Assembly: GCF_000003815.2 (NCBI RefSeq)
Contig: NC_049991.1
Coordinates: forward strand, 19,213,307 to 19,277,306
Direction: 5' to 3'
From: Branchiostoma floridae
Taxonomy: Eukaryota > Chordata > Leptocardii > Amphioxiformes > Branchiostomatidae
Length of the DNA: 64,000 nt
Shown here: positions 1 to 64,000 of the stretch, piece by piece
Layout: the number at the start of each line of letters is the position of its first letter
Numbering within the stretch: the stretch's first letter is position 1
Translations under genes and position numbers: made by a program
The notes under the pieces: model-generated
The model's input: the letters and a program-made list of their open reading frames with translations, nothing else
What the model was told of the DNA's origin: nothing
Database searches by the model: none

Positions 1-373
1 CTATAAGAAGAGTGAAAAAGCGATGGAAATCCGTCCGCTTTTAAACGCGCGCGCCGAGTTGTCTTTTGCACCCTGTGATGCAACGCCTCGGAGCTCCTAC
101 GTCATCAGGCTATTAATAAAATCTAGGTCGGGTGACGTCACCTGCTACGAAATAATGTACATAGTGCGGCCTAGAAAATGTGCCAAGCCTTGTGTAACGT
201 CGTTCTAGATATCTTGAGCTTAACCCTAAATCACTGGGACATTGTTTCTTGGTGGTTGTGAAAAGATCACTTCATGAAACGCAATAACGTTAGAGAAAAT
301 GCTTGTGAAGGCGGGTGCACCTGCTACGGCTATTGTATAAGTACGGTTGTTGTCGACGTAGAACCTATCGGCA

Positions 374-445
374 TCCCATGTGGTCTAGTGGTTAGGATTT
401 GTGGCTTTCACCCACACGGCCCGGGTTCGATTCCCGGCATGGGAA
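374..445 (+). tRNA. tRNA-Glu (anticodon UUC)
   Basis: The 7-bp acceptor stem TCCCATG (374-380) pairs perfectly with CATGGGA (438-444). The A box (TGGTCTAGTGG) and B box (GGTTCGATTCC) are intact. The anticodon stem TGTGG/CCACA encloses the loop CTTTCAC, giving anticodon TTC. A T-run about 7 bases downstream (from about 451) can serve as the RNA polymerase III terminator. There is no intron and no CCA is encoded, as expected for a eukaryotic nuclear gene. The sequence is very close to animal tRNA-Glu genes. All stems pair, so it looks functional rather than a SINE head. Confidence 0.93.
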
Positions 446-1264
446 ACCATACTTTTATTTTTACCACCTCGAAAGTAGACAATAGGTACGGGAATAATCT
501 GCATTTTCTCTCCGTTTGTTATTTGACAATAACGTTACATCTTTGCTTGCACTTTGCGTCTCTTTTCGGCATCCAGCTTTCTTACCTTCGTTTCGGCAAG
601 ATTGGTTGGCGTCGACTAGCAAAGGAAGATGCGGACAAATCAATAAAATGTTGAGTAGGAAAGATCGCATTCCCTTTCCCGTCCTGAGGTGTGTAGATTA
701 ATTCCAGATGGGCGACAAGCAGAGGGTGTTACCGACCGATGTCACTTCCGCGTTCACAAGCACGGGACAGAAAGTAGCAGCAGGTTCACAGCCACACGTT
801 CAGATCCAAAGTTCGCGCGAGTGGTGACCCAAGACGATGCCATCTTCGCGCGGCATTTTAAGAATCATCTAGGTAGGCTAACTCCGGTCACAGAATTCGC
901 CATAGGAAGAGTCCTGTAGTCGCAAATATCCCAAAGACAAGCCTCTGCTAGGAAAAAGTCCAATAGGTAACCATGGCAACGGTTATTACAGGCCAGTGAC
1001 CTTTGCCTGATACGGTGATACATTATTGATAACTGATGACGTGTGTCATTGGGTGTGACGGAGCAGTACAAAAACACGTAACAGCTCGTGCTAGGCACAT
1101 TCTTGAAGTAGACACAGAACCGACGACAACGTCTTTTCGCCTCCGTGACGTTTCAGGAGATTGCCAGAACAAAAAGTAGGTAGTATATAACACAATCTCC
1201 TCTTTTTGATTTTTTCTCGATAATGTCAAAACTCCTCTAGTTGCTTTTAGTACCAAAACTGTAA
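446..1264. other. Intergenic stretch with no gene recognised
   Basis: No splice-framed coding exon, tRNA or clear transposon end was recognised here. Short open frames on both strands lack similarity to anything I know. Confidence 0.5.
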
Positions 1265-1266
1265 AG

Positions 1267-1560
1267 TGTGTATGTGTCTGTGTATGTGTCACAGTGTTTG
1301 TGTGTGTGTGTCATTGTGTGTTTATGTATGTGTGTTGCCCTTTAATAGTTTGTGTTGAGACTGTTTAATATGTGTACTGTGACACAGTGTGCGTGTGTCA
1401 GTGTGCGTGTCAGTTTGTGTGTGTGTGTCAGTGTGCGTGTCAGTTTGTGTGCGTTTGTGTATGTGAGTGTACGTGTCTGTGTGTGTGTAATCAAGTAGGT
1501 TACAAAGGGAGTGATTGTGTATGTGTGTGTATAGCATCTTACAGTGTGTGTGTGTGTGAC
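1267..1560. repeat. TG/CA-rich microsatellite
   Basis: Dense GTGTGTGT runs are interrupted by variants such as GTCAGTGTGCGT. The open frames here on both strands (His/Thr-rich on one, Cys/Val-rich on the other) are consequences of the repeat and not genes. Confidence 0.9.
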
Positions 1561-1694
1561 ACTGTGTTTGAATGACATCTCCCTATCCTTCAACACCTCT
1601 CCTGCCATTGTATATCGCATAAATCCACTCATTAAACCTGACACAGTTTACGCCAAAAATAGTTACTCAAGCAACTGGATATGATTTTGAAACG

Positions 1695-1736
1695 GCCAGA
1701 CGTTTCGGAAAGAATCCACTTTCCTTCGTCAGTGAC
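1695..1736 (-). ncRNA. Hammerhead ribozyme motif (minus strand)
   Basis: This is the exact inverted counterpart of the motif at 1992-2033, with the same core blocks and helix II, in the left arm of the palindrome. Transcription from either side of the element would therefore produce one sense ribozyme. Confidence 0.6.
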
Positions 1737-1991
1737 ACTGAAGTGATCTGCAAGAAACAGGTCTTTTACGTTAACTATGAATGAAGACAATTTCAGATGT
1801 CCAATAGGAAAGGTTGTAAGACAATTCAGATTGAAGACAATTTGGATTCCAAAGAAAACAAAGCTAAGCCAAAGTCAAGCTGAAGACAATTTGGATTTCA
1901 AAGGATATCAAGGCTGTCCTATTGGACATCTGAAATTGTCTTCATTCATAGTTAGAGTATAAAAGACCTGTTTCTTGCAGATCACTTCAGT

Positions 1992-2033
1992 GTCACTGAC
2001 GAAGGAAAGTGGATTCTTTCCGAAACGTCTGGC
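1992..2033 (+). ncRNA. Hammerhead ribozyme motif (plus strand)
   Basis: All core blocks are present in order: CTGACGA (1996-2002), a 6-bp helix II GGAAAG/CTTTCC (2004-2009 with 2016-2021, 6-nt loop), GAAA (2022-2025) and the cleavage triplet GTC (2027-2029). Helix I can form four pairs (1992-1995 with 2030-2033, one of them G-U). Helix III is only the self-complementary ACGT, so cleavage would need a dimer, as proposed for the short-helix-III ribozymes of Penelope-like elements and retrozymes. Predicted cleavage is after 2029. Confidence 0.65.
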
Positions 2034-2144
2034 CGTTTCAAAATCATATCCAGTTGCTTGAGTAACTATTTTTGGCGTATCTTATTACCTGGATGTCTAA
2101 CCTACATCGGCTGACACAGTTTAATTCTTGCCCTTCAGTTGAGG

Positions 2145-2316
2145 ATGGCGCTACCGTCCCCAATTACCTTAACTCTGGGCGTGGCCGTCGTCCTGACGTC
2201 ACTCCCGGCCCCAACCCAGTCCTGTAGCGTCGTCAACTGGCAGGCCATGTCCTTCCCAGAGCAGGTAGTGGCAGCACAGATTGCAGTACATGCCAGGGTC
2301 ATGGACAAACTCAATG
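2145..2316 (+). CDS. Alternative first coding exon 1a of the CCDC3-like gene
   Basis: The ATG at 2145 opens a signal peptide (MALPSPITLTLGVAVVLTSL). The exon ends in phase 1 at the donor GTTAGT, exactly like exon 1b (2805-2967, donor GTGGGT). Either can join the exon at 3342 in frame. After the signal peptide the two copies are highly similar, while the signal peptides differ more. Both are preceded directly by a CAG, so an upstream 5' UTR exon is possible. Splicing 1a to 1b would not give an in-frame N-terminus, so they look mutually exclusive. Confidence 0.65.
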
Positions 2317-5300
2317 GTTAGTTTGTAGAAATCCAGAGGGGCGAGTAAGAACAGAAAGAAACAAACATGCCGACACCCAGGATCAAACCCGGGTCGGCGG
2401 ATTACAAATCAGGACCACTATTGCTGTCGCCACAAAAGCTCAGAGCTCCTTGGCAAGGACGGTAGACGGTACTTGAACCACTGTTACAAGTTGTCAATCA
2501 ATATTAGATTTAGATACTTTTGCTCGCTGCCACTACCTGCACTGGGAACATCATGAGCCATTAGACTGGTTTTCAAACCAGAGATTATGGCTGCCATGTA
2601 TATTCTTTCCTCTCTCTCCAAGTAGCTTGGTATCCCGTATAGCTGCGAGTCTTTTTTGTCCTCGAGGATGAAAGAGACTGGGCAGCCATAATTGATGGAG
2701 AGGACACAAGAGACTTGGCAGCTTTTATACCAGGCTATAATACAAGTGAGGTGCCTGTAAAACAAAGTTTTAACATTTTCAATGCTCTGGCATTTGGCCT
2801 ACAGATGGCTTGGTCCCAGATTGTCCTAGCTGTGGGCGTAGCCCTGACCTCACTCCCTGCCCTCGTCCTGTCCTGTAAAGTGGTGGACTGGCAGCCCATG
2901 TCGTTCCCAGAGCAGGTAGCGGCAGCACAGATCGTGGTTCATGCCAGGGTGTTGGATAAAGTCAATGGTGGGTACTTATGTTCATATAGGCAGTAGTACT
3001 AAGTACTTGTACTCAGATTATTTAGAACTAAGATTTTCTGGGAAATCTGAAGATTGTTAAAAAAAATCTCCAGATTTTTCGATTTTCAATGACACTTGAC
3101 GCTCCCACTGAGGGTCATTATGATCCGTACTATGGCATGAAAGCTTTTCACAAAGTATCAAATTTGTAAGTATTACTTGTTAAAGGGTTAGAAGTTTGTC
3201 CAAAGTGCAATATTTGCCCAAAATTAAGTTCTTAGAAAGTCTCAAATATTTTTTTCTGGCAAGATTTTTCAGGACCTCCAACTCTCAATGCATTTGATGG
3301 CCTTTGGAACCTAGAATTGAATGTTATTTTTCCAATGACAGGTACTTATGGCCACTGGCCGTATGCCTACCGAGGAGTGCTGAGGGTGTACTGTGTGTTT
3401 AAGGGCGGCCCACTGCCAGCCAGCATCACTGTGGATGAGATGGGACGACTGACGTCATGTCACCACACAAAAGGTGTGTATAGGTGCAGTCTCACATGAA
3501 TGTGCAACGCTAGTTTACCTTTATTCGTGGGATAACCTTTATCCGTTGCATTCAAGACTACCAGGTATTTAGGGATATTAAGTCAGCGGACGATGATTCA
3601 AAACTGCAATACATAACAAAAATGCAGTTTGAAACCACTGTCCATCAACATGATATCCCTAAATTCCCTGTTCGTAAGTAGATCGGACATACTAGTAGGT
3701 TACTTCGTGGATAATGGTGAACTAGCGTTATATCTCCATAATGACATATTGTTTCATACTTTTGTAGTCTCATGCACAGTATGCAGTCCTCATGCACATC
3801 TTGATCGTTTTGTGTCAATTTTGAGTGCGCAATTACTGGGTTGCACTGTGCTTTTGCCTGCATACCTGAAACTGTAGTAGTACTAAAACTGATACGAAAC
3901 AACTGAAATGTACAAAATGTATAATTATATGATGTGGGTATGAAAAAATGCCAATACTTGATATACACACTCGTGTGACCTTATTATAAAAATCCTTCTT
4001 CAAAGGCATAGAATAACGCCCTTCTTGATGACTTAATATGGACACGTAAGCTGAACATGCGAATAACATTTAGCCAGATTTTGTGGTCAGACATGTTAGT
4101 CGATTGAGTCTGACTTGTCCTGAAAGTGTTACTGCAGGGTTGGACAAGTTTTCTAAAATTCACTTGTCCTATCGGGCAAGCACATAAAAAATTTACTTGC
4201 CCCAACCAACTTTTCACTTGCCCAGAATTCAAATGATGGTCACTTTTATATGCATTGTCACTTCCAGCAATGGAATTCTGATTATTGCCTCTACTTTTCA
4301 ATGACAATGTTGATCATTGCTTGATGTCATGACTGTAAAAGGTAACAAGACGTATAAAATCTCACTCAATGAAAAAACCTTACTTGCCCGATCGGGCAAG
4401 TGGGCTATGTCATGCACTTGCCCGAACAGCACTTTCACTTGCCTTGGACAATAGGGCTAGTGGACTTGTGCAACCCTGTACTGTACACGATATTTGCTTA
4501 TCAAAGCTTAGTAACACTGGGCTAACAAATCAATCTTGTATCTTCTTCCTGCCCTAGTTGACATCGGTGAAGACTACATCCTCCTGTTGAAGCGCGACGG
4601 CGGCATGTTCCTACCCGACGAGGTGAACTACCTCTCCGTGGCCTTCCCGGCCGACCAGGACCACTTCGACCAGGTTTGTTCGTTAGTTTGTTTGTTTGTT
4701 TTGTCAATGGACGTTAGACAAATATAGGCAACCAGCGGATGAAGGTCAACTAGCATTACATCTTCCTCAGAGCTTCTAACTGGAATTCTGCTTCTCGCCG
4801 CTACATGTAGCTGATGTAGCAAATTTAAAGTAATAATGATTAATATCAGTTCAGTTCATCCATCCGGTGACACTGTGAAGTTCTTCCATACGACTCTGTT
4901 GCGCATGACAGACAGGAGGTCTCCGTCTTGGAGACCAACATCCTCCTCAATCACCCTCCTAAGAGTCAGGGATGGTCGGCCGCGTCTTGTCTTGTTGTTG
5001 GGCTGCCAGAGAAGAACCCTTCCGGCCATCTCGTCATGACGCATCACATGACCAGCAAGGGCCAGGCGTCGGTCACGGATGACTCTAGTAATCCGTGGCA
5101 GACCATTATAGAGCTATGATTGATATACATGTACAAATTGTTATTCCACCAGGTGAGTCGGACGTGCAGCCTCTCCAACTTTACCTCACTGGCATCAACC
5201 GACCCTGCCTCCCAGCCCGGGTGTGTTGTGAACAGGACAGAGACCGGGTCATCTGCATGTTTGGGAAGTTCCAGTGCTTCTCATCGGCAGTCCTACAGTC

Positions 5301-5353
5301 TCTTAGCAGTGGTTTTTGCAGTGTTCACTTTTGTTCAAGCCCTGTTGGTATGA
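2145..5353 (+). CDS. CCDC3-like small secreted/GPI-anchored protein, four coding exons plus an alternative first exon
   Basis: Coding exons: 1a 2145-2316 or 1b 2805-2967, then 3342-3473, 4558-4673 and 5153-5353 (stop TGA). All junctions are GT-AG and in phase (phases 1, 1, 0). The product is 203 aa with exon 1b or 206 aa with 1a. Both first exons encode a hydrophobic signal peptide followed by a conserved block (MSFPEQV.AAQI.VHARV). The mature region has the pattern SCH...DY...LP..VN....FP...CS, which I recall from the N-terminal globular domain of vertebrate CCDC3. The CCDC3 coiled coil is absent. Instead the protein ends in a hydrophobic tail (SLLAVVFAVFTFVQALLV), suggesting a GPI signal or membrane anchor. 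An N-glycosylation sequon NFT lies in the last exon. The role is unknown; CCDC3 is a secreted factor in vertebrates. It converges with the downstream minus-strand gene. Confidence 0.72.
2330..2450 (-). mobile_element. tRNA-derived SINE, minus strand
   Basis: On the minus strand it carries a tRNA-like head with a degenerate B box, followed by the tail TTTCTTTCTGTTCTTACTCG. The same tail ends the two plus-strand copies near 24.4 and 24.7 kb. It sits between the two alternative first exons of the CCDC3-like gene. Confidence 0.65.
3508..3736. mobile_element. MITE, GCTAGTTTACCTTTA family
   Basis: Inverted ends (GCTAGTTTACCTTTATTCG against a right end reading ...GTGAACTAGCGTTA) bound an otherwise partly palindromic sequence. 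Relatives occur at 16418-16627 and 61858-62170, with a shared interior word CTTGATATCCCT or close variants. It lies in an intron of the CCDC3-like gene. Confidence 0.6.
4135..4478. mobile_element. CAGGG...CCCTG element, TTGCCCG-word family, copy 1
   Basis: It begins CAGGGTTGGACAAG and ends CTTGTGCAACCCTG, flanked by the 5-bp direct repeat TACTG (4130-4134 and 4479-4483). The interior repeats a short word (CTTGCCCG / CGGGCAAG) many times and contains the palindrome TTGCCCGATCGGGCAA. There is no coding capacity. Confidence 0.75.
4865..5105 (-). pseudogene. LINE reverse-transcriptase C-terminal fragment
   Basis: On the minus strand a frame shows the terminal signature of many non-LTR retrotransposon polyproteins: a basic (R)RGRPS segment, then DLLSVMRNRVVW. 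It is 5'-truncated and lies in the last intron of the CCDC3-like gene. The family (CR1/L2/Ingi-type) cannot be decided from this piece. Confidence 0.55.
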
Positions 5354-5541
5354 GACTGTGTGAATTTCAAGAAACAGTTTTGAAAGAAAGTGGAACTAGA
5401 CTTACTATCGTATACCCATAGATAGGAAGTTATGTAATCATTGTTGTTCTGTTTTGTAATAATGATATGTTTGTCTGGTTGTGTGGTTTGATGTACTCAG
5501 GGTCTCCTGAAAAACAGGGCTTTTGTCCTGAGCGTGTATAT

Positions 5542-5547
5542 AATAAA
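5542..5547 (+). terminator. Candidate polyadenylation signal of the CCDC3-like gene
   Basis: AATAAA lies 189 bases after the stop codon on the coding strand. It is the first canonical signal downstream. Confidence 0.45.
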
Positions 5548-6201
5548 TAAGAATGAATTAAATGAAACTTAGGAATTTCAAGAAACAAGTTCGAAAGAAA
5601 GTGGTACTGGACTGTCAGAACAGTCTTTGACCAGATGTCTGAAACAGGCAGAGTCATATATGGCCCTGATCAATCAAGACCATTGTAGACCCGTATCAAA
5701 TTCAGCCCTATACGCCATAAGCTGTGACTCTGTCACATAGGGCACATCTTTTAGCTGATTACGGTCTGTTGCAAGGGAATTAAGAATTGTACAAGTATCT
5801 CTGTCACTGTTTTTTCTTTCTTTCTTTCAATCATCCAAATCCTGTCAGAGATACAACATAAAATTTCTCTGTGCCAGACCAACTGCTGTATATCTCAGCC
5901 ACATCAAAGAAAAATAGAATCACCAACTCCTGTGTTTTCTCCAGTCTGTTACTTTATTTTGGCTTCACCGATGGAGGAAAAATATATTATGTATAATCGT
6001 GATATTACCTCTCGTCAAAGATGGCAGCATTAGGAAGAAAGATAACTATGCAAAACGATGATTTAATCATTATATTTTCATGTTGTTTATACTTTTATAT
6101 GTACAAAGAATGCATACATGTACATGTATGTACCATTTAAGCGTAGACACTTCTTCTGGAACCCGGAAGACAAGCGAAAATTTTCAACACCATATAGTAG
6201 A

Positions 6202-6375
6202 CAGTAGAAGCCGGTTAATTGCACAACGGATTAACACACACTTCTGTTGACTGCACAGAATCCCCAAATCCCAAACCGGTGCGGTCCAGCTGGATACCTT
6301 CGCATTATTGCACCAGCCGAATAATTGCACAAAATATGCTGGCAAATAGGCTGTGCAATTAAACGGCTTCTACTG
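6202..6375. mobile_element. MITE with CAGTAGAAGCCG ends
   Basis: Terminal inverted repeats CAGTAGAAGCCGGTTAATTG (left) and a matching CAATTAAACGGCTTCTACTG (right) enclose about 130 bp without coding capacity. The ends resemble pogo/Tigger-type termini; no clear TA duplication is visible. Confidence 0.65.
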
Positions 6376-6654
6376 TAACATGTACACTATACACAGACAA
6401 GTGCGGGCTATAGGCGTATCTGAAATACAACTCCAATTTTACCCGTACTACTTATGCAAGTGGTATTGCAACCCATGTACATGTACATTTTATGTACAGG
6501 GAAGAGCATAAGGCAAGCTTATCATGACTAATAAAAGCTTCACAATCATTTGGTTTTCTTTTTCACTATCACCTGTAATATCTACAAGCATGGCAAAGAA
6601 ATTGCTAGTGCTACATGTTATTTAGTGTCTATCAGACAAATTTTACAATCCAAC

Positions 6655-7060
6655 CAGTCCATTATAAACGACCACTCAAGGGACACTAGTACAGGTGGTC
6701 CTTATATAGAGGTTGCTCTATATACAAATGGCCAGGTGGCCCTTATGTACGGGTGGTCACTAGTACAGGTTTGACTGTATATCAATTTCCAGGTGGCATG
6801 GTCCTTATGTAGAGGTGGTCACTTGTACAGGTTGGACTGTATTATATCAATGGCCAGGTGGCCCTTATGTAGAGGTCGCTAGTAGAGGTTGCACAATATA
6901 TTATAAAAAGTCAGGTGGTCCTTATGTAGAGGTTACTGGTACAGGTTGCACTATACATTAATGGCCAGGTGGTCACTAGTACAGGTTGGATTGTATTATA
7001 TCAATGTCCAGGTGGTCATTATGTAGAGGTCGCTGTTACAGGTTGCACCACACATTAATA
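6655..7060. repeat. Irregular minisatellite, about 60-70 bp units
   Basis: Units centre on words such as CAGGTGGTC, CCTTATGTAGAGG and TAGTACAGGTTG, repeated about six to seven times with variable spacing. It lies just downstream of the stop codon of the minus-strand Death-domain gene and could be within its 3' UTR. Confidence 0.7.
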
Positions 7061-7129
7061 TATATTATATATAACCAATGGTCCTTAATGTACAGGTGGC
7101 CACTGCACATGCTTCCACTATGCGAGATG

Positions 7130-10100
7130 CTACAACACAGGTTTTAAGGGTAGAGTGCAGTAGTCATCAAACATCCCGGCCAGTTCCAGTCTCTCCAGCT
7201 CGATCAGAACTCTCTGTACCTCCTGACGTGTGTAGGGGAGGGGCCCATGTCTCTGCCAGTACCTAACAACGTAGAAATAAGAGAACTATGACTATTATGT
7301 TACAATCTTAAGACTTTAGATCCGTGCACAAAATAAAGCGCTTACCAACAAGCTTTCAATCAGTCCTCTGATCCTTCTCAAGTTGAAATGACCCAAAACC
7401 TAAGTCACAATTGCTATGACTGTGAAAGGCAACAAGTATAATTTTTATAAAAATCTCAATTATGGAAAAATTTTACTTCTCTGCCAGTACCTAACAACGT
7501 AAACACTCAGATAAACTATTGAGCTACATGTAGTTCAACTGTAATATCCAACACAAAAATTGGACTCACCCAAATTTCGACTGAACAGCACCAGTCTTTG
7601 TCAAGGACAGTTGAACTAGCTCAATAATGACTTCTACCAACACAGATGAACTTTCAAGTTATTACTCAGATAAACTGAGGTACAGAATAAAGAGACTCTT
7701 TTTTACACAACCCCTGCTTTATTTCCAGGCGATTCTGACTGACTGGTTCACATAATGTACAGCATACAGTTGACAGAATATGATGCAGTCACAAATGCGA
7801 AGTACACAAATGTCATGTATTTACTAAATTATAATTTAGTACATATACATAAAAATCAAAAAGTACCTGAAGACGTATCTGGCAGGCAACTGCTTGTAGT
7901 TCTCCCTCACACTCTCCAGCAACATCACATCCACATTGTTAAGATCTGAGGAAAAAAAGATAAAAAAACTATCAGAAAAAAAAAAAAAACTTGCTTCTGG
8001 AGTCTGTGGTAACCATTACAGTAGCTAAAGTTGACATGTGATGGAGATGAGGGCAAAGTTTAGATAGTCCAATAAGACACAAAAGAATCTCACGTATATG
8101 TTACAACTTAAAACCCTATATCCGTACACAACATAAGGCGCTTACCAACAAGCTTTTGATCAGTAAAGTTGAAATGACCCAAAGCCTAAGTCACACATCC
8201 AGACCAGAAGTGTGACATTAGTAAAGGGTCACAGGTGCTTGGCAGTTGGTATCGGCCCCCGTCTCGGATGCTTGTTGGTAAGCGCTTTATTTTGTGTACG
8301 GATATAGGGTTTTAGATTGTAACATGATGTTGACTACCGTCACAGATGAACTTGCATTCAAGTATAAGGATCTCACCTAGCCTGGATGCCAACACTCTCC
8401 AGTCGTTTTGCAGTGGGCTGGGGTAACACAGTAGCAGCAGCAGTTTCTCCCACTTCTCCTTGGGTAGGCCGAGGGTGTCCTCCTCCAGACTAGTGTCCAT
8501 TAGTACACTCATGATCTGGGCAAGACAACAACATGCTTCTTTTTTAATCTAATCAAAAAGAAATATTTTCTAATATGTACAGATTATATGAATAAACCTG
8601 AGGTTGTAGCTTTCATCATTATGCACATGAAAAAAATAGCTTAATTGTAGTGGGATGTATCCCTGCATCAGGGATTCCTGCAGCAGTATAATCAGCTTTC
8701 ATCATTATGTAACGAAAAACAAAGTTTCATTACAGTGGTATGTACCAAAGTGCTGTATTTTCTCATAGAAAAAATTAATATTACGGGCTATAAAACCTGA
8801 TTACGTCATCCACACAGCCCCCCAAAAAATAGGATTTAGAATTCTTTTATGCCCATCTATCAATATTCGTTACAGCTCCATTCTTTCTTAATTCAAAAAT
8901 GAGAAAATAATGAAAGGTCAGAATGCCAATTTAGCCAACCTAAATACCATAAAAACGAGTATTACAGTAAAACAAAAACTCCCAATTTACTCACATCTTT
9001 CTTGGTGCTGTCTTGATGCTGCTGTTCCTTGCACAAAGTGGTGGTGGGATGCCCGTCATGATATTCAATGGAATTCAACTCTTGCCTATAAACAAGTCAC
9101 AGTCGACACACAAAATTAGACAATTACATATCTGTTAACTGTTACAAAATATGTCTATATGTTACTAATCATTATACTGAATACTGCCATGTTACAAATT
9201 CTTAACATTCTGCCATGAACTTGCAATTAATTACACTTGTTTACAAGTGTAACGAAACAATATGCATGGGAGATCATCTGACTAGTATAAGCCATTTACT
9301 TGTCTGCCATTTTGATTTTGAAGAAGAAATGTTTAGAAAATCGATCAGCCAACAAGTCTGCAAGCTCTAGATAAATGTTTTGCAGTAATTTGCTTGCCAA
9401 TGGTGTCCTCTTGATCATTGGGCAGAAAAAAGAAAAGGACCAGGACACAGCCCTGCATCTGCTACACTTTTTGACACCAGTACACAATCAACATTTAATC
9501 CTGTCATAACGGTCAATGAGCTTCGGCCTCCTTAAAATTTTTGGAGATCACTAAAAGGTTGATATAAATACTTGTGTATACTACCTGAAAATCTACCCCC
9601 ATCACATTGGATCAAGCAAAATTACTTGACTGTGAACAAATTGGAACAGCTCTGTGGAGACACAGTTGTCAATAAGAAGAAGTTAATCTACAACACAACT
9701 CAAACAATAAACGAAAGTTGTGATAATGACTTACCTGCTCGTTGCTCGTCTTGGTGCAGGTACAGGTTTCTTCTGTCCGTCTCCTGGAGCCTCTGATGGG
9801 GGAGGGGGGCATCTGGTGGCCTTTCTACCTCTCAGGCTGGGGTTCTGGTAAAGGGGTTCTGCCTTCAAATCTGGAACCATGTCAGCAAAGTCTTGAGCAA
9901 AGAATATCAGCTGGAAAGAACATGCATCTACCAAGACCATCTACGGTAATCTTCCCAGAGTGTCCCATAGTCTCAGGCAGAAGCGTGTCCACTTCAGAGG
10001 TCATTGCAACTGCGCAAGTTTGTTTGTTTGTTTGTTTGTTTGTGCAAGTGAAGAAGTGAAGAAGTGACCTCTTCACTCATCCTCTGGAGGGCAAGAGGAA

Positions 10101-13100
10101 AGACCTACTCAAGAAAGCTTACCTACCCAGCAACCAGTTCCAGAGACACCAGAAGTGAGGACTTGGGAACAGCTGTGAAAGACCAAGTGCTATGGAGAGA
10201 TGTTGTGTATTGCCTTACTCCGCCCGCCAGGGACGAAAGATGATAATGATGATGAAAGTCTTGTCAAAACTTATGATAGCATTTAACTACTGGGTGAGGT
10301 ATGCAATACCAAACAAAGGCAGTCTGGTAGTGCCTACAAGGGTCTGAATGGACCAAAGAGATAGAATGATAATGTTAATACATCAGAAGAATACTACTCT
10401 ACACTAACACAATAACTCTATTAAGGATGTGATGCTTTTACCAGCATATTCAAATGTTTCGCTGAAAAAGTGGCAGACTACCAGACAAATGTACTAAGTA
10501 TCTGTCAAGGAAAGTGAACTGAAGCTACATGTAGAATATGATAGTTTCCAGGCTACTAAAAAAGACTGTCTCCAGCTTTCATTTCTTTTCTGTCCTACTC
10601 ATTGTTTGGGAACCCATGGTCTTTATTCTTTCTGTAAGATCTGTCATTTTAAGCTCAGTAAAATATGTTTTCATCAAATTATCATGAAGTTAAGATTTTT
10701 TGGACAAATGGATTGAAATTTTTGTCAATTCCAACAAGCAAATCTCCATAAAGGGACAGACAAATAGGTCCAGGCAGGCTCTTAGCCAGGCATACATCTT
10801 TTGGACACGATGCCCTAAGAATGATAAGAAATCAGGTGCACAAGTTGCCCTTACACAGAGGAGCAGATCCTCTGACAAACATAACATTCTGATTGACCAG
10901 GGATGTTATTAATAGTAGGTCACTTGCAATTGTGGTCACAGACAGTAATTCTGCCCCTCAGGATACCTTTAATGCACCATTTTAACTTAGGCCACACCAA
11001 TTTAATTTCTTGGTTCACGGATTCGCTCGCTCCTATTTTTTGGGAAAAAAAATAAAAATAAAAATTACCACTCAGCAAATTTTCACCATTAATGAAACCA
11101 TTCACCAACTTTCTGGTGTAGCAAATTGGCCTTTATATTATAAGCTCCTTAGAGTGTGGGTACAGGTGCTGTTACTGTACAAAAATAGTGTTTTTGTACT
11201 TTTTTCAAGCTGAAAACTTTTTTCTTTATGTTTTGGATTAGCCGTTACCTTTACCCCAACCATTTTACAATTTTTATTTTTATTTTTATTTCGCCCTCTC
11301 GCTCCATATTTTTTATGAAAAAATTCGTGAACCAAGAAATTAAATTGGTGTGGCCTTAGAATTCTCTAAAACTCTGCACCATGGAAGGTGGATGCCACCA
11401 GACCCCCCTACAATACTCACGCCTATCAACTGCCGCGACTCACCAAGAAATTTGGTCCCCCCATAATTCAATCCTAGCTAAGAGCCTGTCCTGTAGACAG
11501 CCCTGATATTACTGGCAAAAAAAACGAAGGCTGTACCTGGAATGTTGTAGTATGCCATTGACGAAGGATCGGGAAGATCAGTCAGAAGTGGCATGGACCC
11601 CGACCTTTTCACGTTCGCAGCTACCTTAAGTCTCTGGGCGTCTTCCCTGTGGTGATCTTCATTTGACATACACTTCATATAGACTCTACTTCTCTCACTA
11701 ACATGTGACGTTGGTGCGTTCATGTAGACGTGTCTGTCACTAGGCCGTTGCACGCTTGTTGCATGTGAGTTTTCGGTAGCTCCATTGTCTTTTTCCATAG
11801 GTACTATGCTGTAATACGGCATGTCGTGCTCCGTTGGTTTTCTGTCTATTGTTCTGTCTGGAACATTCTTGTATCTACGCTCTTCCTTTTGACGCTGCGC
11901 TCTCTTTTTGGGGAGGAGTGGCTTCTCTTGTGTCGCCAACCCGTTACATTTGTTACTGTTGGCGTCTCTTTGTGCAGCAGCAGCAGCATCTTTAAACTCA
12001 TCTGAGCAGGAGAGGAATCAAAACAAGGTCCAAATTTGTAACTACGAGGGGTGATCAGACCTCAACCTAACCAAGAAATAATCACAACTCAGATTTTCAA
12101 GCATAGATGGCAAGTATTAACTATTCAAAGTCTTTTATGAATGTGTACCAAAATTCAACTCATTGTGATTATTACTTTGCAGGCGACACCCAGTAATGGT
12201 AGGTACAGTGTAAGAGTTCAGTTCAGTGAGAGAAGGAAAGAGAGTAAGAGAGTGTAAGAGAGAACGAAGGAATAAAAACATGGACAATTGAGCTGCAACC
12301 TGAGGTGCGCAGGTATGACTATGAACTTGTGCTTCAGAATTTGAATTTTGGCTCCATATCACAAAAAACTACACATTGCATATCTTAAACACATTTCAGT
12401 AATGTGTTAAAAACTTAAACCTAAAACTTAAATCAGATCACCCTGAGTATATACCCCCACACAAGAGGTTATCAAACTGACAACATCTGATCCTGATCCA
12501 TCATGGAAACGTCCTAGAGGCCGCCCAAGAGGGAGATGGGAAGATCGGGTCTTCAACACACTCCAGGAGCTGGGGGTCCCCAGATCCGACTGGACTGTCC
12601 ACGCCCAGTGTAGAACAACGTGGCGAGAACTGTCCGAACTGTCTGTAGCCGCCACGCATCAACATATGATGCATGCAAACGATTGATTGATTGAGTATAT
12701 CAGCCTGGGTACCATCCAGATAGTAGTTCTCTCCAACATTTATTATACACTATATACAGTCACTTCTCTGCTGTTCTCTAATGTCTGGAACTGTGTAAAT
12801 TTTGGACAAGGGCGCTGATTGGTCCCTACACATCAGGGAATAAAGGAATGGGGTCAAGCACTCGCTCAAACAGGCCTTCCAACGCCGGACAAGCCCTCCG
12901 TCCGCTTGTGGGAGGGCCTGTTGTCACCGAACGAGCACTCTAGTCTAGAACTATTCCTTAAATTTAATTCGCTCATTAACTGACGTTACCACCAAAAGGT
13001 TTCAATGTGGAGGTCTCCAGGGTAGCAGAAATGAACATAGGAGCAAACTACTATCCGGATGGTACCCAGGCTATGAGCATAGCCAATTAAATGAGAAACA

Positions 13101-16100
13101 TACCAACAACAATGTTGGGTGGACAGGATGCTTTCAATGTGGAAGGAAGCCCCGGATCTGTACTTCTTGGCTTCATCGACTTGTCTTCTTGTGTGGGGGA
13201 GGGAGTCGTTGGCAATACTCGGCGCCCGTCACTCGTTTGGGACTCTGACCGGCGGTACGGAACAGGAGGGGGGCACCCTGTACTGGAAAGCCGCGAACTC
13301 GTCGTGTGCTCGTTGGCGGAAGACGCTACGTTGGGAGTAGAAGGCAGGGGTCTTTTTTCTGCTCGTACAGGCTTGTGGAAGCGTTTCGAATGAGGCCCGG
13401 AAGTGGGAAGACGCTGTGTTTGAGCCTGCTTCTGTGCTAACGGTGGGGAGGGGCATTTTCCCAAGGATGTTGGTGGGTTGGATCCGAGGCCTGCTTTTCT
13501 GAAGGGAGGGGAGAGCGCTCGATGCGTTGGGGACGGAGACCGGGAGGTTTTGGGGTGTGGGGAGAGTCTTGGTGATGGCTGAGTGGGGGTAGGTTGCAAT
13601 TGGGTGGGTGGGGATGCACCATGTGATGGTTGGGTGGGGGTAGGTTGGGTGCGTGGGGACACACCATGTGATAAGTGGGTGGGTGGACGTGGGTCGGTAG
13701 GAGGAGGAGGTATTGGCAGAGGCCGGGACTGGACACCATCGGACGACCCAGGCCTGGGACGCGTGGGAGGACCGAGACGAGACTGGAACATTCTCAACTT
13801 CGTCACCAACTCCAACCTGGCTCGCGGAGGCAGCTTCACGATATACACACCTGGACACAAACCAAAAAAAAGAGTTTTTTTTAAAGATTGTACATTAGTC
13901 TGACTGTCATTCAATTAAACTAGTAAGCACAAACAAAAACTGGCTCCTGATCATGATTTATATGATTACTATTTCCATTTACAATGTATGTCCTGATAGA
14001 TAACACAAGACAGTAACCAGCTGTTGTGTGTTGGTTCGAATAAAGCTCCTAAACGGGGAACATGCGGCTCCAGCGTCTTTTCTGAAGATGTGGCGTAAGT
14101 GTGAACGGTTGGCTTGAGGTCTCCTTCTCCACATATATCTACAAGACAGTAACCAATGCAGTCTAGGAAACCAGAGCCTAACATCTGCTTGGAATCTGAG
14201 TGAAGGCAAATTTTAGATAGTGCAAACAGGAATTAAAAGGAAGACAAATGTAAGACAAGGTTGCTGTTTGAGACAGTTGTATCTATATCTGTATCTATAT
14301 AGCCAATATAACCGCTCTTCGGCGTAACACACCAGCTTCTGCATCTGTATCTATATATTAGCTGGTATAACCAAGCTTCGGCATAACACACCAGCTTCTG
14401 TATCTGTATACGCCGGCATAACTGCCCTTCGGTGTTAAACACCAGCTTCTGTATCTGTATCTGAATAGCCGGTATAACCGTGCTTCGGCGTAACACACCA
14501 GCTTATATCTGTATCTATATATATAGCATAACACACCAGCTTCGCAGGCATGCAGCGCAGCAGCAGCTGGTTATATTACACCGAACAACCCGTCACACCT
14601 AACTTTTGCATCTATCTGCAAGCATTCTTTGGAACTATCCATTTTGTAGCTACAAAATTGCCTACAAACTTTCGAAAATCAACACAAGGACGAGCTTGAT
14701 AACTGTAATTAATTTTGCACGTTTATCTGCAAGCGTTCTTTAAATCTATCCATTTTGTAGCTACAAAATTGCCTTCAAACTTGAGAAAATCAACACTACC
14801 TCTCCTTTTTCCTGGCTATCAAAAAATCAACCCCACCTCTCCTTTTTCCCGGCTGTCCGATGATGAGCTTCAGGAAGAACTGTCCGTCCTCCTGGCTGAC
14901 GTTCTGGTATTCAGGGTCATCGACCTCTACCTGCGCGATGTCCCACAGCCCGTGGCTCTGGGCAGACTGCATGTTGGTCATGAGGGAGGTGAAGCTCAGT
15001 GAAGCCTCCGTCAGGTTGATGACGAACTCGTCTGGGAGGGACGGGTCGGGACTCTGCACGGACTGACACATCCAGCGTCCTCCTGTGATTAAAGTGGACA
15101 GAGTTATACCCTGGATAACTGTAATAAAGTTAGGTTGGATGTTGAAGCTCAGCGAAACCTACGTCAGGTTGATGTCGAACTCGTCTGGGAGGGACGGGTT
15201 GGGACTCTGCACGGACTGACACATCCACCGTCCTCCTGTGGTTAAAGGGACAGAGTTATACCCTGGATAACTGTAATAAATTTAGGTTGGATGTTGAAGC
15301 TCAGCGAAACCTACGTCAGGTTGATGTCGAACTCGTCTGGGAGGGACGGGTCGGGACTCTGCACGGACTGACACATCCACCGTCCCCCTGTGGTTAAAGG
15401 GACAGAGTTATACCCTGGATAACTGTAATAAATTTAGGTTGGATGTTGAAGCTCAGCGAAACCTACGTCAGGTTGATGTCGAACTCGTCTGGGAGGGACG
15501 GGTTGGGACTCTGCACGGACTGACACATCCACCGTCCTCCTGTGGTTAAAGGGACAGAGTTATACCCTGGATAACTGTAATAAATTTAGGTTGGATGTTG
15601 AAGCTCAGCGAAACCTACGTCAGGTTGATGTCGAACTCGTCTGGGAGGGACGGGTCGGGACTCTGCACGGACTGACACATCCACCGTCCCCCTGTGGTTA
15701 AAGGGACAGAGTTATACCCTGGATAACTGTAATAAATTTAGGTTGGATGTTGAAGCTCAGCGAAACCTACGTCAGGTTGATGTCGAACTCGTCTGGGAGG
15801 GACGGGTTGGGACTCTGCACGGCCTGACACATCCAGCGTCCCCCTGTGGTTAAAGGGGACAGAGTTATACCCTGGATAACTGTAATAAATTTAGGTTGGA
15901 TGTTGAAGCTCAGCGAAACCTACGTCAGGTTGATGTCGAACTCGTCTGGGAGGGACGGGTCGGGACTCTGCACGGACTGACACATCCAGCGTCCTCCTGT
16001 GGTTAAAGGGGACAGAGTTATACCCTGGATAACTGTAATAAATTTAGGTTGGATGTTGAAGCTCAGCGAAACCTACGTCAGGTTGATGACGAACTCGTCT

Positions 16101-19100
16101 GGGAGGGACGGGTCGGGACTCTGCACAGACTGACACATCCAGCGTCCTCCTGCGGTTAAAAGGGACAGAGTTATACCCTGGATAACTGTAATATATTTAG
16201 GATGGATGTTAGCCATCAAGGAGGTCAAGCTCAGCGAAACCTCCGTCAGGTTGATGACGAACTTGTCTGGGAGGGACGTCTGCAAACACTGACACATCCA
16301 CCGTCCCCCTGTGGTTAAAGGGGAGCAAATTGTACACAAGATAACTGTCATGAATTAAAGGCACAAGCGAAACAAAATTACATTTTTCAACCCTAGCTAC
16401 CATTCTATATACCTAAAGCTAGTTTACCTTTAGCCGTCGGATAACCTATATCGGTTGTTTACTGAATCAGAGCACTGTTCCAGGAATATCAAAGTCTTTC
16501 ACACTGTAATAGAATTTAAGGTATTGCATTTTAAAACCTTCGTCTGTCGACTTGATGTACCCTGTTTGTAAGAACAAAACGAATATAAGCTACGCACCGA
16601 TAAAAAAAGGTAAACTAGCGTTACATCTAAAGATGGTTTTACTAATCATATTGGTTGGCCTTTTAGATACGGCCTTGCCATCAATAGATCTGCAGTGGAT
16701 TACTTATTCCTGGACTTGAGCTGACCAGTCAAAAATTTGGGGAAGTCCAATTTTTGTGTTGGAAATTACAGATCAACTTGTTCCACTTCCAGAATAACTT
16801 CTAACACAGGTGAATTTTCAAGTTAACTGAGAGATCTGCCGATAGAAGTAAGGGATTTCCTTCTACATGTGTGTCAGGGCTCTAGCCAGCATCCGTTTTT
16901 CCGTCAATTGACGGAATTTGCTGCGTGTGACGGAAAATTTTTTAAACCAATCCGTCAACCTTGACGGACAAAAAATTCTTGGTGGAAACTACAGGTGGCT
17001 TGGGGACGCTGTCCACGGTCGGAAAGCCACACACTGTTTGTTTTGCTATTGTTATGATTGTTGACTTAGTGCGTCGGTGCCCTTTCGCATACGATAATCT
17101 CATTAAAAACACGTTTTTCAAGGTCTCAGTTCCGTCTTTCTAACTTGATTTTCGCGGTTTTCGCGACAATGGGAATTGGCTGACGGAAAAAAATTTCGAG
17201 CTGGCTAGAGCCCTGATTTATGTACACCAGAAAGGTACTCACGATCTCTCATGCGCCTCCTGACTTCTTTGTCCCATACCTCCACTCCGTTGTCCGGTCC
17301 CGACTTCCTGCCCCGCACTTCCTGGAACAGCAGGGTACAGCTGTCCAGCACCAGCGCCCAGTACCTGGACGATGAAACCAACTCAGGTGAAAATAGAATA
17401 CAACACGGTGTATTCCGTATCGCCCAAGGTATCAGCCCGACCGCTTTGGCCGTCGGGCGATCCGACCCGCGGGAGAAAACCCATGTTTTGATGCGAAATG
17501 CGACAGAAGTTGAACAAATTTGGTGCCCTCAAACAAAAAGTATGACAACAGCAATGTTCCAACGTCCGAATCAGGTATTCGAATTGCCAATTTGGTCAGC
17601 TAGAAACAGTTTGATTTAATCGAATGGAGCCTGTGTGATACGCCTTTCGAACCTGTGCGATATGGAAACGTACGGCCCAGAACACCCGTATCGAACGTTT
17701 TTGCGTCACAGGTAATTATTGACATAAAAATGAGTACCTACCAGGGCTAGAAATTCATTTTTGGGATGAGGTGCGCTGGTGCACCCAGCTTAAGAAATTG
17801 GGTGCACCAAAATTTTATTGGGTGCACCACTTAAAAGTAATAACCTAGTGATAAAACTTAGATACAAGGTATCAAATTCTTAAACAAGTACCATGATAGA
17901 CATTTTTATTATCTTTCTAACACATATATGAGAATATGATGTATACTAGACTAGTATACTTTGATATCTTTACATACACAACCTAAAAAAATATTTGGGT
18001 GCACCCTGTGCACCCTCAGAAAATAATTGGGTGCACAATTGTGGGTGCACCTAGGTGCACATGCACCCAGTATTTCGAGCCCTGCTAAGCTTCGGCTAGG
18101 GCCGTCCCTCGGATAGGACATTAAATGGAGGTCCCGTGTATGAGGAGAGCCACACCCCACACACGTTAAAGAACCTGCCACACTTATCAAAAAGAGTAGG
18201 GGACCTTCCCGGTGTGAGTGGATCAAACCATTCTGGCCAAATTGGGGTAGGGAATTTCCCAAGCAGCCCTCGTAACCCCTGCTTTACCTGCATCACACAT
18301 ATTTTACCTGCACCCTCTTAATTTAGGAACCACTGCTATTTTTTCTTTTATACTTGATAGGTGGCAACATTCAATGCAGCTAATAAAATCCACATATACC
18401 TACATCATATGTAATTTAGACATAAAACCCAGTACATGAACCAGTGCAGGTTAGGTACAGGTTACACCAGAAATTCCTGCACAGCTCCAATTTTACCTGC
18501 ACTAATTACCTGCATATGCAGGTGGTATTTCGAGCCTTGGTTCAATAAAACAAACGTCGGTACCGGGTACAGACCTCCAATGGCTGCCAGGCACCTGTTG
18601 CATGCATAAGATGTAGGAAAAAGGATGTCAAATGTCACCTACCTAAGGTTTAGTTGGTGAAAATCTCACATTGGCAGGCAAGTCTGACTTCTAAAGAGTG
18701 CATATGGCGATTTTGAAAACATTCGGTTCGGCGCAATGCGCCCCCACAAACAGAATAAGAAACGCTGGTGACCTTTGACCACCCTGATAACACCCAAACT
18801 ATACATACTCTAGACTGTCTAAAACACTCCAAACATGGTAGAAAGCCTATTTTTCTCACGAAATAAAATAGCCAGATCCCCTACCTATAATTTCCGACCC
18901 CAAAATGCCAACATTTCCCAACAAAAAGGCTTCTTACACTTACTTTTGCAAGCCATCTTCAATGGCATCAAAATGCTAATTCTGCGCATGTCTGTAATGG
19001 TGACCTTTCACTTACCTCTCTTCGGCGTCGTTCACCCGCTTGTTCAGCACTCCGCACTCCGAGCCGCAGAACGTGTCACGCTCCAGACAGAACAACCGCC

Positions 19101-22100
19101 AGGGCACCCGCGGGACCTTGTCGTAATACAGGCACAACCGGTAGACTGGCCAGGGAGGGAAAACGGAATATTAGTTCATGCAGCTCTCTACTGTTTCCTC
19201 CCTCTCCGTTTAATGAATGAAGAAGATCTTAAATTTGTTGTACGTTTCAGCTCTCACAAGCTAAGTATAGGTCAGAACGATAAAGTTCTGAGTGCAATGT
19301 AGTTCCGAATAGTCTGAGTACAAGTACGAGTTCTCGTTACGTAAGAGCAAGTTATCTTACTACATGCAACTACAAAGTGTAATGTACAAATGTATGTTAG
19401 TATGTGACTTTGTACAGATTCGACTTCTTCTTATTCCTGTGTCGTAGTACAGGCACAACCGGTAGACTGGCCAGGGAGGGAAAGGGAATTTTAGTTGATC
19501 ATGATGAAGAGGTAAACTCTAAAGTCACACATAAGGGTTCTAGGAAGGATTTATCTATCTATTTATTCATTCAAAATGCAATGGTATTTTAATGTAATGT
19601 TAATTTAAGGCCACACCAATTTAATTTCTTGGTTCACGGATTTTTTCATAAAAAATATGGAGCGAGAGGGCGAAATAAAAATGGTAAAATGGTCGGGATA
19701 AAGGTAACGGCTAATCCAAAACATAAAGAAAAAAAGTTTTCAGCTTGAAAAAAGTACAAAAACACTATTTTTGTACAGTAACAGCACATGTACCCACGCT
19801 TTAAGGAGCTTATAATATAAAGGCCAATTTGCTACACCAGAAAATTGGTGAATGGTTTCATTAATGGTGAAAATTTGCTGAGTGGTAATTTTTATTTTTA
19901 TTTTTTTTCTCAAAAAATAGGAGCGAGCGAATCCGTGAACCAAGAAATTAAATCGGTGTGGCCTAATGGCAAGGAAACAAACAACCAATTAGGGAAAATT
20001 GTGAGGAAGGGGGGTACTGGCCCTTCCAAGGTTAGATTTTGAAAATGTAGAGTAAAAGATGGCATGATAAGGGTTGACAGGATAAGGGGACTTACTGTTA
20101 GTAACTCTTATTAACATCACGTGTAATTTGAAGGACTTTTTGTCAGTTTTGAGCGGCATATCATCATTTATTCAGTGTACAAAATACTTTTCTGGGCTGG
20201 GTTGCACGGCGTGCAACCTGGGGCAAAAACTAGGTTGCACAACTGAATTTCAAGTTGCACAATTCACTAATTTCTGGGGAAAAAGGTACAATACATAACC
20301 TTTTACTATCATGTTACTTATAAGCATCTTTGTTTCAAACTAAAAATCAAGTACATTGACAACAAAATCAAGTTCTGAGGCTCAAAATCTAAGTTGCACC
20401 CTGTGCAACCTGAGTTTAGAAGTAAGTTGCACCAAGCAAAAAGTGGTTGCAATGTGCAAGTGTGCAAGTGGGTATTTTGCACGCTGTTATTATACTTGAT
20501 TAGACATTTTTCAACAAGTAAATGATAGCAAAGTACCATGTACTAGTAAAAAGTTCTTAAACTACAGAACTCTGGTAGCTTTCTATATGAACATGACTGC
20601 TAAAGAAGTAACTGAATACTGTCGCTTTACCGTGCTCCTGTGGAGTGGTGGACAGCTCAACCCAGTACTGAAAAGTACAAAAAAATTAGTTAGGACAGTT
20701 TAAGATAAATGTTAGAAAAAGCACAAACCTCTGATCCTCTTCTTCTTTGATCAAACTTAAACTCAAAGCACAATGCTAGGCCCTGCTAATTAGTATTTTG
20801 GCTGTTGGAATTTAAAATCAAAAGAAAAAAGGCTGAATTGGAACATCAAGCTAAAAACAGATTCTGATAGGGAAGTGTTGAAAAAATTTCTTTAAGATCT
20901 GATAATTTGAGAAACTTTTATCATTTTATGAATCTTTAGAGTTTACGTTGTCCCTTCAAGTTAACTGATTACCAAGGGAGCCCTTATAATCAAGATATTA
21001 ACGAAATATACATTTTAGGTAAACATCATAGGAGTAAATAAAACAGAAATCAAAACAATAACAAATGAATCCAAAATCAATAAACGTTCAACGGTCTTTT
21101 AGGGTCAACACTGCTAATTTAAGTTATTCTGTTTAGTCTGTAAATAGATACAACTGTTACTACTAGTACGTATACCGGTGTACTCGACAAGTCAAAAGCC
21201 ATGTTACAAAGGAATGTCTTAATCTACTGTTCGTTTCAACTGCTCGTCCCGCATCAGTGAAAGATAAAGGTCATATTTACATAGGAGTATAAACAGACAA
21301 ACCGGATGGTGAGGAGAATGCAAAGAATGTACCCCCAGGGTGCTCAATTTAGCTGTACTGTTTGATACACAAGTTTATAACTGCATGTGTGTAACAATAA
21401 AAGTCTCTTTTCTATTAAAAAAAGGTACTCTCACTGGTCAGACTTTGAACCAGGATGTTTTTCCTGGCTCTAATTGTGTCTAAGTGAACCAGCAAGGCAA
21501 ACATACAGTACATGTACATGTATGTTAACAGATGTGTGACGCTGAATCTTTCTTTTACAATGATCGTAAAAGGGAAGCACATCTAGTTTTCTAAATTCTA
21601 CTGGCTCACTGCAGTCAGCCTTGTCAGAAACTTTTAAAGTAGTAGGCTAATATCTGAAAGTAGCAGGCAAGCCGCTTTGCGGCTTGCAGCGAGCCACAAA
21701 GTGGCGAGCGGGGGGTAGGTACGGGAGGGGGGTTGCCCCCCTCCTGTTGGGGGGGTTTGGGGGGCCTCCCCCAGGAAAAATTTGTAAATTTAGACCCCTA
21801 AACATGGTTTTTGGTGTATTCTGGGCAACTTTTCTTGTCAGCTTATATCTTGGAATTAACCTCTACCATTTTGTGAAAGAATCCATCCACAATCAGGCAT
21901 GTTGTGTTTCTAGTTATAGTCCAGAAAATAGTCACAGGCACACAGAGCTAGGCCCATGCACTCAAAGGTCCAGATATTAGAACTCCGCCTCCTTGGAGGT
22001 GTGGTGGCAGTGTCTGCTGCAAGCTCAGATAATGTAAACAACAGAGAAAACCTAATACACATGTGGGACATTCGTCAAAATGACAGTTTTCAGATCCCCG

Positions 22101-23245
22101 AAGACCCAGTAAGTTATCAGAAAACTGACAGAGATTTATCAAGACAAATTGCTGGGGGATTTTGTAACAAAAGTAGGCGGCTGAAAAATGTAAAGTAGGC
22201 GGGGAAAATAGCCGGCTGCCGGCTGGATTTGACAAGGCTGACTGCAGACTGAGTTCACACAACCAATCAACTTACTCATGATACCTTGGGAAAGTGTGAT
22301 GTCAGAGATTGATTGAATGATTGATTGATTGATTGATTGATTGGGGGACAATCTCACCCCCAATCCATGGCTTGAAATACTGGGTGCACTTTTGTACAAT
22401 ATTTTTTACATGCACACCTTAAATATTTGTCAGTAATGTCCATTTATTTTCCATTGTACTCAGCATATTCCTGACATGTAACTTGTCATTCGACATTTTT
22501 TAAATGGTGCACCTCATGTTTTAGACAAGCTGTACCAAGGCCCCAAAATGAATTGAGCCCTACTAGTTACCTCACACGGTTACACCACATACATACAAAT
22601 AACGCTATCATTTTTTACTGCAATTAATGATATTCTAAACATGTGTATATACAGTATATCTGTTCAGCAATTGATACTAATGAATATCACATCAACATAT
22701 AGATTGATGGATTACTATCAATTCAGCTTGGGCACAGACGCTTATTTTGCCAAGGAAGCAATTTGCCCCACCACAAAACACAGCACGAGGGCCCTAAATG
22801 CCACAATCCCATGAATGTGATGTTTTCATCTTTGGTCAGCACAAATTTCAAGAATTTTGGAAGGTTTAAGATGGTCTAAAACAAAAAGGATATATGCGAG
22901 TGCTAGTTTCTTTACGAGTCCAGTACCAAATCACTTGGGTTTCATTTGGGGGGGGTTGCAAGTCCAGAACCGGTCCGGAGTACCAGTATGCATCCCTACG
23001 AGATACACATGTAGATATTAGGGATTTAATGTCAACTCTATGCTGGGCTTATGACCTTTCAGGGCAAAAGGGCTATAGTTTGGCGTGAAAGATTCATACT
23101 TGGCTTTTGACTTCTAAAGCAAAGGTTTACATTTTAACATGAGGGGTCTGGTATCCTGGCTATAATTAGTTACCTTAGTCTTCTTGAATCCTTGACCCTT
23201 TACACCCAGTAGACACAGCGGTCCTTCCTTGATGACTGTAGCCAT
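7130..23245 (-). CDS. Docking/adaptor-like protein: PH/PTB-like N-terminus, proline-rich middle, YxNx tyrosines, C-terminal Death domain
   Basis: Twelve coding exons on the minus strand: 23245-23174, 20667-20631, 19145-19016, 17364-17243, 15082-14837, 13850-13104, 12001-11537, 9891-9735, 9085-8995, 8515-8377, 7945-7867 and 7262-7130 (stop TAG). The total is 2418 nt, 805 aa, and phases agree at every junction. The start ATG has a good context (AACATGG). Residues 1-120 (IKEGPLCLLG...KTKYWVEL) resemble a PH domain and 121-225 resemble a PTB/PH fold; both are tentative. Residues 226-451 are Pro/Ser/Thr-rich with SH3-type sites. YxNx motifs occur at Y179, Y495, Y544, Y602 and Y621 (GRB2-SH2 type), with an SH3-type PVPAPRR motif near residue 650. 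Residues 705-798 read as a Death domain (DWRVLASRLG, then YWQRHG...TRQEV). It probably couples tyrosine-kinase signalling to Death-domain partners; that role is inferred. Weakest points are the acceptor at 9892 (CTCAAG) and the donor at 14836 (GTGGGG). Confidence 0.72.
10060..10245 (+). pseudogene. LINE 3' end fragment
   Basis: A plus-strand frame ends ...VKDQVLWRDVVYCL...ARDER then stop, followed by a GATGATAATGATGATG tail. This is the usual C-terminal and tail pattern of CR1/Ingi-like LINEs. It lies in an intron of the Death-domain gene. Confidence 0.5.
10775..11488. mobile_element. hAT-like CAGGCTTTTAGC element, copy with nested insertion
   Basis: The ends CAGGCTCTTAGCCAGG and CCTAGCTAAGAGCCTG match the family seen intact at 23512-23856 and 35677-36037. 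The interior is interrupted at 10990-11355 by another element. Removing that insertion restores collinearity with the intact copies. Confidence 0.8.
10990..11355. mobile_element. GGCCACACCAATTTAATTTC element, copy 1 (3-bp TTA duplication)
   Basis: Perfect-looking inverted ends of more than 25 bp (GGCCACACCAATTTAATTTC and its complement) are flanked by TTA at 10987-10989 and 11356-11358. The uninterrupted host sequence at the same place in sister copies has a single TTA. A 3-bp TTA/TAA target is typical of PIF/Harbinger elements. Copy 2 is inverted at 19609-19963. Confidence 0.85.
12495..12697 (+). pseudogene. LINE C-terminal fragment with GATT tail
   Basis: A frame reads WKRPRGRPRGRWEDRVFNTL, then TTWREL and a stop, and ends in a GATTGATTGATTGA simple tail. 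This basic RGRPRGRW block before the stop is characteristic of some non-LTR retrotransposon ends. Confidence 0.6.
14270..14535. repeat. Minisatellite, about 60-bp units
   Basis: About four to five imperfect units contain CTTCGGCGTAACACACCAGC and TCTGTATCTATAT. It is intronic in the Death-domain gene, between the PTB-like exon and the proline-rich exon. Confidence 0.8.
15083..16330 (-). repeat. Tandem array of PTB-like exon fragments (about 152-bp period)
   Basis: Eight copies of the 5' portion of the exon at 14837-15082, each with its upstream 3' splice site, lie head to tail in the preceding intron. Copies of TGACACATCCA(C/G)CGTCC start near 15220, 15369, 15521, 15673, 15825, 15978, 16131 and 16290. 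Seven copies have lost the exon's 3' half and carry ACG-TAG in place of the Thr-Glu codons, so using one as an exon would truncate the protein after about 25 residues. The copy at about 16200-16315 is the least decayed but lacks several codons. Confidence 0.88.
16418..16627. mobile_element. MITE, GCTAGTTTACCTTTA family, second copy
   Basis: Left end CTAGTTTACCTTTAGCCGTC and right end AAAAAAGGTAAACTAGCGTT are inverted. The interior shares words with 3508-3736 and 61858-62170. Confidence 0.6.
16875..17215. mobile_element. CAGGG...CCCTG element, GACGGA-word family, copy 1
   Basis: The ends CAGGGCTCTAGCCAGC and GCTGGCTAGAGCCCTG are inverted, and the interior repeats CCGTCAATTGACGGA-type words. 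A sister copy at 42447-42786 has a perfect 8-bp duplication. Confidence 0.8.
17388..17710. mobile_element. Interspersed repeat (ACACGGTGTATTCC family), copy 1
   Basis: It shares long collinear blocks with 63060-63425, including ACACGGTGTATTCC, GATCCGACCCGCGGGAG, ATGCGAAATGCG and ACACCCGTATCGAACGTTTT. There is no coding capacity and its class is not determined. Confidence 0.65.
17742..18084. mobile_element. CAGGG...CCCTG element, GGGTGCACC-word family, copy 1
   Basis: It begins CAGGGCTAGAAATTCATTTT and ends AGTATTTCGAGCCCTG. The interior repeats TTGGGTGCACC and its complement. Copy 2 is at 53092-53436 and a decayed copy lies near 22378-22560. Confidence 0.75.
18085..18300 (+). mobile_element. 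5'-truncated SINE body
   Basis: Blocks such as GTCCCTCGGATAGGAC, TTAAATGGAGGTCCCGTG and CAGCCCTCGTAACCCCTGC match the body of the full SINE at 44932-45416. The tRNA head is missing. Confidence 0.7.
19609..19963. mobile_element. GGCCACACCAATTTAATTTC element, copy 2
   Basis: This is the inverted sister of 10990-11355, with the same ends, flanked by TAA on both sides (19606-19608 and 19964-19966). Confidence 0.82.
20190..20490. mobile_element. GTTGCAC-word repeat element
   Basis: The word GGTTGCAC/GTGCAACC is repeated many times around the palindrome GGTTGCACGGCGTGCAACC. The layout is like the CAGGG...CCCTG elements, but the ends are less clear. Confidence 0.5.
21610..22245. mobile_element. 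Non-autonomous DNA element, CTGCAGTCAGCCTTGTCA ends
   Basis: Inverted ends CTGCAGTCAGCCTTGTCA (about 21610) and TGACAAGGCTGACTGCAG (about 22228-22245) enclose a G-rich interior without a gene. Confidence 0.65.
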
Positions 23246-23511
23246 GTTACTGGACGTCTGGGGCCAGGGTGGTTGGTCGTCGTTGGCAACGGTTACCTAG
23301 ACGAAACCAAACACAAATCCTGTTTGTTTAACCCTCAAACTTAAGGGTCAAAAAACATCGCCTGCACCAAAGATTGGCTGTGCCTTAATAGAGTTTACAA
23401 TTTTAGGTAGCCAAAACTTGAACAAGGTCAAAGTGCAACTGCGCCTAACCATCATCATCAACTGCACCGACAGAATGTCTCAGAGTCAGACAATCAAAAG
23501 TCTGTTCCAAA

Positions 23512-23856
23512 CAGGCTTTTAGCTAGGATTTTATAATAGGGAGTCCAAACTTATTGGTGAGTCGCTATTGTAGGGGGGTCCGGGGGCATCCACCTTCCAT
23601 GGTGTAGAGTTTTTGATGATTTTAAGTTTAAAAAGTGCATTCTAAGGTATCCCAATAGGCAAAAATACTATTCCAGAGGTCACAGTAGAAGACTGTGACC
23701 ACAGATGACCTGGTAGCATCCCTGGTCAATCAGAATTTCATGCTTGTCAGACGATTTTCTACCCAGTGTAAGGGCGTTCAGGGGCATCAAATTTCTTGTT
23801 ATTCTAAGAAAAGTGCGTCCAGATGACGCATTGACGCATGCCTGGCTAAAAGCCTG
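23512..23856. mobile_element. hAT-like CAGGCTTTTAGC element, intact copy
   Basis: The ends CAGGCTTTTAGCTAGG and CCTGGCTAAAAGCCTG are flanked by GTTCCAAA (23504-23511) and GTTGCAAA (23857-23864), an 8-bp duplication with one mismatch. Eight-base duplications are typical of hAT transposons. Confidence 0.82.
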
Positions 23857-24258
23857 GTTGCAAAGTTAGGGGGTGTCTGAAGGTACAGCACCCTCCATAA
23901 CTTATAAGTGCCAGTAACCCATATTATTATGAGCTATCACTGGTATATCTACTAGTATCTTCTTCTTTCCTTACTGCTGAGCCCCTGTAATACCTGGGAA
24001 TACTAGCAGAGCGCATGGTGTTAGGAACAAGTGATGATGACAAATTAACATAGGGAAACTAAAGGTAAACATTAAGGAACATAGACAACTGATTTATGGG
24101 TGCAAAGGACAAGACAACTGACAAGTGAATAGAGTGGGTTAGTGTTATTTACATATACACAGCACTAGGGTTTGGGTACCGGTACAGAAAATTCAGGTCC
24201 AGGCCCGGTTCAGGTCCAAAGGATCAGGTCCAGGTCCAGACTTGAACCTGGATCTGAT

Positions 24259-24436
24259 GTAACAGTGGTGTTCAAGGACTGCTAAACGGAAGACGCCTAA
24301 CGGCTTAAGCCCTTTGGCCGAACGGTTTGCACGTTCGATTTGTGATCTGGCTGCCCGGGTTCGGCGCGGGTTCGAATCCCGGGAGTCGGGGTGTTGTTTC
24401 TTTCTGTTCTTACTCGCCCCTCTGGTTGTTTCACTG
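24259..24436 (+). mobile_element. tRNA-derived SINE, copy 1 of tandem pair
   Basis: It has an A-box-like TGGCCGAACGG and a perfect B box GGTTCGAATCC, then a GTTGTTTCTTTCTGTTCTT tail. The long spacing between the boxes suggests a Ser/Leu-type tRNA ancestor. Confidence 0.75.
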
Positions 24437-24536
24437 GTTCCCACGCCGGCCCTGTGAGTAACAGGCTAGTATGTGCCACACAGGGATGTCGATCTCGGAG
24501 ATTCGAGGACGAATCTTGAAAAGAAAAGGGGAGTAG

Positions 24537-24716
24537 TGTAACAGTGGTGTTCAAGGACTGCTAAACCGAAGACGCCTAACGGCTTAAGCCCTTTGGCCGA
24601 ACGGTTTGCACGTTCGATTTGTGATCCGGCTGCCCGGGTTCGGCGCGGGTTCGAATCCCGGGAGTCGGGGTGTTGTTTCTTTCTGTTCTTACTCGCCCCT
24701 CTGGTTGTTTCACTGA
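24537..24716 (+). mobile_element. tRNA-derived SINE, copy 2 of tandem pair
   Basis: It is nearly identical to the copy 278 bp upstream, including the GTAACAGTGGTGTTCAAGG leader, so the pair arose by a recent local duplication. Confidence 0.75.
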
Positions 24717-25797
24717 TGCAGTATATGACTCATACCAATGCTCCATTTCACTACAAAAAAAATCTGTTTGTTGGAGTAATAGACTTACACTGGCATTTTA
24801 AAATCCTACAACGCTAACTGCACCAGTACGATTGGCTGTAAAACTTGGTAGAAATTACTATAAACTCTACTCTACTTCACTCTTGTTATTTTCTTCCACA
24901 TGCAAGCACCAAAACGTGTGAATGCCTGATAAAATAATCTGTTAATTTTCTAATCCGTCCAACATCCGGTCCACCTAATTTTTTCAGGTCTGTTTTTTCT
25001 GGACCGGTCCAATGAGAAAAAACGGTTTTGTACTGGTACGCTGCACTGATACCCAGCCCTAACGAGCACGTGTGGGGACGACTCAATGCAACAGGGTCCT
25101 CCCCAGTTCTGAGTTTTGAACTGGGAGAGAGACCCCGCCTCCGCCACACCAGGCTCAAGTTCATTCCACTCCTGGATGGTGCGAGAGAAGAACAAGAGCC
25201 TGTAGAAGTTCGATTTACTCGCGATGTTCTGCAGCTTGAAGGCGTGGTTAGTGAAGTATGTACATAGATAACGTATATATCAACGAGAACAATTGTATGT
25301 ATACACTTGATACTATTGATTAAAAGTTGAAGGCATATAACGTTGCTGGGTAACTCTGTGCAGTGTTGAAGTTACACACCCACTCAGAAACAATTACTGA
25401 GCAAATGTTTAACTTATGATAAATTCAAGCCGCAATCTTATTTACATAGGTGGAGTTAGTGTAGTGGACAATTAATAAAAAAAAACAATTAAGAAATAAC
25501 CAAGAAATGAGAAATTACTTCAAGTCATGCAACGTTATGTCTTTCTTAAATTTTCTCATATGTAGTTTAAATAGACAATTTTTTAAGGTGGATGGCTGCT
25601 CAGTAATAATACTGCAGTATTATAAATAGGATCATTTGGGCGCACATGATGTGAAGATTTTAGGTCTATTTCCAAAGCCAATGACGACAGAACCTGAACT
25701 CGAATAGCATATTTTGCTAAGCAAAATCTGATATCACTTCTTAGGCTAGCATAAAGTTTTTAATGTTGACCCCAACTAAATTATAGTATAAACTAAC

Positions 25798-25860
25798 CTT
25801 TTACACCACTTCCTGGTCTTTCCACCAACACTGATTTTCATCTTCTTGACCACGACCGCT
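25798..25860 (-). other. Possible 5' exon of the Death-domain adaptor gene
   Basis: On the minus strand a short frame (MKISVGGKTRKWCK, ATG at 25841) runs to the strong donor AAAAG/GTTAGT at 25798. Joined to the natural acceptor at 23297 it gives a 15-codon upstream frame that stops at once, so it would be 5' UTR with a uORF. Joining to a weaker CAG at 23250 would keep frame with MATVIKEG. The upstream boundary is not determined. Confidence 0.35.
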
Positions 25861-26280
25861 GCATACTAATAAAGCGTAGCAGAGACTGGTTTAGTTTGAC
25901 AACTCAGCTTTTATAACTGATGTGACGCCTCAACTTTCTTCTTTTCGATGTCGTGACCAGGTGAACGTCGTCTCAAAACATGGAAGGAAACTTGAGTCAC
26001 GTCTTCTCAAGTTTTCTTAGTCAGTCATCAGGGTCTTTCAAGAAGATTGCAGAAAAACGTAACTATATAATCAGAATCAACGGATGATATATAAAAAATA
26101 TACTTAACCAAAAACTCACTGTGTTTTTAAGAGATACCCTTAGACACTGGTATTTTGATAAAAGGCCTACTATTGATAATAAATTTCGGGGGAAACTATA
26201 TGAGTATGATTAGATTACGTTTGTATGTTATCGAAAGGTCAAGAGTTGAACATCCGGGCACTGCCAGGTGTTGTGTGACC

Positions 26281-26306
26281 GCCGCCATCTTGCGTAGGAG
26301 CCGGAA
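26281..26306 (+). promoter_or_regulatory. YY1 and ETS-like sites upstream of ZNF207
   Basis: GCCGCCATCTTG (26281-26292) is a close YY1 consensus and CCGGAA (26301-26306) an ETS core, about 85-110 bases before the ZNF207 ATG. This is a typical housekeeping TATA-less start region. It lies between two divergent genes. Confidence 0.5.
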
Positions 26307-26388
26307 AGGTTTTGTTCCGCCGAAGTCCTCGCATATCGCGGACGTTTTTACCTGCATTCTTCAGAGAAACTATTACTCACGTACAGAC

Positions 26389-29300
26389 ATGGGACGGAAG
26401 AAGAAGAAGCAGATGAAGCCTTGGTGCTGGTATCCTTTTCAAACCCTACATAACGCCCACGTCGTAGTGTACATACGTAAGCTGGGGGTGGGAGGTGGGC
26501 GATTTTTCCTAACAAAGGGTTTTCCTTTCCTCAAACCTTGTAGTTGAAGATACCTTGAAGATTCCTCAAGCGACTGGTGTTTTGAACAAAGGGTCAGTGC
26601 CCGGTCATTGCCCGTTTTCAAAATCTTTGTTGTTGTTTTTATCTATCCAGTTTCTTGAGTTTCTTTTATAGTGCTCCAAAGTTCAAGGAGGCAGTTCTCC
26701 GACGCCTCAGGGGACATTAAGGCGCAGCACTCCCCCTGGACGCTTTGCCCCAACTGAGGGGCGTTGTCCAGTACCCAATCAAGATCAAGATCAAGAAGAT
26801 AGTGCTTATAACACTTATAATACTTATAGTTTGTGTGTTCAGTGGGACGCACAACCAGGTTACACAATGATTCAAGGACGAAACGTTGTGCAAAGCAAGT
26901 TCTATTTTCATTGTCTTACTTCAGACGGCCTAGAAATAGTCGCAGGAGCCATCTTGGGCAACGACTGTCTAAAATGGGCCTTAAAATGCCCCATTTTAAG
27001 TTACAATTTTCAAAAACCCATGGAAGGGGCAAAGGTTGAACCCCAACTTGAACCCCATCACCTCCTCTTGATTGCTCCTTTGCAGTGCTCCCCTTGCAGT
27101 TTTTTTTTTCTAAAAAAAAACGCTGTGGCTATTGACACACTGAGTGTGCCCATAGCCAAACAGGCTATTGACACACCGAGATGCCAACCAGCCAATCAGA
27201 GCTTGTAACATGACTTTCCCGACATTATTTTACACAAGCAACAGTTGATTAGACATTGTTCAAAGGATTAGACATTGGAATCTTTGAATCTTCGAATGAA
27301 CAGACGTATTCAAGTTATGCCCTACATTTGGATACCTGTAAATGCCGCTTTTTCTTGTCTATGTTGGCCGTAGCGTAGTGGGGAGAGCGTTGAACTGCGA
27401 ACCCATGTTATCAGTTCCGACCTCAGTTCGAGTCCGCCCTGGAAATTTTTTTTTTCAATTATCCTTTTACCTTTTTAAAAAATCCATTTGATATAAGAAT
27501 ATTTTCGTCTTGCGACCAGAACCATCAAAACCCACCTTTGGGACTTTTTGGTCTGCATTTTCAAGAGTGCATGTTTAGGTACGTTTATTTTTTTTCAGCC
27601 GCAGATCGGCAGAATCTACCCGCTACGTTCTTATTTTGGACGGTACACTTATTTTTTTTTAAACAGGACCAGGGACCCCTGAAATAATAAAATGTGGGTT
27701 TTTCTAACCATATTTCTGCGGTATTTTTGCTCAACATTCACGTTTTTTTCGGTCGAAGCGGCGCGGATTTCCCCGCCGCTATGTCATCCAAACATCCTAG
27801 CGGTTACGCGTAACATATCGGTCGATCTCGCTATGACGCTACAAAGTTCTTTCACATTAAAATGATGGAAGTAAAACAACAACTATAACTTCGCTTCACT
27901 TGTGATATAAGTTTTGAGACCGCAAATTCTCCCAAACGGCAGGAATTCGTCGGTAAACACAGCTGAAAACGACTGTTCCAAAACCGAGCCAACATGATTA
28001 CATGCGGTGTTTGCATGGTACTAAATATAGTTAGCTCATTTGCATACTTGTGACTTGCTTGATGCGGCCTTTACCGTAAACGCGTGAAAAAGATCGTATT
28101 TTGGGTTGATGATGGACACAGAATGCCATTTGTATTTTCAGAGCGTTGACTGTCAAATATAATCGTAAGATTTTCTCATTTTAGTGGTTCCTAGTGTCAA
28201 AATTAAGACAAATAGTGCACTGAGTGTGTCAATAGCCTGACAGGCTATTGGCACACTGAGTGTGGCAATAGCCTGTTTAGGCCCAGACTCCTGATATTGA
28301 GTCTTATTTTGAGACTACACCTTGTTTTGAACTTTCCTTGACCAGACGTTTCCCCAGGTACTGTAACAGGGAGTTCGAAGATGAAAAGATTCTTATGCAG
28401 CACCAGAGAGCGAAGCACTTCAAGTGTCATATATGTCACAAAAAGTTGTACTCGGGGCCGGGGTTAGCAATTCACTGTGTACAGGTGCGTAACTGCCTTT
28501 TTATGTTTGCTCAGTGTAACTTGCGTGTCTCTTCCACTTCAGGAACATTGTGATATTTGAGACAAGCTCAGCTTCTTTGAGCTTCATTTAGGGAGTCAGC
28601 TTGGAGAAATGTTGTCATCTGTTTTGTCTTTCCCACCATTTGTATGTTTCTTAATGGTGAAGTAAGTTATAAATGAAATAAATGCACAGAATTCTAGCTA
28701 GTGCATTTTAGCATAGTGGGCCACTATGCTATAATTTGTGACCACTACACTAAAATAAGGGCCACTACGCTAATTTTTAACTAGTGAAGTGGTGTTATTA
28801 TGCTATCATTTGTTTGTTCAACAATGTCTAATCAATGTCTGAAGTCTCTCTGAACAATTTGAAAAATGATGATATGCCACTTAGTGACTTAGAACTGACT
28901 AAAATCCTTCAAATTACATGTGATGTTAACAGAGAGCCAACAGAGAGAAAACTCACTGTGGAAGGGCCAAGACCCGCCTTCCAGACGCTACCATGCCATT
29001 CCCACTGAAAATGAAATCCTGGCTAGAACCCTGACGCACTCTTAAGAGTGAGAACTAACTGACACAGAAGCAAGGGTTACAAAAGATATTAAGAAAATTC
29101 TCTCTAACTATATTCAATCAAAGTACATGTACATTAAGAATTATATAAATGGTCTAGAATAGCATCTACAATTATAATGGTACTATCTACATGACTAAAT
29201 ATAATATTGTACTTCTTTCACTGTCAGGTACATAAAGAAACAGTAGATGCAGTACCAAACTCGTTACCAGGGAGAGCGGACATTGAGCTGGAAATCTATG

Positions 29301-32300
29301 GCATGGAGGGGATCCCAGAAAAGGACCTTAAGGAACATGAACGACAGAAAATAGGTTTGTAATGGAAAAAAAAGGAGACTCCTGTTACAAGACCATTGCT
29401 TTATTCTCATCAGGGTTTCGGCAATCGTCTGTCACCTTCTTCAGGGCAATTCTGACTGTTTCACATTGTACTGCAGCACAAGTTTGTGACTGCATCTAAA
29501 CTGTGAACAGTGACACCTGTGCTGCAGTACAATGTGGACCAGTCAGAATTGCTGGTTGGTCTCATGTGTTGTTGATTATATAGAAACCACACTGGTACAC
29601 CACGGTTTCCGGTATTTGGGGCCTGTACCTAATAAGTAACTGATTGTACTGGTACTGTATCGGTACACTGTATCGGTACATTGTATCGGTACACTGTATC
29701 GGTACACTGTATCGGTACACTGTATCGGTACACTGTATCGGTACACTGTATCGGTACACTGTATCGGTACACTGTATCGGTACACTGTATCAGTACACTA
29801 TCGGTACACTGTATCGGTACACTGTATCGGTACACTGTATCCGTACACTGTATCAGTACACTGTATCGGTACACAGCTCTTCTTAGCAGACATTAATGAT
29901 GGTCCATTGTGCCCTTACTAGCGGATGAAGCGGCGGAGGCGGGAGGAGGAGCGGCAGGGCCGGTACCGAAGAAGCCAAAGACAGATGCGGGTGAGGGCAC
30001 ATCAGCGCAGCCGCAGGGCCAGATGCCCTCGCCAGCCGCGTCCATGGCACCTGGACCTGTGCCAGGTGTTCCACCTGCCATGCAGCACATGCCAGGTGAG
30101 GTTCACTCTCACTTTCAGTCACTCTCACTTTCAGTCACTCTCACTTTCAGTCACTCTCACTTTCAGTGAAAGTTTCAGTCTCACTTTCAGTCACTTTCAA
30201 TTTCACTTTTGGTCGCTTTTACTTTCCGGTCACTCTTACTTTCGGTCACTCTTCAGGGCTCGAAATACCACCTGCATATGCACGTTAGTGCAGGTAAAAA
30301 TGGAGCTGTGCAGGTATTTCTGGTGTCTACCTGCACCTAACCTGCACTGGTCCATGTACTGAGTTTATACATAAATGTCCAATAATGTAGCCGTATATAG
30401 ATTGTCATTAGCAGCATTGACTGTTACTGCCTATAAAGTATAAAAGAAAAAAATAGCAATGGTTCCTGAACTATTGTAGTATGATCTAAAATTCCTAAAT
30501 TCGGAGTGGTGCAGGAAAAATTTGTCTGGTGCTGGTAATTTTCAATGTTACCTGCACCAGTGCAGGTATGCTGAAAAAAGTATTTCGAGCTCTGCTCTTA
30601 CTTTCGGTCACTCTTTTGATCACTCTTACTTTCGGTCACTCTCATTTTTGTCACTCCCATTTCTTCACTCCTACTTTCAGTCACTGTCACCTTCAGATAT
30701 TCTCACTTTCAGGCACTCTTACTTTCAATCACTTACTTTTGGTCACACCTTCAGATATTCTCACTTTCAGACTTCCTAAATACCTTTTACCTAATTTAAT
30801 CATTTTTTTTCTATGTACTTCCACAGGGCAATGTAGATTGGAGCTGCTTTTTTCAGTTGTGTACAAGGAACCTTGTGATTTGTGTAGATTTGCCAAACCG
30901 AGGAAAGTGGAAATTTTCGAATGTCTAACACCATCTCTCTCCGTATCCTGTACCTAATGCAATGCCATAACTGATATAGGTTTTTTTTGCTACCAATGTT
31001 GATTAAGAAATGTACTTTCATGTTGTTGCCAGGTATGCCAATGATGCCCCCTCCCATGCCGGGTATGATGCCGGGACAGCACGGAGCCCCAGGCATGCCG
31101 ACCCACATGGGCATGCCCCCCATGGTGCCCGGCATGCCTCCTATGATGATGGGCATGCCGCCAAGACCAGGGTACGTTTCATCTCTTCTTCTTTCCTATA
31201 GTATAAGATTATTAGCATGTAAATAAAGGAAAGAAAATAAAGGAGAGATGATAAGGAACATAAACAACTGATGCCCGCTCATGTGGGCATGCCCCCCATG
31301 GTACCTGGCATGCCTCCTATGATGATGGGCATGCCGCCAAGACCAAGGTACGTTTCAGGTCTTCTTTCCTACCGCCTATAGGACTGAATATGTGAATTTT
31401 GCAATTATGATTATGTAGAAAATGAAGTACATTTTGTTTTAGAATGTTCTCTGTCCACAGACATTTGCAAATCTCTTGTAAGTTCCCTTAGAGTTAGATT
31501 AGACTGGAGCTCATACATATGCACATTTAATGACATCTAACGAGTACCATGACATCTAACGACTATCATTCTATGGAAAAACTATGTAAACTTGTTTTCA
31601 CATGTTTCAAGAAGTGGGAAGAGACTCTTTAGTTTTAGACAGAATATAACATTTCTTATCTGAGTGCATTTAGCCCATGTTGGGTACTGTAATTCCTGAT
31701 TTTTTCAATGTTCACGGTTTTCACGGTGACGACTGTAACGTGAACTTATCATTACTGATAACAAATAATTCACAGCCTTTTTTTATGTGCACTTGCCGCG
31801 ACAGTGAACGTTTAGTTACGAGAACAAGTTAAATTTTCTCCGACCGTGAAAGTTTGGTACTGTGAAGACAAAGTGAATTACAGTATGGATATGCAATAAA
31901 AATCATTGTCATTCTAATGTCCGCAGGATGCCGATGGGGCCAATGGGACCGATGGGCATGGGAGTCCCCCCAGGCATGGTGCCTCCTATGCACGGTCACG
32001 GCATGCACGGGCCAGGGGGGCCAGGTGGCATGCCCCCCTCCTCCCAGCCCCACAGCGCACCCCCCACGTCACAACCCCCCTCCACATCAGCACAACAGAT
32101 GCAGCAACCCCCCGCAAAACCGCTCTTCCCAGCTGCTGCGCCGGTGAGTACTGAAAATGTTTAAACTTTTGCGATGGTTTTATTTTCACAGTTTTGGGGT
32201 TCAAAACCCTTGAACAAAACCCCTTATACAAGAATTGGAAAATGGAGCATAAGTCATTTTACATGTAACGAAGAAAGGTATTCCGAACCCTGGCTGTACT

Positions 32301-35300
32301 ACAAACCTCATGATCAGCAGGTCAAGGCTAGAAACCTCACTCAAAATATCCTAAAAGAAATTAACAAACTCCTTACAGATGTGAGACCCCCTACTCTAGT
32401 CATTGTCTTTGACACTCTGTGTGCAGATTTTGCTGTGCAAAGTTGGCCTTCTGTGCCTGATCCCTATGCTATGAACAAACCCAGGGTGACAGGGTTGGAC
32501 AAGTTTTCAAAAATTCATGTGTCCCATTGGACAACTACATTAAGAATTTACCTGCCCGAATCAACTTTTCGCTTGCCCAAAATCAAATTACTTTTTCCTA
32601 TGTAGATTTAACTTCCAGCAATGGAATTCTTTTATCATCGGCTCTATTTTTCTGCGTAAACCAATGCTTGATGTCAATGCTGTGAACAGTTACAAGTATA
32701 TAAAAGTCTCACTCCTGGAAAAATCTTACTTGCCCGATTGGGATAGTGGGGTAGGACATGTGCTTGCCTGATTTCACTTGCCCGAGAAAATCTGGCTAGT
32801 GGACTTGTCCAACCTTGGGTGAGAACCCTGTATGTTTTAATCCACGTTGTTTCTCCTCTATCTTCAGACCACCACCAGTACCACAGGGCCTGTCGGCGCA
32901 GACTTCAAGCCCCTGAACGCCCCCTCTAACATCGGACCCCAGAAGCTTCCCCCGACGACGACGGCCGCGCCCCTCTCCACGAGCGCCCCGCCCAACCCCA
33001 CTCAGACGAGACAGGCGACAGTTTCCGCGGCCCCAAGCATCTCCAAGCCTTCCACGTCCGGAGGGTCCACCGGCGGATCCACCAAACTCATGCACCCTGA
33101 ACCAGAGGATGTGTCACTGGTAAGGAGTCACTTGTACTGAACATGTGTACACCACAGTTTAGCAACCCTGCAGGGCAATGATCACTAATCCACGCAGCCT
33201 CAGAATGTCAAATTTGAGTGTATACAGTAATTTTGCTTTTATGCTATACGTGTCTAGCACCAAACTCATGCATCCTGAACCTGAGGATGTGTCACTGGTG
33301 AGGAGTCACTCATAAGTAGCATGCAGGGTTGGACAAGTTTTCTAAAATTGACTTGTCCTATCGGGCAAGTACTTAAAAAATTAACTTGCCCGAACCAACT
33401 TTTCACTTGCCCGAAATCTAAATGACATTTTTCTATGTACATTCATGGCCTTCAATGGAATTTTTGTTATTGGCTCTATTTTCTGTGTCAATCAATGCTT
33501 GATGTCATGACTTTGAAAAGTAGCAAGTACATCAAAATCTCACTCAATGGAGAAAAGCTAACTTGTCCGATCGGGCAAGTGGGGAAGGACATGCACTTGC
33601 CCGATTGGCATTTTCACTTGCCCGGGACTATAGGGCTAGTGGACTTGTTTATCCCTTGCATGTATACACCAGTGGTTAGCACCCTGAACCAGAGGATGTG
33701 TCACTGGTAAGGAGTCACTCATATATGGCATGTATACACCAGTGGTTAGCAAGCCTCTGGACCAAGAGGTAGTGAGTTCAAATCCCAATAGTGGGATTGT
33801 GTCACATAATTGGCAGGGTGTTCGACCCATAACCCAGAGGTTCTGGTTTTGAATCCTTTCATAAGCCACCGATCTTGTTCCCTTGGGAAAGGCACTTTTC
33901 ACAACTTTCCCCACTTCACTCAGGTGAAAATGAATACCTAGCGTTGGTTAAACTGTTTGGGTTAGATGAGATGTTAAATGGAGGTCCCATGTTTGAGGAG
34001 AGCCAAACTTCAAGCATGTTTAAGAACCCACCACACTTATGGAAAAGATTAGGACTCCTTCCGGTTCAAAACCTACATTCCCATGGCAGTTGCTCCAGAC
34101 CCTTTCGATCTAGTTCTGCCTATCCTGGTTGAGATTAGAGAGTAATCAGCCAACCCAATAACAATAACATATGGCTGGTCAGTCGGTCGCCTGGTTGGTT
34201 GATTGATTGATTGGACTAATGATTGATTGATTGATTGATCAACAGGAGGAGAGAAGAGCCCAGATGCCGAAGTACAACCGACAGATGCCGCCTGTGTCCG
34301 TGCACGCGCCAGCCTCCACATAGGCCCCGCGCACATTCGGACCAATAGTTGATTGATTGATTTGTTGATTGATTGATTAATTGATTGATCAATAGGAGGA
34401 GAGAAGAGCCCAGATGCCGTAGTACAACCGACAGATGCCCCCAGCGTTGTTCTCTTCGAAAAGAGCTAGGGTTGTTCGTTCTAGGGATGAGTATAAGATT
34501 GATTGGGTAATGAATTGATTGGACCAATGGTTGATTGATTGATTTATTGATTGGTCGGTTGATCAATAGGAGGAGAGAAGAGCCCAGATGCCAAAGTACA
34601 ACCGACAGATGCCGCCTGTGTCCGTGCACGCGCCAGCCTCCACATCTGCCCCCGCTCCGATGGGCCAACCGCATGCCGCGCCGCCTGTGTCCGCCCACGC
34701 CATGGGTCCGCCAGGCCACGGCATGGCCCCACCAGGGCACGCGCCGCCTTTCGGAGGTAATATGATGCCGCCAGGCAATATGCCGCCGAACATGCGGCCT
34801 CCGATGCCGCCGCCCATGGGCCATCCAGGTAAGCGTCCGTCGGCTAGCTCTCTCACACACGTTGTTCGCACACACAAAGGTAGGTCTGCAGGTAGGGTTT
34901 CTCACGCCACCTGTATACCGTGTACTCCCTGTAGACTTAAGGGACCACCTGTATACCGTGTACTCCCTGTAGACTTAAGGGATGGCCTGTATACCGTGTA
35001 CTCCTTGTAGACTTAAGGGACCACCTGTATACCGTGTACTCCCTGTAGACTTAAGGCCAGGGCTCGAAGTACTATTTTCTGCATACCTGCACTGGTGCAG
35101 GTGACATTGCAAATTACCTGCACCTGATAAATTTTACCTGCACCACTCTGAAATTAGGAAGTATGGATCATACTAAAATTGTTCAGGAACCATTGCTATT
35201 TTTTTCTTTTGTACTTTAATGGTAGTAACATTCAATGCAGCTAATAACAATCCACATACACTTACATCATATGACATTTATGTTTAAAACCCAGTACATG

Positions 35301-37147
35301 GACCAGTGCAGGTTAGGTGCAGATAGACCAATTTTACCTGCACTTACCTGCATATGCAGGTGGTATTTCGAGCCCTGCTTAAGGGCTGCGTACTGGTAAA
35401 GTTGCCCAGAAATCACCGGTACCGGTCCATAGGCCTGCCCTGCATGGTGCAAACTTGTATGGCTTTAGGGCTTGACTAAACACTTCTTGTTCAGAATCTG
35501 TGTTATATTACACAAGGGTGACATCCTTTGAAAAAATCCAAATGCATTACATGTACAACCAATATCATAACGTATAACCAAATGATAAAAAAAGCCAAAA
35601 GAATCCCACAAGTATGAGTTCTTTTGAAACAGCTTACTGAACATACATGTCACTGTCATTGGACATCTCATGAAAGCAGGCTTTTAGCTAGGATTTTATA
35701 ATAGGGCGTCCAAACTTACCGGTGAGTCGTGGTAAGTGACTATTGTAGGGGGTCTGGGGGCATCCACCTTCCATGGTGCAGAGTTTTTGATGATTTTAAG
35801 TTTAAAAAGTGCATTCTAAGGTATCCCAAGAGGCAAAATACACAATGTACTGTTACAGATATCACAGTAGAAGACTGTGACCACAGATGACCTGGTTGCA
35901 TCCCTGGTCAATCAGAATTTCATGCTTGTCAGAGGATTTTCTCCCCAGTATAGGGTGTCCAGGAGCATCAAATTTCTTGTTATTCTAAGAAAAGGGCGTC
36001 CAGATGACGCGTTGACGCATGCCTGGCTAAAAGCCTGCATGAAAGACTGATTTAAAACAGTTTTTGTTTGTTTGAATCATTTTCAAAGTCTTATCCCAGA
36101 AAAGTTTTAGTGGCACAGTCCCTATTTTTTATACTTTGCCGGCTTGTAGTATTGTAGAGCAGACTTTAATTACTAATAACTGTCCTTAATAAAAGTGGAT
36201 GCTTGGAGATTATGATTTGGCGAAGGTAGGTCAGACGGTAGGATTTCCAGTAGAGTTCTCTCACAACTCACAAAGCAGTACACGTTTGTCAAAACAAATA
36301 GCAGGTACAAAAAGCATGTCACACGGGCAGTAACAAATGCATGTAATGCTAAACACTGGTCACAGTAGATGTGGGCACACGCTACAAATTTATGAAATCA
36401 TTATCTTTTGGCTTGTATTTCATACGTATACATATGTGCAGCCAACACAAGAAAAAGCGTTTTGTGTCTAGTTACCTCACTGACCCAAATAAGTATCTAT
36501 AAAAAGTATGTTTCAGTTCTATCATTCCCAGGGCTGTCGCCAACTATAGATTTTTTTTGTCCCTTTTTTTGGGAGCCCTTGTTGATTTTCCTTGTGAAAC
36601 CTGTAATTTGGCCTTTAAATGAAAACATACCGAAGTTCAGATTTTTGGTGTGAAATTTTTTCCCATCACAACCAGTAAATTTCTATCCCAGGAAGGAGGG
36701 ATTGGTCCTGGAGACAGCCCTATTCACACCTTATGACTATATTACAAAAGGTTGTGTACTTTTCCAAAGTTCCAGTGTTAACCATGTCTAGAGTGATCAT
36801 TGTTAGATTGTATACACATACACTTTCACATTGTTGCTTATTGGGTGGTCTGCAGTCCTCGGCACTGCTTTGAAAGGTAAGAAATGGCCACGCAGTGTGT
36901 CTTTACTTTGTTACGTCACGTTGATCGTTTCCTAACCCCCGTTTCTCTCTCTGTTTCTTTGTGTTCTTCTTCTCTGTGTTCTACAGGAGGGATGGGCGGG
37001 CCTCCACCGCAGGGGATGGGGATGGGGCCAGGGGGGATGCCGTTTGGCGGCCCCCCTAGAGGGCCCCCCAACATGCCCTTCCAGGGGGGTCCAGGCATGC
37101 CGCCGGGAATGAGGCCTCCGATGATGGCGCCGCAGGGGCGGTACTAG
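26389..37147 (+). CDS. ZNF207: ZNF207 / BuGZ, BUB3-interacting zinc-finger protein
   Basis: Nine coding exons: 26389-26429, 28358-28484, 29228-29354, 29922-30095, 31033-31171, 31927-32143, 32868-33119, 34570-34828 and 36987-37147 (stop TAG). The total is 1497 nt, 498 aa, near the vertebrate length. The N-terminus [16 protein letters not shown] is diagnostic. Two zinc fingers use C13/C16/H29/H34 and C37/C40/H53/H58. A conserved block follows ([19 protein letters not shown]), then low-complexity Pro/Gly/Met repeats (about 115-285), and the GLEBS motif ([12 protein letters not shown] from exon 7, [10 protein letters not shown] from exon 8; E360-E361 are the key pair). In vertebrates it binds BUB3 and microtubules, and the disordered tail drives coacervation at spindles. 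The first intron is U12-type. Introns 5, 7 and 8 hold or border partial exon duplications. Confidence 0.95.
26430..26439 (+). promoter_or_regulatory. ZNF207: U12-type 5' splice site of ZNF207 intron 1
   Basis: The intron starts GTATCCTTTT, matching the minor-spliceosome donor consensus (G/A)TATCCTTT at every base. Cutting here is the only choice that joins TG to the next exon's G to give the conserved Trp14. Confidence 0.9.
27126..28281. mobile_element. DNA element with GCTATTGACACACTGAG ends
   Basis: The left end has GGCTATTGACACACTGAGTG and the right end CACTGAGTGTGGCAATAGCC. Each end also has an internal second copy, giving paired subterminal repeats. It fills most of ZNF207 intron 1 and contains no recognisable transposase. 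Confidence 0.55.
27364..27450 (+). mobile_element. tRNA-like SINE head
   Basis: It contains TAGCGTAGTGGGGAGAGCG (A-box region) and AGTTCGAGTCC (B-box-like), followed by a T-rich tail. The stems do not fold as a functional tRNA. Confidence 0.5.
28334..28342 (+). promoter_or_regulatory. ZNF207: U12-type branch point of ZNF207 intron 1
   Basis: TTCCTTGAC is an exact match to the minor-spliceosome branch consensus TTCCTTRAC. Its branch adenosine (28341) lies 17 bases before the exon at 28358, within or close to the usual range. Confidence 0.88.
29648..29874. repeat. 13-bp microsatellite/minisatellite in ZNF207 intron 3
   Basis: The unit GGTACACTGTATC is repeated about 17 times with few variants. 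Because the 13-bp unit has no stop in some frames, long artificial frames appear on both strands. Confidence 0.95.
30095..30250. repeat. TCACTCTCACTTTCAG repeats, ZNF207 intron 4 (first block)
   Basis: Degenerate pyrimidine-rich 16-bp-like units start at the donor of exon 4 and resume at 30595-30775. The two blocks are split by a transposon insertion (30254-30594). Confidence 0.8.
30254..30594. mobile_element. CAGGG...CCCTG element, CTGCACC-word family, copy 1
   Basis: It starts CAGGGCTCGAAATACCACC and ends AGTATTTCGAGCTCTG, flanked by CTCTT on both sides. The interior repeats ACCTGCAC/GTGCAGGT. Copy 2 is at 35058-35377, and a remnant lies near 18300-18540. Confidence 0.78.
31274..31348 (+). 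pseudogene. Duplicated 3' half of ZNF207 exon 5 with donor site
   Basis: The last about 75 bp of exon 5 (encoding [18 protein letters not shown]), plus the donor GTACGTTTC, is repeated about 180 bp downstream in the intron. No matching acceptor precedes it, so it cannot act as an exon unless a cryptic 3' site is used. Confidence 0.88.
31684..31890. mobile_element. MITE, TACTGTAA family
   Basis: The left end GGTACTGTAATTCCTG and right end GTGAATTACAGTATGG are inverted, and the interior contains palindromic GTTCACGG words. A related element lies at 49917-50133. Confidence 0.55.
32490..32817. mobile_element. CAGGG...CCCTG element, TTGCCCG-word family, copy 2
   Basis: The ends CAGGGTTGGACAAG and GTCCAACCTTG are flanked by GGTGA on both sides (32485-32489 and 32818-32822). 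Confidence 0.78.
33258..33299 (+). pseudogene. Duplicated 3' edge of ZNF207 exon 7 (copy 1)
   Basis: About 42 bp encoding [13 protein letters not shown], followed by the donor GTGAGG, is repeated in intron 7. This is the first half of the GLEBS motif. Confidence 0.85.
33324..33657. mobile_element. CAGGG...CCCTG element, TTGCCCG-word family, copy 3
   Basis: It is flanked by GCATG on both sides (33319-33323 and 33658-33662). The right terminus reads CCCTT rather than CCCTG. It separates the two duplicated exon-7 edges. Confidence 0.78.
33680..33709 (+). pseudogene. Duplicated 3' edge of ZNF207 exon 7 (copy 2)
   Basis: CACCCTGAACCAGAGGATG, the VSL codons and the donor GTAAGGAGTCACTCAT recur here. 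The downstream intron sequence is shared with copy 1, so the duplicated unit spans the exon-intron border. Confidence 0.85.
33716..34150 (+). mobile_element. SINE-like repeat, diverged
   Basis: Blocks such as CCCTTGGGAAAGGCAC and GTTAAATGGAGGTCCC match the full SINE at 44932-45416. Two tRNA-head-like segments precede the body. Confidence 0.6.
34246..34323 (+). pseudogene. Duplicated 5' edge of ZNF207 exon 8, copy 1, ending in a stop
   Basis: After a CAACAG acceptor the frame matches exon 8 for 25 codons ([19 protein letters not shown]...), then reads ACA-TAG. Joined to exon 7 (phase 0) it stays in frame and stops, giving a protein that keeps the zinc fingers and GLEBS motif but loses the C-terminal tail. 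Confidence 0.88.
34396..34422 (+). pseudogene. Duplicated 5' edge of ZNF207 exon 8, copy 2, early stop
   Basis: The same acceptor context (GATCAATAG) and first eight codons EERRAQMP as exon 8 are followed by TAG in place of the Lys codon. Homology with exon 8 continues about 20 bp past the stop. Confidence 0.86.
34902..35056. repeat. 43-bp minisatellite in ZNF207 intron 8
   Basis: Four units contain CTGTATACCGTGTACTCC and TGTAGACTTAAGGGA. The last unit is interrupted by a CAGGG...CCCTG element at 35058. Confidence 0.88.
35058..35377. mobile_element. CAGGG...CCCTG element, CTGCACC-word family, copy 2
   Basis: It starts CAGGGCTCGAAGTACT and ends GGTATTTCGAGCCCTG. The flanks CTTAAGGC (35050-35057) and CTTAAGGG (35378-35385) give a 7-of-8 duplication. 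Confidence 0.78.
35677..36037. mobile_element. hAT-like CAGGCTTTTAGC element, intact copy 2
   Basis: It is flanked by a perfect 8-bp duplication, CATGAAAG (35669-35676 and 36038-36045). It is collinear with 23512-23856. Confidence 0.88.
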
Positions 37148-37239
37148 CGGTGGTGGCGGCACTGCGGCGCTTCCGTGCACAGTTAAGTGCCTGTCCTGCT
37201 ATCCCGTGGATGGACAGTACAGCAGAATCACAGCGCAAG

Positions 37240-37460
37240 GGGCAAAGCTAAAAACCTCGCTCAGAAACTTCCTGTAAAAGAAACGAAAAAGCTCCTTATA
37301 GATTGTAAGAAACCCTTCCATGCAAACAGTATGCGATACAAAATCACAGTGGAAGGGGCAAAGCTTAAAAACCTTGTTCAGAAACATCACTTAAAGGAAA
37401 CAAAAAAGCGTCTTAGAAATTGCAAGAAACCCTTCCATGCAAACAGTATGCGATACAAAC
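37240..37460 (+). repeat. 117-bp tandem duplication in the ZNF207 3' UTR
   Basis: GCAAACAGTATGCGATACAAA recurs with a spacing of 117 bp, and the words GGCAAAGCT...AAAACCT and CTTAAAGGAAACAAAAAAG or variants repeat likewise. The repeat starts about 90 bp after the stop and is open in one frame across both units because 117 is a multiple of 3. Confidence 0.78.
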
Positions 37461-37630
37461 GAACTTTTAGGAAAATGAAGTCATTTTTAAGACAGCCCGT
37501 TTTCATTACTTCGTGAATTCAGCTTTTCTGGTTATTTTTCTTTGTCTCTTTACTGATTTTCTGCTGTGTAGGCCTGTCATGTACAGTACCTGCTTCTGGG
37601 ATCTGACTCCAAATAAGGCTATAATTACCT

Positions 37631-37636
37631 AATAAA
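37631..37636 (+). terminator. ZNF207: Candidate polyadenylation signal of ZNF207
   Basis: AATAAA on the coding strand, 484 bases after the stop codon, is the first canonical signal seen. The true site could be further downstream. Confidence 0.45.
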
Positions 37637-37649
37637 GTAATGGTTACCT

Positions 37650-40140
37650 TAGATACTACAATGGATGCTGTTGTTCCACACTGTTGTCCTTACTTACATG
37701 TAGGTCCACAGAAGATTGACGTACCTGAACTAATCTAAGGTTTGTAGATACTACGTGTTGCTACCTTGTGCATTTCTGATGTTTCAACAGCCTAAGTTCT
37801 GAGTAGCCAAAATACTTTAATTCTTCACTCTCTGAGAATTAAAGCACTTGTGTTCAATGATCAGAAATGGCTAGGGCTGTCATAAGTTCTAACCAGAACT
37901 GTTAAGGTCAAATTTGGTATTTTTCTTCTTGTTTAAACTTGTTCCCAAGAGAGAAGTGAAACAGCACTTCAGAACATCCCAAAAGTGCGTCTAGAGCACT
38001 GAATGCTTTTTTTCTTCCTTTGGAGTATTTTGGAAACGTATCCTGCTTGCTGAAGTTGAAGAAATCCGTATATCCCACTAGCACAGCCACACACGTAACG
38101 ATGGTAAAGAACTTAAGAAGTAACAAGTCTGAGTAAACCTGCTCATGGTTTCAAGTGCACATGGTGCATTGTGGTGCATTGTGGGTCATGTGTCAAAGGT
38201 CAAGGCCCCTGCAACATGTCATGTAGGACATGTATCAAGCACAGTCTATTTACAAGTTAGGTTTCTTGACCATTGACAAATCACCTGAAATGTATTGTAT
38301 GGCGCATGCACTGTTCATATGACAGCCCTGGCCATATCAAACTATGTAGAGTACATGTAGGTTTTGCTTTGCAGGCAGGCAAGGAGAAACAAAGGTGGGA
38401 AACAAAGAGCAGTACAATAAACACTTGTTTCCACTATGGTGTTGCTTGTTTCTTGGTCATGCTAGGTTGATTTTTTATGGGTTCTCAGATTTTGTATGCT
38501 GCTATGCAAGAAATGAGCTAAGGATGTTAACAAGAAGTGGCTCCAATCTCATGTAACCAAAAGATTGATTGGTGTTGGATTGAAACCTATTCAAGACAGA
38601 CACATCAAAATCACCAAGGATTTACAGTAATGTAACGATTGTGGTTAACTTCTATTTTGGCTGTGGGCTCATTTTTTTTTTTTAAATCTAGTGGAGTTAG
38701 CATCAAGAGCAATGAAATGAGAGAACCATAGAATCAAGACTAGCATGACCATGATGATAAGATTTATTACGGTAGCTCATTTGACGGAAGGTCTGTTGAA
38801 GTTTTGCTTGCAAATCTAAACTACTGATTACAACTCCATCTTTAGATGGATTTGTTTTATTAAGAAAGGTCTCTCCATTTGTCTGTACAGATAAAAACAT
38901 GATTGAATACAAAGGAAGCAAAAACTCAATAGACTAATAACTGCAGTTACTGTTACGATTTGTCTATCATGAAGTTTTAACTTGGTAAGTACCCGCCACA
39001 ATTCGTAGTTTTGTTTATTCGTGTTGTGACAGTTTGACCTGTTGTAGGGAAATGATTTTGATGGGAAAACGGGACGTTTCGAGATGATCCCATCCCGGTA
39101 AGTCCATGCAGGTTGGTGATACGATGACATTTTTGAAAGATTCACATATCAGTGTCGACCCCCAGTAGACGATGTATGATTATGTAGACACTTATGACTT
39201 GCCAAAAAGTCTTCACTATTTTGCACATTTCTAAGGGACCATTCCATGTAGAAAGTTGGATTCAAAGCACTTCTTTTTGATTGTTAAAAAGATACGAAGA
39301 AAAACTGTAAAAAGAAGTTTCAAAGAAAATGGTTTTAAAAAGACACACCCCACCCTGGAAATTTCTAAATGGAATGGCCCCTTGCTAAGTCAAATACATG
39401 GAAAAGTATATTTTGGCTACCCTTATAACCTGAAAACAAGTCTAGCATGAACATAGTTTCATTGTAACTGAAAACAAAATTGTCAGAACTATAGTTGTAG
39501 GGAAAAGGTTAACCCCCTAATTAAGAAAGTTCCAAGCATGATGTGATCATTTTGTCATTACTTTTACCTGTAACACTTATAATAAGTTCATGAAGTTGTA
39601 GGATTGAATTGTGCAGAATGTACGGTAGGAGGTTGACATTATTCGATGCATTGTTCTTTCGTTTCACTTTTCAGCCAATCCTTTGTCTCGTCTTGTCTTG
39701 TATTGTACTTAATAAAAATCTGACACAAGGAAACAGTGCTGGAAGATGCATTTCTTCTTGAATGTGAGGTTGGTGTGAAAAACTTGTCTCGAGTTGGTTG
39801 TGCATTCAATTTGTTTTATTGGGGGTTTCTGCTATCTAGATGTGTATCAGAACTTACATTAAATTTAGAGCAGTGAATAAAGTAGTCACCTCCAAATTTA
39901 ACAATATGACATTGTCATGGAAGGGTGATATTGAAATAAGAACATAGTTACTAACTTAAAGATACTTTATTTCCTAATACAGGGCTTGAAGCAGAGTGGT
40001 TTCATGCACTATTGTGATAACATGTTGCTCTGTCTTCAAAGAAATTCCTGGCTGCGTTTTTCAGAAATTCTTACTGTATTTACCCCATCATCATTACAAA
40101 ACAAAAATAAACTGATCTTCAAGCCCTGTAGCGGAAAAAA
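37650..40140. other. Gene-free stretch downstream of ZNF207
   Basis: No framed exons, tRNA genes or clear transposon ends were recognised. Part may be a longer ZNF207 3' UTR. Short AT-rich open frames here have no family resemblance I can name. Confidence 0.45.
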
Positions 40141-40154
40141 AATCACCCTCACAA

Positions 40155-43045
40155 CAAGGCAAGTGGTTCTTTCCTTGCTACGTTGCTGTTTCTGAAGGGT
40201 GGAATTTTCACAGCGCTCTCTGTGCTGTTGGACCTCAGAGTCCCCAACCCTTGGGGTTCGGCGAAAATCTTCCACAGACTATATATAGTGTATAACTAGA
40301 TATATGCGGTGTGGGTTGAGAAAAATGCCTATTGCTTAGAAATGAGGGTTATATTGCCCCCCCAGCTACAAGGCAAGTCCCCCCCCCCCCTTGATTGCAC
40401 AAATATATCAGAACCATTGAAGAGTTCTGCTCAAGGAACATCTGTGTTTAACTCAAGGTAGGGAATCAAAGGTAGGAGAATGCTTCAGTATCTTGGGTTT
40501 TGAAAAAGAAGATGCGAGTTCCTTTCCCACTGAATACCTGGAAGTTTCACAACGTTCTAGAAATGCAAACAACAGACTGCACAATACAATAAGAAAGCAA
40601 TGTAGACAATGTATACTTCGATTCACCGCAAGCACACTCTTATATTTTGAAAATACACGGTGACAGCAATTTCTTTTTAAGTCCGAAGAGGCAAAGAATG
40701 TTAAGGAGTCGCAAGTACAACTTTTAAAGAGAAAAGTCCATTCTCCCACCTCTTCCTAGTTGGAGAACTAAGTCCTAAAATAGTTTGGTTTTCTTTCCCC
40801 TCCTCACAGCTCTGCTGCTGCAGAACGTTACCATGGTTATGGTTACTAGGGTAGGGTTGACACCCTAGCAACAAGGCAAGTGGTTCTTTCCTTGCTACGT
40901 TGCTGTTTCTGAAGGGTGGAATTTTCACAGCACTCTCTGTGCTGTTGGACCTCAGCGTCCCCAACCCTTGGGGTTCGGCGAAAATCTTCCACTGTGTTGT
41001 AGTGACTGTGTAACTAGATTAATGCAGTGTGGGTTGAGAAAAATGCCTGTTGATTAGAAACGAGGGGTATATTGACCCCCCAAGCTACAAGGCAAGTCCC
41101 CCCCCCCTTCATTGCACAAATATATCAGAACCGCAAGTCAGAGTTCTGCTCAAGGAACATCTGTGTTTAACTCAAGGTAGGGAAACAAAGGTAGGAGAAT
41201 GCTTCAATATCTTTAATTTAGAAAAAAAAAGATGTGAGTTCTTTTCCCACTGAATACCTGGAAGTTTCACAACGTTCTAGAAATACAAACAACAGACTGC
41301 ACAATACAATAAGAAAGTAATGTAGACTATGAATACTTCGATTTACCTCAAGCACACTCTTATATTAAATTTTGAAAATACACAGTGACAACAATTGTTT
41401 TTACGTCCGAAAACTTAAGGCAAAAAATGTTGAGGAGTTGCAAATACAACTTTTGAATAGAAAACTCCTTTCCTCCACCCCTTGTAGGAGAACTTAGTTT
41501 TAAATAGTTTGGTTTTCTTTCCCCCTCCTCACAGCTCTGCTGCTGCAGAACGTTACCATGGTTACGGTTACTAGGGTAGGGTTGACACCCTAGCAACAAG
41601 GCAAGTGGTTCTTTCCTTGCTACGTTGCTGTTTCTGAAGGGTGGAATTTTCACAGCGCTCTCTGTGCTGTTGGACCTCAGCGTCCCCAACCCTTGGGGTT
41701 CGGCGAAAATCTTCCACTGTTTGTAATGAATGCCGCACATGTGATTTTCCAAGTATAAGATACTCGAAGACAAACTGTAAAAGCCAAGGGAAACGTTCAA
41801 CCTTTGTGGAAAGTGCTGTGGGAAGAACTACATTCAATTTGTTTAAGTTGGGCAAAACCCTTTTGGATGTTTGGATAGTAGAATTTTCTTTTACCAGTTT
41901 GTATTACCCGCTGGATACTTCTTCGATAACATTGTAAATACAAGAAATTGTGGGAAGTTTCTGTGTTGTGAGAATGGGAGGGAATGTTTTATTTTTCAAG
42001 GTCTCTGCGTGGGACAGAGAAGTTGTGGTCGTGTCTGTTAAAGTATAAGGTAGGAAAATAAAGGTAGGAAAAATGTTCAAAGATCTCACCTTTACGAGAA
42101 ATATTTCCGGTGTCATACACTGCACATATTGCTCAAAATGTTATAGACTCTTCATAGTAAAACTGCTGTTACAGTAGTGGTGGCAAATATATCATAGTAA
42201 AGATGGGACACACTTCTGCCAAATGTTAGTGCTGCATTCTCGCCAAAATACATACTTTCAAGTTAGTCATGACTGTTTTCTGTGCAACAGTCTTTTCTAG
42301 CAGTATGAAGATGGACAGAATTGTTTTGAAGGCATACAAGTTCAAAGTTACTTAATTCCAATAAAGAATACCAAGTGCAGTGAGCAATAGCATTCAAATG
42401 CAATGCTTGCTGTGAAAAAATTGAACAACTTAAAAAGAATCAGACGCAGGGCTCTAGCCAGCGTCCGTTTTTCCGTCAATTGACGGAAATGTGCTGCGTC
42501 TGACGGAAAAAATTTAAAACCAATCCGTCAACCTTGACGGACAAAAATCCTTGGTGGATGCTACAGGCGGCTTGGGGACGCCGTTCACAGCCGTAAAAGC
42601 CACATACTGTTTGTTTTGCTATTGTTATGATTGTTGACAATGTGTGTCGGCGCCCTTTCGCGTACGATAATCTCATTAAAACCCGTTTTGCAAGGTCTCA
42701 GTTCAGTCCTTCTAATTAATTTTCGCGGTTTTCGCGACGATTGTAATTGGCTGACGGAAAAAAATTTCGAGCTGGCTAAAGCCCTGATCAGACGTAAACA
42801 TCATAATTGTAGGTCAAGGTGCTAAATAGTTTGGTCTTTGTCTCCCCCCTCCACACAGCTCTGCTTCTGCGGAACGTTACCATGGTTACGGTTACTAGGG
42901 TAGGGTTGATGCCCTAGCAACAAGGCAAGTGTCTCTTTCCTTGCTACGTTGCTGTTTCTGAAGGGTGGAATTTTCACAGCGCTCTCTGTGCTGTTGGACC
43001 TCAGCGTCCCCAACCCTTGGGGTTCGGCGAAAATCTTCCACTGTT
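40155..43045 (-). repeat. Four copies of a conserved 125-bp core, three within ~720-bp tandem units
   Basis: The core (words GTGGAATTTTCACAGCGCTC and GGACCTCAGCGTCCCCAACC) occurs at about 40155-40275, 40870-40993, 41595-41720 and 42918-43043. The first three lie at roughly 720-bp spacing with shared flanks (AAGGAACATCTGTGTTTAAC and others). The fourth is further off and separated by a GACGGA-word element. The core is open on the minus strand (SNSTESAVKIPPFRNSNVA) in all copies, but no splice framing supports a gene. Confidence 0.75.
42447..42786. mobile_element. CAGGG...CCCTG element, GACGGA-word family, copy 2
   Basis: It is flanked by a perfect 8-bp duplication ATCAGACG (42439-42446 and 42787-42794), which points to a hAT-type transposase. 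Confidence 0.85.
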
Positions 43046-43960
43046 TGCAATGGATGCAGTACACTTTCATATGACTTGCGTATGTTGTTTTAAGGTAATA
43101 AACTGTTTTACCAATCACCAATAGAACTGTAGGACTTCTTCATACATAGGCAAAAATTCCTCATGCAGGATTAAACTTTTCTTAGAAGAATTTTATGGAA
43201 TTACCTGCCATTTCAGGATGAGTACATATATTCGTGTAAGATTGTAAAATAATTGCAGTATTACTTGCTTGTTTACTTGCTTAAGGCAAGTCCATCCGGT
43301 CTCGAATGGAATTAATGTACTATTGCTTAGCAAATAATTCTTCCTTCATGACAAATTATATGAAATAAATTCATGAAAGTTGGGGTTTATCAGAACTCTC
43401 AACTCAGGTATTCTTGTACATAGGATCATTTTCTTGCTTGTGGAAGGAAACTAAGAAAGGGTTTGATTGGTAGTGTACTTTGGGGGATTGGGAAAATGCT
43501 TCATTTTTTCAAGATCTCTCTAAGGGACAGGAAGAAGATGAACTCACCAGGATGGCAAGGAGACCTTCATTTTGACACATTGCTGACATCACAGTTCTGT
43601 TCAGGTCATGTGACATAAGCTTTGGGTCATTTCAACTTGAGAAAGGTCAGAAAACCGACCAAAAGCTAGTTGATGAGTGCCTTGTATCGTATCCAGAAAT
43701 AATATGTAAAATCTTTACTATGCTGTTAACCATCACAGATGAACCTTCATACAAATCATAGCATCAATATGGAAATGTAAGAATTGGATCAATCACCCCA
43801 GCCAAAGTTTGTGTATATTTACCTCTGGATATAATCGAGTTGAAAAAATGAAGCTTTGAAGTGTTTGTCCTACGATATTTACCATAAAGAGATTACTAGT
43901 ATCCTGGGTACCATCCTAGTTAATGTCTGCTCCAATAGTCACTTATGAAGTGGACCCTTA

Positions 43961-44190
43961 AGGTGGTATCTCACTGCTTGCGTCACTGCGGGGTTCGTTC
44001 ACTGCATCACTGTTTTGTTATTTTCTCCGATTTTTTATAAGATATTGCATAATATGTAAAAGTATGACTTAGAAGACGACAAAATACACAAAAGGTAAGA
44101 AAATTTGTTCTTTATCTCTAAAATTTGTTGAGTATCTTTTGAACCCCGCAGTGACGCAAGCGTGACACAAGTGCAGTGAGATACCACCTT
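43961..44190. mobile_element. MITE with AAGGTGGTATCTCACTGC ends
   Basis: Inverted ends AAGGTGGTATCTCACTGC and GCAGTGAGATACCACCTT bound about 230 bp with further inverted blocks (TGCGTCACTGCGGGGTTC). There is no coding capacity. Confidence 0.8.
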
Positions 44191-44931
44191 TACTAACAGG
44201 ATTTTACCCAGGCCATCAGCATAGTATTACATACTTTGTCGAACTAGTTCTTGATACATGAAATCGTACAAGTAGAATAAAAGGATTTCTCAGTCATATA
44301 CGTTTTGTGGCTGTCTTCATTTTGGCGAGAAAGCAAATGGTCCTCCCTTGAATTGATATGAAAAACATTGCAAAACTCTCTAGCAACATGTACATAATAC
44401 AGGTCATATAGTTGCGAGATCAAAAAGGTAAAATCATTAGGCTGCACATGTTGCCATAAAGTTGCCAACTGTACTTTTCGTGTTGTCTATTTGCCAAATT
44501 TCTACGTGTCTATTTTTCTAGCAACATGTGGAGCCTGGTAGAGCTATAAAGTCTTAACTGAGGTGCTTGTAATTGAAAATATCCGGCCAAGATGATCAAC
44601 TTTTTTTATCGTCCTCAATAATGACAAATAAGGTCTTTATGAGGAAATGGATATGAAGCTGCAGTAAAGATGAGAGACTTTAAAGGTTTAAGTGTTATTG
44701 GTTCCAGGCTTTGATATTATCTCTGACATCAAATGCAACGACTATGAAATTTAGTGGGTAATTTAACCTTTTCTGCTCATGATCTGAGGGGTATTGGACG
44801 ATAAAGACTTAATGCGTGTGCAAGGTTCATTTTTCCTTAATACCACATAACATGTACTACATGTAAGTAAGACTGCTTTATGTGCCAACAGGTGGCACGT
44901 TGTAACCTGACATTCAGGATTGCCATAACTG

Positions 44932-45416
44932 GGGCCGCGTAGCACAGTGGTAGTGTATTCGGCCCGTGACCGAGAGGTCGCCGGTTCGAATCCGCCTGCC
45001 GTGTTGCCGGTCTTGTGCCCTTGGGAAAGGCACTTTACACGACTTTCCTCACTTTACTCAAGTGAAAAATGAGTCGTCCCTCGGATAGGACGTTAAATGG
45101 AAGTCCCGTGTGTGGGGAGAGCCATACCCTATGCACGTTAAAGAACCCGCCACATGTGCGAACATCCACCCGAGCGGATCAAACCATTCCGGCCGAAATA
45201 GGGGTAGGGAATCTCGCGAGCAGCCCTCGTAACCCCTGCTTTGCCTATTGGGTCAGTTAGTCCTCACCCATAGTGAGCAATTGGGCTGGTCTCAATCATG
45301 ATGTTTCTGACCTAGGGCGAAGAGTTGCTGTTACAGTTCCAATCATGTAACCCGTAGCCTTGGGTGGCCTTCAGGCCTTGTTACGTGGTGACCATTGAGT
45401 AAAAAAAAAAAAAAAA
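44932..45416 (+). mobile_element. Full-length tRNA-derived SINE
   Basis: A tRNA-like head (GCGTAGCACAGTGGTAG; B box GGTTCGAATCC) leads into a body of about 400 bp and a run of 14 or more A. It is the most complete member of the SINE family whose fragments occur at 18085, 33716, 49515 and 53630. Possible relationship to the Deu-domain SINEs of deuterostomes is a suggestion only. Confidence 0.82.
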
Positions 45417-45502
45417 CTTAGAGGATGAATGAGACTCGGCGGCCAAAATTGGAAACCAGGCTAGCCTTGCTCAGCCTTGGTTGACTTGTAGATGGTCTAT
45501 AC

Positions 45503-45868
45503 CAGGGTTGTAGCCAGCACCTGTCCTTCAGTCCTTTGAAGGAATTTTGCAGCTGGGGACTGAAAAAAGTTTTCCCCATTCCGTCCCCTGGGACAGACAA
45601 AAATTGATATGTTAAGATATAAAAAAAAACTGAAACCCATGTGTTTTTCTTCACCAAAACAGATGCCATTGAACAGCTTAGTCTACAAGCAAAATTTGCA
45701 CCTCAAAATGCAGGAAATAGTGTTTCAGAGGGTCTTGATTTAAAAATTTTCTGGGATCCAGACCCCCTAGAAATGACGCGCAATGTTACGCCATGCCTTC
45801 GGTGCTCGATAGGATTCCCATTCAAAATCAAGGGGACTGAAAATGATTTCAGGCTGGCTACAACCCTG
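45503..45868. mobile_element. CAGGG...CCCTG element, GTTGTAGCCAG variant
   Basis: The ends CAGGGTTGTAGCCAGC and GGCTGGCTACAACCCTG are inverted. The interior has CAGTCCTTTGAAGGAA and matching words. No clear target duplication is seen. Confidence 0.65.
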
Positions 45869-46254
45869 GTCCAACCCAGGAGGACTCTAATAACACCTCT
45901 TCATTGATATGGATTTCACAAATGTGTGAGATGGATTTCACAAATGGATACCAGTCTACGGCCACGCAATCCTGGTTTTATGGATGACATCTCAACACAT
46001 TGATTTTGACTGGTCCCCCATCCACCGTATAAAAGACTTCTAAGTCCTGTTAGTAGGTGGATAACAGTGTGACTGTGCTAGTAACTTTTACGATCATGAC
46101 ACTTTGAAAAGATGATCACGCTGTGAAACATACCCCAAAGTGAGCTTAACTTTTATCAGTACTTGCAATAGATTTTTGGAGTCCGAAGAATTTCGTCCAT
46201 AAACTTTGTGTAGCATAAAGACATAATGTAACACATGAAACGAATGGTGTACGT

Positions 46255-47819
46255 TAGGGCTGGGTATCGGTACAGCGTACCGGTACAAAACCGGTTTTTC
46301 GTATTGGACCGGTCCAGAAAAACCGGACCTGAAAAAATTAGGTGGACCGAATGCTGGACCGATTACAAAATTAACAAATTATTTTATCAGGCATTCACAC
46401 GTTTTAGCGCTTGTAGATGGAAGAAAATAACAAGAGTGAAGTATACTAAGAGTAGAGTTTATGATAATTTCTACCAAGTTTTACAGCCAATCGTACCGGC
46501 GCAGTTAGCGTTGTATAATTTTAAAGCGCCAGTGTGAGTCTAATACTCCACCAAACAGATTTCTTTGTAGTAAAATGGACCATTGGTATGAGTCATACTG
46601 CATCAGGTCCGGACCTGGACCTAATCCTTTGGACCTGAACCGGACCTGGACCTGAATTTTCTGTACCGGTGTGACAGCGATCTCGCCCCCCCGGGGGGCG
46701 AGATCACTAGCGTTTTTGCCCCCCTTTAGCGTTTTCGCCCCCCCCCCCCCCCCCCAGAGCAGCTGGCTACTACATATTACAGGTGCGCTACCTGGTACTT
46801 TACTGCACCTGGGGAGTAACGTATATGGTGTGTTACCTGGTACCTATATGACACCTTATTACCGTACCGTAAGATGTCATACCTCGAAATTCGATATTAT
46901 ATTGTTCGGTGCAAACATGACATTGAAATGAAAAAAGACAATTTTTGCAGCTGAGGTGGCATAAAACAGTGCTACTGCGAACGTATAAATCAACACCGTC
47001 TATGGTACGGAATACGTCAGCTATATGTTTTCATTTTGTCACAGTGTTTTCTTTCTTGTGCTGGAAACATTTCCAAAGCACTAACAAAAACACACGTGAA
47101 TAATAGTTTCTCATTATAAACACTATCTACGCGCAAGTTGATATAGCTGTTGCTAAATGCTACACAAACACTAGTAAAGTACCTGTCTTAAGAAACACGG
47201 GTAAATGCATCAGTTCCTAAATACTAGAAAAGACAGTCATGTTGGAGGTGAAGATATCCCTTGGCCAGGTGCATATACCAAAATGTGCGTTATTCTAATT
47301 AATACCTAATATTTGCATAATTAATAAAGACATTACATAGTTCTTTTGTGGTCACTTCATTGTAGAGACTTCATATTGGAGATATATAGGTTGCTTGAGG
47401 ACAGGTGAATACAATGAAATACATCTTATGTCAAGACTCAGGTATATGCAATAATGGGAATACAAGGGACCAAACCCTCCTTGTCTGAAACAAGTTCAAC
47501 TATCTTATTACCATGTAATTACGTTAATATTGATACTATGAATGGAGATATGTATCAAAGTCGTGTACTTATATCATTCTGAAACTACATTTTGTGATTT
47601 ATACCAATCAACTTCTAAAATGCCATGTAAACCCGTTTTTTTTGGGGGGGGGGGCGAAATCGCTAAAGGGGGGCGAGGTAGGGGGGCGAGATCACTAGCC
47701 GGGGAGGGCGAGATCGCTAGTGATTTCGCCCCGGGGGGGCGAGATCGCTAGTGATTTCGCCCCCGGGGGGGCGAGATCACGGGGGGGCGAGAACGCTGTC
47801 ACACCGGTACCCACCCCTA
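46255..47819. mobile_element. hAT-like TAGGGCTGGGTA element hosting another insertion
   Basis: The ends TAGGGCTGGGTATCGGTAC and GGTACCCACCCCTA are flanked by a perfect 8-bp duplication GTGTACGT (46247-46254 and 47820-47827). The interior repeats ACCGGTCC and GGACCTG words. Confidence 0.85.
46671..47802. mobile_element. Nested element with GTGACAGCGATCTCGCCCCC ends
   Basis: It begins GTGACAGCGATCTCGCCCCC and ends with the inverted GCGAGAACGCTGTCAC. ACCGGT lies on both sides (46665-46670 and 47803-47808), an apparent 6-bp duplication. Near each end the word CGAGATCACTAGCG or GCGAGATCGCTAG is repeated inside G/C homopolymer runs. The interior is AT-rich and non-coding. Confidence 0.8.
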
Positions 47820-48355
47820 GTGTACGTGTATGTTTTAATTATTGATCAAGCCATCGGAAAGACAATAAGCAAATGTCGATGCAGATTTGTTGGACCTAAA
47901 AGTTGTACTGATATTGCAGCAGCTGCTGAATATGGCTCATTGAGATGCTCACACTAACATTTCAAAATTATATTAGAATCGATGAAAACATGATGTATAG
48001 AAATGGAGTGTAAGGCAAGAGGACAAGTTTAACAATCCTTCAAAGTTGTTCAACAACTGTTTACAAATAAACCTTAACATGTACAATACACATCTGTTAC
48101 GCTTTTATAAGTACATTGAAAATAATCTGTGACCGCCTATCCTCATCCGGAGATAGTACAAGTCTATCCAAGGAGGGCAAGGACATGATCCGAACGGAGG
48201 TCCAGGAATTAAGGTAGAATGGTCCGCAGAAGAAGCATTTAGTGGTACTGGTACCGGTAGTCCTTGGCTTGTCCATGTAAGTTCAGTTCCTTTGGAACAC
48301 CATGCATGATAGCTACTGCTACAAGTCTACAACAACAACAACGACGTTGTCTTCA

Positions 48356-51300
48356 TCATTGGCCCTCCATCACCATGGTAATCATCCTTAGAGCTGTCTC
48401 CCCTGCATCTGCTGGTACCTACAGTAGGAGAGCACCAAAAAAGTTAACAATATAGAATCAAGGTAACAGTTATCTACTCTCCAGGCAGAGATTAGGCGCC
48501 GGCAGTTTTTTAACGTTTTTTTAGTCGTTTTTATCAGGAAGAAAGTAAAAAGAAAATGGCCAGAGCCTAACCTCTGCTTTGAGAGTCACAGTTATACAAG
48601 TGCACCATAGCAATTACTCAAGCAAGTCTGTATATGATTTTGGAAACAGTCGTTTCTTACGTGTTACATATTTCTGAAACACCTGACCATTTCCAAATCA
48701 CATACATTTGCTTGCTGTGAGTAATTGCTATTTGGTGTTGTATCTTATTATTTCTACTCGGATGTCTAACCATCATTGACATAGTTACCCTAGTGTCATT
48801 ATAAGGCCATGTTGATTTGATTATATGGATGACATCCATTTGGAACCCCAAATTGATGCAAGGGTACAATTGAAAAAAGTTTTTAGCAAAAATTAAAGCT
48901 GTCTTCGGTATGAAATTTACATTGTCAGAAAGGTTGAACATATGACTAAACACAGTATGGTGTACGGACAATTAGGTAATTCTTCAATTTTGTTGTTTGA
49001 CATGTTGAATTCTTTGACTTTGGAATTGACATTAGCATTCTATGTCATTAGTCTATGTTTCAATGTAATGTACATGTACACCATAGTGCATTTTAATGAC
49101 TAATGAAATAAACCTACCATATGCCCAGCATCTAAGATCCAGTAGAATGAGAAGTTTTTCACAGTTTTGACAAAGCCAACAGTTATCTCCTTGGAAGTAA
49201 TCGGCGTCCACTTTTTGGTGTCAAACTGTGACAGGCCCGGCCATTGCAGCTTGTGCACCCAAGCCTCAGTTCCTGTGGAGGTCAACGAATAAAGGTTTTA
49301 TAATAGTTGTTATCACGTTTATGAAGGTTAGACATCCAAGTAAACATTATATTCAATACAATTCAGGAGATTCAAGATTCAGTTAAAATTTCTTGAGTAT
49401 AAGAACAATCAATTTTTCTCATTACACACAATTAGCAACCAATATAAATTCAGTGCCCAGAAGTTGTCCATGCGGCCAAGTGCACTGAGAATACTCATTA
49501 AAACATATCTGCTACCCCCGACATTGTGCCCTTGGGAAAGGCACCCTACACGACCCCCCACTCTTAACCTAAGTGTAAAAATGGGTACCTGACTTCAGGA
49601 ATGTGTATGAGGCACTGTTAAAAGTAGTCACTTGAGTGCAGTGCCACATTGTCCTGTCTGTCCAAGAGCAAATAGAAAAAAAAAGATATCTGCTGGGCGT
49701 GCTCACCAATTGTGTTGCAGATGAGGTCCAACTGTCCGTTGTACACCACAACAGACAGATCTGTGTTCTGGATCAGGTCATCAACTGGAGAGAAACAGAA
49801 CAAAAGTTAGAAATTAAAAGGGGACACCAGCTGAGTAACAGGATTTTCCCTTATTATTTGCATACCACATGATCAACCATCTACAAAATGAAAAGTCATC
49901 AGACAGTAGAATAAATATACTGTAAATGCAGAAATGCTTGCGGTGGATTAATGTTCGCGGTTTTTGCGGCGGCCACTTCACGGCGAATTTAAAACCACCG
50001 CGAACATTTTTCCATAACAGTACGAGACTACAGTGCATGGTGCTACCGTGAAATTAAAACCACCGCGAAAAGTCCATTTTTCCTGCTACCGCGAAATTAA
50101 ATCCCCGCGAACTTAAATGCATATACAGTACCTACATTTATAACATTTTATCAAAAAATTCTTACCGATGTCTATAACTGGTTTCATGAAGTCCCCTGCC
50201 ATCATTGCAAACACTTCTCCTGACTGAGCTGTGAAGGAGAAATATAAAACATCAGGAGGATGCTGTTTGGGCCACGCAAACCTTACTGCATGGATGGTAT
50301 CTTCCAAAAATCATAACATATGACATTGTGCAATAAAGCAAGGAAGGGGACTGGTGAATAGCACTTTTCCTCAATCTGCTGTAATTTCTGAATTCTTAAT
50401 ATTCACATTCAATACTAGTATTGTATCATGCACATGAACACAATGCATGCAAGTATCTGATATTGTGGCCCAAATATATCATATAGCATCAATTATTTCT
50501 TACTGTGCATTAACTGCTTGTACTTACTCAAGTTATAGCCTTTCTTGCGGAGGTGAAAGTTAGGTAAATCTTTTATGTAATTCTTTTAATTTTGTTTCCA
50601 AGCCTCAAAATACCCATTTTTCTTAATTTGCATTAAAAAATGAGATTGCAAAATGAAACAAACAGCTGGCTATTTTGCTACTTGAAATAATCCTGGCTCT
50701 ACAGTAAATTAATCAAAGATAATGAAACCAAAGTTATAAACCCAGTAAGCAGTGACCTACCTCCCCATGTCACATCGTCAGGTATGACTCCCAGGTATTT
50801 CTTGATGGGTCCGTTCATGAGTTCAGCCAGGCTGGGCGCATGTAGGGGGGAGACATGCCTCCTGTACAGCTTCTCTGCAACAGGACAAGACACATCAGCT
50901 GTAGTTCATGTGCATTTTATTTCAAGACTGTAGCACACAACCATCGGGTTGGTAGATCATACCAGGATAACCAGAAATTTTCTCTAACCTGCTTACATTT
51001 AGATAGTCAGGGACAGGGAAACAATGTCAGCACCAGGGACAGGGAAACACCGTCAGCACCAAGGACAGGGAAACACAGTCAGGGACAGGGAAACACCGTC
51101 AGCACCAAGGACAGGGAAACACAGTCAGGGACAGGGAAACACAGTCAGCACCAGGGAAACACAGTCAGCACCAGGGAAAGGGAAACACAGTCAGGGACAG
51201 GGAAACAGTCAGGGACAGGGAAACACAGTCAGGGACAGGGAAACACAGTCAGCACCAGGGAAACACAGTCAGCACCAGGGAAAGGGAAACACAGTCAGGG

Positions 51301-54300
51301 ACAGGGAAACAGTCAGGGACAGGGAAACAAAGTCAGCACCAAAGACAGGGAAACACAGTCAGCACCAGGGAAACACAGTCAGCACCAGGGAAAGGGAAAC
51401 ACAGTCAGCACCAGGGAAAGGGAAACACAGTCAGGGACAGGGAAACAGTCAGGGACAGGGAAACATAGTTAGGGACAGGGAAACATAGTCAGGGACAGGG
51501 AAACATAGGGACAGGGAAACATAGTCAGGGACAGGGAAACATAGTTAGGGACAGGGAAACATAGTCAGGGACAGGGAAACATAGTTAGGGACAGGGAAAC
51601 ATAGTTAGGGACAGGGAAACATAGTTAGGGACAGGGAAACATAGTCAGGGACAGGGAAACATAGTCAGGGACAGGGAACATAGTCAGGGACAGGGAACAT
51701 AGTCAGCACCAAGGAAAGGGAAACATAGTCAGCACCAAGGACAGGGAAATACAGACATCACCAGGGAAAGGGAAAAAATTCAGGGACAGGGAAACATCAT
51801 CAGCACCAGGGAAAGGGGAACACAGTCAGCACCAGGGAAAGGGAAACACAGTCAGGGACAGGGAAACACAGTCAGCACCAGGGAAAGGGGAACACAGTCA
51901 GCACCAGGGAAAGGGAAACACAGTCAGGGACAGGGAAACATAGTCAGCACCAGGGAAAGGGGAACACAGTCAGCACCAGGGAAAGGGAAACACAGTCAGG
52001 GACAGGGAAACACAGTCAGCACCAGGGACAGGGAAACATAGTCAGCACCAGGGAAAGGGGAACACAGTCAGCACCAGGGAAAGGGAAACACAGTCAGGGA
52101 CAGGGAAACATAGTTAGGGACAGGGAAACATAGTCAGCACCAGGGACAGGGAAACACAGTCAGCACCAGGGGCAGGGAAACACAGTCAGGGGCAGGGAAA
52201 CACAGTCAGCACCAGGGACAGGGAAACAAAGTAAGCACCAGGGACAGGGAAACACAGTCAGCACCAGGGACAGGGAAACAAAGTCAGCACCAAGGACAGG
52301 GAAACATAGTCAGCACCAAGGACAGGGAAACAGTCAGGGCCAGGGAAACATAGTCATCACCAGGGACAGGGAAACACAGTCAGCACCAGGGGCAGGGAAA
52401 CACAGTCAGCACCAGGGACAGGGAAACAAAGTCAGCACCAAGGACAGGGAAACATAGTCAGCACCAAGGACAGGGAAACAGTCAGGGACAGGGAAACATA
52501 GTCGTCACCAAGGACAGGGAAACACAGTCAGGGCCAGGGAAACATAGTCATCACCAGGGACAGGGAAACACATTCAGGGACAGGGAAACACAGTGATATA
52601 ACCTTAATCTCTGTTGTAACAGACTTGTATTTAACAGGATAGCCAACCCAACAAAAGTTTTAAACATTTAGATATAGGGTACAATCTCAAATTTGAGATG
52701 ACAGAGGAAAAATCATACATAGGTACATAGCATAGGTACATAATATAGACATATTCTAAGCTTTTAAAGTATGCGGACTGAAGAGTGACTCACCAATGGA
52801 TGGATTACTGAAGGCAGGTGCTCGACCGTCAGACACCGCAAACTTGACTTTGTCTCCAAGAATGTTGTAGAAGCTCACTCCATTGCTGAACTGAAACAAG
52901 ATGGAAGTTTTTGGTAGAATACTAATTAATTCACAGAACTTGAGAGTCACCCAGTACCTCTCAATCTGATCATTCAACATCTTGCTTGAACTTCAGTACA
53001 TCAACAAAGAAGAAGTCACCAAGCAAATACTGCATGATAGATTTGCTTGGCAATGATCAAATGTAGATCAAATGTTGGTTTATAAAAGTATCAGGGCTCG
53101 AAATTCATTTTTGGGATTAGGTGCACTGGTGCACCCAGCTTAACAAATTGGGTGCACCACACCACTTAAATTTAAGTAGAATGTCAAGGAAACCTAATAA
53201 CAAAACTTAGTTAAAAGCTATCAAACTCTTATACAAGTAACATGACAGACATTTTGAATATCTTTCTAACACTTAGTAAGTTAGATGTCAAGAATATAAT
53301 GCATACTAGCATACTTGATATTTTTCCATACATAAACCTAAGAAAATATTTGGGTGCACCCACTGAAAAAAATTGGGTGCACAGTTCCAATTTTGGGTGC
53401 ACCTGGGTGCACATGCACCCAGTATTTTGAGCCCTGAGTATACTTAGTATTAACTGCCACAAAGGGTCTGCAGTCAAAATATCAGACAACCCTCATATAT
53501 CTTCACCCACAAATAAAAGTCAAGAGAGTGACCCGACTTAACCAGGATTTTCCCTGTCTGAGTTTCACTAAGAGTTTCATCTAAGTAAGTGGCATCAAAG
53601 ACTGCGATGTCATGATGATAGACATTGTATTCTTGGAAAAGACACTTAACGCTACTTTCCTCACGCCACCCATTGCAGATGTAAAATGGGTACTAGAGCC
53701 TGACTTTAGCTGGATACTTGCCGTGGGTACTTTATCAAGTCCATTTGCTAACATTCAAGATTTGTAAACTGCAGCTAATCTTCCTCAGGGCATACAAAAA
53801 TAGAAAGTTTAGACATACAATCTACATAAAAGTCAACGTTAGAGAGATAAAATGACATTGAAAGGAGAGTCAGGGTTGGACAAGTCCACTAGCCCGATTG
53901 TCCAGGGCAAGTGAAAGTGCTGTCCAGGAAAGTGCATGTCCTACCCCACTTGTCCAATAAGGCAAGTAAGATTATTCCATGAGAGAGATTTTGATATACT
54001 TGTTACCTTGTCACAGTCATAGCATCAAGCATTGGTCAACAAAGACAAATACAGCCAACAATAAAAGAATTTCATTAACTTAATGGAATTGAAAATACTT
54101 ACTAACAGACAAATGTCACTTAAATCTCCGGAAAAGTGAAAAGTAAGTTCAGACAAGTGTTTTTTAACCTCCTTGGTTCAGACAAGTAAATTTTCTAATA
54201 AGTAGAGTCAATTCCAAGTCACCGAGATGGTTTTGAAATAATTTTTGTAATAAGTTTGAACTATTTTGAGTATAAGAACATTTCAGTCACTAAAGTTCGA

Positions 54301-57300
54301 AATTGTTCAAACATTTCAAAATGAAAGTTTAAACATGTTTGAACCTTTTTTATATTTGTTGGAACATTTGTGAAAGTAATGATATAATTATCTCTTTATT
54401 TAGAACAATTTTCAAACGTCTGTGTTTTTGTTATTGTTCCAACATGTTCCAACATTTTGTGTCATTTTTTCCCTCCATAAAAACTGTTATTGACCCCATA
54501 AACAAAGGTGCTAAGCTGGGTCCTTTGTGTGGCCTTGTATTTTTAGATTTTCTTCAGAAGACACTGGTGAGTCTTTTGTGAGAAGGTGGCAGACAGACGT
54601 AATTTCCTGCACTTGGCAGAGATGTGTGAATTGCCCTCTTTCCAGCCCACTGACCCAGTTTCATCATATTGTTTCCATGTTCGAACATGTGATCACAAAT
54701 GATGCATCTATGTTGGAACAGTTTAGAAACTAACAGAAATAATGTATTTGATGTTAGAAATGTTTCTAACATGTTTGAATACTATAGAAATATTTAGAAC
54801 GTCACATAGATGTTATAAATAGTTCTAAACAGTTACTTATCACAGATTAGATTGTTACAAAGATTTCCAAAATGTTAGAACAAAAGGCAAGAAACACCCT
54901 CTCGGTAATATGGAATCGACTCTATGTACTTACCTGATAGGACAAGTGAATTTTAGAAAACTTGTCCGACCCTGGTTAACCCATGCTAATCAATTACCCG
55001 CCAACATGGTCGTCGGAGAATTCAAATTATAATTAGTATGACGTCAATGATAAGCCTGTATACCGTACCCTAGACAGTTGGCATACAAACATTTGTCTCA
55101 GAAGACAATGGTAGACAGACGGTGGGTTAGGCGACCCGTCTGCCTGGCCTGCACATGATTTTTTAAGGTAAAGGAGGGTTGTGCACGTCCTTCTCCACCC
55201 TCTCGTCTACTGGCACACTAAGTCCCACAGGGACAACACTAGTACTGCATGCCACGTGTAAGACAGCCCCAGCAGATGCAGCTTTCTTGTTTGGAGTTTC
55301 CGTCTCCTAGGAGGATGTAAGGGGTTCCTCCTACCCCTGACTTGTGTATAGCAAGTGTGTCATGCCCTTGACAGTAGACACTCACTGATTTTTGATGATT
55401 AATAATCCACTGACCCTGCGACCTCAAAAAGGCAATGGGACTGCCTTTACCTTCTTACCTGGATAAGAAAGTGACTGTGATAAATGAAAGTGAAAGTCTC
55501 TCACCTCCTCCAAGACGTCTTCCGTCCTGCTCCAGAGTTCCGTGGCGTTCTTCCAGCGACCTTGGTCCACCGCCTGCTGAGTCATCTGTGCCGACTTCTG
55601 CACCGCCTGGAGACCAACATGGTCCAGTAGGGACTGTATGGGAAAGGAAAAATACATTAAACATTCACAAAAACTTTTTGTATCACTTAAGGTTCTTTTT
55701 TTTTCATTTCTATCCTTTATGAACTTAGAAAATTGTTATTGATAAGTCTGTGCCAACTTCTGCACTGCTTGGAGACCAACATGGTCCAGTAGGGACTGCA
55801 TAGGACATGGGAAATACATCAACATTTACAGAAACTTTTTGTAACACTTAAAGTTTTTTTGTTGTCTTCATTTCTATCCTTTATGAACTTAGAAACTTGT
55901 TATTGATAAGTCTGTGCCGACTTCTGCACTGCTTGGAGACCAACATGGTCCAGTAGGGACTGCACAGGACATGGGAAATACATCAACATTCACAAAAACG
56001 TTTTGCAACACGGTCTTTTTTTTTTGTCTTCATTTCTATCTATGTTATTGATAAGTATCCTGTCCAAATCCATATGTATTACAGTCTCTGTGTTTGGCAG
56101 CAGGGCAGGCCTTTAGCCAGGCATGCGTCAACGCGTCATCTGGACGCACTTTTCTTAGAATAACAAGAAATTTGATGCCCCTGGACGCCCTCACACTGGG
56201 AGAAAATCATCTGACAAGCATGAAATTCTGATTGACCAGGGATGCTGCCAGGTCATCTGTGGTCACAGTCTTCTACTGTGACCTCTGTAACAGTATTTTT
56301 ACCTCTAAGGATACCTTAGAATGCACATTTTAAACTTAAAATCATCAAAAACTCCCCCCAGACCCCCCTACAATAGCGCATGGTCTTTTTAGCGAATGCC
56401 CACAAACGCCCACTCTAGACAAGTCCGCGCTGCACGAATCTCATTTTTTTTACTTGGAATATGTCCACGTTGTGCTCCCATGTATTAATCCTGAGTTTCA
56501 AGTCAATCCATCGACCCGAAGTGACATAAATCAAAGTTTTCGATTCTCGATGGTCTTTTTAGCGAACGCCCAGCAAAATGTCTTTTTAGCGAATGGCAAT
56601 GCCCACTATATCCACAAAAATATCAGCCGTCGCGCAACGACACCTAAACCTACCGCCACAAACATGTTCAAAATGGTGTCCCATTGATGTGTACGGAGTT
56701 TCCGTGCTTTACAAGCATTTTAAGTCCCTGTTTTTGGTCAAAACGTACGCCGCCGATACTGCCATACATTAACAATGGCAATTCAAAATGGCGGGCACTA
56801 GTCATGTGACCTCCTTGCGGGACTGTTCTATAAGTATCGCGGGAGGGACTGTTGTAGCATAGCTTATCATACAACCATTTTAGAGTGAATTCTGAACAAG
56901 ATTTTCAATTCATAGTGCTATCATCTGACTGATATTTACAATGTGGTCCTTTTTTCTGTGCTATAATTACCCAGGTTTGAGGAACTTAGTGCAAATATGG
57001 ATATTGATTCTCCTCAGTGCCCAATTAATGTACAAAAGGCTCAGACACATTAGTGTTATAAACCTGACTAGGGGCAGGTAACCAATACTAGAAAAACATA
57101 GCTATTCATTATTAACAATACTATTTACATTATAATAATAACTCTTCACCAAACTGGACTTTTCTTATCTTTATTTATCACAGAAACATTGCTAAAATGA
57201 GGATTTGATTAGATGAGTATCTGTTACAGTGTGTACAAACTTATTTCAAATACAAAAATGTATTTCATTTCACTTCCTAAATATTTTTAAAGTATTGGAA

Positions 57301-60300
57301 GGGGTTGAGACATAAACAATATTAATTGCATTATTTGTGAGCAGAAAAATGGAACCACATGCTATTAATAGTCTAATAAAATGTTGGAACATGGCATGAG
57401 CGGGCTCCTCTTCTGAGTACAGAAAGGAAATGTTTTATAACATTTAGTTATGACGTAGAAAATTTCAATTGTAAAATGTACCTTTATTAACATTGACAAA
57501 CAAATTGTTTTTCTATTCTTAATAAATGACAACAATACAGGTAAGTAAGGTGTGTTTCTTTTATAACAGGCCAGGTAAGACGCCGTACAGGTAAGTAAGG
57601 TGTGTTTCCTTTTATAGCAGACCAGGTAAGACACCGTACAGGTGAGTAAGGTGTGTTTCCTTTTATAGCAGACCAGGTAAGACACCGTACAGGTAAGTAA
57701 GGTGTGTTTTCTTTTATAGCAGACCAGGTAAGACACCGTACAGGTGAGTAACATGTGTTTCCTTTTATAGCAGACCAGGTAAGACACCGTACAGGTAAGT
57801 AAGGTGTATTTCCTTTTATAGCAGACCAGGTAAGACACCGTACAGGTGAGTAAAGTGTATATCCTTTGATTACAGAGCAGGTTAGACACCATACAGGTGA
57901 GTAACGTGTATTTCCTTTTATAACAGGCCAGGTAATACACCATACAGGTAAGTAAGGTGTGTTTCCTTTTATAGCAGACCAGGTAAGACACCGTACAGGT
58001 AAGTAAGGTGTGTTTTCTTTTATAGAAGACCAGGTAAGACACCGTACATGTGAGTAAGGTGTGTTTCCTTTTATAACAGGCCAGGTAAGACACCATACAG
58101 GTAAGTAAGGTGTGTTTCCTTTTATAGCAGACCAGGTAAGACACCGTACAGGTGAGTAACATGTATTTCCTTTGATTACAGACCATGTAAGACACCATAC
58201 AGGTGAGTAACGTGTATTTCCTTTGATTACAGACCAGGTAAGACACCGCACAGGTGAGTAAGGTGTATTTCCTTTGCATATAGACCAGATAGGGTGAGTA
58301 AAGCAACTTTACTTTGCCTATAGACCAGATAGGCCATTATACAGGTAAGTTAGGTGTCTTTCCTTCGCCTATATACCAGATAGGGCATTATACAGATAAG
58401 TAAGGTGTCTTTCCTTTGCCTATAGACCAGATAGGGCATTATACGGGTGAGTAAGGCGTCTTTCCTTTGCCTATAGACCAGATAGGGCATTATACGGGTG
58501 AGTAAGGCGTCTTTCCTTTGCCTATAGACCAGATAGGGCATGATACAGGTAAGTAAGGTGTCTTTCCTTTGCCTATAGACCAGTTATGGTATTATACAGG
58601 TGAGTAAAGCAACTTTCCTTTGCCTATATACCATATAGGCCATTATACAGGTGAGTAAGGTGTCTTTCCTTTGCCTATAGACCAGATAGGGCATTATACA
58701 GGTAAGTAAGGTGTCTTTCCTTTGCCTACAGACCAGATAGGTATTATACAGGTGAGTAAAGCAACTTTCCTTTGCCTATAGACCATATAGGCCATTATAC
58801 AGGTGAGTAATGCGTCTTTCCTTTGCCTATAGACAAGATAGGTATTATACAGGTGAGTAAAGCAACTTTCCTTTGCCTATAGACCAGATAGGGTATTATA
58901 CAGGTGAATAAGGTGTCTTTCCTTTGCCTATAGACCAGATAGGGCATTATACAGGTAAGTTAGGTGTCTTTCCTTTGCCTATAGACCAGATAGGGCATTA
59001 TACAGGTAAGTAAGGTGTCTCTCCTTTGCCTATAGACCAGATAGGGTATTTTACAGGTGAGTAAAGCAACTTTCCTTTGCCTATAGACCAGATAGGCCAT
59101 TAAACAGGTGAGTAATGCGTCTTTCCTTTGCCTATAGACCAGATAGGTATTATACAGGTGAGTAAAGCAACTTTCCTTTGCCTATAGACCAGATAGGGCA
59201 TTATACAGGCAAGTAAAGCGTCTTTCCTTTGCCTATAGACCAGATAGGGCATTGTACAGGTAAGTTAGGTGTCTTTCCTTTGCCTATAGACCAGATAGGG
59301 GATTATACGGGTGACTAAGCTGTCTTTCCTTTGCCTATAGACCAGATCGGGCTTTAAACCGGTTCATAAGGAGCCTTTCCTTCCCTTATGGCCCGGACAG
59401 GAGATAATCCACTCAACTAAGGGGAATTTACCTTCTGCCCGAGCACCAAACCACCGGAAAACGACCTCAAAAAACGGTGATACTCCGCCGCATCGGGCCC
59501 AAACCAAAAANNNNNNNNNNNNNNNNNNNNNNNNNNNNNNNNNNNNNNNNNNNNNNNNNNNNNNNNNNNNNNNNNNNNNNNNNNNNNNNNNNNNNNNNNN
59601 NNNNNNNNNNACCTGTATAATGCCCTATCTGGTATATAGGCGAAGGAAAGACACCTTACTTACCTGTATAATGGCCTATCTGGTATATAGGCAAAACAAA
59701 GTTGCTTTACTCACCCTATCTGGTCTAAATGCAAAGGAAACACACCTTACTCACCTGTGCGGTGTCTTACCTGGTCTGTAATCAAAGGAAATACACGTTA
59801 CTCACCTGTATGGTGTCTTACATGGTCTGTAATCAAAGGAAATACATGTTACTCACCTGTACGGTGTCTTACCTGGTCTGCTATAAAAGGAAACACACCT
59901 TACTTACCTGTACGGTGTCTTACCTGGCCTGTTATAAAAGGAAACACACCTTACTCACCTGTACGGTGTCTTAGCTGGTCTGCTATAAAAGGAAACACAC
60001 CTTACTTACCTGTACGGTGTCTTACCTGGTCTGCTATAAAAGGAAACACACCTTACTCACCTGTACGGTGTCTTACCTGGTCTGCTATAAAAGGAAACAC
60101 ACCTTACTTACCTGTACGGCGTCTTACCTGGCCTGTTATAAAAGAAACACACCTTACTTACCTGTATTGTTGTCATTTAGTAAGAAGAGAAAAACAATTT
60201 GTTTGTCAATGTTAATAAAGGTACATTTTACAATTGAAATTTTCTACGTCATAACTAAATGTTATAAAACATTTCCTTTCTGTACTCAGAAGAGGAGCCC

Positions 60301-62478
60301 GCTCATGCCATGTTCCAACATTTTATTAGACTATTAATAGCATGTGGTTACATTTTTCTGCACACAAATAATGCAATTAATATTGTTTATGTCTTAACCC
60401 CTTCCAGTACTTTAAAAATATTTAGGAAGTGAAATGAAATACATTTTGTATTTGAAATAAGTTTGTACACACTGTAACAGATACTCATCTAATCAAATCC
60501 TCATTTTAGCAATGTTTCTGTGATAAATAAAGATAAGAAAAGTCCAGTTTGGTGAAGAGTTATTATTATAATGTAAATAGTATTGTTAATAATGAATAGC
60601 TATGTTTTTCTAGTATTGGTTACCTGCCCCTAGTCAGGTTTATAACACTAATGTGTCTGAGCCTTTTGTACATTATTGGGCACTGAGGAGAATCAATATC
60701 CATATTTGCACTAAGTTCCTCAAACCTGGGTAATTATAGCACAGAAATAAGGACCACATTGTAAATATCAGTCAGATGATAGCACTATGAATTGAAAATC
60801 TTGTTCAGAATTCACTCTAAAATGGTTGTATGATAAGCTATGCTACAACAGTCCCTTCCGCGATACTTATAGAACAGTCCCGCAAGGAGGTCACATGACT
60901 AGTGCCCGCCATTTTGAATTGCCATTGTTAATGTATGGCAGTATCGGCGGCGTACGTTTTGACCAAAAACAGGGACTTAAAATGCTTGTAAAGCACGGAA
61001 ACTCCGTACACATCAATGGGACACCATCTTGAACATGTTTGTGGCGGTAGGTTTAGGTGTCGTTGCGCGACGGCTGATATTTTTGTGGATATAGTGGGCA
61101 TTCGCTAAAAAGACATTTTGCTGGGCGTTCGCTAAAAAGACCATCAAGAATCGAAAACTTTGATTTATGTCACTTCGGGTCGATGGATTGACTTGAAACT
61201 CAGGATTGATACATGGGAGCACAACGTGAACATATTCCAAGCAAAAAAAATGAGATTCGTGCAGCGCGGACTTCTCTAGAGTGGGCGTTTGTGGGCATTC
61301 GCTAAAAAGACCCTCCCCTACAATAGTCACTTACTGCGACTCACCAATACGTTTGGACTCCCTATTTTAAAATCCTAGCTAAAAGTCTGCAGCAGGGCTA
61401 GCCCTTTGTAATAGCCATAGGCTAGTTGGGCAGCCCTGGCTGTGCGTGCTGAACAGCCAAACCAATAAATAAACACTTAATGTCTTTTATCTTCCACTTC
61501 CAAATTGTATGTTAGTCTACAACAAATGTGACAGCCCTAAATTGTGGGGAATTATTCTTCCAGTTTTAACTTAAGTGCACACTGACTGTTTGACACTCTA
61601 AGTTAAAGAAGAGAAACAGTTGAAAAGTAATCAAGTACTCACTGTTGCTCTCAAGTAAGGTCCCCAGGTATTCACATAGTCTGAAACAACCAAGTGACAA
61701 CAGATCATTGCTTTTAACAGTCTTTTGTTTGTTCAAGTTTTTGTCATCATCAAAGACCACAAGTCACCTTGTCAAGTAGTTCAGGTTCTATACTGGAGCA
61801 GTAAATAAAGCTCTATCTGTACCTGTACCTTTACCTGATGTTACGTTTTAGGTATAATGCTAGTTCACCTTTATCCGCAGGATAACCTATATATATCTGT
61901 TGCTTTCAGAAATGAGTACATGTATTTAGGGATATCAGATCGACGGACAGTCGATAGTCTCAAACTACAATAGTTTGAACATATTACAACTTGAAACCAC
62001 CGTCTGTCGACTTGATATCCCTTAACACCATGTGGGTAAACACAACGAATATAGGTTACTTACTTACTTGTTACTTGGGCCCTTTGTTCCGGGCGGAACA
62101 TAGGCCACCGATGATTGCCCTCCACAGTACACGTCTCTGGGCCTTACCCTGCAGATAAAGTTGAACTAGCATTTTCTAGCCCTATAAACAAGTAGACTAT
62201 TGTTGTGGTCCCCCGACACTAAGAGAAGAGTCGGCCGTCCAAGCTCAACTCTCAAGAAGCTCATTGAGGACGAAACAGGACTGGAGGGGAAAGGTCTTCT
62301 TTCCGCGATGAAGGACAGGCAGTTTTGGAGGGCCAACTTCGTTTGCTCCACCTCTCAAGAGGATGAAAGATGATGATGATGATAAACAAGTAACGGCCCA
62401 CTCACCCATGGCTGATATCCAGGAGTCCCCCAGAGCCACACCCTTCAGGTTACACTTTACATCCCCCTGCTTCACTGC
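48356..62478 (-). CDS. SCPEP1: Retinoid-inducible serine carboxypeptidase (SCPEP1-like), 3' nine coding exons
   Basis: Minus-strand exons: 62478-62406, 61680-61643, 55633-55505, 52890-52794, 50874-50761, 50228-50166, 49784-49707, 49272-49118 and 48418-48356 (stop TGA). Together they give 810 nt, the last 269 residues. All junctions are GT-AG and in phase. Diagnostic blocks include CNLKGVALGDSWIS, WGPYL, GVSFYNIL, ELMNGPIKKYL, DFMKPVIDI, YNGQLDLI (catalytic Asp) and FYWILDAGHM/VPADAGETALRM (catalytic His). These match peptidase family S10, closest to SCPEP1. The nucleophile motif (GESYGG) and signal peptide must lie beyond 62478; none was seen between there and the window end. It is probably a lysosomal or secreted carboxypeptidase. 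Introns carry a large minisatellite, duplicated exon fragments and the foldback transposon. Confidence 0.93.
49515..49605 (+). mobile_element. SINE body fragment
   Basis: TGCCCTTGGGAAAGGCAC and AAAAATGGGTACCTGACTT match the SINE body at 44932-45416. Confidence 0.55.
49917..50133. mobile_element. MITE, TACTGTAAATGC ends
   Basis: Left TACTGTAAATGCAGAAATGC and right GCATATACAGTA are inverted. The interior repeats GCGGT and CACCGCGAA words on both strands. It lies in an SCPEP1 intron. Confidence 0.7.
51008..52595. repeat. 1.6-kb minisatellite in an SCPEP1 intron
   Basis: Units of about 20-25 bp are built from ACAGGGAAACACAGTCAG, with or without a CACC insertion, in changing higher-order order. 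Long artificial frames (Gly/Gln/Thr-rich) arise from it. It lies between the exons ending at 50874 and starting at 52794. Confidence 0.95.
53092..53436. mobile_element. CAGGG...CCCTG element, GGGTGCACC-word family, copy 2
   Basis: The ends CAGGGCTCGAAATTCATT and GTATTTTGAGCCCTG are flanked by AGTAT on both sides (53087-53091 and 53437-53441). Confidence 0.8.
53630..53720 (+). mobile_element. SINE body fragment
   Basis: TTGGAAAAGACACTTAACG and AAAATGGGTACTAGAGCCTG resemble the SINE body; it is strongly diverged. Confidence 0.4.
53871..54974. mobile_element. CAGGG...CCCTG element, TTGCCCG-word family, copy 4, interrupted
   Basis: It is inverted relative to the other copies. Left CAGGGTTGGACAAGTCCACT and right CTTGTCCGACCCTG bound it. 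It is split at 54205-54922 by a second element; joining the flanks restores the family sequence with a single TA. Confidence 0.75.
54205..54922. mobile_element. Nested 718-bp element with GAGTC ends and TA duplication
   Basis: GAGTCAATTCCAAGTCACCG at the left matches the inverted CGGTAATATGGAATCGACTC at the right (imperfect, about 22 bp). TA occurs on each side. The interior is AT-rich with repeated GTTCCAACATGTT-like and TTTAGAAC words and no transposase. The TA target suggests the Tc1/mariner superfamily. Confidence 0.75.
55744..55800 (-). pseudogene. Duplicated 5' edge of an SCPEP1 exon, copy 1
   Basis: On the minus strand ATGCAG is followed by the first about 50 bases of the 55633-55505 exon (SLLDHVGLQAVQK), which then departs from exon sequence. 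It includes a usable-looking 3' splice site. Confidence 0.85.
55910..55962 (-). pseudogene. Duplicated 5' edge of an SCPEP1 exon, copy 2
   Basis: The same fragment and acceptor lie about 168 bp further upstream in the gene, sharing intron flank (CATTTCTATC words) with copy 1. Confidence 0.85.
57535..59350. repeat. 51-bp minisatellite, left arm (two unit types)
   Basis: Type 1 (57535-58265) reads CAGGTAAGTAAGGTGTGTTT, CCTTTTATAGCAGACCAG and GTAAGACACCGTA. Type 2 (58265-59350) reads CAGGTAAGTAAGGTGTCTTT, CCTTTGCCTATAGACCAG and ATAGGGCATTATA. There are about 14 and 21 units. Since 51 is a multiple of 3, stop-free frames of up to 313 codons with 17-residue repeats appear on the minus strand; these are not supported as genes. 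Confidence 0.92.
59511..59610. other. Assembly gap (100 N)
   Basis: Run of N inside the minisatellite core of the foldback element. The about 160 bp before it are a scrambled version of the repeat unit and may be low-quality sequence. Confidence 0.99.
59611..60165. repeat. 51-bp minisatellite, right arm (inverted)
   Basis: These are reverse-complement units of the left array. About two type-2 units come first, then about eight type-1 units, so the arrays are mirror images of unequal length. Confidence 0.9.
61858..62170. mobile_element. MITE, GCTAGTTCACCTTTATCC family, interrupted
   Basis: The left end GCTAGTTCACCTTTATCCGC and a right end TAAAGTTGAACTAGC are inverted. The interior matches 3508-3736. 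About 80 bp of foreign sequence (62075-62155) lies near the right end. Confidence 0.55.
62200..62395 (+). pseudogene. LINE C-terminal fragment with GATGAT tail
   Basis: A frame reads KRRVGRPSSTLKKLIEDE, then LLSAMKDRQFWRANFV, and stops before GATGATGATGATG. This resembles the fragments at 4865-5105 and 10060-10245. Confidence 0.6.
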
Positions 62479-62639
62479 CTGCAACAACACAATTTCTTTT
62501 GTTTATTGTTCTCTTAGTCCCTTGTTCTTTCAGTCATAGTTGCTAAAAAATGTCCCTAACATGAACTGGACAGCCATAAATATGACGAAAAAGCAGTGTT
62601 GGTTCGTTTCTCAAATTTGCTCATAGATGGCTCTAAAAT

Positions 62640-62830
62640 GCAACAGAGAGCCTCTAAATCTTAAAAAATTGTTGGGGGAGGCCCCCCAAACCCCCCAAAG
62701 AGAGGGGGGCAACCGTGCGAGAGTTTGGCCGCGTCTTGGTGCGCCCCCTGACCCAACCCCCCCCCCCCCCCCCCTTAGCAAATTTCTGGATCCGCCAGTG
62801 AGTAGTGTCCAGACTATTTGATTTTACTGC
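62640..62830. mobile_element. G/C-run repeat ending near GGATCCGCCAG
   Basis: It has CCCCCCAAACCCCCC and long C-runs, then AAATTTCTGGATCCGCCAG. Similar G-rich text (GGGGGGCCTCCCCCAGG) lies inside the element at 21610-22245. Boundaries are uncertain. Confidence 0.4.
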
Positions 62831-63059
62831 TGCTGGGGTCCCTGACAAAGGTGGGCAGCACTCGGCTTGTCCTCACACACCACGCTTCCATGGGGCCTGT
62901 CCAGCAGGTTATGATTTAGGAAAAAGGCAAATTTTTAAAGAGGACCCTTTTTAACCAAAAATGATTTCACCAGGTTCAAATATAGGATATAGAACTGTTT
63001 TCTTTTACACAACACGATGCTTTGTTGCCTACCAGACATCTTCCTTGCTAGTAGGCATA

Positions 63060-63425
63060 TATAGAATACAACACGGTGTATTCCATATCACCCGAGGTAC
63101 CAGCCCGACCGTGGGTCGGATCGCCCGAGGGCAGAGGGTGATCCGACCCGCGGGAGGGCTGGGACCGCTACTTATCTCATACCCACTGTTTTGATGCGAA
63201 ATGCGCCAGAAGTTGAACAAATTTGTTGCCCTCGAAAAAAAAGCGTTGCAACAGTAATGTTCCAACATCCGAATCAGGTATTCGAACTTTCGATGCCGCC
63301 GTACTCGGCCCACTCGAAACAGTTCGATTCATTCGAATGGAGCCCGTGTGATAAGCCCGGGCCGTACGGAAAGTTATCAGCCGGTCCGGAACACCCGTAT
63401 CGAACGTTTTCGCGTCACGGGTATG
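63060..63425. mobile_element. Interspersed repeat (ACACGGTGTATTCC family), copy 2
   Basis: It is collinear with 17388-17710 over most of its length (ACACGGTGTATTCC, ATCCGACCCGCGGGAG, GAACACCCGTATCGAACG). Confidence 0.65.
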
Positions 63426-63812
63426 ACATAAACCATCTTATACACCACTGTGACCATTTACGCACGCACGGACGCCTATAAGTTTTCGTTTTTTCCTCGA
63501 ACCAATCTGGAGTGGAATTATTGCCTGCCACGGTGGTAATTGCTCCCACCATTAAGTCCTTCCGTGCCAGGCAGGCGGCCTATTAACCCTAACCCGCCCT
63601 AACACGGGACCTCAACTCTCCTCCTACATTGCCCCATGTGAGGCTATTTGGGGGGTAACCTCAAAGTAGAACTTAAAGAAGTAAATCGATGACAGAAGTA
63701 GAAGGCCAATATCAATTTTCCCATAACACATTACAGAAAAAGACAAGCCAAGGCAAGAAAGGGAATAATAATACATCAACCCAAGACAAAATAAGCTGCC
63801 CAATACATCATC

Positions 63813-63912
63813 NNNNNNNNNNNNNNNNNNNNNNNNNNNNNNNNNNNNNNNNNNNNNNNNNNNNNNNNNNNNNNNNNNNNNNNNNNNNNNNNNNNNNNNN
63901 NNNNNNNNNNNN
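63813..63912. other. Assembly gap (100 N)
   Basis: Run of N; it lies within the upstream intron of the partial SCPEP1 gene. Confidence 0.99.
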
Positions 63913-64000
63913 TGATTTTCCTTACTTCTACAGGGGGTCAGGAAGTGGAAGTTAAGTTATATTGATCCAGTTCAGCTCACGGAAGACAGGGATGGACAAG

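Follow-up and report, generated by a model that had tools for sequence, protein, structure and literature searches.

Does the minus strand of this lancelet locus encode a single docking-type adaptor protein that ends in a Death domain? Within the window, the whole 64,000-nucleotide stretch of Branchiostoma floridae DNA that was analysed, a sequence-only reading had joined twelve minus-strand exons in phase into one 805-amino acid frame. Rejoining the exons from the window reproduced this frame, which starts with the ATG at 23245, ends with the stop codon at 7130 and comprises 2418 bases including the stop. All 11 introns have GT-AG boundaries and the phases agree across every junction. The exons are the following:

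23174..23245, minus strand: exon 1, residues 1-24, where the PH-like region begins; the ATG has an A at -3 and a G at +4
20631..20667, minus strand: exon 2, residues 25-36, PH-like
19016..19145, minus strand: exon 3, residues 37-80, PH-like; the DOK1 match ends at residue 46
17243..17364, minus strand: exon 4, residues 80-121, judged by eye to hold the presumed final PH strands and helix (VEVWDKEVRRRM)
14837..15082, minus strand: exon 5, residues 121-203, where the claimed PTB starts, for which we found no sequence support; contains Y179
13104..13850, minus strand: exon 6, residues 203-452, remainder of the claimed PTB, and the Pro-rich linker region
11537..12001, minus strand: exon 7, residues 452-607, YxN motifs at Y495, Y544 and Y602
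9735..9891, minus strand: exon 8, residues 607-659, contains Y621 and PVPAPRR
8995..9085, minus strand: exon 9, residues 659-689, entry phase 2 and exit phase 0
8377..8515, minus strand: exon 10, residues 690-736, first part of the putative Death domain
7867..7945, minus strand: exon 11, residues 736-762, second part of the putative Death domain
7130..7262, minus strand: exon 12, residues 762-805 and the stop codon, third part of the putative Death domain

The splice sites were scored with a textbook consensus matrix and ranked among the 4170 GT and 3737 AG sites of the minus strand. Ten of the 11 donors rank within the top 6% of the GT sites, the remaining one being the exon 7 donor at 8.0%, and ten of the 11 acceptors rank within the top 8% of the AG sites, with the exon 8 acceptor at 10.2%. 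For the coding test, codon usage was learned by leaving out one exon at a time and the score in the stated frame was compared with that of intron windows. This score is reached by at most one intron window for seven of the twelve exons (exons 3-8 and 10) and by 8 of 1000 for exon 12. Codon support is weak for the short exons 1, 2, 9 and 11, where 36-83 of 1000 intron windows reach the score, and an alternative frame scores marginally higher in the codon model for exon 4 (0.44 versus 0.43) and exon 6 (0.16 versus 0.11). The phases of exon 9 (2 on entry, 0 on exit) fit both of its neighbours, exon 8 ending in phase 2 and exon 10 starting in phase 0. As phases 2 and 0 do not match, a transcript that skipped exon 9 would lose the reading frame. 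We infer that all exons lie on one transcript. If there is a false join, it is most likely at the exon 7/8 junction, where donor and acceptor form the lowest-scoring pair.

Partial copies of three exons were observed in the neighbourhood of the real ones:

15084-16310, minus strand, intron 4: the exon 5 acceptor and first approximately 30 codons, present upstream in eight further copies in tandem
7478-7500, minus strand, intron 11: second exact 23-base copy of the exon 12 acceptor and start, the real one being at 7250-7272
19441-19467, minus strand: additional nine-residue copy of the exon 3 start (VYRLCLYYD), located upstream of that exon, with an E-value of 1.1

The intron 4 repeat has a period of about 152 bases, and Tandem Repeats Finder reports 97% matches over 14990-16210. 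The acceptors of the copies score 7.8-8.2, compared to 6.9 for the real exon 5 acceptor. Seven of the eight copies contain an in-frame TAG and tblastn recovers seven of the eight. These copies could be decoy or poison exons, a recently arisen minisatellite or an artefact of the assembly. The 23-base copy in intron 11 is apparently a local duplication. Searching the translated window with the 805-amino acid protein revealed no paralog; the search returned the protein's own 12 exons, the repeat copies and four matches with E-values of 2-10, which we take as chance.

The central part of the protein carries the tyrosine and SH3 motifs typical of a docking protein. A phosphorylated YxN is the established binding site of the GRB2 SH2 domain and RxLPxxP is the consensus of class I SH3 ligands. 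The five YxNx tyrosines named in the sequence-only reading (Y179, Y495, Y544, Y602 and Y621) are all at the given residues, and its SH3-type PVPAPRR site is present at residues 649-655:

14898..14909, minus strand: YQNV with Y179, exon 5
11862..11873, minus strand: YKNV with Y495, exon 7
11715..11726, minus strand: YMNA with Y544, exon 7
11541..11552, minus strand: YYNI with Y602, exon 7
9839..9850, minus strand: YQNP with Y621, exon 8
13705..13725, minus strand: RPLPIPP, residues 245-251, RxLPxxP, an SH3 class I ligand pattern
13333..13353, minus strand: RPLPSTP, residues 369-375, RxLPxxP pattern
13201..13221, minus strand: RVLPTTP, residues 413-419, RxLPxxP pattern
9746..9766, minus strand: PVPAPRR, residues 649-655, exon 8

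Across the whole protein, the five observed YxN motifs compare with 0.73 expected by shuffling, and six of 10,000 shuffles reach five. In residues 231-703 there are four, compared to an expectation of 0.34, a number that two of 10,000 shuffles reach. The three RxLPxxP motifs stand against 0.09 expected and one of 10,000 shuffles reaches three. The PxxPx[RK] pattern, with three copies, shows no enrichment over shuffling (2253 of 10,000 shuffles have at least as many), and the motif count found neither YxxM nor NPxY in the 805-amino acid protein. Judged by its motifs, the tail thus carries predicted SH2-type tyrosine sites and predicted SH3 ligands beyond chance, as the tails of docking proteins do.

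The position of these motifs also bears on whether the model fuses two adjacent genes, a docking protein that ends with exon 7 or 8 and a small Death protein starting at about exon 8-10. The shortness and weak coding signal of exon 9 (66 of 1000 intron windows reach its score), a methionine at residue 691 and AATAAA or ATTAAA words in several of the introns are consistent with such a fusion. However, the exit of exon 7 and the entry of exon 8 are both in phase 1, exon 9 connects phase 2 with phase 0, and YxN motifs flank the 7/8 junction on either side. The splice sites of exons 7-9 are also fair to good, although the exon 7 donor and the exon 8 acceptor are the weakest of the set. We consider two fused genes rather unlikely.

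At the N-terminus, PH/PTB-like exons had been proposed from the sequence. In Pfam, neither the PH nor the IRS/PTB families gave a match at E-values up to 10, be it with the whole protein, with residues 1-229 or with three pieces of residues 1-230. The only family matching residues 1-230 is a T6SS immunity family with E-values of 0.07-0.27, which we take as chance. A sequence search against the PDB with the N-terminal end found no PH or PTB match (best E-value 1).

Comparison with profiles points to a PH-like start. The PH profile of DOK1, DOK2, IRS1 and DOCK9 scores 26.5 with residues 1-122, and none of 300 shuffles reaches this score (mean 11.6, maximum 19.0), a figure that overstates the PH case because DOK1 was selected by visual inspection and its PH sequence was entered by hand. 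With a profile of DOK1, DOK2 and DOK7 the N-terminus scores 24.1, reached by none of 200 shuffles (maximum 22.0). Residues 1-46 align to the start of the DOK1 PH domain without gaps, with 13 of 46 residues identical and an E-value of 0.026 for this single comparison. The match crosses two exon boundaries, 1-2 and 2-3, with EGPL, W and L at corresponding places. Without DOK1 the PH signal is lost: the score is reached by 73 of 200 shuffles with DOK2, IRS1 and DOCK9, by 43 of 200 with IRS1 and DOCK9, and by 110 of 200 with DOK2 and DOK7. The spacing of the hydrophobic runs and a tryptophan close to where exon 4 ends (VEVWDKEVRRRM) would also fit a PH domain.

For the claimed PTB in residues 119-230, hhalign comparisons with the PTBs of DOK, IRS and FRS proteins are at chance level, with 163 of 300 and 147 of 200 shuffles reaching the scores, and a very divergent PTB may lie in this region. 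A DOK7-like identity of residues 1-230 was rejected, as 78 of 200 shuffles reach its score. Out of the proposed PH/PTB-like exons, it is hence the PH part that persists, as a DOK1-like start seen with one reference, while the PTB part does not rise above chance and Pfam recovers neither.

The N-terminal results could alternatively describe a Death scaffold with an unrecognised N-terminal domain, which would offer SH3 and GRB2 sites only and would bind neither lipid nor phosphotyrosine itself. The Pfam result for residues 1-230, where the T6SS immunity family is at chance level and PH and PTB are missing, agrees with such a scaffold, as do the chance-level PTB and a PH support that comes from one reference. 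On the other hand, the DOK1-like start beats 300 of 300 shuffles and is free of gaps over two splice junctions. We regard such a scaffold as rather unlikely.

Death domains are modules from which complexes of cell death and inflammation are built. At the C-terminus, Death (Pfam: PF00531) ranks first among the Pfam families for each of the three constructs that include this end. The whole protein matches in residues 720-790 with an E-value of 0.038 and 14.6 bits, the 116-amino acid construct with 0.0013 and 19.3 bits, and the 90-amino acid cut with 0.00061 and 20.3 bits; all three scores are under the curated cut-off of 22.6 bits. The whole-protein match falls where the sequence-only reading had anticipated a Death domain, at about residues 705-798, but is weaker than the cut-off. 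SlmA-like_C is the next family, with E-values of 0.06-0.1 in two of the three constructs.

A Death profile was built from five solved domains, those of MyD88, UNC5B, ankyrin-3, RIPK1 and THOC1. Its score with the C-terminal 102 residues is 27.4, which none of 300 shuffles reaches (mean 10.5, maximum 23.6). After removal of MyD88 the score is 23.0, reached by none of 200 shuffles, and after removal of both MyD88 and UNC5B it is 17.4, reached by one of 200. The same segment scores 8.2 against the PTB profile and 14.1 against the PH profile. With phmmer, the Death part found four matches in the PDB at E-values up to 10, all of them BMI-1 chains (best E-value 0.093) and none a Death domain, and BLASTP gave no alignment of the C-terminus to UNC5B. 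The C-terminus is likely a divergent Death domain by these comparisons. The Death pattern proposed there is thus borne out by the profile and by the ranking of families, but not by the Pfam cut-off, and we provisionally count the protein as a Death-domain protein, on its similarity and not on the curated threshold. It is very unlikely that the C-terminus holds some other helical domain, or a RAWUL-like one, in what would be a divergent but ordinary docking protein: all three Pfam Death scores are under the gathering score and phmmer favoured BMI-1 (E-value 0.09), yet Death leads in all three C-terminal constructs with SlmA-like_C next at E-values of 0.06-0.1, and the Death profile and the leave-out profiles exceed the shuffles.

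A single natural docking adaptor that links GRB2 and SH3 partners to a Death-domain complex is a reading that we consider about evenly poised between right and wrong. The docking type of protein ending in a Death domain, as first proposed, is upheld by the motif enrichment and the Death-like C-terminus, but not by the PTB, which is at chance, and by the PH domain only in part. The best reading is that the protein works like a DOK/IRS/GAB docking protein. It is not classed as a member of the DOK/IRS family because a PTB was not detected and the PH support is only partial.

As such an adaptor, the protein would be a scaffold in the cytoplasm that works in the manner of DOK/IRS/GAB proteins and carries at its C-terminal end a Death domain, a module for self-assembly. 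The divergent DOK1-like PH module may hold the scaffold at the membrane. Tyrosine kinases would phosphorylate Y495, Y544, Y602, Y621 and perhaps Y179, generating pYxN sites for GRB2-type SH2 domains, and the three RxLPxxP motifs and PVPAPRR may hold SH3 partners. The Death domain could then nucleate or join an assembly of the MyD88, UNC5 or FADD type. Two directions are conceivable: either the assembly follows kinase activity, or kinase and Ras(/MAPK) signalling is recruited to Death receptors. In both cases the protein would connect receptor tyrosine kinases with Death complexes. A more tentative possibility, which we lean somewhat against, is that a DOK-derived docking protein acquired its Death domain through exon shuffling and that assembly of the Death platform is under the direct control of growth-receptor activity.

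The lancelet protein resembles the DOK family (DOK1/2, DOK7) and the IRS/GAB proteins in its putative DOK1-like PH start and in its long Pro-rich tail, where YxN motifs and SH3-ligand patterns occur. Unlike DOK and IRS proteins it has no detectable PTB, and RRYG and GRRC of the DOK1 PTB chain are not found in its residues 119-230. To our knowledge no DOK, IRS or GAB protein has a C-terminal Death domain, so the Death(-like) domain at the C-terminus sets the lancelet protein apart from all three. GAREM consists of a CABIT domain, a Pro-rich region with YxN motifs and a SAM domain. By this description, both proteins are GRB2-binding scaffolds, putatively so in the lancelet, with a C-terminal helical assembly domain, and they differ in having CABIT and SAM in GAREM but PH-like and Death domains in the lancelet protein. 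We know of no combination of docking and Death parts in vertebrates.

Many steps usually separate receptor tyrosine kinase pathways from Death-domain pathways. One protein with both sets of contacts would, if true, represent a naturally occurring equivalent of synthetic death switches. DED-PTB and DED-SH2 chimeras were reportedly engineered by Howard et al. in 2003 (PNAS). Passages of a study on amphioxus (PMC2575513) cite such artificial adaptors as turning tyrosine kinase signals into apoptosis. Going by these passages, the chimeras and the lancelet protein share parts of phosphotyrosine signalling and a domain of the Death superfamily. The chimeras carry a DED and bind phosphotyrosine themselves, whereas the lancelet protein has a predicted Death domain and putative phosphotyrosines in its own chain. 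In the literature, we encountered kinase-to-Death wiring only for an engineered chimera, as cited in PMC2575513.

The same passages describe novel domain combinations of amphioxus as 'shortcuts' between pathways and list death-caspase and death-NACHT among the combinations found as cDNA (PMC2575513). Since they report many novel domain combinations in amphioxus immunity and apoptosis genes, the protein would be a further case of a known phenomenon. It shares with those amphioxus proteins the novel combination with Death-fold domains. Caspase, NACHT and TIR are the Death-fold partners named in these passages, compared to docking parts in the lancelet protein. In the main text of PMC2575513, as distinct from its supplements, 'PH domain' and 'pleckstrin' each occur zero times. 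We recognised no description of a protein with PH or docking parts and a Death domain among the titles and passages of the open-licence literature. If true, the lancelet protein would be another example of the direct-connection wiring which is proposed for amphioxus immunity and apoptosis in passages of PMC2575513.

Ten further open reading frames of the window, which include the own frame of exon 6 and one in intron 6, were searched in Pfam. Six of them have no match and four have weak matches, all below the curated cut-offs. Outside the gene, the following features were observed:

28281-28553, plus strand: C2H2-type zinc-finger exon (Pfam zf-C2H2 E-value 0.03, below the cut-off)
55424-55735, minus strand: open reading frame weakly matching the COG5 C-terminal domain (E-value 0.017, below the cut-off)
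57365-58336, minus strand, and 59691-60337, plus strand: short-repeat stretches on opposite strands that keep long frames open

The zinc-finger exon resembles ZNF207/BuGZ. Judged by eye, the two stretches at 57365-58336 and 59691-60337 are inverted copies of a tandem repeat and not genes.
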